Source: Chrysaora quinquecirrha (Eukaryota; Cnidaria; Scyphozoa; Semaeostomeae; Pelagiidae). From it: 64,000 nt of DNA. The stretch covers positions 991,535 to 1,055,534 of the forward strand of contig JACTAT010000041.1 of assembly GCA_014526335.1 (NCBI GenBank). The letters run 5' to 3'. Made by a program: the position numbers and the translations under genes. Positions 1-64,000 of the stretch are shown in pieces (position 1 is the first letter of the stretch; every line of letters starts with the position of its first letter). The notes beneath the pieces were generated by a model. It was not told where the DNA came from. It saw nothing but the letters and a program-made list of their open reading frames with translations, and searched no databases.

Positions 1-136
1 AGCACCACAACCACCTCTACCACAATCACCACAATCACCTCTACCAACCAGCATCATGATCATCGTGTTCATCAACATCATCATCATAACAACCACCATT
101 GTCATCATAATCATTATCATCATCGTTGTGCATACC
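1..136. repeat. CAT/CAC trinucleotide microsatellite
   Basis: Imperfect runs of CAT, CAC and ATC triplets. An ORF can be read through it, but it is simple sequence (Ile/Val runs) and not a gene. Confidence 0.85.
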
Positions 137-354
137 GATAAACATCTTTCATCATTTGACCGAAATAGCTATATTCAATCAGAGTCGTTCTTCGAACATG
201 CCCATAGGGCCCCTATGTTTTTTACTTGTCTGTTTCATGTCTATTGAATCTGGGTTCTTGTAAACCCCCTTCGGTGCCGAGGGCACGATACTTGGTGATG
301 GACAGGGGTGTTTCAATCCTCCCACTTATAAACAATTTTGGTTTAAACATGTGT

Positions 355-690
355 CTTCATTTCCTAAAAATTGGTATAAATAAGGGTGTTCATATTTAGT
401 CGAAAATCGGTATAAACTTTGCAAAACACTGTCGTATTATTTTCGTTTCTCTTTTGATGATAAATTTTGATTCGAACTGACGCGTTTAAGTAAATGTCAG
501 CATATAAAATAGTGGTGTACAAGTTGATATGTTGGTGTAACTTTGGGTACCAAGAAGGGTACTTAATGAATTTTCGATACTGGGGACGTGCCGCCTTAAT
601 CGTTTCATTATTTTGTGTAAATATGGGTCGTAATTTTCTGAAAATTGGTATAGATACCGTAAAAGCTCCATTAAGCCCCTTCCTTTTAAG
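355..690 (+). repeat. Dispersed repeat, copy 1
   Basis: This stretch carries the block GGGGACGTGCCGCC (582-595) together with TTTTCTGAAAATTGGTATA, both of which recur elsewhere in the window (1.5, 2.56, 50.2-50.8 and 53.2 kb). It looks like one copy of an old interspersed family. No TIR or target-site duplication could be fixed. Beyond it, 690-1470 holds C-rich 'TTAAGCCCCC' tracts and otherwise nothing I recognise. Confidence 0.5.
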
Positions 691-1477
691 CCCCCTCTCT
701 ACCCCCCCTTTCTCGTGAAAATCTGAAATACGCCCCTCCTCTCTATTAAGCCCCCTTTTTATTTTGGCCACTCGAAATTTCAATAGTAAACATACGAAAT
801 TAAGTAAAATTGTGTGGTAATGTGTTTGATATCCCAAATTTGCGTCTTATAACTACTAATCACTAAAAGCCTAAAAGTAACTATGAATTTCATGTGAAGG
901 TTAAAACTGTCATATAAGGTTCATTTTTAAATTTCTGTAACATTCTTCTTGAAAAAAAGCAAAGAATGCTGAACAATTCATTAAGTAAGACCTTTTCCTC
1001 TATAATAAGCACCCCTCTCTATTAACACAAAAACTCAAAAAACTTTTTTTATTGAAGTTTTGACAAATTTCTGAATTTTTAATAACTATCAACCCTTTCC
1101 ACTGTGTGTGTTAACAACAGTCAACTACACGACCCGAAACTAAGTCCTGAGATAAGATAAGCTGAGTATTTTCATTGTGGTACTTTCCGTTGATGTTAGG
1201 CGATTTGGTTGGGCTCCCCCCTGCCAACAACAATTCTTACAACTCAAGATGTTTGTTTGATAAGGAATAAGAATACAGGATTAGCCTACACAGGGGCGTC
1301 GCCAAAGGGGGTACAAGGGGCGCTGTACCCCACCCCCCATTATTGCAAACGTCGGCTAAAAGAAGGTTTTTTCGGCAAATGATGATATCGGTCCGGAGAT
1401 TTTGGGATTTCTCTTGTTCGGCATTTTAACTTCACCAAGATAAGTGAAAACAAATGGGAATAAAACCGTCTTTATAA

Positions 1478-1640
1478 ATGTTATACCGATTTTTGAGAAA
1501 TGATACCCTTACTTATACCAATTTTCAGAAAATTAAGACCCATGTTTGTACCATGCCCTTTTGGGCGGTATGTCCCCAGTACCCAAAATATAAAGTTCCC
1601 CCATGGGGCTATATTCCTGTTATAATTATGATTTTTTTGA
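1478..1640 (-). repeat. Dispersed repeat, copy 2
   Basis: Reverse orientation relative to copy 1. It contains AATTTTCAGAAAATTAAG (1520-1537) followed by a GGGCGGTATGTCCCC block. The same 18-mer recurs at 50247-50264. Confidence 0.5.
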
Positions 1641-1649
1641 TTATTTGTC

Positions 1650-1935
1650 TTTTGGAAACATGAGGGCCGATTCGTCAGTATAACATCAATAGATGATCCG
1701 AGAGGAGTTGCAAAGCACGTTTTTACCTTAACTAAGTTTGTCAAATTAAATATATCCATAAGTAGAAGTAATTTATTGTAACCAGGGTCATTTATATTCA
1801 TGGTATCTATATTTAAATCTCCCAAAATAATAAGATTATCATAATTGTCGAGAACGATGTTCAATTGCTCGAGGAGCTTGTCAAAATAGGGACTAAATTT
1901 GTGGAGACTGGAGGACGGTACAGGAGAAAATAATC
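1650..1935 (-). pseudogene. LINE endonuclease (EEP) domain remnant
   Basis: Read on the minus strand, this encodes the end of an apurinic-type endonuclease of the CR1/L2/Jockey kind: a Y-R-P-P motif near 1915, then FSPYFDKLLEQ in another frame, then N-L-I-I-L-G-D-L-N-I-D near 1830-1800, and a conserved S-x-I-D-V-I-L-T-N motif near 1690. The GDxNID and S-x-D-x-I motifs are the usual catalytic-core signatures. A one-base shift separates YRPP from the rest, and no reverse-transcriptase domain follows, so this is a dead 5'-part fragment whose 3' edge is overlain by dispersed repeat copy 2. Confidence 0.75.
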
Positions 1936-2200
1936 CATTTCTTTTTGTTTATTACTAGTTCTGAGCAAATCCAACATGCTCTCTCCATACTTACATACAC
2001 TATACATATAACCATTTTTCTGTAGAATTATGCATTCTGTGTATATCTGGGTGTCACTAGAATGGTGACGTTTCTTAACACAGGGGATCAGTAGGAAAGA
2101 ATGTATTTTGTCCAAATTGGCGGGAAGTGCGATTTCGCCCTGTTTCTTGAAATTCTTCGTCCTGAGATATAGACTAAACGTGATTCATAGATTATTAATA

Positions 2201-5200
2201 ATGGATCGACCAACTGAAACTGGAAATGAACTAGGTGAAAATATAGGTATGCAATTTATTTTTTAGACTTGTCTTAGAAAAAAGGTCGAAAAACCCAGAC
2301 ATTATTGCCAGGCCGGTATTAATTATATATTATAAATTTATACTGACTACAACAGACCAAATGCCCTTTTTATTATTATTACCCCAGTTGCATAAAATTT
2401 TATTTTGGTCAGAAAAGTGTTAAAATTGCATCAAAGATATTTTGTAGTACAATTTCAAGCAATGATAAGGCCAAGAAAGTCTTTTACCCATGTATTTCAC
2501 TTATCATTTTTAGTCATAAAATATGGTCTGTTTCTGTGTAGGTCTAGTATAAGTAGGTGGGTGGCACATCCCCGTCCATCTAATACATGTACCCCCCTGG
2601 GATGTAAGCTTAAAGCATAAATAATTCTCAGACTCAAGTGCCAAATTGAAATATCCATAGAAGAAAACAGAATACAGTATACAGAATTGAGCATTGAAGG
2701 AAGATAACACTGCATCAAAATCTTAGAAAAAAATGTGCACCCAAATTCATTTCATTATATACCCAATGCATGATTTGAGTTTTGCAGGTGATCAGCACAG
2801 AGAAACACACCAAACACTACCCACAAAGTAAAAACAGAAATCCTGACACTAACCATATCCCTAAACCTTTACTCTAACAGTAACATTCACCCTTTTGAAG
2901 ACCAAATTTTGGTTAATTGTCCTGTGTCCAGCAAATAATCTTTTAACAAAACTATTGGTACTGTTGTGTAAGTCAACAATCCTTGATGTTATTGTGGTTT
3001 GACAAACTGCTACCATGGAGTTATTGGTTAGCTTCAACCATTGCAGTTTTTGCAAAGCAAAGGCTTGCAGAAGGGCATGTGGAGCCATTTTGTATTAAAC
3101 TTGGAATCTTGATATTTTATAGAAGTATTTTATCTACTAGATAGATAGCTGAAAATTTGCCACTATTGAGTGTGATTTCTGACTGTGATTTTGCAGTTAT
3201 TTACTTTTATGCCATTGGTCTTATATTATTTCAGATTTAGGAGTCCCTCAGGCTAAAAGAACAAAGGTATGTATGTATTCTTATTCTATGCAATGGAGAG
3301 TTTTGTTGTATCATGCAACACCTTATAATGTTGAGTATAAATATAATCACTTAGAATAAGTCTAGTTCTTGCAATATAATAAATAATTATCTTTAGAGAG
3401 ATGGTTTGAAGTTGTGTAGCAGCTGTGATATTGGCAATGGTCTACGTGCCAAAAAGTGCAAATCATGTGACAAACCTTTCCCAGAAAAAGTAAAAAATTG
3501 GCAAAAAATTGCAGATCATGCTGAGAATATGAAAGACTCTTACATTAAAGAGAAATTGTTTGACAGGGTAAGTGGTCCTTTGATTTCCGTGACTCAACAG
3601 TATCTCTTGGCTTGTCATCAACCATCACTATCTATGTTCCTATGTGTCTATACTCCATGGACTCAATGCAATCCTTGAAATCCAACACACCTTGCAGCTG
3701 GAAATGTTGATATTGTAACAAAAATTAACAGCCACATAAAGTGTACTGTTAATTAAGAAATACAATTGGTGTAGTACCAAGTCCACGCTTTGCTGTACAA
3801 CACTGTATATTAGTTATGAATTCATTGCAAAGGTTGCATGTCATGAGAATTGTATATAAGTAAATGTTACGCCAGCCCCATGCTGTGCACTCTTCAGCTA
3901 ATCTCCATATAGAGAGAATAACTCATCGTATGATGATGTAAACACAGCTTAATACCATCCAAGTACCATTAAATGCAACATTGTTGGACTCTGTGTTGGA
4001 AAAATATTTGAGTAGTTGCCTGTTTCTGTAAGTTTAAACTTGCAAATGTTTATGGAACAAAAACGTTTGAAGCAAAGATAATTTGGTAGTTCAACTAAAA
4101 GGTCATATTATTTGTGAAACAGTACACTATATGTGAAACGAGGGAATACTACGAGTGAATATAACGATGGAAACTATGTTTTAGCCTCGAAATCTCTGAT
4201 TAAATCTGAATAATCGCTTTTTACCAATGATTAAAAATTTTATTGCCTGAACCCAAAAATGATGAATACGTCTGCTGTTTCTGAAATATCTGAAGTTTAA
4301 GAGATCATTTACAGAACTTCTAAGGGTTTTTAATTGATTGTAGACTGTCCGTATATTTGTACTCATTAAATATAATGTTATACCTAACAAATTATGTAAT
4401 TTGTCTTCATCTTAGATGGATCAGCTATCTACAAAAAGGGTTGGACAGCAGTAACGTTTCTGTTTCACGAGGTTGAGGGAAATGATAACAGGAAACGAGT
4501 ATTCTCTCATTCATATGCAACACGCGGTAAAGGAGACAAGCTTCTGAATGCCATAAAAGACAAATTTACCACTGCAATGAAGAGATTTATGGAAGGTAAT
4601 ATTGGACACTCTCAAGTGCTAATTATCATTGATGCTTTGCTGTCTGGTTGCAATTTCGAGAAAGTCTGTTTTGTATGCGATAGTTTACTCTCCTTCATAA
4701 GAGTTCTGTTCAAAATTGATGACCTAGAGTTCGAAAGGCCAACTTCTAAAGTTTACCACTAGTTGAGCTTTTGAGCCTTTTTGCAGAGTGAGAGATTATT
4801 CCAATGTTTTTTCGTGAAGTAAATTGTGCAAGTAATGAAATTAAAGTATATTCAGATTATTGAAGCACTATATAAGACATCTTATGCGAGTATTTTTCAG
4901 GTGAAGATTGTAAAGATCCTCGAAAGACACAAGAGAATGAAGCTGTAGCTGAGCCTATGCCTGAGCCTAACATTGATCATGCAAGTGCTCGTCCCTCAAG
5001 CTCTACTGATCCTGAACCTGTTACCGATGTCTCAGATTCTCCAATCACCGATTCTGTGGTCACCGATTCTTCCGTCCCTAGTTCCAACTCAATGCCAGCA
5101 ACCACAATTTCTGTTTCAAGTGCTATGTCGAAACCATCTGAATCTTGCCAGACCTCTTTTCAGATTCTATCTTCTTCTGACTCATCGTCGATGTATCAGT

Positions 5201-5478
5201 TTGTACATGGAAGAAGACCCTCTGTTCCCACCAAAGACGTTGCTGTTCCTGGAGAAAACCAAAGCACGTCAAAACTTCCTCAGCCGGCTGTATCTTCTAA
5301 GACAACATCATCTTCCATGTCAGAACCTCCTTGCCCTTCTGTTTCTTCCTTTGCCTCAACATCTCAATCTATTCCAACATCATCCGACTCTCTAACTGTT
5401 AGCAGCTCCAATATTCAATGTTTGGTTGTCAATGGCCGAAAAATATTTGTGTTGAAGGCCTTACCTTCGAAACCCTAG
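2201..5478 (+). CDS. Zinc-ribbon protein with Ser/Pro/Thr-rich tail, 5 exons
   Basis: I built this model from splice sites: 2201-2246 (ATG, MDRPTETGNELGENI), 3235-3266, 3397-3567, 4416-4595, 4901-5478 (TAG). Exon 3 encodes a C-x2-C-x12-C-x2-C zinc ribbon (CSSCDIGNGLRAKKCKSC) and a Lys-rich helix. Exon 4 encodes a compact domain with TAVTFLFHEVEG and FSHSYATRGKGDKLL. Exon 5 is a 190-residue Ser/Thr/Pro-rich region ending in SSNIQCLVVNGRKIFVLKAL. Phases are 1,0,0,1, exactly as in the paralogue at 25.9-33.4 kb. Exon 4 as written opens ATG-GAT-CAG and hits a stop, while the obvious domain frame is one base away; one base appears to be missing near 4418. Function is unknown. The zinc ribbon suggests nucleic-acid or protein binding, and the tail looks like a low-complexity regulatory region. 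Confidence is high that this is a gene and low on its role. Confidence 0.85.
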
Positions 5479-5510
5479 ATTCTTGCCTTAACGTTATTGT
5501 AACGTTGTTA

Positions 5511-6228
5511 TGCCAGGTGCAGACGAGAGCACTTCGTGGTACTTTGCTTAAGTAAGTTCTCTCGTGTGCGGCGGACTTTGCGTAGGAAATTTGCCATTCG
5601 TGGCAAAAAGTAAAATGTCCAACATGTTTGAAATTGTTTGTCATTTGTTGCACTTTGCTTACTGTAAACGACCAGAGAAAGTTTTTCCTTACGATGTACA
5701 AGAAAATATCGTGAATGGCTTTTTCTAAACCTGTCAAATCAAGATGATTAGTTAAGTTGAAAATTTTGTGGAGTCGATTTTGCGCCATAATGCAGAAGTA
5801 TACATGTTGTGGTAGAAAATGTATGGTTTTTATTATTTAGCTTTGGCAAAATTAGTCAGAGATTTATGAAGTGAAGCTGAATTGCTCAAGTTCGTAACAT
5901 TACTTTAAAATTTTAGAATTATGAATACTTAAGAAATAGAAGCGTCATCTTCAGCGAATCAAATTTCCGTCAAACTCTAGAAAATGACTTTGAGAAAACG
6001 CCATTTCTCAAGCGATTTGTGCGTTGTCTTTAGGCGAAGAAGCGAATCGGCATGTTACAAGATCGTAAGCAAATAGCTTCTTCCATCGCACACAGTAAGC
6101 AAGGTGCCACGAATGACAAAAGATATCGAACATGTTGGATATTTTGCTTTTTGCCACGAATGATATAACTTCTTTACGAAAAGTCGACCGCACACGCTTC
6201 AGCAAAGTGCTCTCGTGTGCTCCTAGCA
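5511..6228. mobile_element. Non-autonomous PIF/Harbinger-type MITE
   Basis: A 718-bp element with long TIRs (about 190 bp). The left end TGCCAGGTGCAGACGAGAGC matches the reverse complement of the right end GCTCTCGTGTGCTCCTAGCA. Further in, both arms share CATTCGTGGCAAAAAG and a following CCAACATGTT. It is flanked by TTA at 5508-5510 and 6229-6231, the 3-bp TWA duplication typical of PIF/Harbinger. No transposase ORF. It lies 30 bp after the stop of the upstream gene. Confidence 0.8.
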
Positions 6229-6231
6229 TTA

Positions 6232-7300
6232 CGCTTTATATGTTGCCTTTGGCTTCAAACCTAAGCTGTAGTTGTAATTGTTCATAATTGTCCAGTGATT
6301 TTTTTTACCTTCTATTTAAACTCATTCATCCGTTCTAGTTCGTTCATAACGCAGTTATTTTATAATGAATGCTTCCTTCGTAGCTGTAACAGTTTACTTT
6401 AGCTGTAATTTCATGGAACGTTTTGGAGTTTGTCATACTTGATACAAGAATTACTGCCGTCAAATGGATTATTGCCTTTGTGCTGCAATTATCCAAGTAC
6501 TTTTTTATGGGCAGTGGTCAATGAAATTCATTGTCCCAAAAATGTACCAATCACTTTTGGAGCTGGATTACATTCTTTAATCTTGAGTGTATCTCCTACG
6601 TCTAGTGACATACTGTAACCGTATTGTAAAGGACCATAGACCATTGGCAATGTAATGTATATGCAGTATGTAATGATAGTAATAATCGTATGGAAGTCGT
6701 GAAAGTTTGATTCGTATTTTCAGGATTTTGTGATCACAACTCCATGATGCCTCCCAGATGACTTGACGATTACCATGTTAATTTGCGGCCATAAATTCTC
6801 ATGTTGGCGCGATAATTGTAGGGAAAACCTGGTCTCAATAAGATCATAATGATATAGAATCGTTACGATGTTATTGAAGCCAAGGGTACCAACCACATAT
6901 TGAATTCTGACCTGCCAAAAATGGTCACTCGATTTGACTCAATTACACAACTCTGTGCTCAATGAACTCTTGCAAAACGATTTAATTTGTTAAATGGAAA
7001 GGAATTTTACTTATTTGCATTCGCACACTACTTACTACTAAATGAATTTCTGATTTTTAAAGATCTTTGCAATTTGGAATCTACTACCTTAGGCTTCTTA
7101 GTCTGAGTTATAATGAATATGAAATGTTTTTGCAAAAATTAAGAATCCAAACAACAGCTGTCTTTGTATTCTCTCTTGGTACTCTTCTGCAAATACAGTT
7201 AATGGTGGTGCTCGAGAGAGAGCTAAGGACCACTGGAAATTAGTTGGCAACTAATCGCAGGATTAGGATATGCCCAACTTTCCGGAACTCTCTGCAAACT
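6232..7300. other. Intergenic, nothing recognised
   Basis: No convincing exon, RNA gene or repeat boundary seen. Short ORFs here start at non-ATG codons and lack splice context. Confidence 0.5.
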
Positions 7301-7315
7301 TGTTGCCGTCAACTG

Positions 7316-7525
7316 TGAACTAGTTGCCAAAACGCCCTTCTTGCATCCTGCGCACTCCTCTGCCATTGAATTGTCTCATAACGCACGATATTATCTCGCC
7401 ATCTCGTCTGCGGCCTACCCAGGGCGTCATTTACCGGTATTAACTGACCAAATTATCACATGAACCGTCCATCTGTTATCGTTGTATCTCGCAACGTGCC
7501 CGGCCCATCTCATTCTTGCTACAAA
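7316..7525 (-). pseudogene. LINE ORF2 C-terminal remnant
   Basis: On the minus strand, one frame reads RMRWAGHVARYNDNRW (from 7525), then after a stop and frame change GRPQTRWRDNIVRYETIQWQ and R-S-A-Q-D. The paired R-W-A-G-H-V-A-R and R-P-x-x-R-W-R-D-x-I signatures are characteristic of the tail of many animal LINE ORF2 proteins. Only the tail is left and it is frame-broken, so it is an inactive 5'-truncated copy. Confidence 0.8.
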
Positions 7526-8134
7526 AAACAAGATGTCAACTCAAAAAGTACGTATGCATTGTGTTGCAGGTTTCATACCCTCCCTTCCCTGTACGCACAA
7601 GAACAATGGGAACCTACAATACCAACAATAGATCCATGATGCATGCTTGCAAATTGCTTGCCTTAACTTGATTCTCAGTTTATAATATTGCTGATTAATG
7701 AAAAAAGCAAACCAATCTACTTTTTCACGCTTTCTGTGCCTCCACTCAGAAACTTCTATATTGCAAAGACACCCCATTAAACCCACTCAGATACTGCTAT
7801 ACTGTAAGTACGCTCCGTTAAACTCGCTGAAAGACCTCTATTACCAAGAGCCACTGAACCCGCTCAGAGGTCCTCCGTCCCAGTTTATTCAATTTTAACA
7901 TGCGTATTCGTAATCAGCATGCTTTGAAGTGTAGGAAAAACATAAACTTTGGCTGTGGTGGGGGGATGCCAATTCGGGGGTCGTAGCTAACGACACTATA
8001 AGAGAATACCCGTACTTGCACATATGAGGATTCAACATAGATGAAAACGTTCATAGATGTTATTTCTCAGAAGGGTCTGTTGTGGGGAAGATTCCCGACA
8101 ATCTTCAACATTTACAAGACATTCTCTGTATTAC

Positions 8135-9605
8135 AGAAGTTTTCATGAGAAACCCGTCCTGTATATGCAATGACCCTCTTAGATATTCTTCGTAAATACA
8201 CGTCAATCCTCAGAAAAGGGCTTTTGGGGTGTTTTCAATATTTCCTATTTTTCAAGAAATTGTGTGTATTGAAGTAGTTTTCACGAGAAACCCGTCCTGT
8301 ATATGCAATGACCCTCTTAGATATTCTTCGTAAATACACGTCAATCCTCAGAAAAGGGCTTTTTGGGGTGTTTTTCAATATTTCCCTATTTTTTCAAGAA
8401 ATTATGTGTATTGAAGTAGTTTTCACGAGAAACCCGTCCTGTATATGCAATGACCCTCTTAGATATTCTTCGTCAATACACGTCAATCCTCAGAAAAGGG
8501 CTTTTTGGGGTGTTTTTCAATATTTCCCTATTTTTTCAAGAAATTACGCCTATTGAAGTAGTTTTCATGAGAAACATGACCTATATATGCAATGTCCCTC
8601 TTAGATATTCTTCGTAAATACACGTCAATCCTCAGAAAAGGGCTGTTTGGGGTGTTTTGCAATATTACCCTTTTTCAAGAAATTATGCGTATTGAAGTAG
8701 TTTTCACGAGAAACCCATCCTGTATATGCAATGACCCTCTTAGATATTCTTCGTAAATACACGTCAATCCTCAGAAAAGGGCTTTTTGGGGTGTTTTTCA
8801 ATATTTCCCTATTTTTTCAAGAAATTATGTTTGTTGAAGTAGTTTTCACGAGAAACCCGTCCCGTATATGCAATGACCCTCTTAGATATTCTTCGTAAAT
8901 ACACGTCAATCCTCAGAAAAGGGCTTTTTGGGGTGTTTTTCAATATTTCCCTATTTTTTCAAGAAATTATGTGTATTGAAGTAGTTTTCACGAGAAACCC
9001 GTCCTGTATATGCAATGACCCTCTTAGATATTCTTCGTAAATACACGTCAATCCTCAGAAAAGGGCTTTTTGGGGTGTTTTTCAATATTTCCTATTTTTC
9101 AAGAAATTATGTTTATTGAAGTAGTTTTCACGAGAAACCCATCCTGTATATGCAATGACCCTCTTAGATATTCTTCGTAAATACACGTCAATCCTCAGAA
9201 AAGGGCTGTTTGGGGTGTTTTTCAATATTTCCCTATTTTTTCAAGAAATTATGTTTATTGAAGTAGTTTTCACGAGAAACCCATCCTGTATATGCAATGA
9301 CCCTCTTAGATATTCTTCGTAAATACACGTCAATCCTCAGAAAAGGGCTTTTTGGGGTGTTTTTCAACATTTCCCTATTTTTTCAAGAAATTATGTGTAT
9401 TGAAGTAGTTTTCATGAGAAACATGACCTATATATGCAATGACCCTTTTAGATATCCTTCGTAGATACACGTCAATCCTCAGATAAGGGCTTTTTGGGGT
9501 TATTTTTCAAAATTTCCCTATTTTTTCAAGAAATTATGTGTATTGAAGTAGTTTTCATGAGAAGCCCGTCCTGTATATGCAATGACCCTCTTAGATATTC
9601 TTCCT
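8135..9605. repeat. Tandem array, 11 copies of ~141 bp
   Basis: A unit containing GCAATGACCCTCTTAGATAT, a CGTCAATCCTCAGAAAAGGG block and a GGGGTGTTTTTCAATATTT block recurs at about 8179, 8318, 8459, 8600, 8740, 8881, 9022, 9163, 9305, 9447 and 9589. Copies are mostly over 95% alike, with one or two diverged units (near 8575 and 9420). Because 141 is divisible by 3, some frames stay open across units, but I see no splice sites or ATG context that would make them coding. Confidence 0.95.
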
Positions 9606-9880
9606 AGAGAGACAGAGCATCTTTTCACTTCGAAAATCAATAGGGCAATAAGCTAGACCTAAGTGAAGGGTCTGGCAATAGATGTAAAAGTTGGCTAAAA
9701 TAAACGGAACAGTGAGCTTTTGCAGATAAGGCAAAACAAATTTCAGACTCAAGTAACAGTGCACAAAAAATGGTTCTATGCATGAGACAGTGATTGCTAT
9801 AATTAGGATAGCACAGTTTTGCTGACATGGAGCTTGATAATTTAAAAACATGACTTAGTAACATTAGTAACACAACACTA

Positions 9881-12800
9881 TTAAAACAAAATGCTATCTT
9901 CAACTGCACTGTCTTCGTCAGCATCATCTGAGGCATTCTCATCTACAAAATCATCTTCATCGTCAATGTTGCTATCTTCATTGTCTTCATCTTCGGGAAC
10001 CTCAAAATTGCCAAGGACCTTTTGAAATAACGCGACACCTTCAGAAATCTTTTTTTTGCACGTTGCCACAGCTTGAGTTTTCATGGCTATCAATCCCATC
10101 AGTTGACCAACAGAGGGAGCTTCTTTCAGGCAATATCTTTTTTTGTTCTACAGCAAATTCATAAATGAGAAAAATTACAATAACAAGCATTGAATGAGAT
10201 AATCACCAGTGTAGGTCATAAAGAATATAGGAATTTTGTATTACTTGCTACATAAATAATTTGCTACAGAAATACATCAAAATAAATGTAAACGCAAAGG
10301 AAGAGTTAATGAAAGAACACTAGAAGATAACAATACTTGATTGGTTAAAGCTTCGACTCCAATGGCATCAATGGCATCATCCCTTTCTGCAGTATTTGTA
10401 TCTAATTTAAAAAAACCAAGGGAATGAAGAAAAATAAATATATAATATGGTATTGAGACTCGGTCAAGAATTACTAATATATAAAATGGTATACAATATT
10501 CACTCAATTAAGCACATTTGTCTGTGCTGTGAGTTTGAGTTCTATGTTGTGAAGTAATTCGCTAGAATTCAATAAAACGTGTTATTGGTGCGATCTTTAC
10601 GTAGAAAACAACAATTCAAGTCTCAGAAACCTCTCGTTTTTTCTTTCAGATCTTCAACTTGCTTTTCGAGGAGTGAACTTTGTCTTTGTAGAAGGAGCAA
10701 AATGCACGCATTTCCTCGGCGCAAAGTACAAGTTCTTCGTTACAGCGCTCTAAGAGCACACACTTGTCAACGATCCTTTTCTTCAACCACTCTGGAACGC
10801 CTGTAGCTGCTGAAACAATGATAGCGATAATAATCTATTCAAGAAAGTGTAGCTAAATAAAATGTTTGAGACCGGTGAAGGCTAGATCTAAAGTACATAG
10901 AGCAAGAACTAAGAAAACAAAGTGGGATGAGAGCCTTTCCATTATATGAAATGTTTAGACATGTACAATTTTAGGAAAGTTTTAATGGTCTTAGGTCATG
11001 AAACATAAAACTCGAGACTAACCTTTCTCATCGTTCCAAGAAAATTTACCTATCATCACATCGTCAACATTAATTTCCACGGAAGCACTATTGTTTAGTT
11101 TCAAGATAGTATTATACTTCTCAACTGTCGTCTTTAACGTTACTTTGTTGGATGACATAGCTTTGCGCAGTTTTATTCTTTTTTGATGTGTCTTCAAAGA
11201 AGAGAAAGGCTGAGTAAACTAAGCTTGATTTGGATGCAAAATCATTGAAACGATTCTCTATAAATGTTTGAAACGAATGTCATATCAGCTTATACGCACC
11301 TGCTAGCCGGGAAATTTCACAGTTTTGTTGGTTGATGTTGAGGTAAAGATGAACTATCCTAGTCTGAAGGAGTTCCAAATTGTGATCAACGATACACTTT
11401 TTTCCATCACGTAAAAGTTCCTCACGATTATGACCCTCAGATAGGAGCTTCTTTTCCAACTGCATGAATCTTTTTTCCTTGGCAACGACATCTTTTCGGT
11501 GTTTTGAGATCATGTCATACATGTCCTCTTGTCCTGAAGAGCAAAGACATCGTTGCAGTGAAAAGGGGAAATGTTTTGGAAAGGCTAGAGCTTCTGTCTG
11601 AAAATCCTAACACTTGACAGAAACAGAATTCAGAGATAAATATTGTTTACGGAGACATAAATTAGTACTCAAGAACTATGCTTGTAAAAATCGGGAGAGG
11701 GAAACAGAACGTAGTGCGTCCAGTCACATTGAATCAAGCAGTAGGTTGGGTGTCTTGATACGATTCCGTCTTCCGATTTTGAGCAAAACATTCGAATTCT
11801 TGTACGTTCTTCCGATAGGCTGACCTACTTTATGGGCGCAACTTTTCAATTAAAAAACAATTAGTATGACCGAAAGTATACAAGTCTGACAAATATCAAG
11901 TAATCGAATTCAGAAATGTTTATGAACATAAGTGAAAAGAAAAAGCTTCTATCAAAATATCATGAATAAAAGAATAAGACTAACATTAATCCTCATAATA
12001 CTTTACCGATTACTATGCTACCAGCTTTATCAGTAGTTTGTGCGAAATTAGCGAGTGCTCTTGCTCCTTCAATTTCTCTTGATAAGCGAAAATATTCTTC
12101 AACCTGATTGGTAATTGCAGAGGAAGTACCTCTTTGTAAAGATCCTGAACAATGAAAAGATTTTATGAGCTTTCAGGGGTACATCATGGAAAATTGTGAA
12201 AAGCAGAGGTAGATATTAAATGTGAGAAATCTTACGCAGAGCATTATTCTTTAATTCCGATTTCCATTTATTAACCATTTCATCGGTTACATTCGTTCTT
12301 GCTTCCAACATCAAATTCTGCTTTTCCTTGTTAAGTTGTTTCATTTTCTTCTGCGTCTGGATGAAGGGCAAATAAAATTTATTCAAAAGTGCCACCACCA
12401 ACGTCAACAGTCATGTTTGACTTTTAAGAAAAATAATTTACCTTTGCATACTGGTTTGACAATGTTTGAGCAAGATTATCGATTTTTCTTTCGTTCCAGA
12501 AGCCAGTTCGTTCTGTTAAGGTGTCGCTACGAGCTGAAAAAAGAAAGTCTTTGAGTGGTACCAAATTTCCAAATTGCGAGAAACAGCGGAAACACTTTTG
12601 AACACACTTTGGACATACAAAAAAAAGCTTTAAAGAATGTCTAAAACTAGATACTCTTGTTTCTCGCAATTTTGAAAGAAGAAAGCTTGCAATAAATAGC
12701 TATACAGTGAAAACATGGATACAACAGAGACGCAGGCGCATTCATAGACAATATATTTACTTATTAAGAATAGCACTAAAAGTTGTCTACAACAGCAAAC

Positions 12801-15800
12801 GTTTAGTCAACCTGCAGCATTCATATTTTTCGTTGTTATGCCACATTTAGCTAAGTAGGAGAAGAATTGCTCCATGCTCTCCCCTGTCGACAAAGCAGCA
12901 GCATCTTGATACGTACCTCCCCACACCATCTACAAAGAGTAAAGAAACTAAAATATTTAAGATCTCAAAGACGAGGCTTATTCAAAAAAGAACAGATTAT
13001 TGTTGAAATAATAAGAATAACAACAATTCAATTGCTAATAAAACATAGTGAAAACAATATAACTGAGCAAACTTAGAAGAAAAGTAATCGAATTTAGCCA
13101 ACAAGAATACAGCAAAAGCAACTATAAAATGATAGCAGCAAGACATTAAAATAAGGTAATATCGTAAGAGCTAGTATTCTTCGCTTGCGGTATGAAATAA
13201 GGCAGCTAAAGGTTTAGCACTAGAAATGGAATCATTCTCATCCAGAAAGAAGCAACTGTGCAGAGAAAACTACCTGGCAATCAAGAGAATGAACTTTTGA
13301 ATGTAAGACAGACAAGGCCTTTTTTGTTCCAAGGAGAGGAGAAACCTCGGGAAGTTTTTCAGCTACTCGTTGTAACCATGGCCAGTATTTGCACATGATA
13401 TCAAGCCATAAGAATTTCATGCGGTTGGTATTAAAGAGCAAATTATGCAAGTACAACGTATAACCATATTGTTCTCCTGCAAACATGTTCACTGCATTCA
13501 ATGCAATAACGTGACGACAGCCTGCTACTACTAATCCTGTTTCATCCAGTGAGGAGAAACTTTTTTGAGTGAGATCTCGCTGCCTGCCAATAAGATCCTC
13601 CACATAATTTGTCATCCGCGTAGTCCTTGAAAGTACAAAAGATCGATAAATGTTGTATTGTCTCTAAGTCGTATATGTATTGGCGTTTTCAAAATCGACA
13701 AATTCAGCTTCACAAAGAATCAAAACTGTTTCGTCTGACAAGCATAAGAGGCATCATAAAGAATTGAAGAAAAGGAGTATATACTCAGATGTGGATCAAA
13801 ATGCAACAGCCTAAAAAGTTACTTGTGGAATTTCATATTTCTATCAACATCTTTGTACTTTTGGCTTTCGGTTGTAATCGTTTCGGTCAGTTTCTGACAC
13901 TCGTACTCTGAAGATTGTCAGACAAAACGGTATTTCTTGTTCAAAATTGCAGTTAATCTAGTAAATGTCTTGCATTCTTGATTTACCTGGCTACCCGTTT
14001 TTCATATATCTTTTCATGTGCATATGTACATCGTCATCATTCACGATAAATGTATTTTGGTAAAACGGTTCGTCTGTTCCACTGAAAAGAATGATATAAC
14101 AGCATTTTTGCAAGAAACACAGCGATTAAAAGGATTTCCACAGCAATTAAAATAAATTAACAGGGCTTTCAAAAGTGAAAAAAGAAACAGCTAAACCACA
14201 TGGTACCGTGGAACTTTTTTGAATCGATATGTTTTTCTATGTCCATCAATATGAATAGAATGGCAACAGTTAGAACAAACAGGGCACGAAAATCGGTCTT
14301 TCCCTTTTTCTTCACGTAGTGCTGTTTGACAGAAAGCCCACTCTCTATAAGCTCTTCCAAAAGAAGTAGCGTTGATGGCTCCAACCTAGAAGCAAAACTA
14401 GATAGGTAGCAAAACACTAAATAGTGCAAATGAATTTGATACTAAATAGAGCATGAAATGCAGTTTTTATGTAAAGCAAAACCATACCCGACCAGAAGCT
14501 TTAGAAGTTGATTCAATAGTTTTTACAAATGAAGACAACGATGTTCCAGGGGAGTTATTACTGAGTGTATCCCAAAATTGTAATAGTTCAGTTGAATAAA
14601 ACGTCTCTGTGTTTTGAGGGCTTCCTGGCCAGTATCCTGACATCATCATAAGAAAGTGCGAACTGCCAGAAATATTTCCAGAGCAATTATTGCATTGAAA
14701 ATATGTTTCGTTAAACTCAAGCGCCCTGTTAAAAATACAACAAAAGACTATGGTTGAATAAAACATGATTTTTCTATACATTTAACATCAACTAAACCAT
14801 GGTTTCACCCAATGTCAGGGATCTTCAGTGAAGCTAGACTATCATCGATTGTTCAAGCTTATTTTGTAGGCCAAGTGATATGACATTTCATAATGCTTTA
14901 AGAAATGCTATTGCCTGTCTTCTTCAGCCTCACAGAATAAGCAAAACACCAAGAAGTCAGCTCCATACCATGATATTTAAAAATTGGAAATCTGCAGAAG
15001 TACTAAATAGAATGAAGTAGCATTGACAATACACAAACATCTCATCTCCTCATTACAGCTAATTGTGCAACAAACTTATCTTTAAATTCAAAACCCAAAA
15101 TTCAATATATCACCATAACATCCTCTAAACCTTTGCTTTACCCTGCACAATCACCCAACAGTGCTAAATTGCTACAATACAACACATCTAAGTAAACCAA
15201 TCATAGTGAAATGCACTTAGTATAGCAAACCTTTTGTTGTTATGATAGTAACTATTTTGCTTGTGCATTGAGCTGAAAATTGAAGACCTTGATGACATTC
15301 AGGACAAGGAGAAGGAGGGAAAACTGGTAGTGGTCGAACTAGAAAAGATTAAGAAAGCAGATTTAAGAAGATTAACTTACAATGATAGAAAAATAAGATC
15401 ATGATAAAACAGAAATTTAATATCCTCACTTGAAAAAAAATTGAAATGGACAATTTGCAAGAAAAAGGTAATGAAAATCTCACCAACTTCACATCTTTTG
15501 TTTTCTTCAATGCTACATCTATTTCCTAACGAAGTATAAAATCCATCAACCCAACATTCTCTGTCATGAAATGCCAGTTTTTTATGGATCTCGGTGTCAC
15601 ATTTGCTGCACAGAAGTTTTAGGCATGAAATGCACCTGATGCTAGCTTTCTCTGTTTGGCAAATTCCACAAACAGCTGCGCTTTCTGGGATACAATTTCT
15701 CACAAGACAATCATGAAAAAGGCTCTGCCTTATTGAAGCCCAGTTCTCATCCAGAGCTCGCTTTCTTGCCTCCCAATTACTATCCTTTTTCACTGCAGGG

Positions 15801-16772
15801 AATTCTGTTTCCAGTTGACACAGTTCCTCAATAACTTCCTGGAGCCTTTTCGACCATGTTTCAGCTATAGTAAGGGTAAAACAACGCTATAAAATTCATC
15901 TGCAACCCTTCTGCTGCAATAATGTTTAGAGATCCTATGATTTGAAGAAAAAGAATAGATGAGAAAAGCTTACATGTGTTGGCATCAGCTTCATTTTCAA
16001 TAAAAACATCTTGCTCTGGTTCATATGAGGGAGTTTGTGAGTTCGAATTGTTATTTTGCACATCTTTTACATCTATAAAGCAAGAAATATACATATATAA
16101 GTAAGTTGATGTATAAGTAAATTGCTGGTACACACCTGCAAGTGTAAGACCTTTCTCTTGCTGACCTATTCCACAACATGAAATAGCTTGCTAATCTTAA
16201 AATTAATTAAGATCAAACAAGCAACTGGGGCTACTATCTGGCAGATGAGGATTTTTGCTAGCAAAAGCAGCTTCCAAACAACTCCTAAACAATTCTAATC
16301 TGAAATCCTAAAAAAAACAAACCTTTAGGCACAGACTTTCAAAGATCCTTAACACGATTTCCTTATTCTATTCTATCGTACTTTACTTTATTCTCTTCTA
16401 TCCTATTCTATGCTATTCTGTGCTATTCTATTCAATCCTATTGTGGTGCAGTTGAAGGAGAGAGAATGATCGATTCATGGTACCTACTATAGCTACATAA
16501 ATTTTGCATTTACCTGCAGAAGCTGCCTCATTTACTTGGATCTTACGTCGTTTATAAACTTTTCCTGGATTCTTCCATTTGTAATTTCCAGTTTGAATAT
16601 CCTTTTTAAATTCCACCAAAATAGGTTTCTTACTTCTAGGCTCGTCACTACTGCCAGTACGAGAATTTGATTTCTTTGTTGTTTCCAGTGACTTTGTCCA
16701 GGAATCAATATCTTGCATCGCATCTTCAAATGTCTTTTATCAGGTTTCTTCTTCTTTTTTCCTGGCGTCCAT
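9881..16772 (-). CDS. KDZ transposase-like protein with CxC cysteine cluster (copy A, has the 3' end)
   Basis: Exons by splice sites: 16514-16772, 15974-16072, 15484-15864, 15231-15338, 14488-14725, 14207-14385, 13987-14081, 13823-13905, 13274-13625, 12812-12929, 12442-12533, 12236-12356, 12007-12144, 11300-11533, 11023-11191, ~10620-10806, 10337-10401, 9881-10147 (stop). The third exon holds the CxC cluster (C-x2-C-x7-C-x2-C, then CSKCDTEIHKK and FHDRECW). Then come MSGYWPGSPQ, FGRAYREWAF, a C-x2-C knuckle with IHIDGHRKTYRF, LDETGLVVAGCRH, MCKYWPWLQR, SKVHSLDCQ and WGGTYQDAAALSTGESMEQF. These match the Kyakuja-Dileera-Zisupton family in order; likely catalytic acids are the D of LDETG, the D before IMCKYWP and the E of GESMEQ. 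The tail is acidic (Asp/Glu-rich). Frames break in exons 1 and 7 and at three sites shared with copy B. A transposase gene with this many introns may be domesticated; no TIRs were found around it. Confidence 0.8.
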
Positions 16773-16996
16773 CCTGTTTTTGTACTAGAGATGAAAAACT
16801 AGCACAATGTTCCCGCAGCAACGAATCTCAAGGACGCCATTACACTGATACAGACGGAATGAAAGAGGCGATGCCGAAATACTCCATGTAAATTCTTGGT
16901 AAAATCAGTGAACACCAGATATATGCACTATACGTGAAACTGATTGAAAAATGCTTACTTGCAATATGCATGTAACTGGCGTGAGAATGGGTTGAA
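10577..16996. repeat. Direct tandem duplication, unit A
   Basis: Begins CGTGTTATTGGTGCGATC and ends GCGTGAGAATGGGTTGAA. It is repeated immediately as unit B. It covers the KDZ gene from its promoter side to its sixteenth exon. Confidence 0.97.
16360..16440. repeat. Degenerate TATTC microsatellite
   Basis: Runs of TTCTATTCTATCGTAC-like pentamers inside the first KDZ intron. The same tract is at about 22780-22860 in the second copy. Confidence 0.7.
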
Positions 16997-19900
16997 CGTG
17001 TTATTGGTGCGATCTTTACGTAGAAAACAACAATTCAAGTCTCAGAAACCTCTCGTTTTTCTTTCAGATCTTCAACTTGCTTTTCGAGGAGTGAACTTTG
17101 TCTTTGTAGAAGGAGCAAAATGCACGCATTTCCTCGGCGCAAAGTACAAGTTCTTCGTTACAGCGCTCTAAGAGCACACACTTGTCAACGATCCTTTTCT
17201 TCAACCACTCTGGAACGCCTGTAGCTGCTGAAACAATGATAGCGATAATAATCTATTCAAGAAAGTGTAGCTAAATAAAATGTTTCAGACCGGTGAAGGC
17301 TAGATCTAAAGTACATAGAGCAAGAACTAAGAAAACAAAGTGGGATGAGAGCCTTTCCATTATATGAAATGTTTAGACATGTACAATTTTAGGAAAGTTT
17401 TAATGGTCTTAGGTCATGAAACATAAAACTCGAGACTAACCTTTCTCATCGTTCCAAGAAAATTTACCTATCATCACATCGTCAACATTAATTTCCACGG
17501 AAGCACTATTGTTTAGTTTCAAGATAGTATTATACTTCTCAACTGTCGTCTTTAACGTTACTTTGTTGGATGACATAGCTTTGCGCAGTTTTATTCTTTT
17601 TTGATGTGTCTTCAAAGAAGAGAAAGGCTGAGTAAACTAAGCTTGATTTGGATGCAAAATCATTGAAACGATTCTCTATAAATGTTTGAAACGAATGTCA
17701 TATCAGCTTATACGCACCTGCTAGCCGGGAAATTTCACAGTTTTGTTGGTTGATGTTGAGGTAAAGATGAACTATCCTAGTCTGAAGGAGTTCCAAATTG
17801 TGATCAACGATACACTTTTTCCATCACGTAAAAGTTCCTCACGATTATGACCCTCAGATAGGAGCTTCTTTTCCAACTGCATGAATCTTTTTTCCTTGGC
17901 AACGACATCTTTTCGGTGTTTTGAGATCATGTCATACATGTCCTCTTGTCCTGAAGAGCAAAGACATCGTTGCAGTGAAAAGGGGAAATGTTTTGGAAAG
18001 GCTAGAGCTTCTGTCTGAAAATCCTAACACTTGACAGAAACAGAATTCAGAGATAAATATTGTTTACGGAGACATAAATTAGTACTCAAGAACTATGCTT
18101 GTAAAAATCGGGAGAGGGAAACAGAACGTAGTGCGTCCAGTCACATTGAATCAAGCAGTAGGTTGGGTGTCTTGATACGATTCCGTCTTCCGATTTTGAG
18201 CAAAACATTCGAATTCTTGTACGTTCTTCCGATAGGCTGACCTACTTTATGGGCGCAACTTTTCAATTAAAAAACAATTAGTATGACCGAAAGTATACAA
18301 GTCTGACAAATATCAAGTAATCGAATTCAGAAATGTTTATGAACATAAGTGAAAAGAAAAAGCTTCTATCAAAATATCATGAATAAAAGAATAAGACTAA
18401 CATTAATCCTCATAATACTTTACCGATTACTATGCTACCAGCTTTATCAGTAGTTTGTGCGAAATTAGCGAGTGCTCTTGCTCCTTCAATTTCTCTTGAT
18501 AAGCGAAAATATTCTTCAACCTGATTGGTAATTGCAGAGGAAGTACCTCTTTGTAAAGATCCTGAACAATGAAAAGATTTTATGAGCTTTCAGGGTACAT
18601 CATGGAAAATTGTGAAAAGCAGAGGTAGATATTAAATGTGAGAAATCTTACGCAGAGCATTATTCTTTAATTCCGATTTCCATTTATTAACCATTTCATC
18701 GGTTATATTCGTTCTTGCTTCCAACATCAAATTCTGCTTTTCCTTGTTAAGTTGTTTCATTTTCTTCTGCGTCTGGATGAAGGGCAAATAAAATTTATTC
18801 AAAAGTGCCACCACCAACGTCAACAGTCATGTTTGACTTTTAAGAAAAATAATTTACCTTTGCATACTGGTTTGACAATGTTTGAGCAAGATTATCGATT
18901 TTTCTTTCGTTCCAGAAGCCAGTTCGTTCTGTTAAGGTGTCGCTACGAGCTGAAAAAAGAAAGTCTTTGAGTGGTACCAAATTTCCAAATTGCGAGAAAC
19001 AGCGGAAACACTTTTGAACACACTTTGGACATACAAAAAAAAGCTTTAAAGAATGTCTAAAACTAGATACTCTTGTTTCTCGCAATTTTGAAAGAAGAAA
19101 GCTTGCAATAAATAGCTATACAGTGAAAACATGGATACAACAGAGACGCAGGCGCATTCATAGACAATATATTTACTTATTAAGAATAGCACTAAAAGTT
19201 GTCTACAACAGCAAACGTTTAGTCAACCTGCAGCATTCATATTTTTCGTTGTTATGCCACATTTAGCTAAGTAGGAGAAGAATTGCTCCATGCTCTCCCC
19301 TGTCGACAAAGCAGCAGCATCTTGATACGTACCTCCCCACACCATCTACAAAGAGTAAAGAAACTAAAATATTTAAGATCTCAAAGACGAGGCTTATTCA
19401 AAAAAGAACAGATTATTGTTGAAATAATAAGAATAACAACAATTCAATTGCTAATAAAACATAGTGAAAACAATATAACTGAGCAAACTTAGAAGAAAAG
19501 TAATCGAATTTAGCCAACAAGAATACAGCAAAAGCAACTATAAAATGATAGCAGCAAGACATTAAAATAAGGTAATATCGTAAGAGCTAGTATTCTTCGC
19601 TTGCGGTATGAAATAAGGCAGCTAAAGGTTTAGCACTAGAAATGGAATCATTCTCATCCAGAAAGAAGCAACTGTGCAGAGAAAACTACCTGGCAATCAA
19701 GAGAATGAACTTTTGAATGTAAGACAGACAAGGCCTTTTTGTTCCAAGGAGAGGAGAAACCTCGGAAGTTTTTCAGCTACTCGTTGTAACCATGGCCAGT
19801 ATTTGCACATGATATCAAGCCATAAGAATTTCATGCGGTTGGTATTAAAGAGCAAATTATGCAAGTACAACGTATAACCATATTGTTCTCCTGCAAACAT

Positions 19901-22900
19901 GTTCACTGCATTCAATGCAATAACGTGACGACAGCCTGCTACTACTAATCCTGTTTCATCCAGTGAGGAGAAACTTTTTTGAGTGAGATCTCGCTGCCTG
20001 CCAATAAGATCCTCCACATAATTTGTCATCCGCGTAGTCCTTGAAAGTACAAAAAGATCGATAAATGTTGTATTGTCTCTAAGTCGTATATGTATTGGCG
20101 TTTTCAAAATCGACAAATTCAGCTTCACAAAGAATCAAAACTGTTTCGTCTGACAAGCATAAGAGGCATCATAAAGAATTGAAGAAAAGGAGTATATACT
20201 CAGATGTGGATCAAAATGCAACAGCCTAAAAAGTTACTTGTGGAATTTCATATTTCTATCAACATCTTTGTACTTTTGGCTTTCGGTTGTAATCGTTTCG
20301 GTCAGTTTCTGACACTCGTACTCTGAAGATTGTCAGACAAAACGGTATTTCTTGTTCAAAATTGCAGTGAATCTAGTAAATGTCTTGCATTCTTGATTTA
20401 CCTGGCTACCCGTTTTTTCATATATCTTTTTCATGTGCATATGTACATCGTCATCATTCACGATAAATGTATTTTGGTAAAACGGTTCGTCTGTTCCACT
20501 GAAAAGAATGATATAACAGCATTTTTGCAAGAAACACAGCGATTAAAAGGATTTCCACAGCAATTAAAATAAATTAACAGGGCTTTCAAAAGTGAAAAAA
20601 GAAGCAGCTAAACCACATGGTACCGTGGAACTTTTTTGAATCGATATGTTTTTCTATGTCCATCAATATGAATAGAATGGCAACAGTTAGAACAAACAGG
20701 GCACGAAAATCGGTCTTTCCCTTTTTCTTCACGTAGTGCTGTTTGACAGAAAGCCCACTCTCTATAAGCTCTTCCAAAAGAAGTAGCGTTGATGGCTCCA
20801 ACCTAGAAGCAAAACTAGATAGGTAGCAAAACACTAAATAGTGCAAATGAATTTGATACTAAATAGAGCATGAAATGCAGTTTTTATGTAAAGCAAAACC
20901 ATACCCGACCAGAAGCTTTAGAAGTTGATTCAATAGTTTTTACAAATGAAGACAACGATGTTCCAGGGAGTTATTACTGAGTGTATCCCAAAATTGTAAT
21001 AGTTCAGTTGAATAAAACGTCTCTGTGTTTTGAGGGCTTCCTGGCCAGTATCCTGACATCATCATAAGAAAGTGCGAACTGCCAGAAATATTTCCAGAGC
21101 AATTATTGCATTGAAAATATGTTTCGTTAAACTCAAGCGCCCTGTTAAAAATACAACAAAAAGACTATGGTTGAATAAAACATGATTTTTCTATACATTT
21201 AACATCAACTAAACCATGGTTTCACCCAATGTCAGGGATCTTCAGTGAAGCTAGACTATCATTGATTGTTCAAGCTTATTTTGTAGGCCAAGTGATATGA
21301 CATTTCATAATGCTTTAAGAAATGCTATTGCCTGTCTTCTTCAGCCTCACAGAATAAGCAAAACACCAAGAAGTCAGCTCCATACCATGATATTTAAAAA
21401 ATTGGAAATCTGCAGAAGTACTAAATAGAATGAAGTAGCATTGACAATACACAAACATCTCATCTCCTCATTACAGCTAATTGTGCAACAAACTTATCTT
21501 TAAATTCAAAACCCAAAATTCAATATATCACCATAACATCCTCTAAACCTTTGCTTTACCCTGCACAATCACCCAACAGTGCTTAATTGCTACAATACAA
21601 CACATCTAAGTAAACCAATCATAGTGAAATGCACTTAGTATAGCAAACCTTTTGTTGTTATGATAGTAACTATTTTGCTTGTGCATTGAGCTGAAAATTG
21701 AAGACCTTGATGACATTCAGGACAAGGAGAAGGAGGGAAAACTGGTAGTGGTCGAACTAGAAAAGATTAAGAAAGCAGATTTAAGAAGATTAACTTACAA
21801 TGATAGAAAAATAAGATCATGATAAAACAGAAATTTAATATCCTCACTTGAAAAAAAATTGAAATGGACAATTTGCAAGAAAAAGGTAATGAAAATCTCA
21901 CCAACTTCACATCTTTTGTTTTCTTCAATGCTACATCTATTTCCTAACGAAGTATAAAATCCATCAACCCAACATTCTCTGTCATGAAATGCCAGTTTTT
22001 TATGGATCTCGGTGTCACATTTGCTGCACAGAAGTTTTAGGCATGAAATGCACCTGATGCTAGCTTTCTCTGTTTGGCAAATTCCACAAACAGCTGCGCT
22101 TTCTGGGATACAATTTCTCACAAGACAATCATGAAAAAGGCTCTGCCTTATTGAAGCCCAGTTCTCATCCAGAGCTCGCTTTCTTGCCTCCCAATTACTA
22201 TCCTTTTTCACTGCAGGGAATTCTGTTTCCAGTTGACACAGTTCCTCAATAACTTCCTGGAGCCTTTTCGACCATGTTTCAGCTATAGTAAGGGTAAAAC
22301 AACGCTATAAAATTCATCTGCAACCCTTCTGCTGCAATAATGTTTAGAGATCCTATGATTTGAAGAAAAAGAATAGATGAGAAAAGCTTACATGTGTTGG
22401 CATCAGCTTCATTTTCAATAAACACATCATCTTGCTCTGGTTCATATGAGGGAGTTTGTGAGTTCGAATTGTTATTTTGCACATCTTTTACATCTATAAA
22501 GCAAGAAATATACATATATAAGTAAGTTGATGTATAAGTAAATTGCTGGTACACACCTGCAAGTGTAAGACCTTTCTCTTGCTGACCTATTCCACAACAT
22601 GAAATAGCTTGCTAATCTTAAAATTAATTAAGATCAAACAAGCAACTGGGGCTACTATCTGGCAGATGAGGATTTTTGCTAGCAAAAGCAGCTTCCAAAC
22701 AACTCCTAAACAATTCTAATCTGAAATCCTAAAAAAAACAAACCTTTAGGCACAGACTTTCAAAGATCCTTAACACGATTTCCTTATTCTATTCTATCGT
22801 ACTTTACTTTATTCTCTTCTATCCTATTCTATGCTATTCTGTGCTATTCTATTCAATCCTATTGTGGTGCAGTTGAAGGAGAGAGAATGATCGATTCATG

Positions 22901-23419
22901 GTACCTACTATAGCTACATAAATTTTGCATTTACCTGCAGAAGCTGCCTCATTTACTTGGATCTTACGTCGTTTATACACTTTTCCTGGATTCTTCCATT
23001 TGTAATTTCCAGTTTGAATATCCTTTTTAAATTCCACCAAAATAGGTTTCTTACTTCTAGGCTCGTCACTACTGCCAGTACGAGAATTTGATTTCTTTGT
23101 TGTTTCCAGTGACTTTGTCCAGGAATCAATATCTTGCATCGCATCTTCAAATGTCTTTTTATCAGGTTTCTTCTTCTTTTTTTCCCTGGCGTCCATCCTG
23201 TTTTTGTACTAGAGATAAAAAACTAGCACAATGTTCCCGCAGCAACGAATCTCAAGGACGCCATTACACTGATACAGACGGAATGAAAGAGGCGATGCCG
23301 AAATACTCCATGTAAATTCTTGGTAAAATCAGTGAACACCAGATATATGCACTATACGTGAAACTGATTGAAAAATGCTTACTTGCAATATGCATGTAAC
23401 TGGCGTGAGAATGGGTTGA
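16997..23419. repeat. Direct tandem duplication, unit B
   Basis: Copy of 10577-16996. I count roughly 25-30 differences over 6.42 kb, most of them one-base homopolymer length changes plus about ten substitutions and one 3-bp (one-codon Asp) insertion near 22425. The junction with unit A is seamless, and unit B runs on into TTGAAGCAACAGG. Confidence 0.97.
17030..23196 (-). pseudogene. KDZ transposase-like gene, copy B, 3'-truncated
   Basis: Exons: 22935-23196 (intact ATG, MDAREKKKKKPDKKTFEDAM), 22392-22493, 21902-22282, 21649-21756, 20905-21141, 20624-20802, 20402-20498, 20238-20320, 19690-20039, 19228-19345, 18858-18949, 18652-18772, 18424-18561, 17718-17950, 17441-17609, ~17030-17224. The last two exons (acidic tail) exist only once, next to copy A, so this copy has no 3' end of its own. 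Exon 1 and exon 7 are intact here but broken in A; exons 5, 9 and 14 are broken here but intact in A. This complementary pattern fits sequencing error better than decay. The last exon has a tandem TTCAG-CAG acceptor (17225-17229) that would add or drop one Ala. Confidence 0.75.
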
Positions 23420-24025
23420 TTTGAAGCAACAGGGGTGAGGTTACTTGAAGAAGAGGCATAATAGTGGGAAATCTTGGGAGCTTACTATTAATATTTAAGA
23501 AGCCCGAAATCGGATTGATATTAGGAGATAATGGGCTTTTGCACGTCGCACGTCGGCTGCAGTTGTTTTAGGTAACAGGCCAGTTTTAGCTACTTATTTG
23601 CTTGATTTGGGCAGTTTGTTGGTATGAATAGTAATACTGTTAATGCGAAAATGCTATAATGTCGAAAATTCGCAGCAACACATGTAAACGTGTCAACAAA
23701 AATTTGATGAAAACATTAAGAGTGGGAGGTATAGTATCTTGGTATATTTGCATATCAATCGAATATGTATCTCGGTATATTTGCATATGAATAGAATCTG
23801 TATCTCAGGAGATTTGCATATTACAACTCCAACCACAATTGGCCTACAGTCAGTCTCATCCGCCCTGGTGGTTTGAATCTTGTGCCGTGGTTGTAATATT
23901 TTTTGTTAGTCTACGTTAAGTTAATAACAGTTTGAGATTTTCCTTCCTCATATTTAATCTGAATTGAATGTTCATCTACGTGTTAAATTCTCTATGTAAA
24001 TTTTGAATTCACAATTCACGTGGCC
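23197..24025. promoter_or_regulatory. Divergent intergenic region with three 33-bp octamer repeats
   Basis: This 829-bp gap separates the KDZ start (minus) from the kinase start (plus), so it probably holds both promoters. Three imperfect 33-bp direct repeats span about 23730-23825. Each carries ATTTGCAT (23746-23753, 23779-23786, 23812-23819), the reverse complement of the POU/Oct octamer ATGCAAAT, at exactly 33-bp spacing. The rest of the gap shows no exon. Regulatory use is inferred. Confidence 0.5.
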
Positions 24026-25863
24026 ATGGAAGAATCAAAACCTGGAAGAAAAAGGAGTGATGACCTTGAAACTTGGTAAGTGTTACAAATTATATCTGGA
24101 AATTGATAAATGACAAGTTGCAACTTGTGACGGACAGTGAACAACTCACAACTCATGCATAATCATATCTCACACTGATAGTAGCCTATGAAGTGCACTC
24201 TATTGCTTTATTATGCTCATATTGCTCTTGGTTTATGCACAGTATCTTCATTGACAATCCACCAAAAATTTTATGCTTTTGCTTTTATAATGCACGCACT
24301 GTGGGTATTAACTGCAAACAATGTGTAACCGTACTTCGTGTGTCCCAAGTGCACGAGTTGCCATAAACAATTATGGTGACAACCGGGAGGGCACATTGCA
24401 TCAAGACAATGCTATTTTTTAGTAGACTGTTATGTAAATAAGGCCAGTTTAAAAGGGGCAAATGTTTAGGAGGGTTTAAAACAGCAGCAAATTTTCAGAT
24501 AATCTCTAAAATTTCACTTTTTCTTAACAAATACACCATGAAATGATTATCAGTAGCACAATAGAAGCAGTTGTTGGATATTTTTCATTTTCCTTAGGCT
24601 TTTGAGCCAATACGTTGAGAATTTGGATAGATTTGGAGACATGTGGAAACATTCCATACCCACGGATGAAGTTGAAAATGAATTGGCAACAAAATTCCAA
24701 GGCATATCCAAGAAGAAAATAACATTGTCCATAAAAAACTGTTCAGTAACTGTAAAGTAATGAAATATCGTGGCAAAAATCATTACTTTGGACTTCAGAT
24801 GATGAAGGTCAGTGAACAAAATGAGAGAAGTGCAATAGCCCAGGCATGTGCTGTAGCCCAAGAAAGCACAATAGCCCAGGCAAGTGCTGTAGCCCAGGTA
24901 AATCCTATCCCTAATGTTGAGCAAATTGTCAATGTCGGAACCCCTGCATCATCTGCACAAGATCACAGTAATCTTGTGCAATTAGGAAAATTATCTGCAG
25001 CCACTCAAGTCAATTTAAATGATTTTTCTGCATCTGTTAGTGTTCAAACAGACCCAGAAGATTATGATATTCAACAAGAGTGTTTTCAGCATTTGCCAAG
25101 GCAATTTTCTATTAGCCGAAGCCTTTTAGATGCTTCAGAAGAGGTAATTCTTGGAGAAGGTACCTTTGGTATGGTGAAGTTGATGAGTTTTAAAGGGCTG
25201 GAGGTGGCGGTAAAAGTATTTAAAGAAGAAAGTCATTACTCTTTGTCATCTTTGCGAAAGAGGATCTTAAACGAAGCAATAACGTTGCTGAACATACCAG
25301 CACATGAGGGCATTCCACTTCTTCTTGGGGTATGTATGACAAAAAAGCCGTACATGCTTGTCACACAGCTATGCACCTATCGTGGAAAGTGTATAACACT
25401 GCTCAAGTTGTTGCGAAAGAATCCCAGCTATTTTACAAGTGGAGAGTGGATAATAATATTTCAGTCCTTGTGCTATACCCTCCACCATATTCACAGTGCT
25501 GGCTTCCTTCACAATGACATAAAAAGTGACAATGTTGTTTTCATCCGCAGTGAAACCAAAAGATGGATCCCAGTTCTTATTGACTACAGCGAAAGCTGTA
25601 AGATAAAATCAGCTCCGGCCAGAACATACACACATCATCATGACTATCTTGCCCCAGACATTCTAGCTGGAGATGCCCCATCAGTGGAGTCTGATGTGTT
25701 TTCTTTTTGTATGCTCATTAAGAAGGTGATTCAGCACAGTCAAATTGATGATCTTGCAAAAGAAAGTCTGCTAAGAGTTGCCCATGAAGGCACTTCAAAC
25801 ACAAGTAGACCAGATTCAAAGAAAATTTTACAACTATTATTAAACATTCAACATGACAAATAA
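24026..25863 (+). CDS. Protein kinase with HND catalytic loop and DYS in place of DFG
   Basis: Exon 1 is 24026-24075 (ATG, MEESKPGRKRSDDLETW) and exon 2 starts at 24598. Exon 2 encodes LLSQYVENLDRFGDMWKHS and a KKKITLSIKN strand, then TAA at 24758, with ATG at 24760 overlapping it in another frame. The long frame then runs to 25863. One missing base near 24758 would join them. Counting from 24760: a short IAQxxAVAQ repeat (25-46), glycine loop GEGTFGMV (132-139), VAVK (K152), HNDIKSDN (251-258), IDYSES where DFG should be (D275), APD for APE (298-300) and SDVFSFCML. Lys, both Asp and Asn are kept, so catalysis is possible, but the usual Arg of HRD and the Phe-Gly of DFG are replaced. Similar HND-type kinases are, to my knowledge, expanded in cnidarians. 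Its stop lies 72 bp from the convergent chromodomain gene. Confidence 0.85.
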
Positions 25864-25935
25864 TTAAACAGACTACTGTATAATGTGAAGATATATTTTA
25901 CTACAAAACATAAAGAAAAATTATCTAAGGCAAAA

Positions 25936-28900
25936 TTACTCTACTGGCATCAAAGCCAGTGCCTTCAATACAAGATCTGGCAAAAGGTTGTCTTGTGGTT
26001 CCCATGAATTAAATGCATCCCCCCAGTCTTTCCACTTGATATTGAATTCAAGCTTTCCTTGCTGATCTCTTCTTATTTTTAAGACCTTCTCCACCATCCA
26101 TAATTTCTCACTAGCAGCTATGGTGAATGAAACATATTTCTTAGCGATGCTTTTTGAAAAATAACCATCATTGTAATACTGCATTCACACTTAGAGTGAA
26201 ACCAGTTTAGATTAAACCAGTTTAATAAATGTTGCCTCCTGATTGGCTAATGTTAGAAAATGAATTGATTTGATTGGTGAAATTTTAACTGGCTTTGAAT
26301 AAAGTTGGTTTTAATGTGTCAGTGTTAAAGCAGAGATTCGTGAACAAAAATGTATGACAATAGGAGAAAAAGAAGTAAGAGTTTGGTGGTTACAGGGCTT
26401 GCATGAAATTAAATCCACATATAAATCCTGATGGGCTTATAAAAAAGTGGGCATATAAAACGTAAATTCTTGTTTTCAGTCGCACAAATATGCAAAGGCT
26501 CTAGGAGTGTATAAGTCTTACAGCTATACTTACCTTTCTTGTTGATCTTTGCATTCTTTGGTCCTTTAAGAGACAGAACAATGCTTACTATAAATTGAAT
26601 TACTATAGATTGAATCCGTGAAGTCCAATCAAAAGCTTTATTGTACTGCTGAAGCAGTATGGAGGGACCAACATCATGAACTCTACTATCATTAAAATAA
26701 GACCTCCAATTCTACGGAGAGCTCTTGAAATGAAGAAAAGCATTTCTAAAGTGTTAAAGAGCTTGAAAACATTAAGAAACCATACTTTTCTTCGCTTTAT
26801 CACAGGGCTTTGCTGCTGAAAAAGAAGTTCTCAATGAGCTTTACAGGACTAAATATCAATACTGCATGACAAGGGAAATAGAAAACTTACCCTAATAAAT
26901 TTGGCTGAAAGCCATAAACTTGTACGGTACATTGATAAATAGTAAAAGGTAAGACAACTGACATGAAAAACCGTAATAGATCATATACATTCAAGGAACA
27001 TCGCAATGTATGAGTTGACATAGCATAGATCTTATAACTAAAATATACTTACTACGGGAACGCTTGGACGATCGTCCAGTTGAAGCTAATAAAATATAAA
27101 CAAGTCAAAAATATTTTTCAGACAATCAAATCATAACATATTTAGGTCATAGAAAAGAGTGTAACTTAAATGCTATAGGCCCCATGTACACGAGCAGAAT
27201 TTCAAGCAAATGTGGTCATTTAAAGGATTACCAGACTTCCGCGTCATGTACATGGTCTTTTCCGTCAATTTTCTCGACTCAAAATTTGATCACACATCAT
27301 AGGTGCCGCTTAAGCAAAATGGTCATGGTCAGGAGGTGCTCAGCTTGCTTGAAAAAAGCTTGAACTATTGTTTCCCTAATCTTTATGACTGTTTTCGATC
27401 AACCTCGAGTAACCTGACTGACCAAAGCTTTGATTTGTGAAAGCTGAGTAGCCTTGTTTGTTGCCTTTGGAAATTGATATGCAGAAGTTGGTTATGCTGG
27501 TCTGCAATTAACTGCTTTCACAAAAATTGAGTATTCTGGGGCGGAAGCTTAAAACTTGATTCTCAAGTAAGTTGCTAATTGTCAAGTTGAGCAATTTGTA
27601 CATGAGCCATAGTCGCTTAGAGACGTTAATCTGTTGCAATTTTATGGTAACGTCAAATTAGGTCAACAACATACTTAAGATCGAATTCCAGGCAAATACT
27701 TAAAAGAGCGTACCTAAGACTAATGTGTATAAGGAATGGTTTGAAAATTGTGTAGGAAACAAACAGCTTTAATGTTTGAAGAAACATATACGCTATGAAA
27801 TGGAAACTAGATAAATAGAATATCTTAAATAAAGAGCAGAAATTCAAATTCAACACGGAATAGAGTGGCTAACCGGATACTGAAAGAGCAGGTTCACTAC
27901 GTTCAATGAAAGGAAATAAAATCTTGTTCAGTAAATATTGGAAGCTAGATGAATGGAATTACTTAAAAGCAGAGCAGTTATGACTATTCGATGGGGAATA
28001 GAGTTGCTTACCAGATACTGGAACTGTAGGTTCACTAAGTTCCACTAAAGAAAACAAAAGGTTGTTCATTATATATGAAATACTGGAAGTTAGATGAGTA
28101 GAATTACTTAAAAACACAGCAATTATAACTATTCAACCTGACATAGAGTTGCTTACCAGATACTGGAACAGCAGGTCCACTACGTTCAACTAGAGAAACA
28201 TTAAAAGCTTGTTCGTTAAATATGAAATACTGGAAGTTAGATGAGTAGAATTACTTAAAAACACAGCAATTATAACTATTCAACCTGACATAGAGTTGCT
28301 TACCAGATACTGGAACAGCAGGTCCACTACGTTCAACTAGAGAAACATTAACAGCTTGTTCGTTATATATGAAATAATGGAAGCTAGATGAATAGAAATA
28401 CTTAAAAGCAGAGTGATAATAACAATTCAACATGAAAAAGAGTTGCTTACCAGATACTGGAACAGTTAAGCCACTACAGTCCACTAAGAAAAATAAAAGC
28501 TTTTTCATAATTTACGAAATGCTGGAAGTTAGATGAATAGAATTACTTCAAAGCAGAACAATCATGACTATTCAACGTGAAATAGAGTTGCTTACCAGAA
28601 TCTGGAACTGTGGGTTCACAAAGTTCAACTAAAGAAAATAAAAGCTTGTTCCTTATATATGAAATACTGGAAGTTAGATGAATATGATTACTTAAAAGCA
28701 GAGCAGTTATGACTATTCGATGGGGAATAGAGTTGCTTACCAGATACTGGAACTGTAGGTTCACTAAGTTCCACTAAAGAAAACAAAAGGTTTTTCATTA
28801 TATATGAAATACTGGAAGTTAGATGAGTAGAATTACTTAAAAACACAGCAATTATAACTATTCAACCTGACATAGAGTTGCTTACCAGATACTGGAACAG

Positions 28901-31900
28901 CAGGTCCACTACGTTCAACTAGAGAAACATTAAAAGCTTGTTCGTTAAATATGAAATACTGGAAGTTAGATGAGTAGAATTACTTAAAAACACAGCAATT
29001 ATAACTATTCAACCTGACATAGAGTTGCTTACCAGATACTGGAACAGCAGGTCCACTACGTTCAACTAGAGAAACATTAAAAGCTTGTTCGTTAAATATG
29101 AAATACTGGAAGTTAGTTAAATAGAATTACTTAAGCACAGAACAGTCATGACAATGCAACGTGAAATAGAGTTGCTTACCAGAAACTGGAATAGCTGGTT
29201 CATTACATCCAACTAACAGAAAAAATTTAAGCTACTTGGTGATATACTAGATTGTTGAAAACAGATGACTGGAAGAGATAAAAAGAATTTAGAATAGCTT
29301 GCCAGTTCTACATGCAATTGGTTTAGGAAGTATACTACCAAGAATGAACAGAATAAAGGCTTAAATTTAAAAAAATGCTTCGAGTTAGATGAATAGAAAT
29401 TCTGAGACAAGAACTGTAATAAAGTCAGGCAACAACAGTTTCACAAAATGAATGGACATTACAATCGTCTTGAACATATTTCAACCTTGTAACATATTTG
29501 CTTTCACGTTTCACATTACAAACAAATTATGATGGTACAAAAATATAAAGGGGAACATATTCGGAGCTTGAATAAACCTTTCCTTTCAAGAATTAAATTA
29601 ACAAACCTGAACATATTTGGTACCAATGTTTTCCATTAAAAAACCAATTACAATGATTTTAAAATACAAAAATGGTATAATAAGTACACATACCAATTTG
29701 TTCAGCAACCTCTTGATCTAGTGGAAAAAGGAAAAGTGTAATTTAATGCAAAGATCAGTGATGTAAATTTCTGATTAGACAATAATACTAACAGATGTTA
29801 AAGCAAAGTGATGATCACAATAATCAAGCTTGAATTTGAAGAAGTGAACAGTTACATAGGTGCTTAGGCGTTGTGGCGTAATCCAGTATGGTCAGGATTC
29901 TCGCCCAGCCACGGTTATGTCACAGCCAGTTTCTAGGTCTTCATTAGTTAAACCTACTATCAAGATCCTACAAACTGGTGCTAAAACACAATTTTACCTT
30001 CACCTTCACAGTATGGTCAAGGGCAGGGTTGGTAACCATGAATTTATTCCTCTGTGTGCTGCAACATGGCTTCAAATAATTCAAAAGCAGAGACAAATGG
30101 GGAAATCTATTCACCCTGGCTGATAGACATAGGTACAAACACATTGCAATGCAAGACTTAAAACTTGGCCAGTGGTACCAGAAGGCCCAAATGGAAATCT
30201 ACATAAGAAACACAGTATATGACTAAACAGTTTTATTGTCTTTATTTGACCTTTTCAACTCTCATAATTTTAAATATTTTTAATGTTTTTAAAGAGACAG
30301 AAAACAGGGAAGTAACCATGTGACACATACATACCATCTGAGTCTGCATCATCTTCATCTAGAAAAATCCAGTCCATAGTTAACTACAAATTTAGTTAAG
30401 AAGATATACCTTAATGCTATACAATTTACCATGTATCATAGGATAGACCAACATCAATTTCATTTAAATGTATAATTTCACCAGCCATCCCAATTCTCAA
30501 ATTCTAGATGTGGTTTACTCTATTGGAGGTGCTCTGGCGTGAAGGTGCTGTGGCGTCGTGGTGTAATCCAGCTGACTCGTGGTGTCAGAAGCTCAGTGTG
30601 GTCAGGGTTCGAGCCCAGCCACGGTAGCGTCACAGCCAGGGTCGAGGTCTCGATTAGTTAACCCATTAGGTACTGAGATCCTAGCGACTTGCGCTAAAAC
30701 ACCATTTCACCTTTCACCTATTGGAGCTCTTCAGTGACATGTGTGAGAATAGATATTAAATTATTCATATAAGGTTGAATGCGAGTTTGTGCTCATGACA
30801 TGTGAGCTTAACTGGTACTTTAAGCCAGGTACCAACCACACATAGTAATTTAAATGCAAAATTCAAACATTGAGGGAAAGAATTTCACATATTAATTCAG
30901 GAATATCAATATGAAATAGGACTATAATCATGATGCAAATTTTGCAATTACAAAACAAAATTCAGATACATACTCATCTGCTCTGGTCTTCTGTTCTTAT
31001 TATCTAAAAGCACAATGAGATTAGTAGAAGGGCTTAAAAGGCTTGAAATTTGAATTCTTTTTGCAGCAATATGTCAGGATTGCTCAGTTGAGCTCAACGA
31101 GAAAGGACCAGAAAAAAGATAATATTCCAGTGCATTACCCTAAGATTTGGATGTTTGCTTTCATTGACAAGATTTCAGTTCCCTTCAATAAGTAATTTAA
31201 TCTTAGGTACTAGCAATTTTCAGTTTGTGTGCTATTTACATTGTATTAATTTCTCATACCAATTTTCTAATCTTCCCTGGATTATTGTTACTGCAAGTTA
31301 GTTTGTTAATTGTTTGTATTAGTTTAAATGAAAAATTGTATGTGGTGAATTTAAAATATATGATATTGAACTAAAGTTTTTTGTATTAGTTGCATTTGAA
31401 CCACAGCATAATACTTTCACGGTAAGATCACAGTAGCATAGTGATAGTTTTAAGACTGAAACCATGACTTTGCTGGAATATTCATTAATTATAGCTGGAC
31501 ATTTATTATCAACTGGACATTTACAGATAAATTCAGATGACTAAGGATTTAATAGCTAATGCTAAAGAGGAAAACAGTGTAAAAAGACATATACCCTTCA
31601 TGTAACGCTCAAAAAGTTGGCAGAAGAGTCTTCCTCCTTCTGGTCTGCTGCTGAACGGTCCAGTCCCAAGGAAAGGAAGTGCGCCAGGGGTAGCGAAGGT
31701 TGACAGGCCAAGAGCACCATTTTTATGATGCTTTGCATACAATACCACCACTTCATAGCCATTGCAGTGGTAAAGATTCATTGCCTAAAATTTGATAATA
31801 AATTTCCATAAATACACAATATCCACCAACACAATAAAACAATATCCATTGAATATAGCACAACAAAATAAATTCCACTTCGATTAGATATTGGGATTGG

Positions 31901-33422
31901 AAATTCAGAAGATAAAAATTTAATGTGAAGCTATTCTATTAAGCCCACCTCTCTTATTAGTCCATCATCAAAAACTTATTGGTGAAGGGTGAATATGGGC
32001 AATTTCAGACACACTCTTCTATTTCAAAAGCAAATTTATGAAACACCTTCGCCTTTAGGGTTTTCCTGGGATTAACCAGGGTTTCCCTGGGTTTTCCTGG
32101 GATTAACCAAACACCTTTAGGGTTTTCCTGATAGAATTTAACAAATGATGTCACTAGAATTACTGTCCCCAATTATGCTTTGCTTTGCTAAAACTTTTAT
32201 TTCAGAACATTGTTTTTTATATTTAAATACACGCATTTTTTTTATAAGGAAGTTCGGCTCAGGGTCAGTACTGAAAATTCCTTAACTGATGGTGAAAATT
32301 GAGTACTCAATATTCCTTAGCAATTCCTTAACCTCTTACTTTGTGATTCTTAAAAACAACCAACGGTCAAGAAAATATAAGTCATAAAGGTTTAAGAAGA
32401 CGAGTAGAAATGAATACTGATTGAGAACCATTGGCTATAAGTATTGCTTGCTCTGTTAATTCAAAACTTCATTTTTTTAATCGAAATGCTAAGTTAAAGA
32501 AAAAGTCAGATTCCTTAGTAGTCTCCGGTTCAGTACTAGAAATTCCTTAAGTTTTTGCCAGCCCGAGTACTACCTTCCTTATAAAGCACTTCCTTATAAA
32601 AAAAAATGCGTGTAATGTGAATGAATTTTACCAGATAACAATGTATTGATAAGGTTAACATTTCAAAATACCCTTTTCTTTATCATGAACAATGTTTTAG
32701 AAATAAAAAATTTTCCTGCCACCTTACTTAATGATCTCTATACTAGCATTTAAGGGAAACAAGCACAATGTGTTTACCTTCTGCTGGAGACCAAATTTCT
32801 CCCTGGAAATTTTCTTTGGTTTAGAGCTGGCTGGCTTTCTATATTCCTTGGGTGCAACCAGCCCTATTCCACATAGCCTGCATAGCTTTGTGGCTATGTG
32901 ATACCTCTCACCACATTGATGACAAACCTAGATAACAATTTCGTAGGTAAGAAACTTTTTACGCTTCAATTAAAGACTGGATTCTAAACCCAAAATACAC
33001 AAGGCCATATCTAGGCATATTCTGCCTAGTAATATTAATAATCATGTGTCCTACCTTGCTGGGGGGACTTTTGAATTCTAGCCAGAGAAAAAGAAACACA
33101 TATTAATTAACATCAATAAAACAAGGAGATGGGCCTACCGTTGCTTTCTACAACAGCATACATAAGTAGAGTGAACCGACAATCAAAAGCAAAAGGGCGA
33201 TTCAAAAGCTGCGCCCAACCGGGTTTATTAATTCAAAAAGGTTTTGGCCTATGACAGTTTGTCAAACAATTTCAGACAATTACCAAGAAAATTGAAGCTT
33301 ACAAAAGCAAAGAATTGTAAGGGAACTAAAATTGGAAGGCAAAATATACCTGCAGTAGGATTTGAGGTAGCATCTGAAGCGGAGCTTCCATGTTTAGGCA
33401 TGTTCTCACTACTGGCCGCCAT
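25936..33422 (-). CDS. Zinc-ribbon/chromodomain protein with tandem 33-nt micro-exons
   Basis: Exons from the 5' end: 33350-33422 (ATG GCG GCC; an in-frame ATG also at 33440), 33055-33077, 32778-32927, 31595-31784, 30974-31003, 30335-30358, 29694-29717, micro-exons between 29212 and 27874, 27053-27085, 26786-26815, 26534-26563, 25936-26117 (stop). Exon 3 has a zinc ribbon (CHQCGERYHIATKLCRLCG). Exon 4 has the partner domain (YEVVVLYAKHHKNG, FERYMKG). Short acidic (DEDDADSD) and basic (ASTGRSSKRSR, AKPCDKAKK) exons follow. The last exon is a chromodomain: WMVEKVLKIRRDQQGKLEFN, then IKWKDWGDAFNSWEP. From exon 4 on every junction is phase 1. With nine intact micro-exons the total is 1086 nt, 361 residues. 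Likely nuclear, binding methylated histone or similar; that part is inferred from the chromodomain and basic linkers. Confidence 0.85.
27874..29212 (-). repeat. Tandem array of ten 33-nt micro-exons (unit ~146 bp)
   Basis: Micro-exons at 29180-29212, 29033-29065, 28886-28918, 28741-28773, 28596-28628, 28451-28483, 28304-28336, 28157-28189, 28012-28044 and 27874-27906. Each begins after AG, ends before GTAAGC and is phase 1 on both sides, encoding 11 residues: VERSGPAVPVS (four copies), VELSEPTVPVS (two), VELCEPTVPDS, VDCSGLTVPVS, VGCNEPAIPVS, and VERSEPALSVS in the last. Spacing is 145-147 bp (138 for the last). The copy at 27874 has lost its acceptor (AT for AG) and its donor reads GTTAGC, so it is probably dead. 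Intron sequence repeats along with the exon, so whole exon-intron units were copied. Confidence 0.9.
29858..30006 (+). mobile_element. tRNA-derived SINE, older copy
   Basis: Diverged copy of the element at 30529-30717 (shared GCGTAATCCAG, GCCCAGCCACGGT, GTCACAGCC, GATCCTA and GCTAAAACAC blocks). It lies in an intron of the chromodomain gene. Confidence 0.75.
30529..30717 (+). mobile_element. tRNA-derived SINE with 9-bp target duplication
   Basis: 189 bp flanked by CTATTGGAG at 30520-30528 and 30718-30726. It has an A-box-like TGGCGTCGTGGTGTAATCC and a good B box GGTTCGAGCCC near 30606, as in a tRNA-type RNA polymerase III promoter. The perfect target duplication says it inserted fairly recently. 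It sits in an intron, antisense to the host gene. Confidence 0.85.
32230..32612. mobile_element. Tc1/mariner-type MITE, family with CACGCATTTTTTTTATAAGG ends
   Basis: 383 bp between TA dinucleotides (32228-32229 and 32613-32614). The ends CACGCATTTTTTTTATAAGG and the complement of CCTTATAAAAAAAAATGCGT match. The arms both contain AGTACT...AATTCCTTAA-like internal repeats. No ORF. It lies between exons 3 and 4 of the chromodomain gene. Confidence 0.8.
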
Positions 33423-33911
33423 TATGATGTTATTACACACAAACGAATCGTGAATGGCTTTTTGGGCATATTTGGCGGGATACTCACTATGTCACAAATA
33501 TGACCATATGCAGGCATAAATGTAAGAAATAGATATATTCCACATGTTGGCATATTTCAGAAGGAGACTGTGTTGTGTCGTCAGACCGCCCGCCACTGTT
33601 GCAGGGTGCCGCGTGCGTCGAAAGAAATGTTGGTTTTTTACTAATCTGCTCAGAACGCACAATCACGTTGCAGGAACCTGGACATCGCAGTGTTAATGTT
33701 CATAGAATAAACAAAATGACTTTTCAACAAATGAAAATGCTATTGCTTTCAAAAATGTAAAAAATGTTGCATAAAGAAGTGCAAATACCTCTAAAAGGGC
33801 ATGTTATCATGGTTAAGTAGGTTACCATAAAGAATAGCTGTATCAGCTTTGTGCAAAGATAATATCAAAAAGTTAATCGAGTCTCTGTCTCTGTATAAAA
33901 TGTCAAAATGT

Positions 33912-36900
33912 TCACTCAGGCTCATCATCTGGATGTTGTTCATTGTAGTTGTCAAGCCATTCTTGACTTGGCTCTTTCAATCCCTTGACATAATCACCAC
34001 CTTTGCCATCGATGTATACTTCAGCTGGATTTTCTGGCTTTGGAGGCTCCCTTCCAATAATCATCAACACCACCATGGCAACGATTCCAACAATCGATGC
34101 AACCTGTCCAATCACTGGGATGCATTCAACTTCAACAAAAAGCCCAATGAAACTTGTGAGTGTGACAACAGCAAATGATGCACCCTTAAAGAAAATCCCA
34201 AATATTATTAACATGCATTGCAACAATGTACGTTATTTTCAATACCTTTATGTTGGATTTATTAGCAACTGTGGATATTTCCCCATATGTACGACACACC
34301 CTTCCACAAGATGAAAACCAATTTTAATGGCCTACTATCCTCAATATATAACAATGCGAAGCTAAGAATTCCTTCACCAAAGTAAGAAGCAAAAACAATA
34401 TCTGGGCGATCCCTACAATTACAAGGTCGAAAAAATACTCGAAATTTTTATTTTTTCATGAGTCCCTGTATCCTTGCCGAGAACATTGCCCTTTAAGGAT
34501 ATAAAAATTTTTTGTTGCTAGAGGTACTCAATTACAATTTCTAAGATAATTGCAAAGAAGTAAAGCGTACTCATGTCTAAGATTCCCTAGCAATACCTTA
34601 GCAACACGATTTTGCCACCTTAAACAACAGGAAGCCCCCAAATTTCACGATAAGAGAGTTTTGAGAGAGCTTGTTGGTCTGGATACCTAATTAAAATAAT
34701 CCTCTGAACGAACTTGAGACTCGCTCTAAATGTCTTGTGATGCACCAGTAGAAGACAAATGCCATATCTTCTTTTCAGGTTTTCCGTCAAGATTGAAAAG
34801 TTGCAGTTCCAACCCTCCCCCGTCTATTCTAGCTCACCAGAAATTAGGCCCTAAGGGGCTGGTTATATGGAAGAAACTCTCCCCTGTTGTCGGGATGAAA
34901 AACTATGAGGATAATTTTCCCTTTACGCGAGAAAATTGAAGTTTTGTTGCTCATTTAAAAGATCTTCTACCATAGCCGGAGAACTTCAAAACTGCTTTGT
35001 TTTAGCACCATCACCCGTAGTCTCTGTCTTACCAACAATAATAAAAACTTTGCTTCCAAAATGCTTGAATTACGCATGTGTATAACTCTAAAAACTGTCC
35101 CGGGTAGGCCGGATGAATTGTGTTGAAATGGAGAGAAATCATCCCGCCTAGCCGAGATCCCGTTTACATATCAACGGAACATCGCATGCCGGAAGAAATT
35201 TTATCACGTAACTCAAACGTGAAAAACATAAAGAAATAACAGTAGAGGCGAGATCTCGGCAAAATGTCCTGTCTCAGAAAAGTGGGACAATTTCTTCCAT
35301 ATAACCAGGCCCTAAGAGTAACTAGAACAGGGTGCCTAATCAAGTAGTCACTCAAAAGTCAGTGAAAAGCTTACAAAACTGTATTATAGGACTGTATATA
35401 TGATTAAGCCTTCATGGCTGTATATGTGTAATATCATGGATTGATATCTTAACAAACCTGAATGATGTCGAGAACCTTGACTGCAACAGGTGCACCATCA
35501 ACAAAATCTTTGTATATCTGAAATCCAATCATAACACAGGCTGCAGCACCAGCAATTACACCAACAAGTTTGGCGGCCTTTTCAGCAAATTTGAACATTT
35601 TGCCCCATTTTGATGTCATCACTTCTAGTTCACCCTCAGTTTTAGCAACAGCACTGGCAACAGCTTCATTTGTTGACAACTCAATCCCTGATTCGGAGAA
35701 AAGGGGTATATAAACTCAGTATAGAATGATGCACAATAGCTGCTGAAGATAGTTGCAATACACTCGCATTTAAGAGTGATATATTAAACTTCCCTGGCAG
35801 TTAATCTAGCAGTTGCAAGATACAGATTCCGTCATCCTCACTACTGGTATAAAACAAAACATTCGTAGTAAAGAATAGAACACAAAACCAGTTGAGGACA
35901 AATAACTTTTCCTTGAATAAGCGCAACCTTTCATATGAGAGGGGTTTGCTTAATGGAGTTAGAAAATAATTGCACTTATGAAGATCTTTGCACTGTCTAA
36001 ATGAGGTGCTTTTATGGACAAGAGCGTTTATTCTTACAAATGGGAAGTAGCAAGAAAAATTAATTTTTGATTAAGGAGATCGACAGTAAAGAAAGGTAAC
36101 AAATAGGTCATTAGCTTACCCTCAACAGCAGAAGCACCATCGGTTATCAAACTTCTGTAGCCAGTTAGAATCGCTTCACTATTTTTAGCTGTACCGAATG
36201 TCTTTATCCATTCCAATGTCTGCTGCCCTTTTATACAAGCTTCATCAAAAACTTCAAGCACTTTTGGCCCTGCTGTAGCAAATGCTTTTAATCCCATGTG
36301 AATTGTGTCCAAAACTACAACAGCTCTTGCTTCTGGAGGAAGTGTATCCCAAGCCATGAATGATGTAAGAGTACCCATAATTGACAATCCCCAAAATGCA
36401 AATGAAAGTGCTGAGCTTAAACCATTGAAAGCCTTTGAAATATTTGGATGAGCATCAAACCACTTTTTTGCTGACTTGAAAAGTTTATCCCATTGTACCC
36501 CAGTTTCACTGAAATACATATGAATAACATCAGTAGCCATATTGATCATATGTTCTACTCCTTTAGTTGCAAGTTCTTCCATTGTGATTCCATAAGCTTC
36601 TGCCAAATCTTGCATTTGTTTCCTGTATTCAGCAACGATTTCTTGAGTACCTTCATCTCCACCAGCTAGAATATAGTCAACAAGACCCTTTATCAAATCT
36701 CCCATGATACCAATCATGAAATCTTGATAATCTTCATTTCCATCGAAATACTCAGAGTTGATTCCCAATCTTTTTGTTAAAACTGTGCAATAGAAATCTG
36801 CAGCATAATTCTGGTCAGGATTCTCTGGCCGGGGTTTATCTGTAAGGCAGTAAAGGACCATGGATTGCTTCTGTGTCTTCGACATGTCTTGCTCTATCAC

Positions 36901-39900
36901 CGCTAGAGTGGCAAAGGTGTTCAGCTTATCTTCAGTTGTGATATAATCATACAATTCTTTGGCCCATTGCTCTCCACCTTTTGAGGAGTTAATGTAATCT
37001 TGAATGCGTGGGATTTTCTCAAGATAGGCTAGTCTTCCAAGCTTATTGTTTGCTTGGTTATAGTCAGGATCTTGAGCAAGGCAGCCCTCATCATTACCCG
37101 CCCAGTAATACAGCAACTTATTCTTCATGACTTGGTCAAACTTTTCTTCCAGAGAACTGTCAGTTGACAAGGCATTCATCAAATAAGCATTGGCCATACG
37201 ATTACCGAAAAACTCAGGGTATGCATCGGCACACTCCTGCTCAATGGTATTTAGTGTAGGTCTTACTGTGCCAAGAATCTTCTTCAGATCGTCTTCATCC
37301 ATGTCATATTTCATCACCTTTTGAACCAAAGTGAACGTCAGGTCATGTATCTCTTTTGGGTCAGGTGGTGTAAGCAAGAACAGCTCATCTACACTTAAAT
37401 CATTATCAGCTGATTTCTTCATTTGATAGGCCATTGGAGCTGGTGCAACTTCATCCGTTGTCGGCTTGAGATTATGCATGCTTCTCTTCAGGCATTCTTT
37501 CCTTGCAATGTCTAGCAACTCATCACTGTCATCTTGACCTAATCGGTCAAACTCTCCTTTCCACTCATATGTTTCTCCCTTGAAATCAGTATCGTCTGGA
37601 TCAAAGGTTATGCAATAGCCAGAGAAAGACGTGTAATCCCAATTAAACACACCATAGAATTTGACATATCCCAAGAAAGACATATAATCGGTTGGCACGT
37701 CTACACTTACAATCAAGTTGTTATCTCCATCCACAGAAAACTGTACTTGATTGTCTATTGGATCCAAAACTGGCAGATTGGGAAGGATGCTCATATTCGC
37801 AATTAGAGTTGTGCCTTCAGTGCCCATCTCTACCTCACCAGTGTCAGTCCATTCATCATCCGTATTGGCAAAAAAACTCTCTGGATCACTTTTAAGAGGA
37901 CCTTTAGAATGTTTGTAGATGCTTGTATGAGGACCAACAGAAAAATTAGCTGCTTGAATGGTACTCATGGCATTTCTTTCTCTCGTCAAGCAGACATATC
38001 CTCGTCCAGTGAACCAACCACCTCCAAACCATTTAATGCAGCCGTGTTCCCACATTCCGCCAGGAACTGGTCTGGTCCACAATATGTGTTGCTTATCTGC
38101 AAATTTGGCAATAGGAACATACTGTTTTCCAAGAAATAAATGGCCCTTGAGAAATGCCATCTCTGTCGGCATTGAATATGAGCTGGTTGTTGCCAAATCA
38201 GATTGATAAGTGAAACTGAGGCGCGGAAATGTCACGTCTTGTAAGTAAAGCTTTTCTGAACCTTGTTTTGTTGGATGCAAGTGGCGGTCGATGCGCTTCT
38301 CGCTAAGTGCAAGAATTGCTTTTGCAGGACCAGGACCCATTATTTTGCTCAAAGATGGCTCCAGTTTCTTTAGATGTTCTTGAACCTTTTTCTGTTCTTT
38401 GAATGAAACATTCTGCAATCCATCGACAACAGTTTGGATCGTTATCTCAGGGTAGTTCTGGCAAACCAGATATCCATTAGCATGGTAAGAGCGAGGTCCT
38501 TCTCTTGTGTGCACTCCATAGAACTGTGTACCAGCTGGATACATCTTTCCTTTAATGAATTGAATCTTAACCCATTCATATTCAATATTACCATGGTCAT
38601 TGTTCTTAATCTTTCGAACATAATCACCTGGAGTTAAACGACCAACATCCAGCCATTTGTTTTCTTTTCTTGCTGTGCTTGGATCGATTGCTCTCCAGCC
38701 ATCTTGTGTCCAAAATGGATGACAAGCTAAGAAAAAAGGCTCTTCGTCGTTGAAACCAAATGCCATTGAATCACGTTCAAGAATCACTCCTGCTTTCTCG
38801 GATGAGACGATGCCAAGATTTCCATGCCAACCCACGATTTTGTCATTCTCTTGCAAATGCTCAATTGTAACGTTTGTGTTATGATCAAGAAGGACCAACG
38901 TTCCTGCTAAAAAGCATCCCTGTTCATGTCCCCCGCCTGGACAGTAGACAGTAACGTTGTCTGAAATGCCTTTGCCAGTGCTGAGCTTAAGTCGCTTTGG
39001 ACCAGAATCCCGGGTGAGCCACTCTGCTGCCTTTTTTCCATAGGTCGTTTCAGTATGTGTATCATGCCAATTGAGGGCGATTGTGTAGTGGTAATACTCA
39101 TAATACCTCTCAAACGCTTTAGTGCAGGCTGCTTGAACTTTGTTGAAGTAAGGGTCGTTGATGAGCCAGGATGCCACAAAATCCAAATGATTATCTGTTG
39201 TTACAAATGCTAAAACAGGCTTGATCAGTTTTTCACTGCTGAAAGATGTCCATTTTTTTGCAATCTCATCGATCTTTGAAGATCCCATCACTTGAAGCAT
39301 GAAAAATTTCATTTTAGCTGGCAAATCAACTTGAGAGCCAAGCTGTCTTACAATTGTTCCAATGATGTAGACTTCATTTTGGAGAATTTCTTCTAGTTTG
39401 GGTAGCCATTTGTTTTTGTCGTCAAAATATTCTTTCATTCCTTTTCGAAAGAGATCTTCAGCCAGCAAACCTCTTCCCATTTCAGCACCATCTTTGCCAT
39501 GGATAGAATTCTTCCAAAAATCATCCGATTCTTTACTTTTTGTCGTACGATTGAAATCAAAAGAAGAAACCTGTTACAAAAAATTTTTCAGTTATTCAAT
39601 TAGGCTCGATGACGTTGGTGAACTAATGTGCGCTACTGTTTTATATATTCACTACTATGAAAGGGTTTTTTGTGTGATTTGGTGCATAGTCACAACTGAA
39701 GTAGGTATGTTAGCTCGATTTATGGATTTTTAGAACATATTGAAAGGGTTTTGGTGGAATGCGATGGTATCAATCCATGTATAGTCAGGCATATACCCTG
39801 CCAAGTGCCTGCGAAATGCAAAAAGCCCATAAATATGCAGAAGTGAATTTTGAATTCGTCGTAAGTCATGGCATCAAATTATGAACATGTTATGTAAAAA

Positions 39901-42900
39901 CTTTATCACATATTATCATAAAGAGGGTCTGGACTTAAGTATACTGGATTCAACTTGTTCACACTGTCAAAATAGCAATCCGATATGATTATCAATCCAA
40001 ACTGTCAATTCAAATCGATTAAAATCATTTGTACATATTCGCTAAGACGGCAACAAGACCTTTCGATCGATGAATTTCATTTCATCTTTCATAGATTTAT
40101 CAATGCTGATGTCGCTTGTTGTTGTAGGCAACACTGCAACATCTTTGTAAAATGAAGTGAAACTTTATATGTTAGTAGCAAAAAGCTTTCAAAGTGATGT
40201 TGATAGTGCCTTGTGTAAAAAAATTTAATATCGTGCAATAAAGTAGGTTACATACCCAGAGCAAATGTTAACATTGAATACAAATTCAAATAATTTCTTT
40301 CTTAGCATAACATATTTATTCTCAACGTTTCGAAATTTTTTGCGGCTGACCTTCGCAAAATATAGCCGACCGTATTAAAACGTGTAGCTACATCGTAAAC
40401 CGTAACACCCATAAGTATATCCACCTACAGTTACTTTACACCCTTCATAACCTATTGATTTATATCCTTTTATGCGCACCGTATAAAATATGATCTACCC
40501 ACTTCGACCCCCTGGCAATTTTTGTACCATCAAAATCCCCCAAAATGGCCACAGTGTCATATTTGATCCCTTAGCTGTCATTATGGAAAAGAAATGTGAT
40601 GGCGAGGTTTTTCGGGCTTTGTACTTCAAAAAAGTAATCATGGCTGCCATTGGAAGGCGAAGCTTAGACTTATTACCTTCCTCCCACTCTTTCGGAAACA
40701 GCTTCTAACAACTACAACAACATATAGCTGTTTCCTTAGAGTGGGACTCATAATCTTTTAGTCCAAAAGTCGTGCTGATATGCCAACTTTTTGGCATATC
40801 CAATCAGAATGCAGAATGGCCCAAATCAAAAGCTGTGATTGGCTGATCTATTACTTCCACCTTATCTGTCTCAAGTTTCACCAATGGCCGCCAAGCTTTG
40901 AGCAGCTTCGCAACAACTTTTTCGGGTCAGATAAGACAACCTGACACCTATATATAAATTAACCCCATATTTAAAGTTAATTAAAACATCCTTTTTAGTA
41001 CTAGTAATTTCGTTTTTAATGTTCGAGAAGAAAAAGTACGAATTTAGAGCGGTTTTAGGGTCGGCAGTCAATTCAAAATTTTAGGCCGCTCAATTGCCAT
41101 GGCTTTCTTGCATGCGGAAAGGTTCGTCAAAATTAGCACGACTTTTGAATGAAAGTTTATGAGTCGTAGTTGGAGCGGGGTGGTGGAGTGTGGAGGAGCG
41201 TAGACTACGACGAATGTAATAAGTCTAGGCTGAATAGCCAAAGAAGGGGCATAGAAGAATTCACAGAATCGTAAGTGCGTGCAAACATCGAAATAAGCGT
41301 TAGCCGTTGCAGTTTACCGAGAAATCCCGCATTAGGCGTTCTGCCTCTCCAAGCATAATGATTGCAATATGACCTGGTGGATACAACAAACTGCAACAGC
41401 GAACAATCTGAATCTGAGCAATCAACGTCAACAGTTTCTCTACCAACAAAACCAAGCAATAATGTATTTAAAGCCATTGATATGGTGAACCGGGCAATTG
41501 GAGAAGTTGCATGTCCATTTATACAGTAGCAAGAAGTCCGAGAATATCCGATCCATAAAATTGTTCCGATGGAAGTTCTCGACCCCAGCATCCAGGATTA
41601 TGAAGATGAAAACTGTGATGTATGCATGCAATAGGGACACGGAATACCCCATGGCGATTTCAACTCCTTCGACTAACACATGGCTGTTTTTTCGTCACTG
41701 TCTTTGAAAAGAAATGGATACAACTGAAACCAACTGACGAAGACTTGGAACGATTTTGAAGACGCTGACGACTTGGATGGACCGGGACGGATTCAATGTA
41801 CGATTCTTGGCTTCTTATTGAAGATACAAGGAGAGAAGAGTTCAACATAGAACAATTCAAAACGTGATTTCGGAAATGGCAGTCGTTGTTGCAAAAGCGA
41901 GTAGGACTCGATAGAAGATCTGTTCTGATGGAAGTTAGCTAGATAATGGAGATGAAAATGATGTGGGAACAATATCACATGTTCATAGGAAATAAAAAAG
42001 AATAAGGAATAAGGTCCAGCAGGGAAGAGGAAGAAATAAATAACTCGTGAACAATGCTATTGTAAAACTTATTGTTTGATATATCGTTTTTGTTATTTTG
42101 ATTGAATTTTAAATCAATAATTGAGTTCTAAATTCTATGTGTCAACTTTATATCTATTTGTCATGAATGGCGAACACTAGAATAGATTTTTCACGAAGTT
42201 GCATACCACAATAGCTGGGATTCGAAACAGGACTGCAGGATCAGAGAGCCTGTGCACAAAAAAGGAGCGAGCGAGGGAACTCTAGGGACACAGGGCATCC
42301 AGAAAGTCAAAGTAGTTCAATTTCAAGGGTCCACTGCTGTCATTGCTCAAACTGTCCTCCAAGCACACTTTTTAAGTGACCTGGAACCTCTGGGTTTATA
42401 CATAACATGACCTTTGTAAAATGAGCTACACCGTCATTTTCCCCAATAGGACACCATGGGCATCTGTGCCCGGTATCTGTGCTCATCAGGGATGTTAAAT
42501 GAATAACTGTTCTCTTTCCATATGGATCAAGGGGTATTTAAAATAGCAAGCAACGCACAAGTCTTTTCCGAATGACTTTGACTTAAATTTCACTTATCTG
42601 TCTTTCGGCGGGAACGGAAATAGGAATGGGTACGGGCATGGGAAACTGGAGCAGGAACCGAAAAAAAACGGAAATTCGAATTTGCCACGCTTGAAGCGTT
42701 AAAAAAATCGCATTTGATTGGTTGAGAGTTGAATTCCCGTGACAAAACGGACATATTTTCGTGCGAAAATTAGAAGATAAAAATGAGCATGCTCATGTGA
42801 TAATTTTCCGTTCCTGTTCCCCTTCCCTTTGCGAAAAGGACGAGTAGAAATCCAGCTTTACCTTGTATAATATATACACGCCCAACTTGAATGCAAATTT

Positions 42901-43852
42901 TTCTAACAAATTCAACTATATAAGCACAGAGTGAGCAAGTTTCAATATCAGTAAACGGCAGACTGAACAACGTTGTTTATCATACTATACTATACTATAC
43001 TATACTATACTATACTATACTATACTATACTATACTATACTATACTATACTATACTATACTATACTATACTATACTATACTATACTATACTATACTATGC
43101 TATACTTAACTATACTATACTATATTATACTATACTATTCTATTCTATACTATACTTTAGCTACTATGCTATACTATACTATACTATACTATACTATGCT
43201 TTGCTATACTATATTATATTATACTTTATTATTCTATTCTATAATATGCGATACCATACGACAACGACCCAAAATGTAACACTACTGTAGCTACTATACT
43301 TTACAGCAGTTTACTTTGCTACGCTACAATTAATCAGTGCAAAGGAGAATTAAGTAAACATTAATTTGGGAAATACGAACCATATGTTTATTGAGTTACT
43401 ATTATTTCGGCGACCATGGTGGTGTGACGACCATCAGAGTGAAGAAGAGCATTTCGTCGAATCCATTTACACTGCTGCTCTTCACTGTGATGATGGCCAT
43501 CACCACCATGTCGGCCGAAATATCAGTCAATAAACAAAACTATGGTTATTATTTGCAAAATTAATATTTACTAATATTATCAATATAAGTGTAATCGCTT
43601 TACTGATAACTTAAATGAAATGCTACTAACCTTAGTCATACTCTTTGAAACAAGAGCGATTGCAAGATCGTTGCGTTTGCTACTGTACTCTTTTCCACCC
43701 CAGTACGCATGCTCTGTTCCTTTAAAGAATATATTTTCGGCCACGCCACATCCAGCATGCTGAACTGAGTCATCCAAAATATCTCTCATGGTTCCTTCTG
43801 GGATTGTTGTATAAGAATCAGCAATACTTAGCAGTTTTTCCAAGGTCAGATA
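33912..43852 (-). CDS. Giant Hint-domain protein with hydrophobic C-terminal exons (5' end not found)
   Basis: Exons: 43631-43852, 36120-39571, 35458-35687, 33912-34184 (TGA); phases 0,1,0 agree at each junction. The 3.4-kb exon is open throughout. Counting from the Met at 39480, a Hint (Hedgehog/intein) domain spans about 189-342: Cys189 in GCFLAGTLVLL, IEHLQENDKIVGW, the HPFWTQDGWRA block (H254), GRLTPGDYV, and a closing SYHANGYLVCQN. These are the standard self-processing blocks, with Cys at the N-side scissile site and Asn at the end. About 190 residues precede it and over 900 follow; I recognise no family there. Near the C-terminus come AFWGLSIMGTLTSFMAW, LVGVIAGAAACVMIGF and a final exon with SIVGIVAMVVLMII, then an acidic end. 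No signal peptide is seen; upstream coding exons are missing. Self-cleavage is inferred. Confidence 0.85.
34856..35311. mobile_element. TIR element in Hint-gene intron
   Basis: The ends GGGCTGGTTATATGGAAGAA and TTCTTCCATATAACCAGGCC form a TIR. CTAAG flanks both sides (34851-34855, 35312-35316), within a longer AGGCCCTAAG match. It is a 456-bp non-autonomous element of uncertain superfamily. Confidence 0.65.
39572..40680. other. Intron sequence of the Hint gene
   Basis: No exon or repeat boundary recognised in this stretch. Confidence 0.5.
40683..40745. repeat. Strong short hairpin
   Basis: CCCACTCT-TTC-GGAAACAGCT (40683-40703), a 22-nt loop, then AGCTGTTTCC-TT-AGAGTGGG (40726-40745). The two 10- and 8-bp stems pair perfectly. 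It abuts a looser inverted repeat (GACTCATAA...AAAAGTCGTGCT at 40745-40776 against 41136-41165). Confidence 0.7.
41170..42600. other. Intron sequence, nothing recognised
   Basis: Several medium ORFs on both strands but no family signature or consistent splice sites. A pair of G-rich and C-rich blocks at about 42610-42830 (GGAACGGAAATAGG against TTTCCGTTCCTGTTCC) may be a small inverted repeat. Confidence 0.4.
42982..43225. repeat. TATAC pentanucleotide microsatellite
   Basis: At least 22 perfect TATAC units from 42984, then decaying copies to about 43225. The open frame through it is simple-sequence Leu/Tyr/Ile. It lies in a Hint-gene intron, with about 50 intact or near-intact units in all. 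Confidence 0.97.
43386..43535. mobile_element. 150-bp near-perfect hairpin element
   Basis: Left arm GTTTATTGAGTTACTATTAT then TTCGGCGACCATGGTGGTG pairs with right arm CACCACCATGTCGGCCGAAA and TATCAGTCAATAAAC, followed inward by AGTGAAGAAGAGCA against TGCTCTTCACT. The arms are about 65 bp around a 20-nt loop. It is a foldback MITE or a hairpin RNA source; no flanking duplication was fixed. Confidence 0.75.
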
Positions 43853-44448
43853 CTGGTTTTCAAAAATGCTAAAGTTAATGAGAATAACTGAATATTAATG
43901 GAAGGGAAAACAATATATTTATCTGCACATGTTTCAATCTTACTGGCACACTTTGGAAAAGGTGTAGTGTGTAACTGATAACAAACAAATTGAACTTTCT
44001 GGAAATCATCATCGCAGCAAAGATTTTTTACGGTTGAAGGTTACACTGGGTAGTTGAAGGTTAGAATCAAAAAATGTATGATTAATGGAAAAGACGATTC
44101 CGCAAAAGATGGCGTCGGGGAAAGGGGCATCCCAGCACAGTGCATTGCGTTGGATAACAGAATTTTAAAACAGTGATTCTATAGAATACTCGTGAAGTCA
44201 CAAAAATCGATTTTTTGAATTTGCTTTTCATTTAGTGAAGGAGCGTAATAAATAATGGGTAATCATACAAAATCAGTCAATTATAACAAACAATGGCTGA
44301 GATATGATCATCCAAAGAATTACATTTCCATAGAAAATCACTTTTGCGCCTTGTTCAAAACATTATGAACCGAATCAAAATACAGTGATTTCCTATTGAA
44401 GTATATTGATTGATACATTTGCTTGATACATTTGACTGATTTTGTATG
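43853..44448. other. Upstream of the last supported Hint-gene exon
   Basis: Nothing coding recognised. Confidence 0.4.
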
Positions 44449-44452
44449 TTAA

Positions 44453-44860
44453 CCCTAATCCTACCAGGGGGGTTGGAATCCACCCCCTCAAGCTTTTCTT
44501 GCAAATGTTCTCTTGTGTGATGGATGTAACCTTCCAAACAAGGCTGAATTTTAAAGCTATATGTATAAGCTACAATGTGAAGCAAAAAATCCCCATAATA
44601 ATAACAATGGGTCACGTGACATTGCTTTATATGGAAAGTGTGTTGCCTTATATCGATAGCATTTTTTATTATGACATAATAATGACATCATAATAGATGT
44701 GGGAGACGCCCAATTTACCAAAATTACTCCTAATACGTTGACCCATGACTATCCCAGGTTCTACTTCCCTAGCTCTACAGGAAAGCACATTCTGGAGGGG
44801 GGCGGTTGGAAAACACCTTTCCCCACTATTTGAGATAAAAAAAGGCCATTAGGATTAGGG
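44453..44860. mobile_element. piggyBac-type MITE, copy 1
   Basis: Flanked by TTAA on both sides (44449-44452, 44861-44864). The ends CCCTAATCCTA and TAGGATTAGGG are inverted. TTAA targets with CCY ends are the hallmark of piggyBac. It shares its left 45 bp (ACCAGGGGGGTTGGAATCCA, then CCCCCTCAAGCTTTTCTTG) with copy 2. Confidence 0.8.
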
Positions 44861-44864
44861 TTAA

Positions 44865-46185
44865 CGCATTATTTCACAAAATGTATGTTTTCGATGTATG
44901 TTATTGTATGATTCGAATGTTAAAGTTTAAGCTTCAACGAAAGGTGGCTGTTTCTGCCCTTGTTTTCATGAAGGATTCTGAAAGGTATTCTGAGAATGAT
45001 TTTCTTAGTTACTACAGCTGAGCACAAACAATAGGCACATACAGGTTGAACTCATCGTACACGATTTTTTCTTATAAGCTACTCAGGATTTTGGTCAGAT
45101 CTCAAGTTGCTTATTTTATAGCCAATAGCTGGATATAAAGTTGCTTAATAGTTGCTTAATTTTATTCAACTAATTTTCGTAAATTATATATGTAAGAAGG
45201 GAAATAAGAAAAGAAGTCATAATGTCAGTGCGTCCTTTCGTGATACAAAAATTTTTGTGTTGCTTAAGATTATGCTTAAGATCGATTTCAGTATATGGTT
45301 ATCTGTAAGATTGTTCATATTAGAAGCATTGACCTTGTTCGTGTGGCAAATGCCCCCATTTCTGGAAAAAGCCCCTATTTCTTGCTAACAGATTCAGGCA
45401 TAAACAAATAACCTCAAAATTTGGAATCTACGCATTGATTTTGCCCGGATATTGCTTTTCTCGGCATCTTGATCCGTTTCTGCCAGAAATTGCCTTTTGG
45501 GGGAATTGGGGGCACACTAGCAATAGATGGGGGCAGGGTTGGCTCCATCTTAAATTGTACAAATACATTAATATTACCATCTTAGATTGTTTTTGAAGTT
45601 TTTAGTATTGATAATACAGATATCTCGACGTTTTGCTGTTTACTATGCGTTATCCTGGTTTTTGGGTCAAATGACCCCATAACTCGTAAACGCCCCCTGA
45701 AATGACTGAATAACATCGAAATTTGGAATCTACGCTCCTGAATTGACCAAGTGCAGAGTCTCAAAAACTCCCTCGCTGGATGGTGATACTCCCCCTTCCT
45801 CTATCGAACTGATATATTTGTGTATATCATAACAGCCGATCCTATTGGCCGATCCGTTCCAATGTAGACGCAATCAAATCGTGTCAATATCGTACCCGAA
45901 AAGGTTTGGTTCCGCATATTTTTCTCCCTTGAAGGGTTCCTTGCCCTTTGTAAGTAAACCTTCCTCATTTTTCCCAAAGTTGTGTAAACTACCTCTGAGA
46001 AACAAGCTTAGGAAAAATAACTTAGTTCCATTTTTGAAAATTACTGGATGTAAAGCAAATAAAACCAAAAAAAACAATAAACAATTGCAGTTAACGCCTT
46101 TTTAGGACCATTTCAGCCTACCTATCTCTTATTTACGAAGCAATTTTTCACCAAAATACCAGCCCCTTCCCCTCTCAAAAACTTG
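44865..46185. other. Intergenic, nothing recognised
   Basis: No splice-consistent ORF. Two short similar passages (AATTTGGAATCTACGC near 45420 and 45720) hint at an old repeat. Confidence 0.4.
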
Positions 46186-46189
46186 TTAA

Positions 46190-46778
46190 CCCTAATCCTA
46201 CCGGGCTTTTTTTGATCTAACTTAGCCTGGAGGGGGGCTGGTTTCCACCCCCTCCATAAATTGCTGTCCAGTAGAGCTAGAGCAATCAGACTTGGCACAG
46301 GCATTGGCACGATTCCAAATCAAACTTTGCACAGGCACTGGACAATGTATTAGGAGTAATTTTGGCGAATTGGGCGTGTCCCACTTCTATTATGACGTCA
46401 TTGTGACATCATAATCAAAACATGCTATCAACCTCGGTCAAAAATCGACCTTCCTTAATATCAATAGAAATCCGGGAATCGCTTTACATTTTGTTGCTAG
46501 TAACTATTTTCTCTTACCTTGTAAAGACTAAGCCAATTCTGATAAGATTTACTGTTAAAATAGGATTTATATGTGGTTTTGTCATGACCGTTTTCATATA
46601 AGGCAAAGTCACGTGACCCATTGTTATCATTTTGGGAATTTTTCATATCACATTGTAGTTTATACATATAGGCTTAAAGTTACCCTGGTTTGGAAGCTTA
46701 CACATCCATCACACAACAAAACAGTTTCAAGAAAAGCTTGAGGGGGGGGCGGATTCCACCCCCCAGGTAGGATTAGGG
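46190..46778. mobile_element. piggyBac-type MITE, copy 2
   Basis: Flanked by TTAA (46186-46189, 46779-46782). The ends CCCTAATCCTACC are inverted. Its right half is the reverse complement of copy 1's left half, and internal blocks (ATTAGGAGTAATTTTGGCGA, GGGTCACGTGAC) are shared, so they are the same family with copy 1 internally deleted. It contains TATGACGTCATTGTGACATC. Confidence 0.8.
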
Positions 46779-47291
46779 TTAAAAATACCTTTCCAGGAAA
46801 AGACTTTAAGCTAGTGAACTTGACTGTTCATGTCAAGTAGTTTTGGAGATGGGAAAAAATTTAGATTTATACAAAATTTTGACAAAAAATTTTAGCTTGG
46901 TGTTTGTTATGAAGGGTGTTCTTATAAAAATCCGTGTATGGCCCAAATAGAACCACACCTTTGCTTAAGCCCCGGCCCAATGACTAGTTCGTTCAATATA
47001 CACATTAGAAATTTCATATTCAGAAATTTGGGGCTTATGTCTTTAAATAACAACTGAATCAAATTTATTTTTCTTGTATCACAAGCAATAAAAGAACCTC
47101 CTGGTGGAATTACTCAGGTTCAACCGTTCCCTGTTCCATTACATTGAGGCTAGGGAACAAATATTATTCTGTATTCCTTTCAGTCATTTTAAAGAATTTC
47201 CCCCTTCTTTATTGCTACAATTCCATCGTCTTTTCTTTTGTTCTTTTCTTCTAATTTTTTAAATTAGAAAAAAGAAGAAAAGACCACCTTA

Positions 47292-47745
47292 GTTTGAACG
47301 CCGTATTTCTGCCACGTCGACTTAGTTTAAACGTCGTATTTCTGCCATGTTGAATTAAACCTGTGTCAATTAGATTCGACAGCGATACGACGTTTAAATC
47401 ACTTGCCGCATGTAATAATCAAATTTGACTCCAGTTCACCGGCTCAGCCGTATGATTAACCGTGAGTGCGGCAGGCTTTAAATGGTCGTACTACTGCTGT
47501 GTCGAATGTAATCTTTGTGTTGATGGTTCCGCAAATTACACAAGAATTGCAAACAACAGGCAAAACAGGCAACAAATTATTTACTGCGAATGCTCGATTC
47601 ATCACCTCAGTAATAGACTCGGCAACATTTATTTCGAAGTTTAAATCAACATTTCACTCTCCCGCACTGAAGTCGAATTATGGTCGCATTAAATTGTATT
47701 TAATTCGACGCGGCAGAAATACGACGTTTAAATTACTTTTAGTGA
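47292..47745. mobile_element. TIR element with repeated ACGTCGTATTTCTGCC ends
   Basis: The left side carries two direct copies of AACGYCGTATTTCTGCCAYG (47300 and 47333) and the right side an inverted copy (GGCAGAAATACGACGTTTAA near 47715). A diverged inverted copy is at 47383. No target duplication fixed. The ORF across it is not supported as coding. Confidence 0.55.
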
Positions 47746-47993
47746 AATCAACCCTCAAACTAAAGGCTAAATCAAGACACCTAATTGTAACGTTACTAAA
47801 TATTATCATCCACGAAACAGAAATTTATAGAAAAGGAAAAATTCCTTGGATATCTATATCTTACAATATAATCATCAAAGTTTCATGAATTTTATCACAT
47901 TTTCTAGGATGAAAAAAGTCGATTCGAAAACGTTCCTACATTGGAGAAAACGAAGTAAAAAAGTTCAAGCAAAAATGGTACCTACCGATCGTT

Positions 47994-48072
47994 TGATGCG
48001 ACTCTCATGAGCAGCCAACCAGATTCAGTAGTCGTCTGCGATCTAACAATAGTTCTTACCCTTCTTATACAG
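47994..48072 (-). promoter_or_regulatory. Possible first exon and TATA box of a minus-strand transcript
   Basis: On the minus strand TGTATAAGAAGG (about 48064) resembles a TATA box. About 70 bp further, ATGAGAGTCGCATCAAACG ends at a good donor, GATCG|GTAGGTACC (47993). It could be the 5' exon of the Hint gene, but its phase does not fit directly onto the exon at 43631-43852, so an extra exon would be needed. Confidence 0.25.
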
Positions 48073-48074
48073 TA

Positions 48075-48560
48075 GCCCAAAACAATGAAAAAATCCGGAA
48101 GTTCGTTTTACAACCAAATATGGCATGAAGGTGCGGCAAGAAAGCAATTACATTGTTGAAGAAGATTTAGGATATTGTATTACATAGATTTTGTTTTCAT
48201 GTTCTCTTACAGTAAACATTACTAAAGGTTAGAGGGTCAACAAAGCATTGATACAAAAATACAACAAAAGAAGACTTGCTGAATGAAAACAATGAAGAAG
48301 TCTAGAAATTCATTTTACAGCCAAATATTGCATGGAAGCGCGGCAAGAAAGCCACTATATTGTTTAAAAAGATTAAGTTTAAGATTAAGCTAGAATTGGT
48401 TTTCTTTCTATTTTTAAAGTTAACATTACGAAGGTTAGAGGGTCAACATAATATTGAAATACAAAAAACATTGATTACACATGGCAATTATATGAGCACT
48501 ACTTTAAAAAGAATTGGTTAAATTCTTAAAAGTAAATGGAAACATTTACATTAACTGTAA
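48075..48560. other. Intergenic with a local duplication
   Basis: Two similar ~130-bp stretches near 48090-48240 and 48285-48440 (shared GCCAAATATTGCAT-like, GCGGCAAGAAAG and AGGTTAGAGGGTCAACA blocks) form an old tandem duplication. No coding signal. Confidence 0.55.
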
Positions 48561-48567
48561 ACCGCGG

Positions 48568-49370
48568 CAGGGCATCTTTTAGAGTACTGAGTAGTGGGGC
48601 AATTGTCCCACCAGCCCCTTTGACTGCACCAGTACTCGTCTGTGAAAGCCCGGTTTTGCCCCGCCAGTGATGGGCCCCTGTTTGGTTTAGTCTTTGCGAA
48701 ACAATACTCTTTTTGGGTAGAAGGAATAACTACTGTGCACTGTATTTTAGTTAAAAGGTCTCATTACCAAAGAACGAAGTTTTTTAATCTTCCTTCCATA
48801 CCGCAATATGTATGTATCCCTTATGGATGATTTATTTGAAAATGACCAATTTAAGCCAATCTAGAGGCTTGGATTTCAAAAAATTTTCTGGAGCATCTCA
48901 AAGGAGCCTTCTAGAATAACTGCTCCTTAATGATTCGGCTGTCTACAATGCAAAATTGCAATTAAGTTGATGTGGCAAAGTGGCAAAGACCTCATCTCAC
49001 AATTTTAAGGACAGAGTTGTGTCAGCTGTAAGATATAATATTATCAATGTTTGTTTGCATGCAAAAACATATTCTAAGCCAATGTAGAGGTGTGATTATC
49101 AAAAATTTTCCAGGGGAGCATGCCCCTGGACTCTCTAGAAGAGTGCACTGCAGGTAGTTCTTGTAATTAGGTACAATATTGCATCATTGGCTAACAAATA
49201 CGAGTAGACAGGTATTCCTTAAGAGTACACAAAACGTGCATCACAGGTGCTGCTAGTGGTAAGAATGTATGTCAAGCGGTTAGTGCAAGTTTCATGCAGC
49301 CACATACTCGTGGGTCCCGGGCCCCATGAGATATCGCCCCACCAGTCGTAATGCCTTAAAAGATGCCCTG
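48568..49370. mobile_element. hAT-type non-autonomous element
   Basis: 803 bp with inverted ends CAGGGCATCTTTTA and TAAAAGATGCCCTG and a perfect 8-bp duplication AACCGCGG at 48560-48567 and 49371-49378. Eight-bp duplications and CAGGG ends are typical of hAT. No transposase ORF. The duplicated site is itself GC-rich and palindromic at its core (CCGCGG). Confidence 0.9.
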
Positions 49371-49379
49371 AACCGCGGC

Positions 49380-50230
49380 CTTTCGCGAAACTATGCACTT
49401 CAATTGTGATGGACAAGCACCAGAAAATAGCTTGCCATGAATGCCGAACCGAACACCATGATAGATTACTCTTTCAAGAGACCAAATGAACTGGAATCGC
49501 TGACTTACTCTCCAAGTTCCTTTCAAGGCTTCTTATCATTTGACTTTTCCGCGATTCGGCTTTGCTGAGCTTTTTTCAGAACAGCAAATATTTATATTTA
49601 TTTATATATATTTATAAATAGTTATATTTATTTATATATTTTTGTCAAAAATTGAGACGACTACGATAAATTTTATCACAAGTGGCTTTAGCTTACCACA
49701 GTTGGTAGGATTTGAGCCTGGACTGTATAACAAGAGAGCCAACGACGTTTCCATTGATTTAAAGAGCTCAATGAAATCACCGACTAACTTTCCAAGTCGT
49801 ACATCTCAAGGCTTTCCTCTCGTTTATCTTTTATGAGTTTCAGCTATGTTGACAATTTAGGTTGGCTGCTACAACACTTGCATAGTACACTCTGTTTTTA
49901 TTAGGAACCGGGAATTTTTTATCGAGGCTGGCTGTTCTTACGATTTTGCCTTTTTGAGCCTGAAATATTCTTAATCTGTTCTTAATTCCTCGGTATAAGA
50001 CATCTATATTTATCAGTGAATGTCTGGAATGGTACTAGGTTTGTTTAAAAATGCAGCATGCTTGTCCATTTTTCTTTGCTTCCTTTTTACGTTCAGTCTG
50101 ACTCTCTTACTTTCATATTCAGCTGGTGATCTTAGGGCTTATGAAAAGACCAGCCTCAGCTAGTTCTTACTTTGTTTTTAAAATCTGGGCAAAGTCCATG
50201 CTCTTGTTGTCACTTGACTTAGTTTCGGAT
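49380..50230. other. Intergenic with TATTTA-rich tract
   Basis: A TTTATATTTATTTATATATA tract lies at 49585-49640. A stretch near 49910-50010 (TTCTTAATCTGTTCTTAATTC) resembles internal parts of the MITE at 56428. Nothing coding. Confidence 0.4.
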
Positions 50231-50880
50231 ACCCCTGATTTATACAAATTTTCAGAAAATTAAGAAAAATGATACCGTTTGGGTTCCTCAGGATTTAAGT
50301 CAATGAAATACCGAAATCAGGAATGACAAAATTGGACATTTAGTACGTTTAAGCCAACAGTTTGAGTGGAACAAAGTTTTTGTTCGATACCTTGGGGGTG
50401 GGGGTGGGGGTTGACATTTCAATATATGGGAACATGTCGGTAAAAAAGTGGAAAATCCTACCTGTCCTTGAGTCACATTTAAAAACGATGTCCCGGTGTC
50501 CTGTCCTGGAGTCGTTTTCTAAAAACGATCCCTGAAACGGGAGTTTTCTTTCAAAAAATTCCTCGAAAAACAAATGGAAGTTTTTTCTGATGATGCTAGA
50601 ATGTATCTTCCATGGTTTTGAAAGGAAATTTAGCAAAAAATGCAATAAGCTACACAACATCGCCAATTAGCTACGCAACATCAGAGTCGTGGAGTCAAAC
50701 AAAGAAAAGACCCTGTTAGCGGCTCATAAGAAGAAAAGCCCTGGAAGGACCTTGTCCTAGAGTTAAAGATCTGAAAACGATAGCCAGTAAGGCGGCACGT
50801 CCCCGTAGGTCAATACGGTTGAGTACCACCCCCCTCCGCCACCGGGATTCGATACTGTTTAAATTTTGGCATAAAAGCTG
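50230..50880. repeat. Dispersed repeat, copy 3
   Basis: Has AATTTTCAGAAAATTAAG (50247-50264), GATACCTTGGGGGTGGGGGT, and GGCGGCACGTCCCC (50791-50804), the reverse complement of the block in copy 1. Confidence 0.5.
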
Positions 50881-50884
50881 ACAT

Positions 50885-51635
50885 GTCTCGGCGATAACCC
50901 GTTCATTTATGTTCATTAGTTCGACAAAGAATATCGTCTGTCAAAGACAAAACGCAAAAGGTTAAGTTCCTGAAATCACTAGTAAAAAGAAGCTAAATGG
51001 ATTCTAACTGAAATTACTATTAAATAAAAGCCTATGGATGAAATTTTGAGCAATCGTGATGCAGTAACCATTTCCACCCATGCAAGTAGCAAATCTTTTG
51101 TATTTTGAGCGGGGATGCATGTCAATCTGTTATGCAAAGTGGAGGATGCATGCCAAATGATTGGCTTTGCAATAACTGTTGTTCAATAACAACTTGTATG
51201 GTTCGGCTCTTGTTGTTATCTATGTGTTATTTCTCACTGCCTGACATTTCTTGCATTGTTTAAGTAAATTTTCATGGGAACCTCGAGGGCTCTTATTACA
51301 TCAGTCATCAATTCCTTGAAAGAAGGGGCGTTCACCTAAACTTCCGAGTGTGGTCCTACATACAGGGCGTCAACCATACACAATTTTAGGGCGTGGTCAT
51401 GAAATGTTTTTCCAAGGCTTTGCACCCACCTCCTACATCCGTGAAGGCTTCAGTCAAATTTTCGGCTGGACTCACCCGGTGTCATTTACCAAAAACAAGA
51501 TAATAAAGTAAGAATTGTTCGATGGACTATATTTGCTCCACAAGAAGGATGCTTCTGAATTCGAATTTTTCTAGGTACTGCTTTTTGGTGACGTTATCTG
51601 GTCGGGTCGGTAGATAAATAAAAACAGGGAAAGAA
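50885..51635. other. Intergenic, nothing recognised
   Basis: No supported gene or repeat boundary. Confidence 0.4.
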
Positions 51636-51639
51636 ATTA

Positions 51640-52915
51640 CCTAGGCAAATGCACGTCAAAGAAATAACGAAATTAGGAACGAAAGAATAAGATCTGAAGT
51701 ATCTGAAGTACCTTTAGCAAATAACTTAAGTTAATTTGATACTGTTGTTATGATCATGTCTTTCTAGGAACATGGCATTGACAAAGGTAAATGTACATCA
51801 AAGAAATACCGAATAAGAACGAAAGAATAAGATATGAAGTATCTGAATTACCTTAAGCAAATATCTTAAGTTTGTTTGAAACTTTTGTCATAATCGTGTC
51901 TTTCTAGGAACATGGCATTGACAAAGGTAAATGTACATCAAAGAAATACCGAATAAGAACGAAAGAATAAGATATGAAGTATCTGAATTACCTTAAGCAA
52001 ATATCTTAAGTTTGTTTGAAACTTTTGTCATAATCGTGTCTTTCTAGGAACATGGCATTGACAAAGGTAAATGTACATCAATGAAATACCGAATAAGAAC
52101 GAAAGAATAAGATATGGAGTATCTGAAGCCTTTAACAAATAACTTTAGTTAGTTTGATACTGTTGTTATGACCATATCTTTCTACGAACATGCCATTGAG
52201 AAAGATATATGTACGTCAATGAAATACCGAATAGGAACGAAAGAATAAGATATGGAGTATCTGAAGCCTTTAACAAATAACTTTAGTTAGTTTGATACTG
52301 TTGTTATGACCATATCTTTCTACGAACATGCCATTGAGAAAGATATATGTACGTCAATGAAATACCGAGTAGGAACGAAAGAATAAGATATGGAGTATCT
52401 GAAGCCTTTAACAAATAACTTTAGTTAGTTTGATACTGTTGTTATGACCATATCTTTCTACGAACATGCCATTGAGAAAGATATATGTACGTCAATGAAA
52501 TACCGAATAGGAACGAAAGAATAAGATATGAAGTATCTGAATTATCTTTAGCAAATAACTTAAGTTAATTTGATACTGTTGTCATAATCGTGTCTTTCTA
52601 GGAACATGCCACTGAGAAAGGTAAATGTACGTCAAAGAAATACCGAATAGGAACGAAAGAATAAGATATGGATTATCTGAAGTACCTTTAGCAAATAACT
52701 TAAGTTAATTTGATACTGTTGTTATGATCATGTCTTTCTAGGAACATACCACTGAGAAAGGTAAATGTACATCAATGAAATACCAAATAAGAACGAAAGA
52801 ATAAGATATGAAGTATCTGAAGTACCATTGGCAAATAACAAGTAAGTTTGTTTGATCCTGTTATTGTGATCATATCTTTCTAGATACATATCGCTGACAA
52901 TGGTAGACTTGCGTC
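51640..52915. repeat. Tandem array, 9 copies of ~139 bp
   Basis: Unit with GAACGAAAGAATAAGATATG, TTTGATACTGTTGTTATGA and TCTTTCTAGGAACATGGCAT. The last block occurs near 51766, 51900, 52040, 52180, 52318, 52456, 52593, 52735 and 52877. Copies 4-6 form a near-identical subfamily (TCTACGAACATGCC), implying late expansion within the array. Confidence 0.95.
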
Positions 52916-53196
52916 AAATTAATACAGAGTTTGTCAAGGCAAATAATATCTCAAGCTTTATCACAGCCTCTTTTGAAAGTTCCCAAAGTTCCCACAGTTT
53001 GGTCAGTGCCTTACCAAGTAGAGAGTGGAAAAATCACTGATTTTTGAATGTAGTCTGGACCCTTTCTTTCACCAACTACCTAGTTTTTTTTTGAATCAGT
53101 ATGGACGTAATTATTTGTTCAATGTGAAAGTGAAAAAGCTAGTTGGAGTGGAGGTTAGATCTGTTTCTCAGATTGCTGTCGCTTTGTTAAAGCTCC

Positions 53197-53500
53197 GGGG
53201 GGGGGGGGGTACATGACTTATGAATGGACGGGGATGTGCCGCCCAGATTATGGAAACCCACCAACTTATAATGTAAGCCTTTGCAGAAACAGACCCTATT
53301 TTACGGGTAAAAAAATCGGAATACGAGAATAATAAGACATTCTAGGCCTTATTATTGCTTAATATTGTGCTACAATATCTTTGACGCGATTTTACTACTT
53401 GCTGACCGAATTAAAGTTAAACTTTTGACATTTCTTCAATTTGCCACCCATTTCATTGGGTTTTGGCTAAAATGATACCTTTGTTTAGAGGATTTCAGAG
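53197..53500. repeat. Poly-G tract and dispersed repeat, copy 4
   Basis: A run of about ten G at 53198-53210, then GGGGATGTGCCGCC (53230-53243) and AAAATGATACCTTTGTTTAG, both features of the dispersed family. A shorter piece of the same block, GGTGGCACATCCCC, is at 2560-2573. Confidence 0.45.
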
Positions 53501-53682
53501 CCAAGTCGGTGCATAGTTCCAGAAAGTTGGGCATTAGCTTACAACTGATTCCCGTCAGTCGAAGTCGACTTGACCACTCGTGCTGACGCTATCAACGGTA
53601 TCGTATGAGTTATGACCACATTAAACGCCAAAAATTTCGGACGTTAATATTTTCGGACATCAGGAGCGTCCGAAATCTTTAC

Positions 53683-53751
53683 GGAGCTCTATAGCTCAGT
53701 GGAAACGTCGTTGACTCTTTGATCATGCAGTCCTGTGTTCAAGTCCCATAA
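53683..53751 (+). tRNA. tRNA-like sequence, probably a pseudogene or SINE head
   Basis: GCTCTATAGCTCAGTGGAAA fits a tRNA A box with D arm, and GTGTTCAAGTCCCATA fits a B box with T arm about 35 nt later, around a GACTCTTTGATCATGCAGTC anticodon-arm region. The acceptor stem does not close well and the anticodon is ambiguous, so a working tRNA gene is unlikely. Confidence 0.4.
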
Positions 53752-53840
53752 ATTGTGTTATGCCATTTGTATAAAACACCAGGCTGAAATTTGGGCCCAA
53801 TTTTTGCTTATTCCGAAAATATTTGAGATACGGACAAGTA

Positions 53841-55560
53841 GTCAGTATCAGTTTGTCGAAAAAAACTTTTTGCGTTAATTGTACTTTCTATACATCATTC
53901 GAAAGGTTTTGACTTGCAGATCACGAATTTCGATGTTGCCACGACAAATTCTCGGTATTATGCGTGTGACGTCATGATTACGTCATGGCAATTATCTGAT
54001 TAATTTATTGAGCTATTTCTTGCAGAAAAAACAATATTTTGAATGCCTTATTTGGTGCGCAGTTACCTTCAAATATACCAAATTATATTTATTGACGTGC
54101 ATTAGCTCTTATAAATATGACGTCATAGTGACGTCATAAAAAAAACTTTGTGATTTTGATAAATGGGTTAAATTGGTTGGATAGAATACCAGGCCCTATA
54201 TTTTGTGTTTCCGAAGTTATTGTGTACTATTTACGGTAGTGTATAAAACATTTCATGTTGCTGAGAATAAGCCAATGAACGATGACGTCATCAATCTGAA
54301 TGACAAATTCAGAAAACATAGATTAAAACATTACTTTTTCATGTCAACTCTCCAGTAATCGTTTTTCATGTCAACTCTCCAGTCAGCGTATTGTTCGTTA
54401 TCCTTATTCTCGCAGTTGTCGCATTCACAAAGGTTGGTACAAGACAGCGCACGTTTCATGCAACTGCATCTTCCAGTTCCATATTTCATACATTGCAACT
54501 ACATTCTACCAGCTCCTCAATTTCATCTGGAGATATTCATGAATTATTTCCACCAAGAGAGATTCCCCATTCCAGCGAACTTTCCTGTTGTGTCATAACC
54601 AGTAAATGCGATGCGTGCAGTCCTGGAAGTGTCTCAGATTTTACTTCAAGTAGCTACACAACGTTAACAATATGAACTGAATGATATCTTGCTTTCACTT
54701 TTCATCTGGCATATATTTTGCGCAATTTTTACACCTTGCATCTTGTTACATCTTGTTAAAGGCAAATAGAGTCATAATGCATTTGGTCTGATGAAAAATA
54801 ACAACGCGGTGATGTTCCATTTGCTCTTGAGAAGCCTCAATTGTATGCATATAACTAAGAATGTATCTGCTTCTTCATAGTTATTTTCATCAGCAAGTGA
54901 AGGTATTCCTTCTGATTTGGCATCTGCAGATACCAGGTACTTGGCAGTGAGCATATGGTCTTTGCAGTCAAGTACGACATGAGATTTCGCTTTTCTTCAA
55001 GCTGCCCTTTACTTCGGTAGAGTCGTCAATCCTGCTTGCCCTTGTGCCATAGTCGAATGCAGCGCAACACAAATGCATCATCAAGATCTTTATAGTTCTT
55101 AATATCATTAGCAGTAAGGTTTAGTGCTTGTACAATAATTTCAATAATTGCGATAATTTCAGAAACACAAAATATAGGGCTTGGCATTCTATCCAATCAA
55201 TTTAACCAATTATTTTATCAAAATCAAAGTTTCTGTTATGACGTCACTATGACGTCATATTGATAAGTCAATAAATGTCAATATATGTCAATAAATATAA
55301 TTTGGTATATCTGAAGCTAATTGCATACCAAGTATGGCATTCCCAAGCGAAAATATAGTTTGTCTTGAACAAATAGCTCAATCCATGATCCCACTAACTG
55401 CCATGACGTAACCATGACGTCACACTCGTAATATCGAGAATTTGTCGTGGCAACATCGTAATTCGTAATCTGCAAGTCAAAACCTTTCGAATGATGTATA
55501 GAAAGTACAATTAACACAAAAAGTTCACGGGACTGTTTTTTTCGACAAACTGATACTGAC
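53841..55560. mobile_element. 1.7-kb foldback element with ~400-bp inverted arms full of TGACGTCA
   Basis: The ends GTCAGTATCAGTTTGTCGAA and TTCGACAAACTGATACTGAC are inverted, and TA flanks both sides (53839-53840, 55561-55562). Left arm about 53841-54225 and right arm about 55157-55560 match along their length, including TTCGAAAGGTTTTGACTTGC and TACCAAATTATATTTATTGA. TGACGTCA-type CRE palindromes recur in both arms, often as close pairs. The 900-bp centre has small ORFs; one on the minus strand (54772-54954) contains YEEADTFLVIC, loosely like transposon-encoded E-A-D-T motifs. TA target suggests Tc1/mariner-like mobilisation. Confidence 0.8.
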
Positions 55561-55979
55561 TAAAGAAAAGCTCACCACAAACTATAGGAATGCAATTTAA
55601 ACATATGTTGGAGAAAGGTAGGCGTTGACAAGTGAGAAGTCGCTCCCAAAATAAGAAACATACAGGCTCAAAATGAAGACAAGTGTTATTATGAAAAGGA
55701 ATTGTCCATAACAACATATTAAATCCCAAAAAGGAATGAATAACATAAAAAGAGAATCAATGCAAGGAGTGAATTGTAGAATTTATTGCAACTCAAAATT
55801 TATTTGCAAATGTATAATGAATAAAAAGTCCATTAAGTACTCATTAGATATGCAAGAAACATGGAACATGATCAGTGAAAAGTCTTTGCACATAGATGCA
55901 CTTCAAAATTTACAGTATAGACAAATAGTATGAACAGTTACAACATGCAGTGAATGTTCATTAGCTATCATATTTAACA

Positions 55980-58900
55980 TTATTCTGAATTGTTCTGATT
56001 AACATTAGTCTGAATCGAAGGTCTTTTACTGCCTTTTGCACTCGGAGGTAAAGCAACTAATCTTGGACGAGCAGTTAAGCTTATCTCACCACAATGGGCC
56101 TCAGATAGCAGGTTAAAGATGGTATTCTCGAAAATATCATCAAAGAGAGCTCGTATGTCTTCGGAGCTAAAAGAATACAAAAATTAAGTGCTGATTAGAT
56201 TAGAAAAATGATTATGCGGTATTAAGAATACATGGGCGGAGCTTAATCACCTCATCTCTACACCCAGAGAAGGTAAAACAGTTTCATTATCATGATGCAG
56301 GCATGAAAGGTCTATCGTACGTGAAGCACACATTGGTCCTCACAGCGAAAAGAAAAGAATGAAGTGATTTATACAGGTCAGATTTAGCTTGTATATATTA
56401 TTTTCAGATTTTGGAAATTTGCAAGTACGCACTTTTTTTATATAAGAATACAGTCTATAAGAATATTCAGGCTCAAGATTGCTGAAATTTAAGAATTATT
56501 TAAGAATAATCTGAGGCTCAAGCTTGACGAGGATCATTTTTATTTCTCTGCGTTTTTTACACTGCACAATAAGTGTGATTGTCAGGCAACTGTATTTGTT
56601 TGAAATGCATACATCCTGTCTGACTCTTTGATATAGTAACTCTTTTATTAATAAAATAACAAATGACAAAGATTTGACTTATTTCTCTTGATCTTCAGGC
56701 CAATTTACAACATTGATGATTAAGAATAATTTAAGAATATTTTCAGGCTCAAAATCGAATAAGCTTAAGAATAATCGAGGCTCGGCAAAAAATAAGGTAT
56801 TCTTATAAAAAAAAGTGTGTAATTAGCATAAAAAGGTGGTACATTGTCAAAGGACCAGTCATCATTTCGTTAAGTTAAGTTTTCGTTCAGACACTGTGAA
56901 AAATAGTCAAAACAAAATAATCTGAAGCAAGTTATACATCATAAGTGGATTCTTCGAACGCTGAAACCTTTGGCCGAACGAATAAAACCCCAGCATCATC
57001 CAGCATCTCTGAATCAAGTGCGTTTTGTTCGTTTGGCTATCATATTTTCCAATGATTGATGATGTTTTACTATATTCTAAGAAATTTGAATTTCATGAAA
57101 AATTGTAGAAAATAGCTATTTCTTTTGTTCTCATGTATGATCAATAATGTTACATTCGTTAGCCCGACGAACGCTCCAAACAGTTCTCTCAACATCATCT
57201 AACATTGTTGGGAGTCATTCGTTGAGATCATTTACCAACTCATGTAGAGAGTTGTTGACTGAAGTTCGATTATGACCAAAAATCTTGGATTTATGGGAAT
57301 TACGGACCCTGATGTTCTAGATAAAATAGAGATGTAGGTTTGGTTTGGCCACTTGGACAAAACAAAAACAAAACAAAAGACCTGAGCGCCGTCTTATTTG
57401 TTCTCTGAAGACTGAAAATGTCGTGAGCACCAAAAGTGTTTTGAAACTTGATTGAATCGTTAAAAAAACATTGTTAGATTTTTTGTTACGAATGTTAGAT
57501 ACGTTTGCGCAATGCATAACAGAAGAGAACTCCTATTTTCATTAAAGACCTGAACGAAAAGGAAGAGCAGATCAGCAAACAGGGCAAATCAGGGAATCGG
57601 GTGAAGAATTGGGCAAAGTTCTAATTCACAACTTTAACTCACACTTATATTGAATTCAGTGAAGAACTTAATGAGAACATGTGATATACCTTTTTAATAA
57701 CTGGCGCTCTTGCAATGCAGGATCCATTTTTTTAGACGTTATGTGCTGCTGTACTTCTTTCGATTGTGCTTTCTCAACATTCTTCTCACTTTCATCTTCC
57801 TGCCTCTCAGCATTATCAACATCGTTATTTGGGTTTTCGTTGTTTGCAATATCTTCAGAAGAAACAGTTTCGTTTTTAGTTATTGGCACTTGGGTGGCAT
57901 TTTCTTCGGGAACATCAGGTGCAGATGGCATATCACTAGGCGATGACAGATCGCCTTTGGTGTTGCTGGTAGATTCTTCACTGACAATCATTCCGAAATA
58001 TGGAATAGGCTCTTCCTGAACCTTCTTGATTGATCGTTCAAAATCTTTGTCTTCTACCAAGTCCCTGAAAAAATCAACACTTTGTGTCAACTTTAAAGTT
58101 CAGACATGTAACAACAGCAAAAGTGCCGAAAATGAGAATTCCTTCTCCAAAAATTACAGGGAAATTTGTAAAATATGATTCAGCTGAAGATCAAATAAAG
58201 AACACCAAAGAGCCTGTTACCCAGAGACTTTAAGATATTGTATTCGCTCTGGGTTATTATATCATTCCTAGGAATTCAATTTACTCATATATACGTCTAG
58301 GAATATCAAGTGTCAACAGTGAAGGTTCTTAAATCCGAGATTTTTCTATATAGAAATGGTAGCAGTTCTTAGAATAATTTTTTACAAACCTTTTTATGAC
58401 TAAGACATGCATACGATGCATTTGCAAGCATCAGCAACAGTTCTGTTTTATATATATAGATGTTAATAGAAATCGAAAGTTCAACAAACTTACTTGAGAA
58501 GAATTGACAAAATCGAGGCAACCATATTAAATTCTTCTTTGGTACACTTTCGTTTCTCCTGATTTTCTTCTTCATCGAGTTTTAATGCAGATGATGAATT
58601 GCTGGAAAGATTTGTCAATATTCTTCATCTCAATGACCTTTTCAGTTATTGTATGACAATGACAATTAGCACATAATGATTTGTGCCATAGTAGGGCATA
58701 TTCTTTTTGTAAGTTAGGGGGGGGGGTAGTTTTTATCGGGGAACACAAATACTCTCATCAAATATCTTAACTTTTCTTGCTTGTAATTTGCTTACACCAG
58801 TGTCAATTGATTTTCAAATACACGCATATTTTATAAAAAATTAAATTTGGGATTAGTACTGGGTTTCGTCAACTGTTTGTTGATTTTAATACCAAGACCA

Positions 58901-61900
58901 AGACATCAACTTCACACACACAACCCAGTGGCATAATTTGACAGAAAAAACAATGTCAAACTCGAAATAGTTCATTACGGTAGAAGGTAATTAGTGCTTT
59001 GGTCACTATCGTAGAGGTTGGTTGCCAATTCAAGGTTTCTTAGCACAAAATGCATGTAACTTCAGACGAGCGCAGCATTACATCAAAGCTGTGACACTCA
59101 GTGAAAATTTGGCAATAACCAGCCTACTCTTCTCATGATGAAGCCAGCAAGCAAACCTAAGCACAGTAATTTTCAATAAAAGAGTTTGAAGCGGCTACAC
59201 AAGTTATGCGAACATTCAACGGATGACCAAAACTCGATATTCAGAAAACATTCTTCCGTTGATTTGCTAGACCAAATCGGCTTACGTTATTTATATGCAT
59301 TTGAAGTTACATGACCATACTCTCGAGGAGCTTTTCCTTTAAATTAAATGCTAAATTTTATGCCAAGAAAAGCGTGGTTCTAGCTCTGAATTTAACAAAA
59401 AAGCAATGGTGCCTCAAGGGTACGACCATGTGACCTGAAATAGGCGTAAACAACGTTAGCCGATTTGGTCTATTGATCTGGCTGCAGCCTCCTTTAAGAT
59501 GATCCAAACTCTTACAAAAAAAAGAAGTTCAAACAAACCTTTGTATGAAAAATGAGTCAACACTATCTGGGAAATTCGAATAGAATTCTTGAATCATATA
59601 AGTTCTAGCTGTTACACCAAGATGGACAATGAAGCTTTCTGGAGGCTGGGGCTGAGGATCTGTTTCTTTTCCCACGTTTGAATCACTTGCTTGATTTTTA
59701 TCAGAACCAATAGGAGGCAGTGCCTCGTATTTGCGAAGGTCTGATTCTGATCTGTGAATTTTAGATGACTTTTCAAGAGATTTGAGCTTTTGCGGTCCTG
59801 AACCAGGCCGTTTGGTAGAGTTCTCTCGTTCAATATCAGATTCCGTTAACGTGAAGAGCGTTTTCTTTTCTTCTTGTCTGTTGTGCCAGTCTAACAATTT
59901 CTTATTGTATTTTTTCATTAGGGTTTCATTTGTAACCTTGAAAATACAATAAACAGAGAGTTGATAAACGGGATTCACATTCTACTTGTTGTGTATCAAA
60001 ATTTAGAAGGGGAAGCTATTCGACACTCAGGGCTATAACAAGTTCACGTTTAGAATGGAACCATTCGTTCAGCGTTTAAGCTTAAGGCTAAAGAGATGTA
60101 TCACGATTCACTATGGCTTTTCACTGTTAAGAGTTTGACGAAAAATGGGCGTTTTGTTGCTACATATTCTAGGAAAATTATTAGTAAACTGTTTGATCTA
60201 AGCAGCAAGTTATGGCTGCCACCGAAACTCATTCTGTGCACCCCCTTTAAAGTAGAAGGTACCCTTCCGTTAACATGCAGTGTTAAAACATACTTCATAA
60301 AATATATCTATTAATATTTTTATAAATACTATGGGGTGTCTTTTCAGTTCATATTTCATTTAAATTTCATCAATTTCATCATCTGCTAAGGTTTTACAAT
60401 CCTATCCATCGTAGGTGATAAAATAAATTACACATATAATAAAATTGATGCATGAATAAAATGCAGCTGGCGTAGAGATCACATTTTTCAATTTTGGACA
60501 GTACCACAGGTGTGTACACAATTGGTGTCTATACATGCAATTTTTGACTTGCACTTGTTGGAAAACTGACATGGCAATTCAGTTTACGTACTATAGAAAG
60601 AATTAAAAATTCCTCATAACGACTAAATTGAGTCAAGGAAAAGTTATCCAAGGAAAATCGTTCGTTTAATGAGAAAATAGTAGCAAATTGTTAATCCATA
60701 CCTCACATATGCAGTCAAGGTCAAAAAGGGCAGGAGGGCCTTTTGAGAAGAATGAAACCTGAATGAAAAAAGAAGCAATGAGAATAACAATTTTATGGTA
60801 GTCAGGCCTCAACAATCGTAGAAAATTTGACCTTCATATAAAGGATTTACCGTAAATTATCAGTTATCTTACCTATTCCGCTGTTATATTTAAAAGCTGA
60901 AAATTGTCCAATTTTCCTATTGAAATTATATACTAACCTTGCACATTAGGCAGTCTGACGGTTCAATGTATCCCTCGGATGGTACAATAGATACAACCTA
61001 CGAAAATGATACAATTTGTTATTTGAACAGAAACAGTAAAAGATAATGAATGTCAACATCTTTAATGAAAGCTAAATTTTACATATTATTTGCTTTTCAA
61101 CACCTGAAATCTTCTATATTTCAACTTCTTAACGAGCATTTATTAAACTTATATAGTTGACAACTAAAATGACCCTCTTTAAGGGTTTCGTCACTTAAAT
61201 TTCAGGTCAAATTATACTTAGATATTTTATTAAGACAAGATAACAATTTAAGATATTTATTAGAAATTTACTGATAATTTATTATTCGTGACATCTGAAG
61301 TCAGAAATATGACACCATCAAAAAGCCGTAAGATTAAGAAGAGTGAAACTAAACAAAATTAAAGAAAATAGAAATTTTAAAACGATAAAACCATTCAATT
61401 ATGCTTTTGGTATAGCGTGTAACGACAAATCGTAATTCATGTTACTGATCATTGATAACGACTTGCTTATTTACATTGAAGAACACTGTAACACCATCGT
61501 AATAGCGAATTTGTACGCACTACTGTGGTGGATATGCACTAAAATGTGATGTGGTGGTATTTTTGCGTACTGTGATGAATAAGCATTACTGTGGTGGGTT
61601 CCTGGAATGGATTCTGTAGTTCTTTCCTCCTTGATCTATACATTTTTGCTAGGATCCACCAAAGTATGTAAAAAATACCATCAAATCAAGAATTATAACC
61701 TACCACATCAAGCATAATGACACACCACAGTAGTGCTTATCCACCATAATACGCAAAAATACCACCACATCAAGCATAACAACCAACTACATCAAGCATA
61801 ACAACACACTACATCAAGCATAATAACACAATAAAGTAGTGCTTATCCACCAAAGAACGCAAAAATACCACCATACTACGCAAAAAAACCATCACAGGAT

Positions 61901-63543
61901 TGCGTATCTACCACAGTAGTGCGTATATATTCGCCAGCGTGCGTATGCCCAGGAAAAAAAATTTTAAGCACACTAAAGGCGAAACAACTTTAAAAATAGA
62001 AAAATATACCTACTTCAACAGCGGGAGAATGTTCGAGAACCCATCGAAAGGACAAGGCGTATTTGGAAACATTCCTCAGAAATATGATACGTTTAGATGC
62101 TGTCAAGATCGGCAAATTGTTAAATGAAATCCTTTCTTCTGACAAATATAACAGCTAAAAGGAGACATACATAACTTAATAGATAAGCAAATATATTCAA
62201 CCTTGTATCCAGCGTATTCATATGGCTTATCAACAATTCATAGTAGCTGAACTAATATAGATGCAAAGGCAAAATCATAATATCCAATTAGGAGGGCTTT
62301 TGCGAGACCGACTCCATATACGGAAAAAAGAATTGACGTTTCATTTTTTTCAATTTATTGCCAGTGTATTTTTTATACAAGGGAATTCTGCATTGGAGAC
62401 GAGAGCTGCAAAATGTGGAATTCTACATTGAAAATGCCCTTGCAAGCCGAAAATTTTTGTGGGACGATATCTTTTTTACAAATTAGAAGAATATATAATA
62501 TTTAAAATAATTGCCAAAAGGAAACAAGAGAGATAAAATTACTATGAAATATCTATGAAATTAAGCGGCTTTGACACTGAAATTGCAAATACATTTTATA
62601 CAGTTGATTTTTCAAATTTGGCTGAAATCCGTAAACACTTGTTCTAAAGCAACAAATAGGCGACTGTGTTTTCCTTATTTTCCACAGGGGGTCCCAAAAA
62701 CGAGCCCGCAATAAACACTGTTCTTACTAAGAAATCGTAGCTTCAAGGCAAAAAATTTTATTATACTGTGTTTAGCAGATCTTGTGGGTAATAGGATGAG
62801 TTTGCTTATTCATGTTAATAAAAGTGTGCTGCAATTGATTTCTTAGAAGATAAGCATGTATACAAACTACATGCACGTTTCATGTCATTGCAGATTTTCT
62901 GGTGCTGGAAAAAGTTAAAGCAAGGGCGTATTGATACAACAATTGACCAGTTTTGGCAAAGGGTTAGAAATGATTGCATCAGGCGGACAACATATCAAAC
63001 GTTAGATATGCTGAACTGAACGCAGGTTAAATGCTTGCTTTTCTCTTATAAGTCACACAGAATTTCCTCTAATATCAGTAAATATCTTTATGATCTTCAT
63101 TCTTCAATGAGGCCTATCCCAATCCTCTGTTTCAGTTGCGCCATTTTGAATCATAAAACTATCACTGGAGCAGATACAAACAACAATAGAAATCGCTGTC
63201 AGCCAATCAGATTTTCTCCACCATTTTTCATGGATTGGAACAAGTAGTTGCTCGCTGTTGGGCAGAATCCACTGGAGGACGAACATTCAAGTCTTAATTC
63301 AACTCAACACGTCTGGAGGTAAAAACCAGTCGAGTCTGCAGGCAGGCTACTAAGCAATGGCATTGATGACTAGAAGTCTGTACAAACCTGATCAGACAAA
63401 GGAATCAATTGCTTCTTTGGTAAAGAATCATTTGCTTGATCACTTAACATCATTGTCGGTCCCATTATTTGAGGATCATATCCAATCCCAGTGAATGTAA
63501 CAAAAGTACTTTCTCCCCCAATTATATGAATTAATACATCAAC
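55980..63543 (-). CDS. Ciliary ASH/MSP-domain protein, probably CFAP65-like (C-terminal part)
   Basis: Exons: 63388-63543, 60938-60997, 60702-60758, 59539-59936, 58494-58601, 57690-58064, 55980-56166 (TAA); phases 0,0,0,2,2,2 agree throughout, with no frame break. The first exons read VDVLIHIIGGESTFVTFTGI then GYDPQIMG, the end strand of an ASH/PapD-like domain, followed by VPSEGYIEPSDCLMCKVSFF and KGPPALFDLDCICEV, a second MSP-like segment. Then comes a basic coiled stretch (LMKKYNKKLLDWHNRQEEKK), SFIVHLGVTARTYMIQEFYS, an acidic Ser-rich linker, and SSEDIRALFDDIFENTIFNL near the end. MSP domain followed by a KY..L..W helix and HLGVTART recalls CFAP65 (CCDC108), a central-pair/sperm axoneme protein; I cannot confirm without a search. 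The 5' part continues beyond the window. Confidence 0.8.
56428..56819. mobile_element. Tc1/mariner-type MITE with CGCACTTTTTTTATATAAGA ends
   Basis: 392 bp between TA dinucleotides (56426-56427, 56820-56821), with ends CGCACTTTTTTTATATAAGA and TCTTATAAAAAAAAGTGTG. Internal AAGAATATTCAGGCTCA-like motifs repeat in both orientations. It resembles the element at 32230 and is in an intron of the ciliary gene. A lone end of the same type (TACACGCATATTTTATAAAA) is at about 58819. Confidence 0.8.
61505..61934. mobile_element. TIR element with GCGAAT...TACGCACTACTGTGGT ends
   Basis: The left end GCGAATTTGTACGCACTACT pairs with the right end AGTAGTGCGTATATATTCGC; both continue into GTGGTRGATAYGC. Inside are several short direct repeats (CTACATCAAGCATAACAACA, GCAAAAATACCACCA). 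430 bp, no ORF. It lies in an intron of the ciliary gene. Confidence 0.7.
61940..63380. other. Intron of the ciliary gene, nothing recognised
   Basis: Short ORFs only. None has both a plausible acceptor and donor in a phase that fits the flanking exons. Confidence 0.45.
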
Positions 63544-64000
63544 CTTAGAAAAAAATCGAACTACTCTATTAGATGAATGTTTGTCCCTGGCATCGTCACT
63601 TTTTCATGAATAACAGTGATGGCAATTGTAAGAAAATTGGAGATTTCGCAGAAACAGGAAGAGCAGTTGATAAGACCAGAAAAGGTATAGGACCAACTAT
63701 CGCAGTCTTTTTACATTAATTCTCTACCATCTGAGCCACATGGCCACATTCTCCAAGACGTCAAAGTGGAACAAAAAGCTAACATTATCAATATCAATCT
63801 GGAAAAGCAGGTGGCCAATAGAAGTCAAACTGCCTTAAAAAATGAAAAAGCAGCAGCGCACCTATTATGACTCGTCCAGCGCAGAACTCTTAGATGTAAA
63901 AAGCTTCAAGTATTTAAAGTATTTAAAGAGTTGCATAAAGAATATATTGGTGACATAGCAAATTTGGGGTTAGGTGTCCATATATAACAGGTGTTCTTTC
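63544..64000. other. Intron or upstream sequence to window end
   Basis: No further exon of the ciliary gene seen. A minus-strand TGGCTCAGATGGTAGAG near 63735 fits a tRNA A box but lacks a matching B box. Confidence 0.4.

Follow-up and report, generated by a model that had tools for sequence, protein, structure and literature searches.

A tandem array of predicted phase-1 micro-exons in the linker of a predicted chromodomain gene of Chrysaora quinquecirrha

Ten tandem units of about 146 bp lie on the minus strand at positions 27874-29212 of the stretch of Chrysaora quinquecirrha DNA that we analysed (64,000 nucleotides, hereafter the window), and they raise the question whether each unit contributes a small exon to a protein. 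Judging from the sequence, we consider it probable that nine of the segments would each be spliced in as one repeat of a linker, and that the number of units would set the length of that linker.

Gene context of the array

The original prediction described ten regular units with a common AG acceptor and GTAAGC donor around a 33-nt segment, and this was confirmed for nine of them, which carry AG, 33 nt and GTAAGC in phase 1; the tenth has decayed (Table 1). Read in phase 1, the nine units give 11-residue repeats of the type VERSGPAVPVS, and no in-frame stop was found in any of the ten. TRF reported a period of 147 with 9.5 copies, 84% matches and a score of 1711. When up to 3 mismatches were allowed, the motif of acceptor plus exon was matched 8 times, whereas shuffled sequence would give 0.03 matches. 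Among the nine intact exons, one set of four and one further pair share their sequence. These identities apparently stem from a block duplication (28.01-28.34 and 28.74-29.07 kb), so the ten units cannot be counted as ten independent witnesses.

Table 1. Positions in the window of the predicted exons of gene W and of its array units.
Feature	Position	Strand	Observation
E1, predicted first coding exon (MAASSENMPKHGSS...)	33350..33422	(-)	open, donor GTATAT, joins in frame
E2, 23-nt exon	33055..33077	(-)	acceptor and donor, in frame; similar exon in C387 by eye
E3, zinc-ribbon-like (CHQC...CRLC)	32778..32927	(-)	conserved in C387 and C102
E4, undescribed conserved domain	31595..31784	(-)	
E5, 30-nt phase-1 micro-exon	30974..31003	(-)	splice sites, frame; same exon in C387 (by eye)
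E6, 24-nt phase-1 micro-exon	30335..30358	(-)	in frame; same exon in C387 (by eye)
E7, 24-nt phase-1 micro-exon	29694..29717	(-)	in frame; in C387 sequence kept, acceptor AG lost
Array R1-R9	28012..29212	(-)	nine predicted 33-nt phase-1 micro-exons, one 11-residue repeat each
Intact array exons, first five	29212-29180, 29065-29033, 28918-28886, 28773-28741, 28628-28596	(-)	
Intact array exons, last four	28483-28451, 28336-28304, 28189-28157, 28044-28012	(-)	
Tenth unit, decayed	27874..27906	(-)	acceptor AG gone, donor GTTAGC
E8, 33-nt phase-1 micro-exon	27053..27085	(-)	in frame; same exon in C387 (by eye)
E9, 30-nt phase-1 micro-exon	26786..26815	(-)	in frame; same exon in C387 (by eye)
E10, 30-nt phase-1 micro-exon	26534..26563	(-)	in frame; same exon in C387 (by eye)
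E11, last exon, chromodomain and stop	25936..26117	(-)	acceptor ATTCACCATAG, closes the 361-codon frame

The reading of the segments as phase-1 micro-exons inside a predicted multi-exon gene is supported; the gene, here called W, has 20 predicted exons and 361 open codons ending in a stop. All junctions after E4 are in phase 1. The predicted protein consists of the zinc-ribbon-like exon, E4, a linker encoded by a run of 15 consecutive phase-1 micro-exons (E5 to E10) and a predicted chromodomain; the array has E4 on one side and the chromodomain on the other. By eye, the N-terminus is polar and without a hydrophobic stretch; the start codon would lie in E1, and inspection by eye shows a comparable first exon in the paralog C387. 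The Pfam model Chromo (PF00385) scored above its cutoff (E 2.7e-11, 43.7 bits against 25.1) with a query of 80 residues that included some 20 upstream residues no longer thought to be coding. A start of E11 at 26149 failed to join in frame and was rejected, while the acceptor ending at 26118 gives an in-frame join and agrees with the eukprot protein P0001. The zinc-ribbon model DZR stayed below its cutoff of 27.3 bits both in W (15.1 bits) and in the Rhopilema esculentum protein P0002 (18.1 bits).

W and C387 can be matched in pieces over the length of the gene, and a neighbouring kinase gene matches as well. Their dN/dS is 0.141 over 173 codons, and 0.029 in E4, and we therefore regard the gene as being under constraint. 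E4 has 32 matches in its own genome, W included. For this domain no match was found with Pfam (E4 segments of three paralogs), in a PDB profile search (none with E under 0.7) or with Foldseek using the P0002 model (mean pLDDT 64; none at E ≤ 0.001). The same protein plan occurs in P0002 (LOC135685277) and in P0001 and P0003 from eukprot. These proteins have the domain plan with linker repeats in common with W, P0002 carrying EIDDVARE three times at the place of the W linker, whereas the repeat peptides, as read in the protein sequences, differ (8 and about 10 residues).

Splice signals and selection

Splice sites were scored with a matrix for which the exons of W and C387 outside the arrays supplied 15 donors and 17 acceptors. 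For 7 of the 8 array consensus units it chose the micro-exon that had been picked by hand, and each of these seven is open in phase 1 and has a length divisible by three. The donor of array C368b (GTTCGT) is weak, and there the matrix favours a 25-nt exon. When units were shuffled, 5 of 300 shuffles looked as good as the real W unit; the chance level was high for C290 (65/300), C357 (98/300) and C368b (111/300). Two other arrays of about 140 bp in the window served as controls for chance look-alikes. No convincing micro-exon was present in the array at 8111-9603, where 108 and 263 of 300 shuffles of one unit were as good on the two strands. The array at 51643-52883 has a very strong splice look (0/300), but the segment enclosed measures 19 nt and would not keep the frame; both sites are lost in 3 of the 8 units found. 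A strong splice signal is thus possible in a non-coding tandem unit, and it is the frame and the gene context that carry the argument.

The pattern of substitutions between units had been taken as the mark of selection on a spliced exon, which the data do not show for this array. Within eight arrays the ratio of nonsynonymous to synonymous changes was 68:25, with 66.0:24.3 expected, and 3 stops were seen against 4.5 expected; at this neutral ratio there is no sign of selection on the repeat peptide. Indels in exons (3 events, 3.5 expected) were not rarer than in introns. In the splice dinucleotides, pooled over the eight arrays, 9 changes were counted where the rate in intron columns would give 24.7 (p = 0.009), a moderate protection, although the W array alone was not significantly protected (p = 0.23) and its exons diverge about as much between units (0.112) as its introns (0.120). 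It also speaks for the splicing of units that in the truncated paralogs C109 and C285, in which neither E3 nor E4 was found, a single unit retains both splice sites, out of 4 units in C109 and out of 3 in C285. Left out of the splice-site, amino-acid and indel tests are the arrays C424, C290b, C235 and L039 and the three final units of C357. The amino-acid test also omits a 29-nt unit of C290a, and the indel test, which had few intron windows in some arrays (3 for C368b, 5 for C439), omits 2 of 14 units of C357, 1 of 7 of C368a and 1 of 17 of C368b.

Arrays in paralogs and the origin of the repeats

Several paralogs in the same genome have their own micro-exon array just after E4, with 4 to 25 near-copies across genes. 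Six array types were counted, whose unit sequences are little or not alike between groups of relatives. In all six the consensus exon is a multiple of three and open in the phase 1 set by E4. Arrays of at least four units after E4 occur at 10 of the 25 family loci examined. Unit number varies even between close copies: C290a has 7, C290b 25, C357 17 and C235 4, while the genes are 98-99% identical, and C102 has 25 against 4 in C424, with flanking pieces 98-100% identical save one of 230 bp (89%). Since near-identical genes differ in unit number, copy number changes fast. This supports the proposal that repeat number changes at the DNA level, here between gene copies; unequal exchange as the cause is our inference.

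In the mechanism that we favour, each 33-nt segment would be spliced in as one 11-residue repeat, and copy number would presumably determine linker length. The unit is symmetric, with phase 1 on both sides and a length divisible by three, so the frame would be kept when a unit is gained, lost or skipped. Because it holds its own intron sequence, an exon together with its intron would be transferred as one module in unequal exchange. The repeat peptide seems free to change, and splicing and frame would be what is kept; other predicted micro-exons have been amplified likewise in the paralogs. More tentatively, the linker of this family of chromatin proteins may be a growth zone in which any phase-1 micro-exon after E4 can be amplified, as would have happened at least five independent times in one genome. 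Array length would then be a fast-evolving rheostat, perhaps differing between individuals, that sets how far E4 lies from the chromodomain.

Some of the family data can be read otherwise. C102 and C424 have an in-frame TGA in E4 in common, and E3 was looked for in C424 and not found, so that the genes may already have been dead when these arrays grew. The chromodomain of C285 carries a stop, and C390 is a broken gene copy. Three units are intact in C373, where a matching exon of the gene is missing within 10 kb. It is quite possible, though we do not favour it, that the array is a neutral minisatellite which carries an exon and grows by slippage or unequal exchange, its unit number having no consequence for the protein whether spliced or not. 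The neutral ratios of amino-acid changes and indels, the insignificant protection of the W array, the C373 array and the large arrays in C102 and in near-identical multi-copy genes are all in line with this. It fits less well with the pooled conservation of splice sites, the open frame of all six array types, the recurrence of arrays after E4 and the linker repeats in the predicted Rhopilema and eukprot proteins. This explanation and the one we favour are not fully exclusive of each other.

Several family copies look mobile or decayed, and some members are multi-copy and resemble transposable elements (TEs). Over 3.1 kb, eleven copies show an identity of 99.58% or more to one of them, and two of these reach 99.8% in a comparison over 6.5 kb; the four C290-type copies are spread over three contigs. 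Tandem growth of micro-exons might then be a by-product of element amplification, TEs having spread the E4 family. We consider this unlikely, since the eleven-copy element showed no array of micro-exons in the roughly 1.5 kb that follow E4, nor did L060, the one element copy scanned further, and since the piecewise match of W and C387, their kinase neighbour and their low dN/dS are expected of a host gene.

Exons more divergent than introns between units, as in C439 (p = 0.003, uncorrected) and C290a (p = 0.024, uncorrected and inflated by the 29-nt unit read out of register), would suit a splicing switch in which one or few units are chosen and the array supplies a choice of peptides instead of setting length, but this is improbable, as the excess is absent in W, C357 and C368a and reversed in C102 (p = 0.014), C387 and C368b lean to the reverse (p = 0.06 each), and the W units are mostly close or identical copies.

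Comparison with known repeat and micro-exon genes

To our knowledge, most coding tandem repeats lie inside a single exon. In W the module that is repeated comprises an entire predicted micro-exon and intron sequence belonging to it. Recombination of the DNA, and in principle splicing too, could therefore alter the length without loss of the frame. Genes built of tandem exon-intron repeats exist, for example spider flagelliform silk, and have in common with W that exon and intron are repeated together as one unit. The similar divergence of exons and introns between W units would fit homogenisation of introns along with exons. Silk exons are long, whereas the predicted exons described here measure 24-33 nt, and the exon that was amplified is not the same in all groups of relatives. 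Tandemly duplicated exons are also the basis of tandem duplicated exon substitution events, described as spliced mutually exclusively (PMC9741552), while the present arrays comprise up to 25 copies of predicted micro-exons.

The closest parallel to the micro-exons themselves is found in the micro-exon genes (MEGs) of flatworms. By the operational definition given in PMC7653826, at least half of seven or more exons are shorter than 70 nt and divisible by three; in W this holds numerically for 15 of 20 predicted exons. As described for Schistosoma and Hymenolepis (PMC7653826, PMC10526429), MEGs have consecutive micro-exons with lengths divisible by three, as does W, and the suggestion that no described gene has this design was therefore too strong for the micro-exon part. 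Tandem, copy-number-variable micro-exon arrays were not found described in the open-licence literature searched. W differs from flatworm MEGs in that nine of its micro-exons are near-identical exon-intron tandem units whose copy number varies in the family, and in that MEG proteins are described as secreted, whereas in the predicted W protein there is a chromodomain, and a signal peptide could not be recognised by eye. With dissimilar arrays in one family, and 4 to 25 units in genes of 98-99% identity, the birth and growth of exon arrays become directly observable, and the series offers natural material for studying how the splicing machinery deals with dozens of micro-exons that are almost the same. 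Should transcripts bear out the model, W would extend the flatworm type of micro-exon gene to a cnidarian.

The array and the gene around it

The original prediction of ten units with a 33-nt segment in phase 1 is borne out. Nine of the ten units combine an acceptor AG, the 33-nt segment and GTAAGC, and all segments are stop-free in phase 1, giving 11 residues each (e.g., VERSGPAVPVS, VELSEPTVPVS and VDCSGLTVPVS). They lie between exons E7 and E8 of a minus-strand gene, W, modeled with 20 exons, 361 open codons and a terminal stop; the exon boundaries are predicted. The order of its parts is backed by P0002 (LOC135685277 of Rhopilema esculentum) and by P0001 and P0003, two proteins from eukprot, which share its plan: an N-terminus as in W, then E4, a linker with repeats and, at the C-terminus, a chromodomain. 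These matches point to a jellyfish relative as the probable source of the window. The P0002 linker contains EIDDVARE three times, and that of P0003 opens with the 10-residue repeats VEVQKENEQP and VEIHQENDEP, after which its frame seems to be shifted.

Features of the window and parts of the W gene model
Feature	Position	Strand	Description
E1, E2		minus	5' part of W model
E3		minus	zinc-ribbon-like, two CxxC pairs
E4		minus	conserved, 63 residues
E5, E6, E7, R1-R9, E8, E9, E10		minus	15 exons <70 nt, lengths divisible by three, phase-1 introns throughout
E11		minus	chromodomain (Pfam E 2.7e-11) and stop
W array	29212-27874	minus	10 units of ~146 bp
Tenth W unit	27906-27874	minus	acceptor AG gone
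Kinase frame	24682-25863	plus	protein kinase open frame facing W (Pfam Pkinase E 3.6e-24)
MITE-like segment	26160-26340		short, inverted-repeat-like ends, directly upstream of E11; counterpart at matching place in C387 (by eye)
51.6-kb array	51643-52883	plus	~140-bp tandem units with very strong exon-like segment, ctttctag, GAACATGGCATTGACAAAG, gtaaat
142-bp array	8111-9603		tandem, 10.6 copies; convincing splice signals not found
Repeated segment	9.9-16.7 kb and 19.7-23.2 kb	minus	presumably KDZ-type transposase, by resemblance
ORF pair	15377-15886 and 21795-22304		within the repeated segment; identical peptide
ORF pair	13238-13663 and 19697-20134		within the repeated segment; peptides mostly shared
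Long open frame	36034-39573	minus	1179 codons; a stretch presumably resembles a Hint/intein-type domain
Predicted gene	3240-5480	plus	CxxC pairs; tail rich in serine and proline; Pfam zf-tcix match under the cutoff; by eye, may be distantly related to the E3/E4 plan

A full paralog lies on contig C387 (locus L009) of the same genome (328 Mb). Its exons and their order, read by eye, are as in W, and E3, E4 and the chromodomain were also matched by search. DNA similarity with W is piecewise along the gene (82% identity over the mostly intronic E4-to-E7 stretch), and a kinase gene adjoins both copies. Over E3, E4 and E11 (173 codons) dN was 0.060 and dS 0.423 (dN/dS 0.141), with a dN/dS of 0.029 for E4 alone. 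The C387 E7 exon has lost its acceptor AG; being symmetric, it could be skipped with the frame kept.

Array types among the paralogs

Searches with E4 peptides gave at least 32 matching sites genome-wide, C235 being one and the other 31 reaching E 0.01 or better. The array scan took in 25 E4 loci, leaving out C282, C368:317156, C368:223922, C257:1411278, C467, C367 and C715. Arrays of at least four units occur at ten of these loci (W, C387, C102, C424, C439, C290a, C290b, C357, C235 and C368, the last with two arrays), and L039 has two units within the stretch scanned. No array was found in the scanned stretch of 14 loci, 12 of them scanned over ~1.5 kb only: L044, L045, the broken copy C390 and the eleven near-identical element copies L047-L057. 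The high-copy element (L060 3495-10000 and L047-L057) contains a gene of the E4 family that has a CxxC exon and, judged by eye, a small number of phase-1-like micro-exons; eleven copies share at least 99.58% identity across 3.1 kb, and two compared over 6.5 kb are 99.8% identical.

Micro-exon arrays, splice-site integrity and shuffle scores
Array	Exon (nt)	Consensus	Units with both splice dinucleotides intact	Shuffles of 300 scoring as high
W	33	VERSGPAVPVS	9/10	5
C387	33	FERSEPTVPVS	5/5	6
C102	24	DDGINAGN	25/25	34
C424	24	DDGINAGN	4/4	
C439	33	NQQSKSLKPAT	9/9	18
C290a	30	AIQENQTQPK or AIQENQTQAK	6/7 as scored; seventh one base shorter (29 nt), sites kept	65
C290b	30	as C290a	25/25	
C357	30	as C290a	14/14 up to locus end; 17 units in all, one of 29 nt	98
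C235	30	as C290a	4/4	
L039			2/2	
C368a	30	DDIMETNVEQ	6/7	29
C368b	30	DKTSKSSSLQ	14/17	111

When one unit per array was compared by blastn, different types had in common only short matches of 9-17 bases (the lowest E, 0.018, being for C368a against C368b), which argues for five or six independent array origins. In all six types the consensus exon has a length divisible by three and reads open in phase 1, in which E4 ends; a stop is present in two of the 17 C368b units. From length alone, six multiples of three have a probability of (1/3)^6 = 0.0014. Micro-exon boundaries were picked by reading, and a splice-site matrix built from other exons gave identical boundaries in seven of eight arrays, i.e., five of six types. 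The shuffle results of single arrays are not all impressive. For the 51.6-kb control array no shuffle of 300 scored as high; its exon-like segment is 19 nt long and would therefore shift the frame, both sites are gone in three of eight units, and no E3, E4 or chromodomain match was found nearby. A chromodomain follows the array in W, C387, C102 and C424, and none was found in the searched stretches of C439, C290a and C368, the last covering part of the gene.

Selection within arrays and change in unit number

The selection signature proposed for the array holds for the splice dinucleotides of eight arrays pooled (9 changes against 24.7 expected, p = 0.009, two of the nine from the out-of-register 29-nt unit), but not for those of W alone (p = 0.23). 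Distinct changes from consensus comprised 68 nonsynonymous, 25 synonymous and 3 stop changes (edges add 2 further stops); the expectation in the absence of selection was 66.0, 24.3 and 4.5, respectively. These changes match neutral expectation, and array exons showed no indel deficit (3 events against 3.5 expected), so drift of the repeat peptide seems unconstrained. With eight arrays tested on both sides and p values uncorrected, exon divergence was below intron divergence in C102 (p = 0.014), C387 and C368b (p = 0.06 each); the reverse was seen in C439 (p = 0.003) and in C290a, where the 29-nt unit inflates the result (p = 0.024). The case for real exons rests on frame, gene context and recurrence, not on repeat conservation. 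In the truncated paralogs C109 and C285, where the chromodomain exon is the sole gene exon found (with a stop in C285), dinucleotides are intact in one of four and one of three units. They are intact in three of three units of C373, around which none of the gene's exons was matched within 10 kb; this is at odds with a simple account in which use keeps the sites unless the fragment is recent.

Variation in repeat number at the DNA level, also part of the original prediction, is supported as variation between gene copies. C102 and C424 differ at one base of 189 in E4, and the flank pieces that match between them show 98-100% identity except for one 230-bp piece (89%), part of the 5' flank being missing from C424; C102 has 25 units and C424 has 4. 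Identity among the four C290-type copies is 98.1-98.9% over compared stretches of 2.0-3.2 kb, and they have 7 (C290a), 25 (C290b), 17 (C357) and 4 (C235) units. Since copies so nearly identical are yet unlike in unit count, unit number evolves much faster than sequence at the level of gene copies.

The arrays thus provide a module, a kept frame, recurrence and a difference in unit count between near-identical copies. A micro-exon that is symmetric and flanked by short introns would be a module that unequal exchange could multiply without damage, because the frame is kept at any unit number, and the linker from E4 to the chromodomain may tolerate changes in length and sequence. Exchange would then be the cause of the change in unit number; the units are probably included in the mRNA, and their number may affect the reach of the protein. 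The main alternative, which we consider possible but doubtful, is an exon-carrying neutral minisatellite. C102 (L020) and C424 (L019) share an in-frame TGA in E4 although their arrays keep the splice sites, so both may be dead genes whose arrays are growing; TE-like copies also occur in the family.

Comparison with known systems

We found no paper in the open-licence literature searched on tandem micro-exon arrays of variable copy number. Silk genes contain tandem exon-intron units. For micro-exon genes (MEGs), PMC7653826 gives exons below 70 nt with lengths divisible by three, a minimum of seven exons, no less than half of them micro and at least four consecutive, and the W gene model agrees with these numerical criteria. 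The products of schistosome MEGs are described as secreted in PMC10526429, and the predicted W product, judged by eye, is unlike these.
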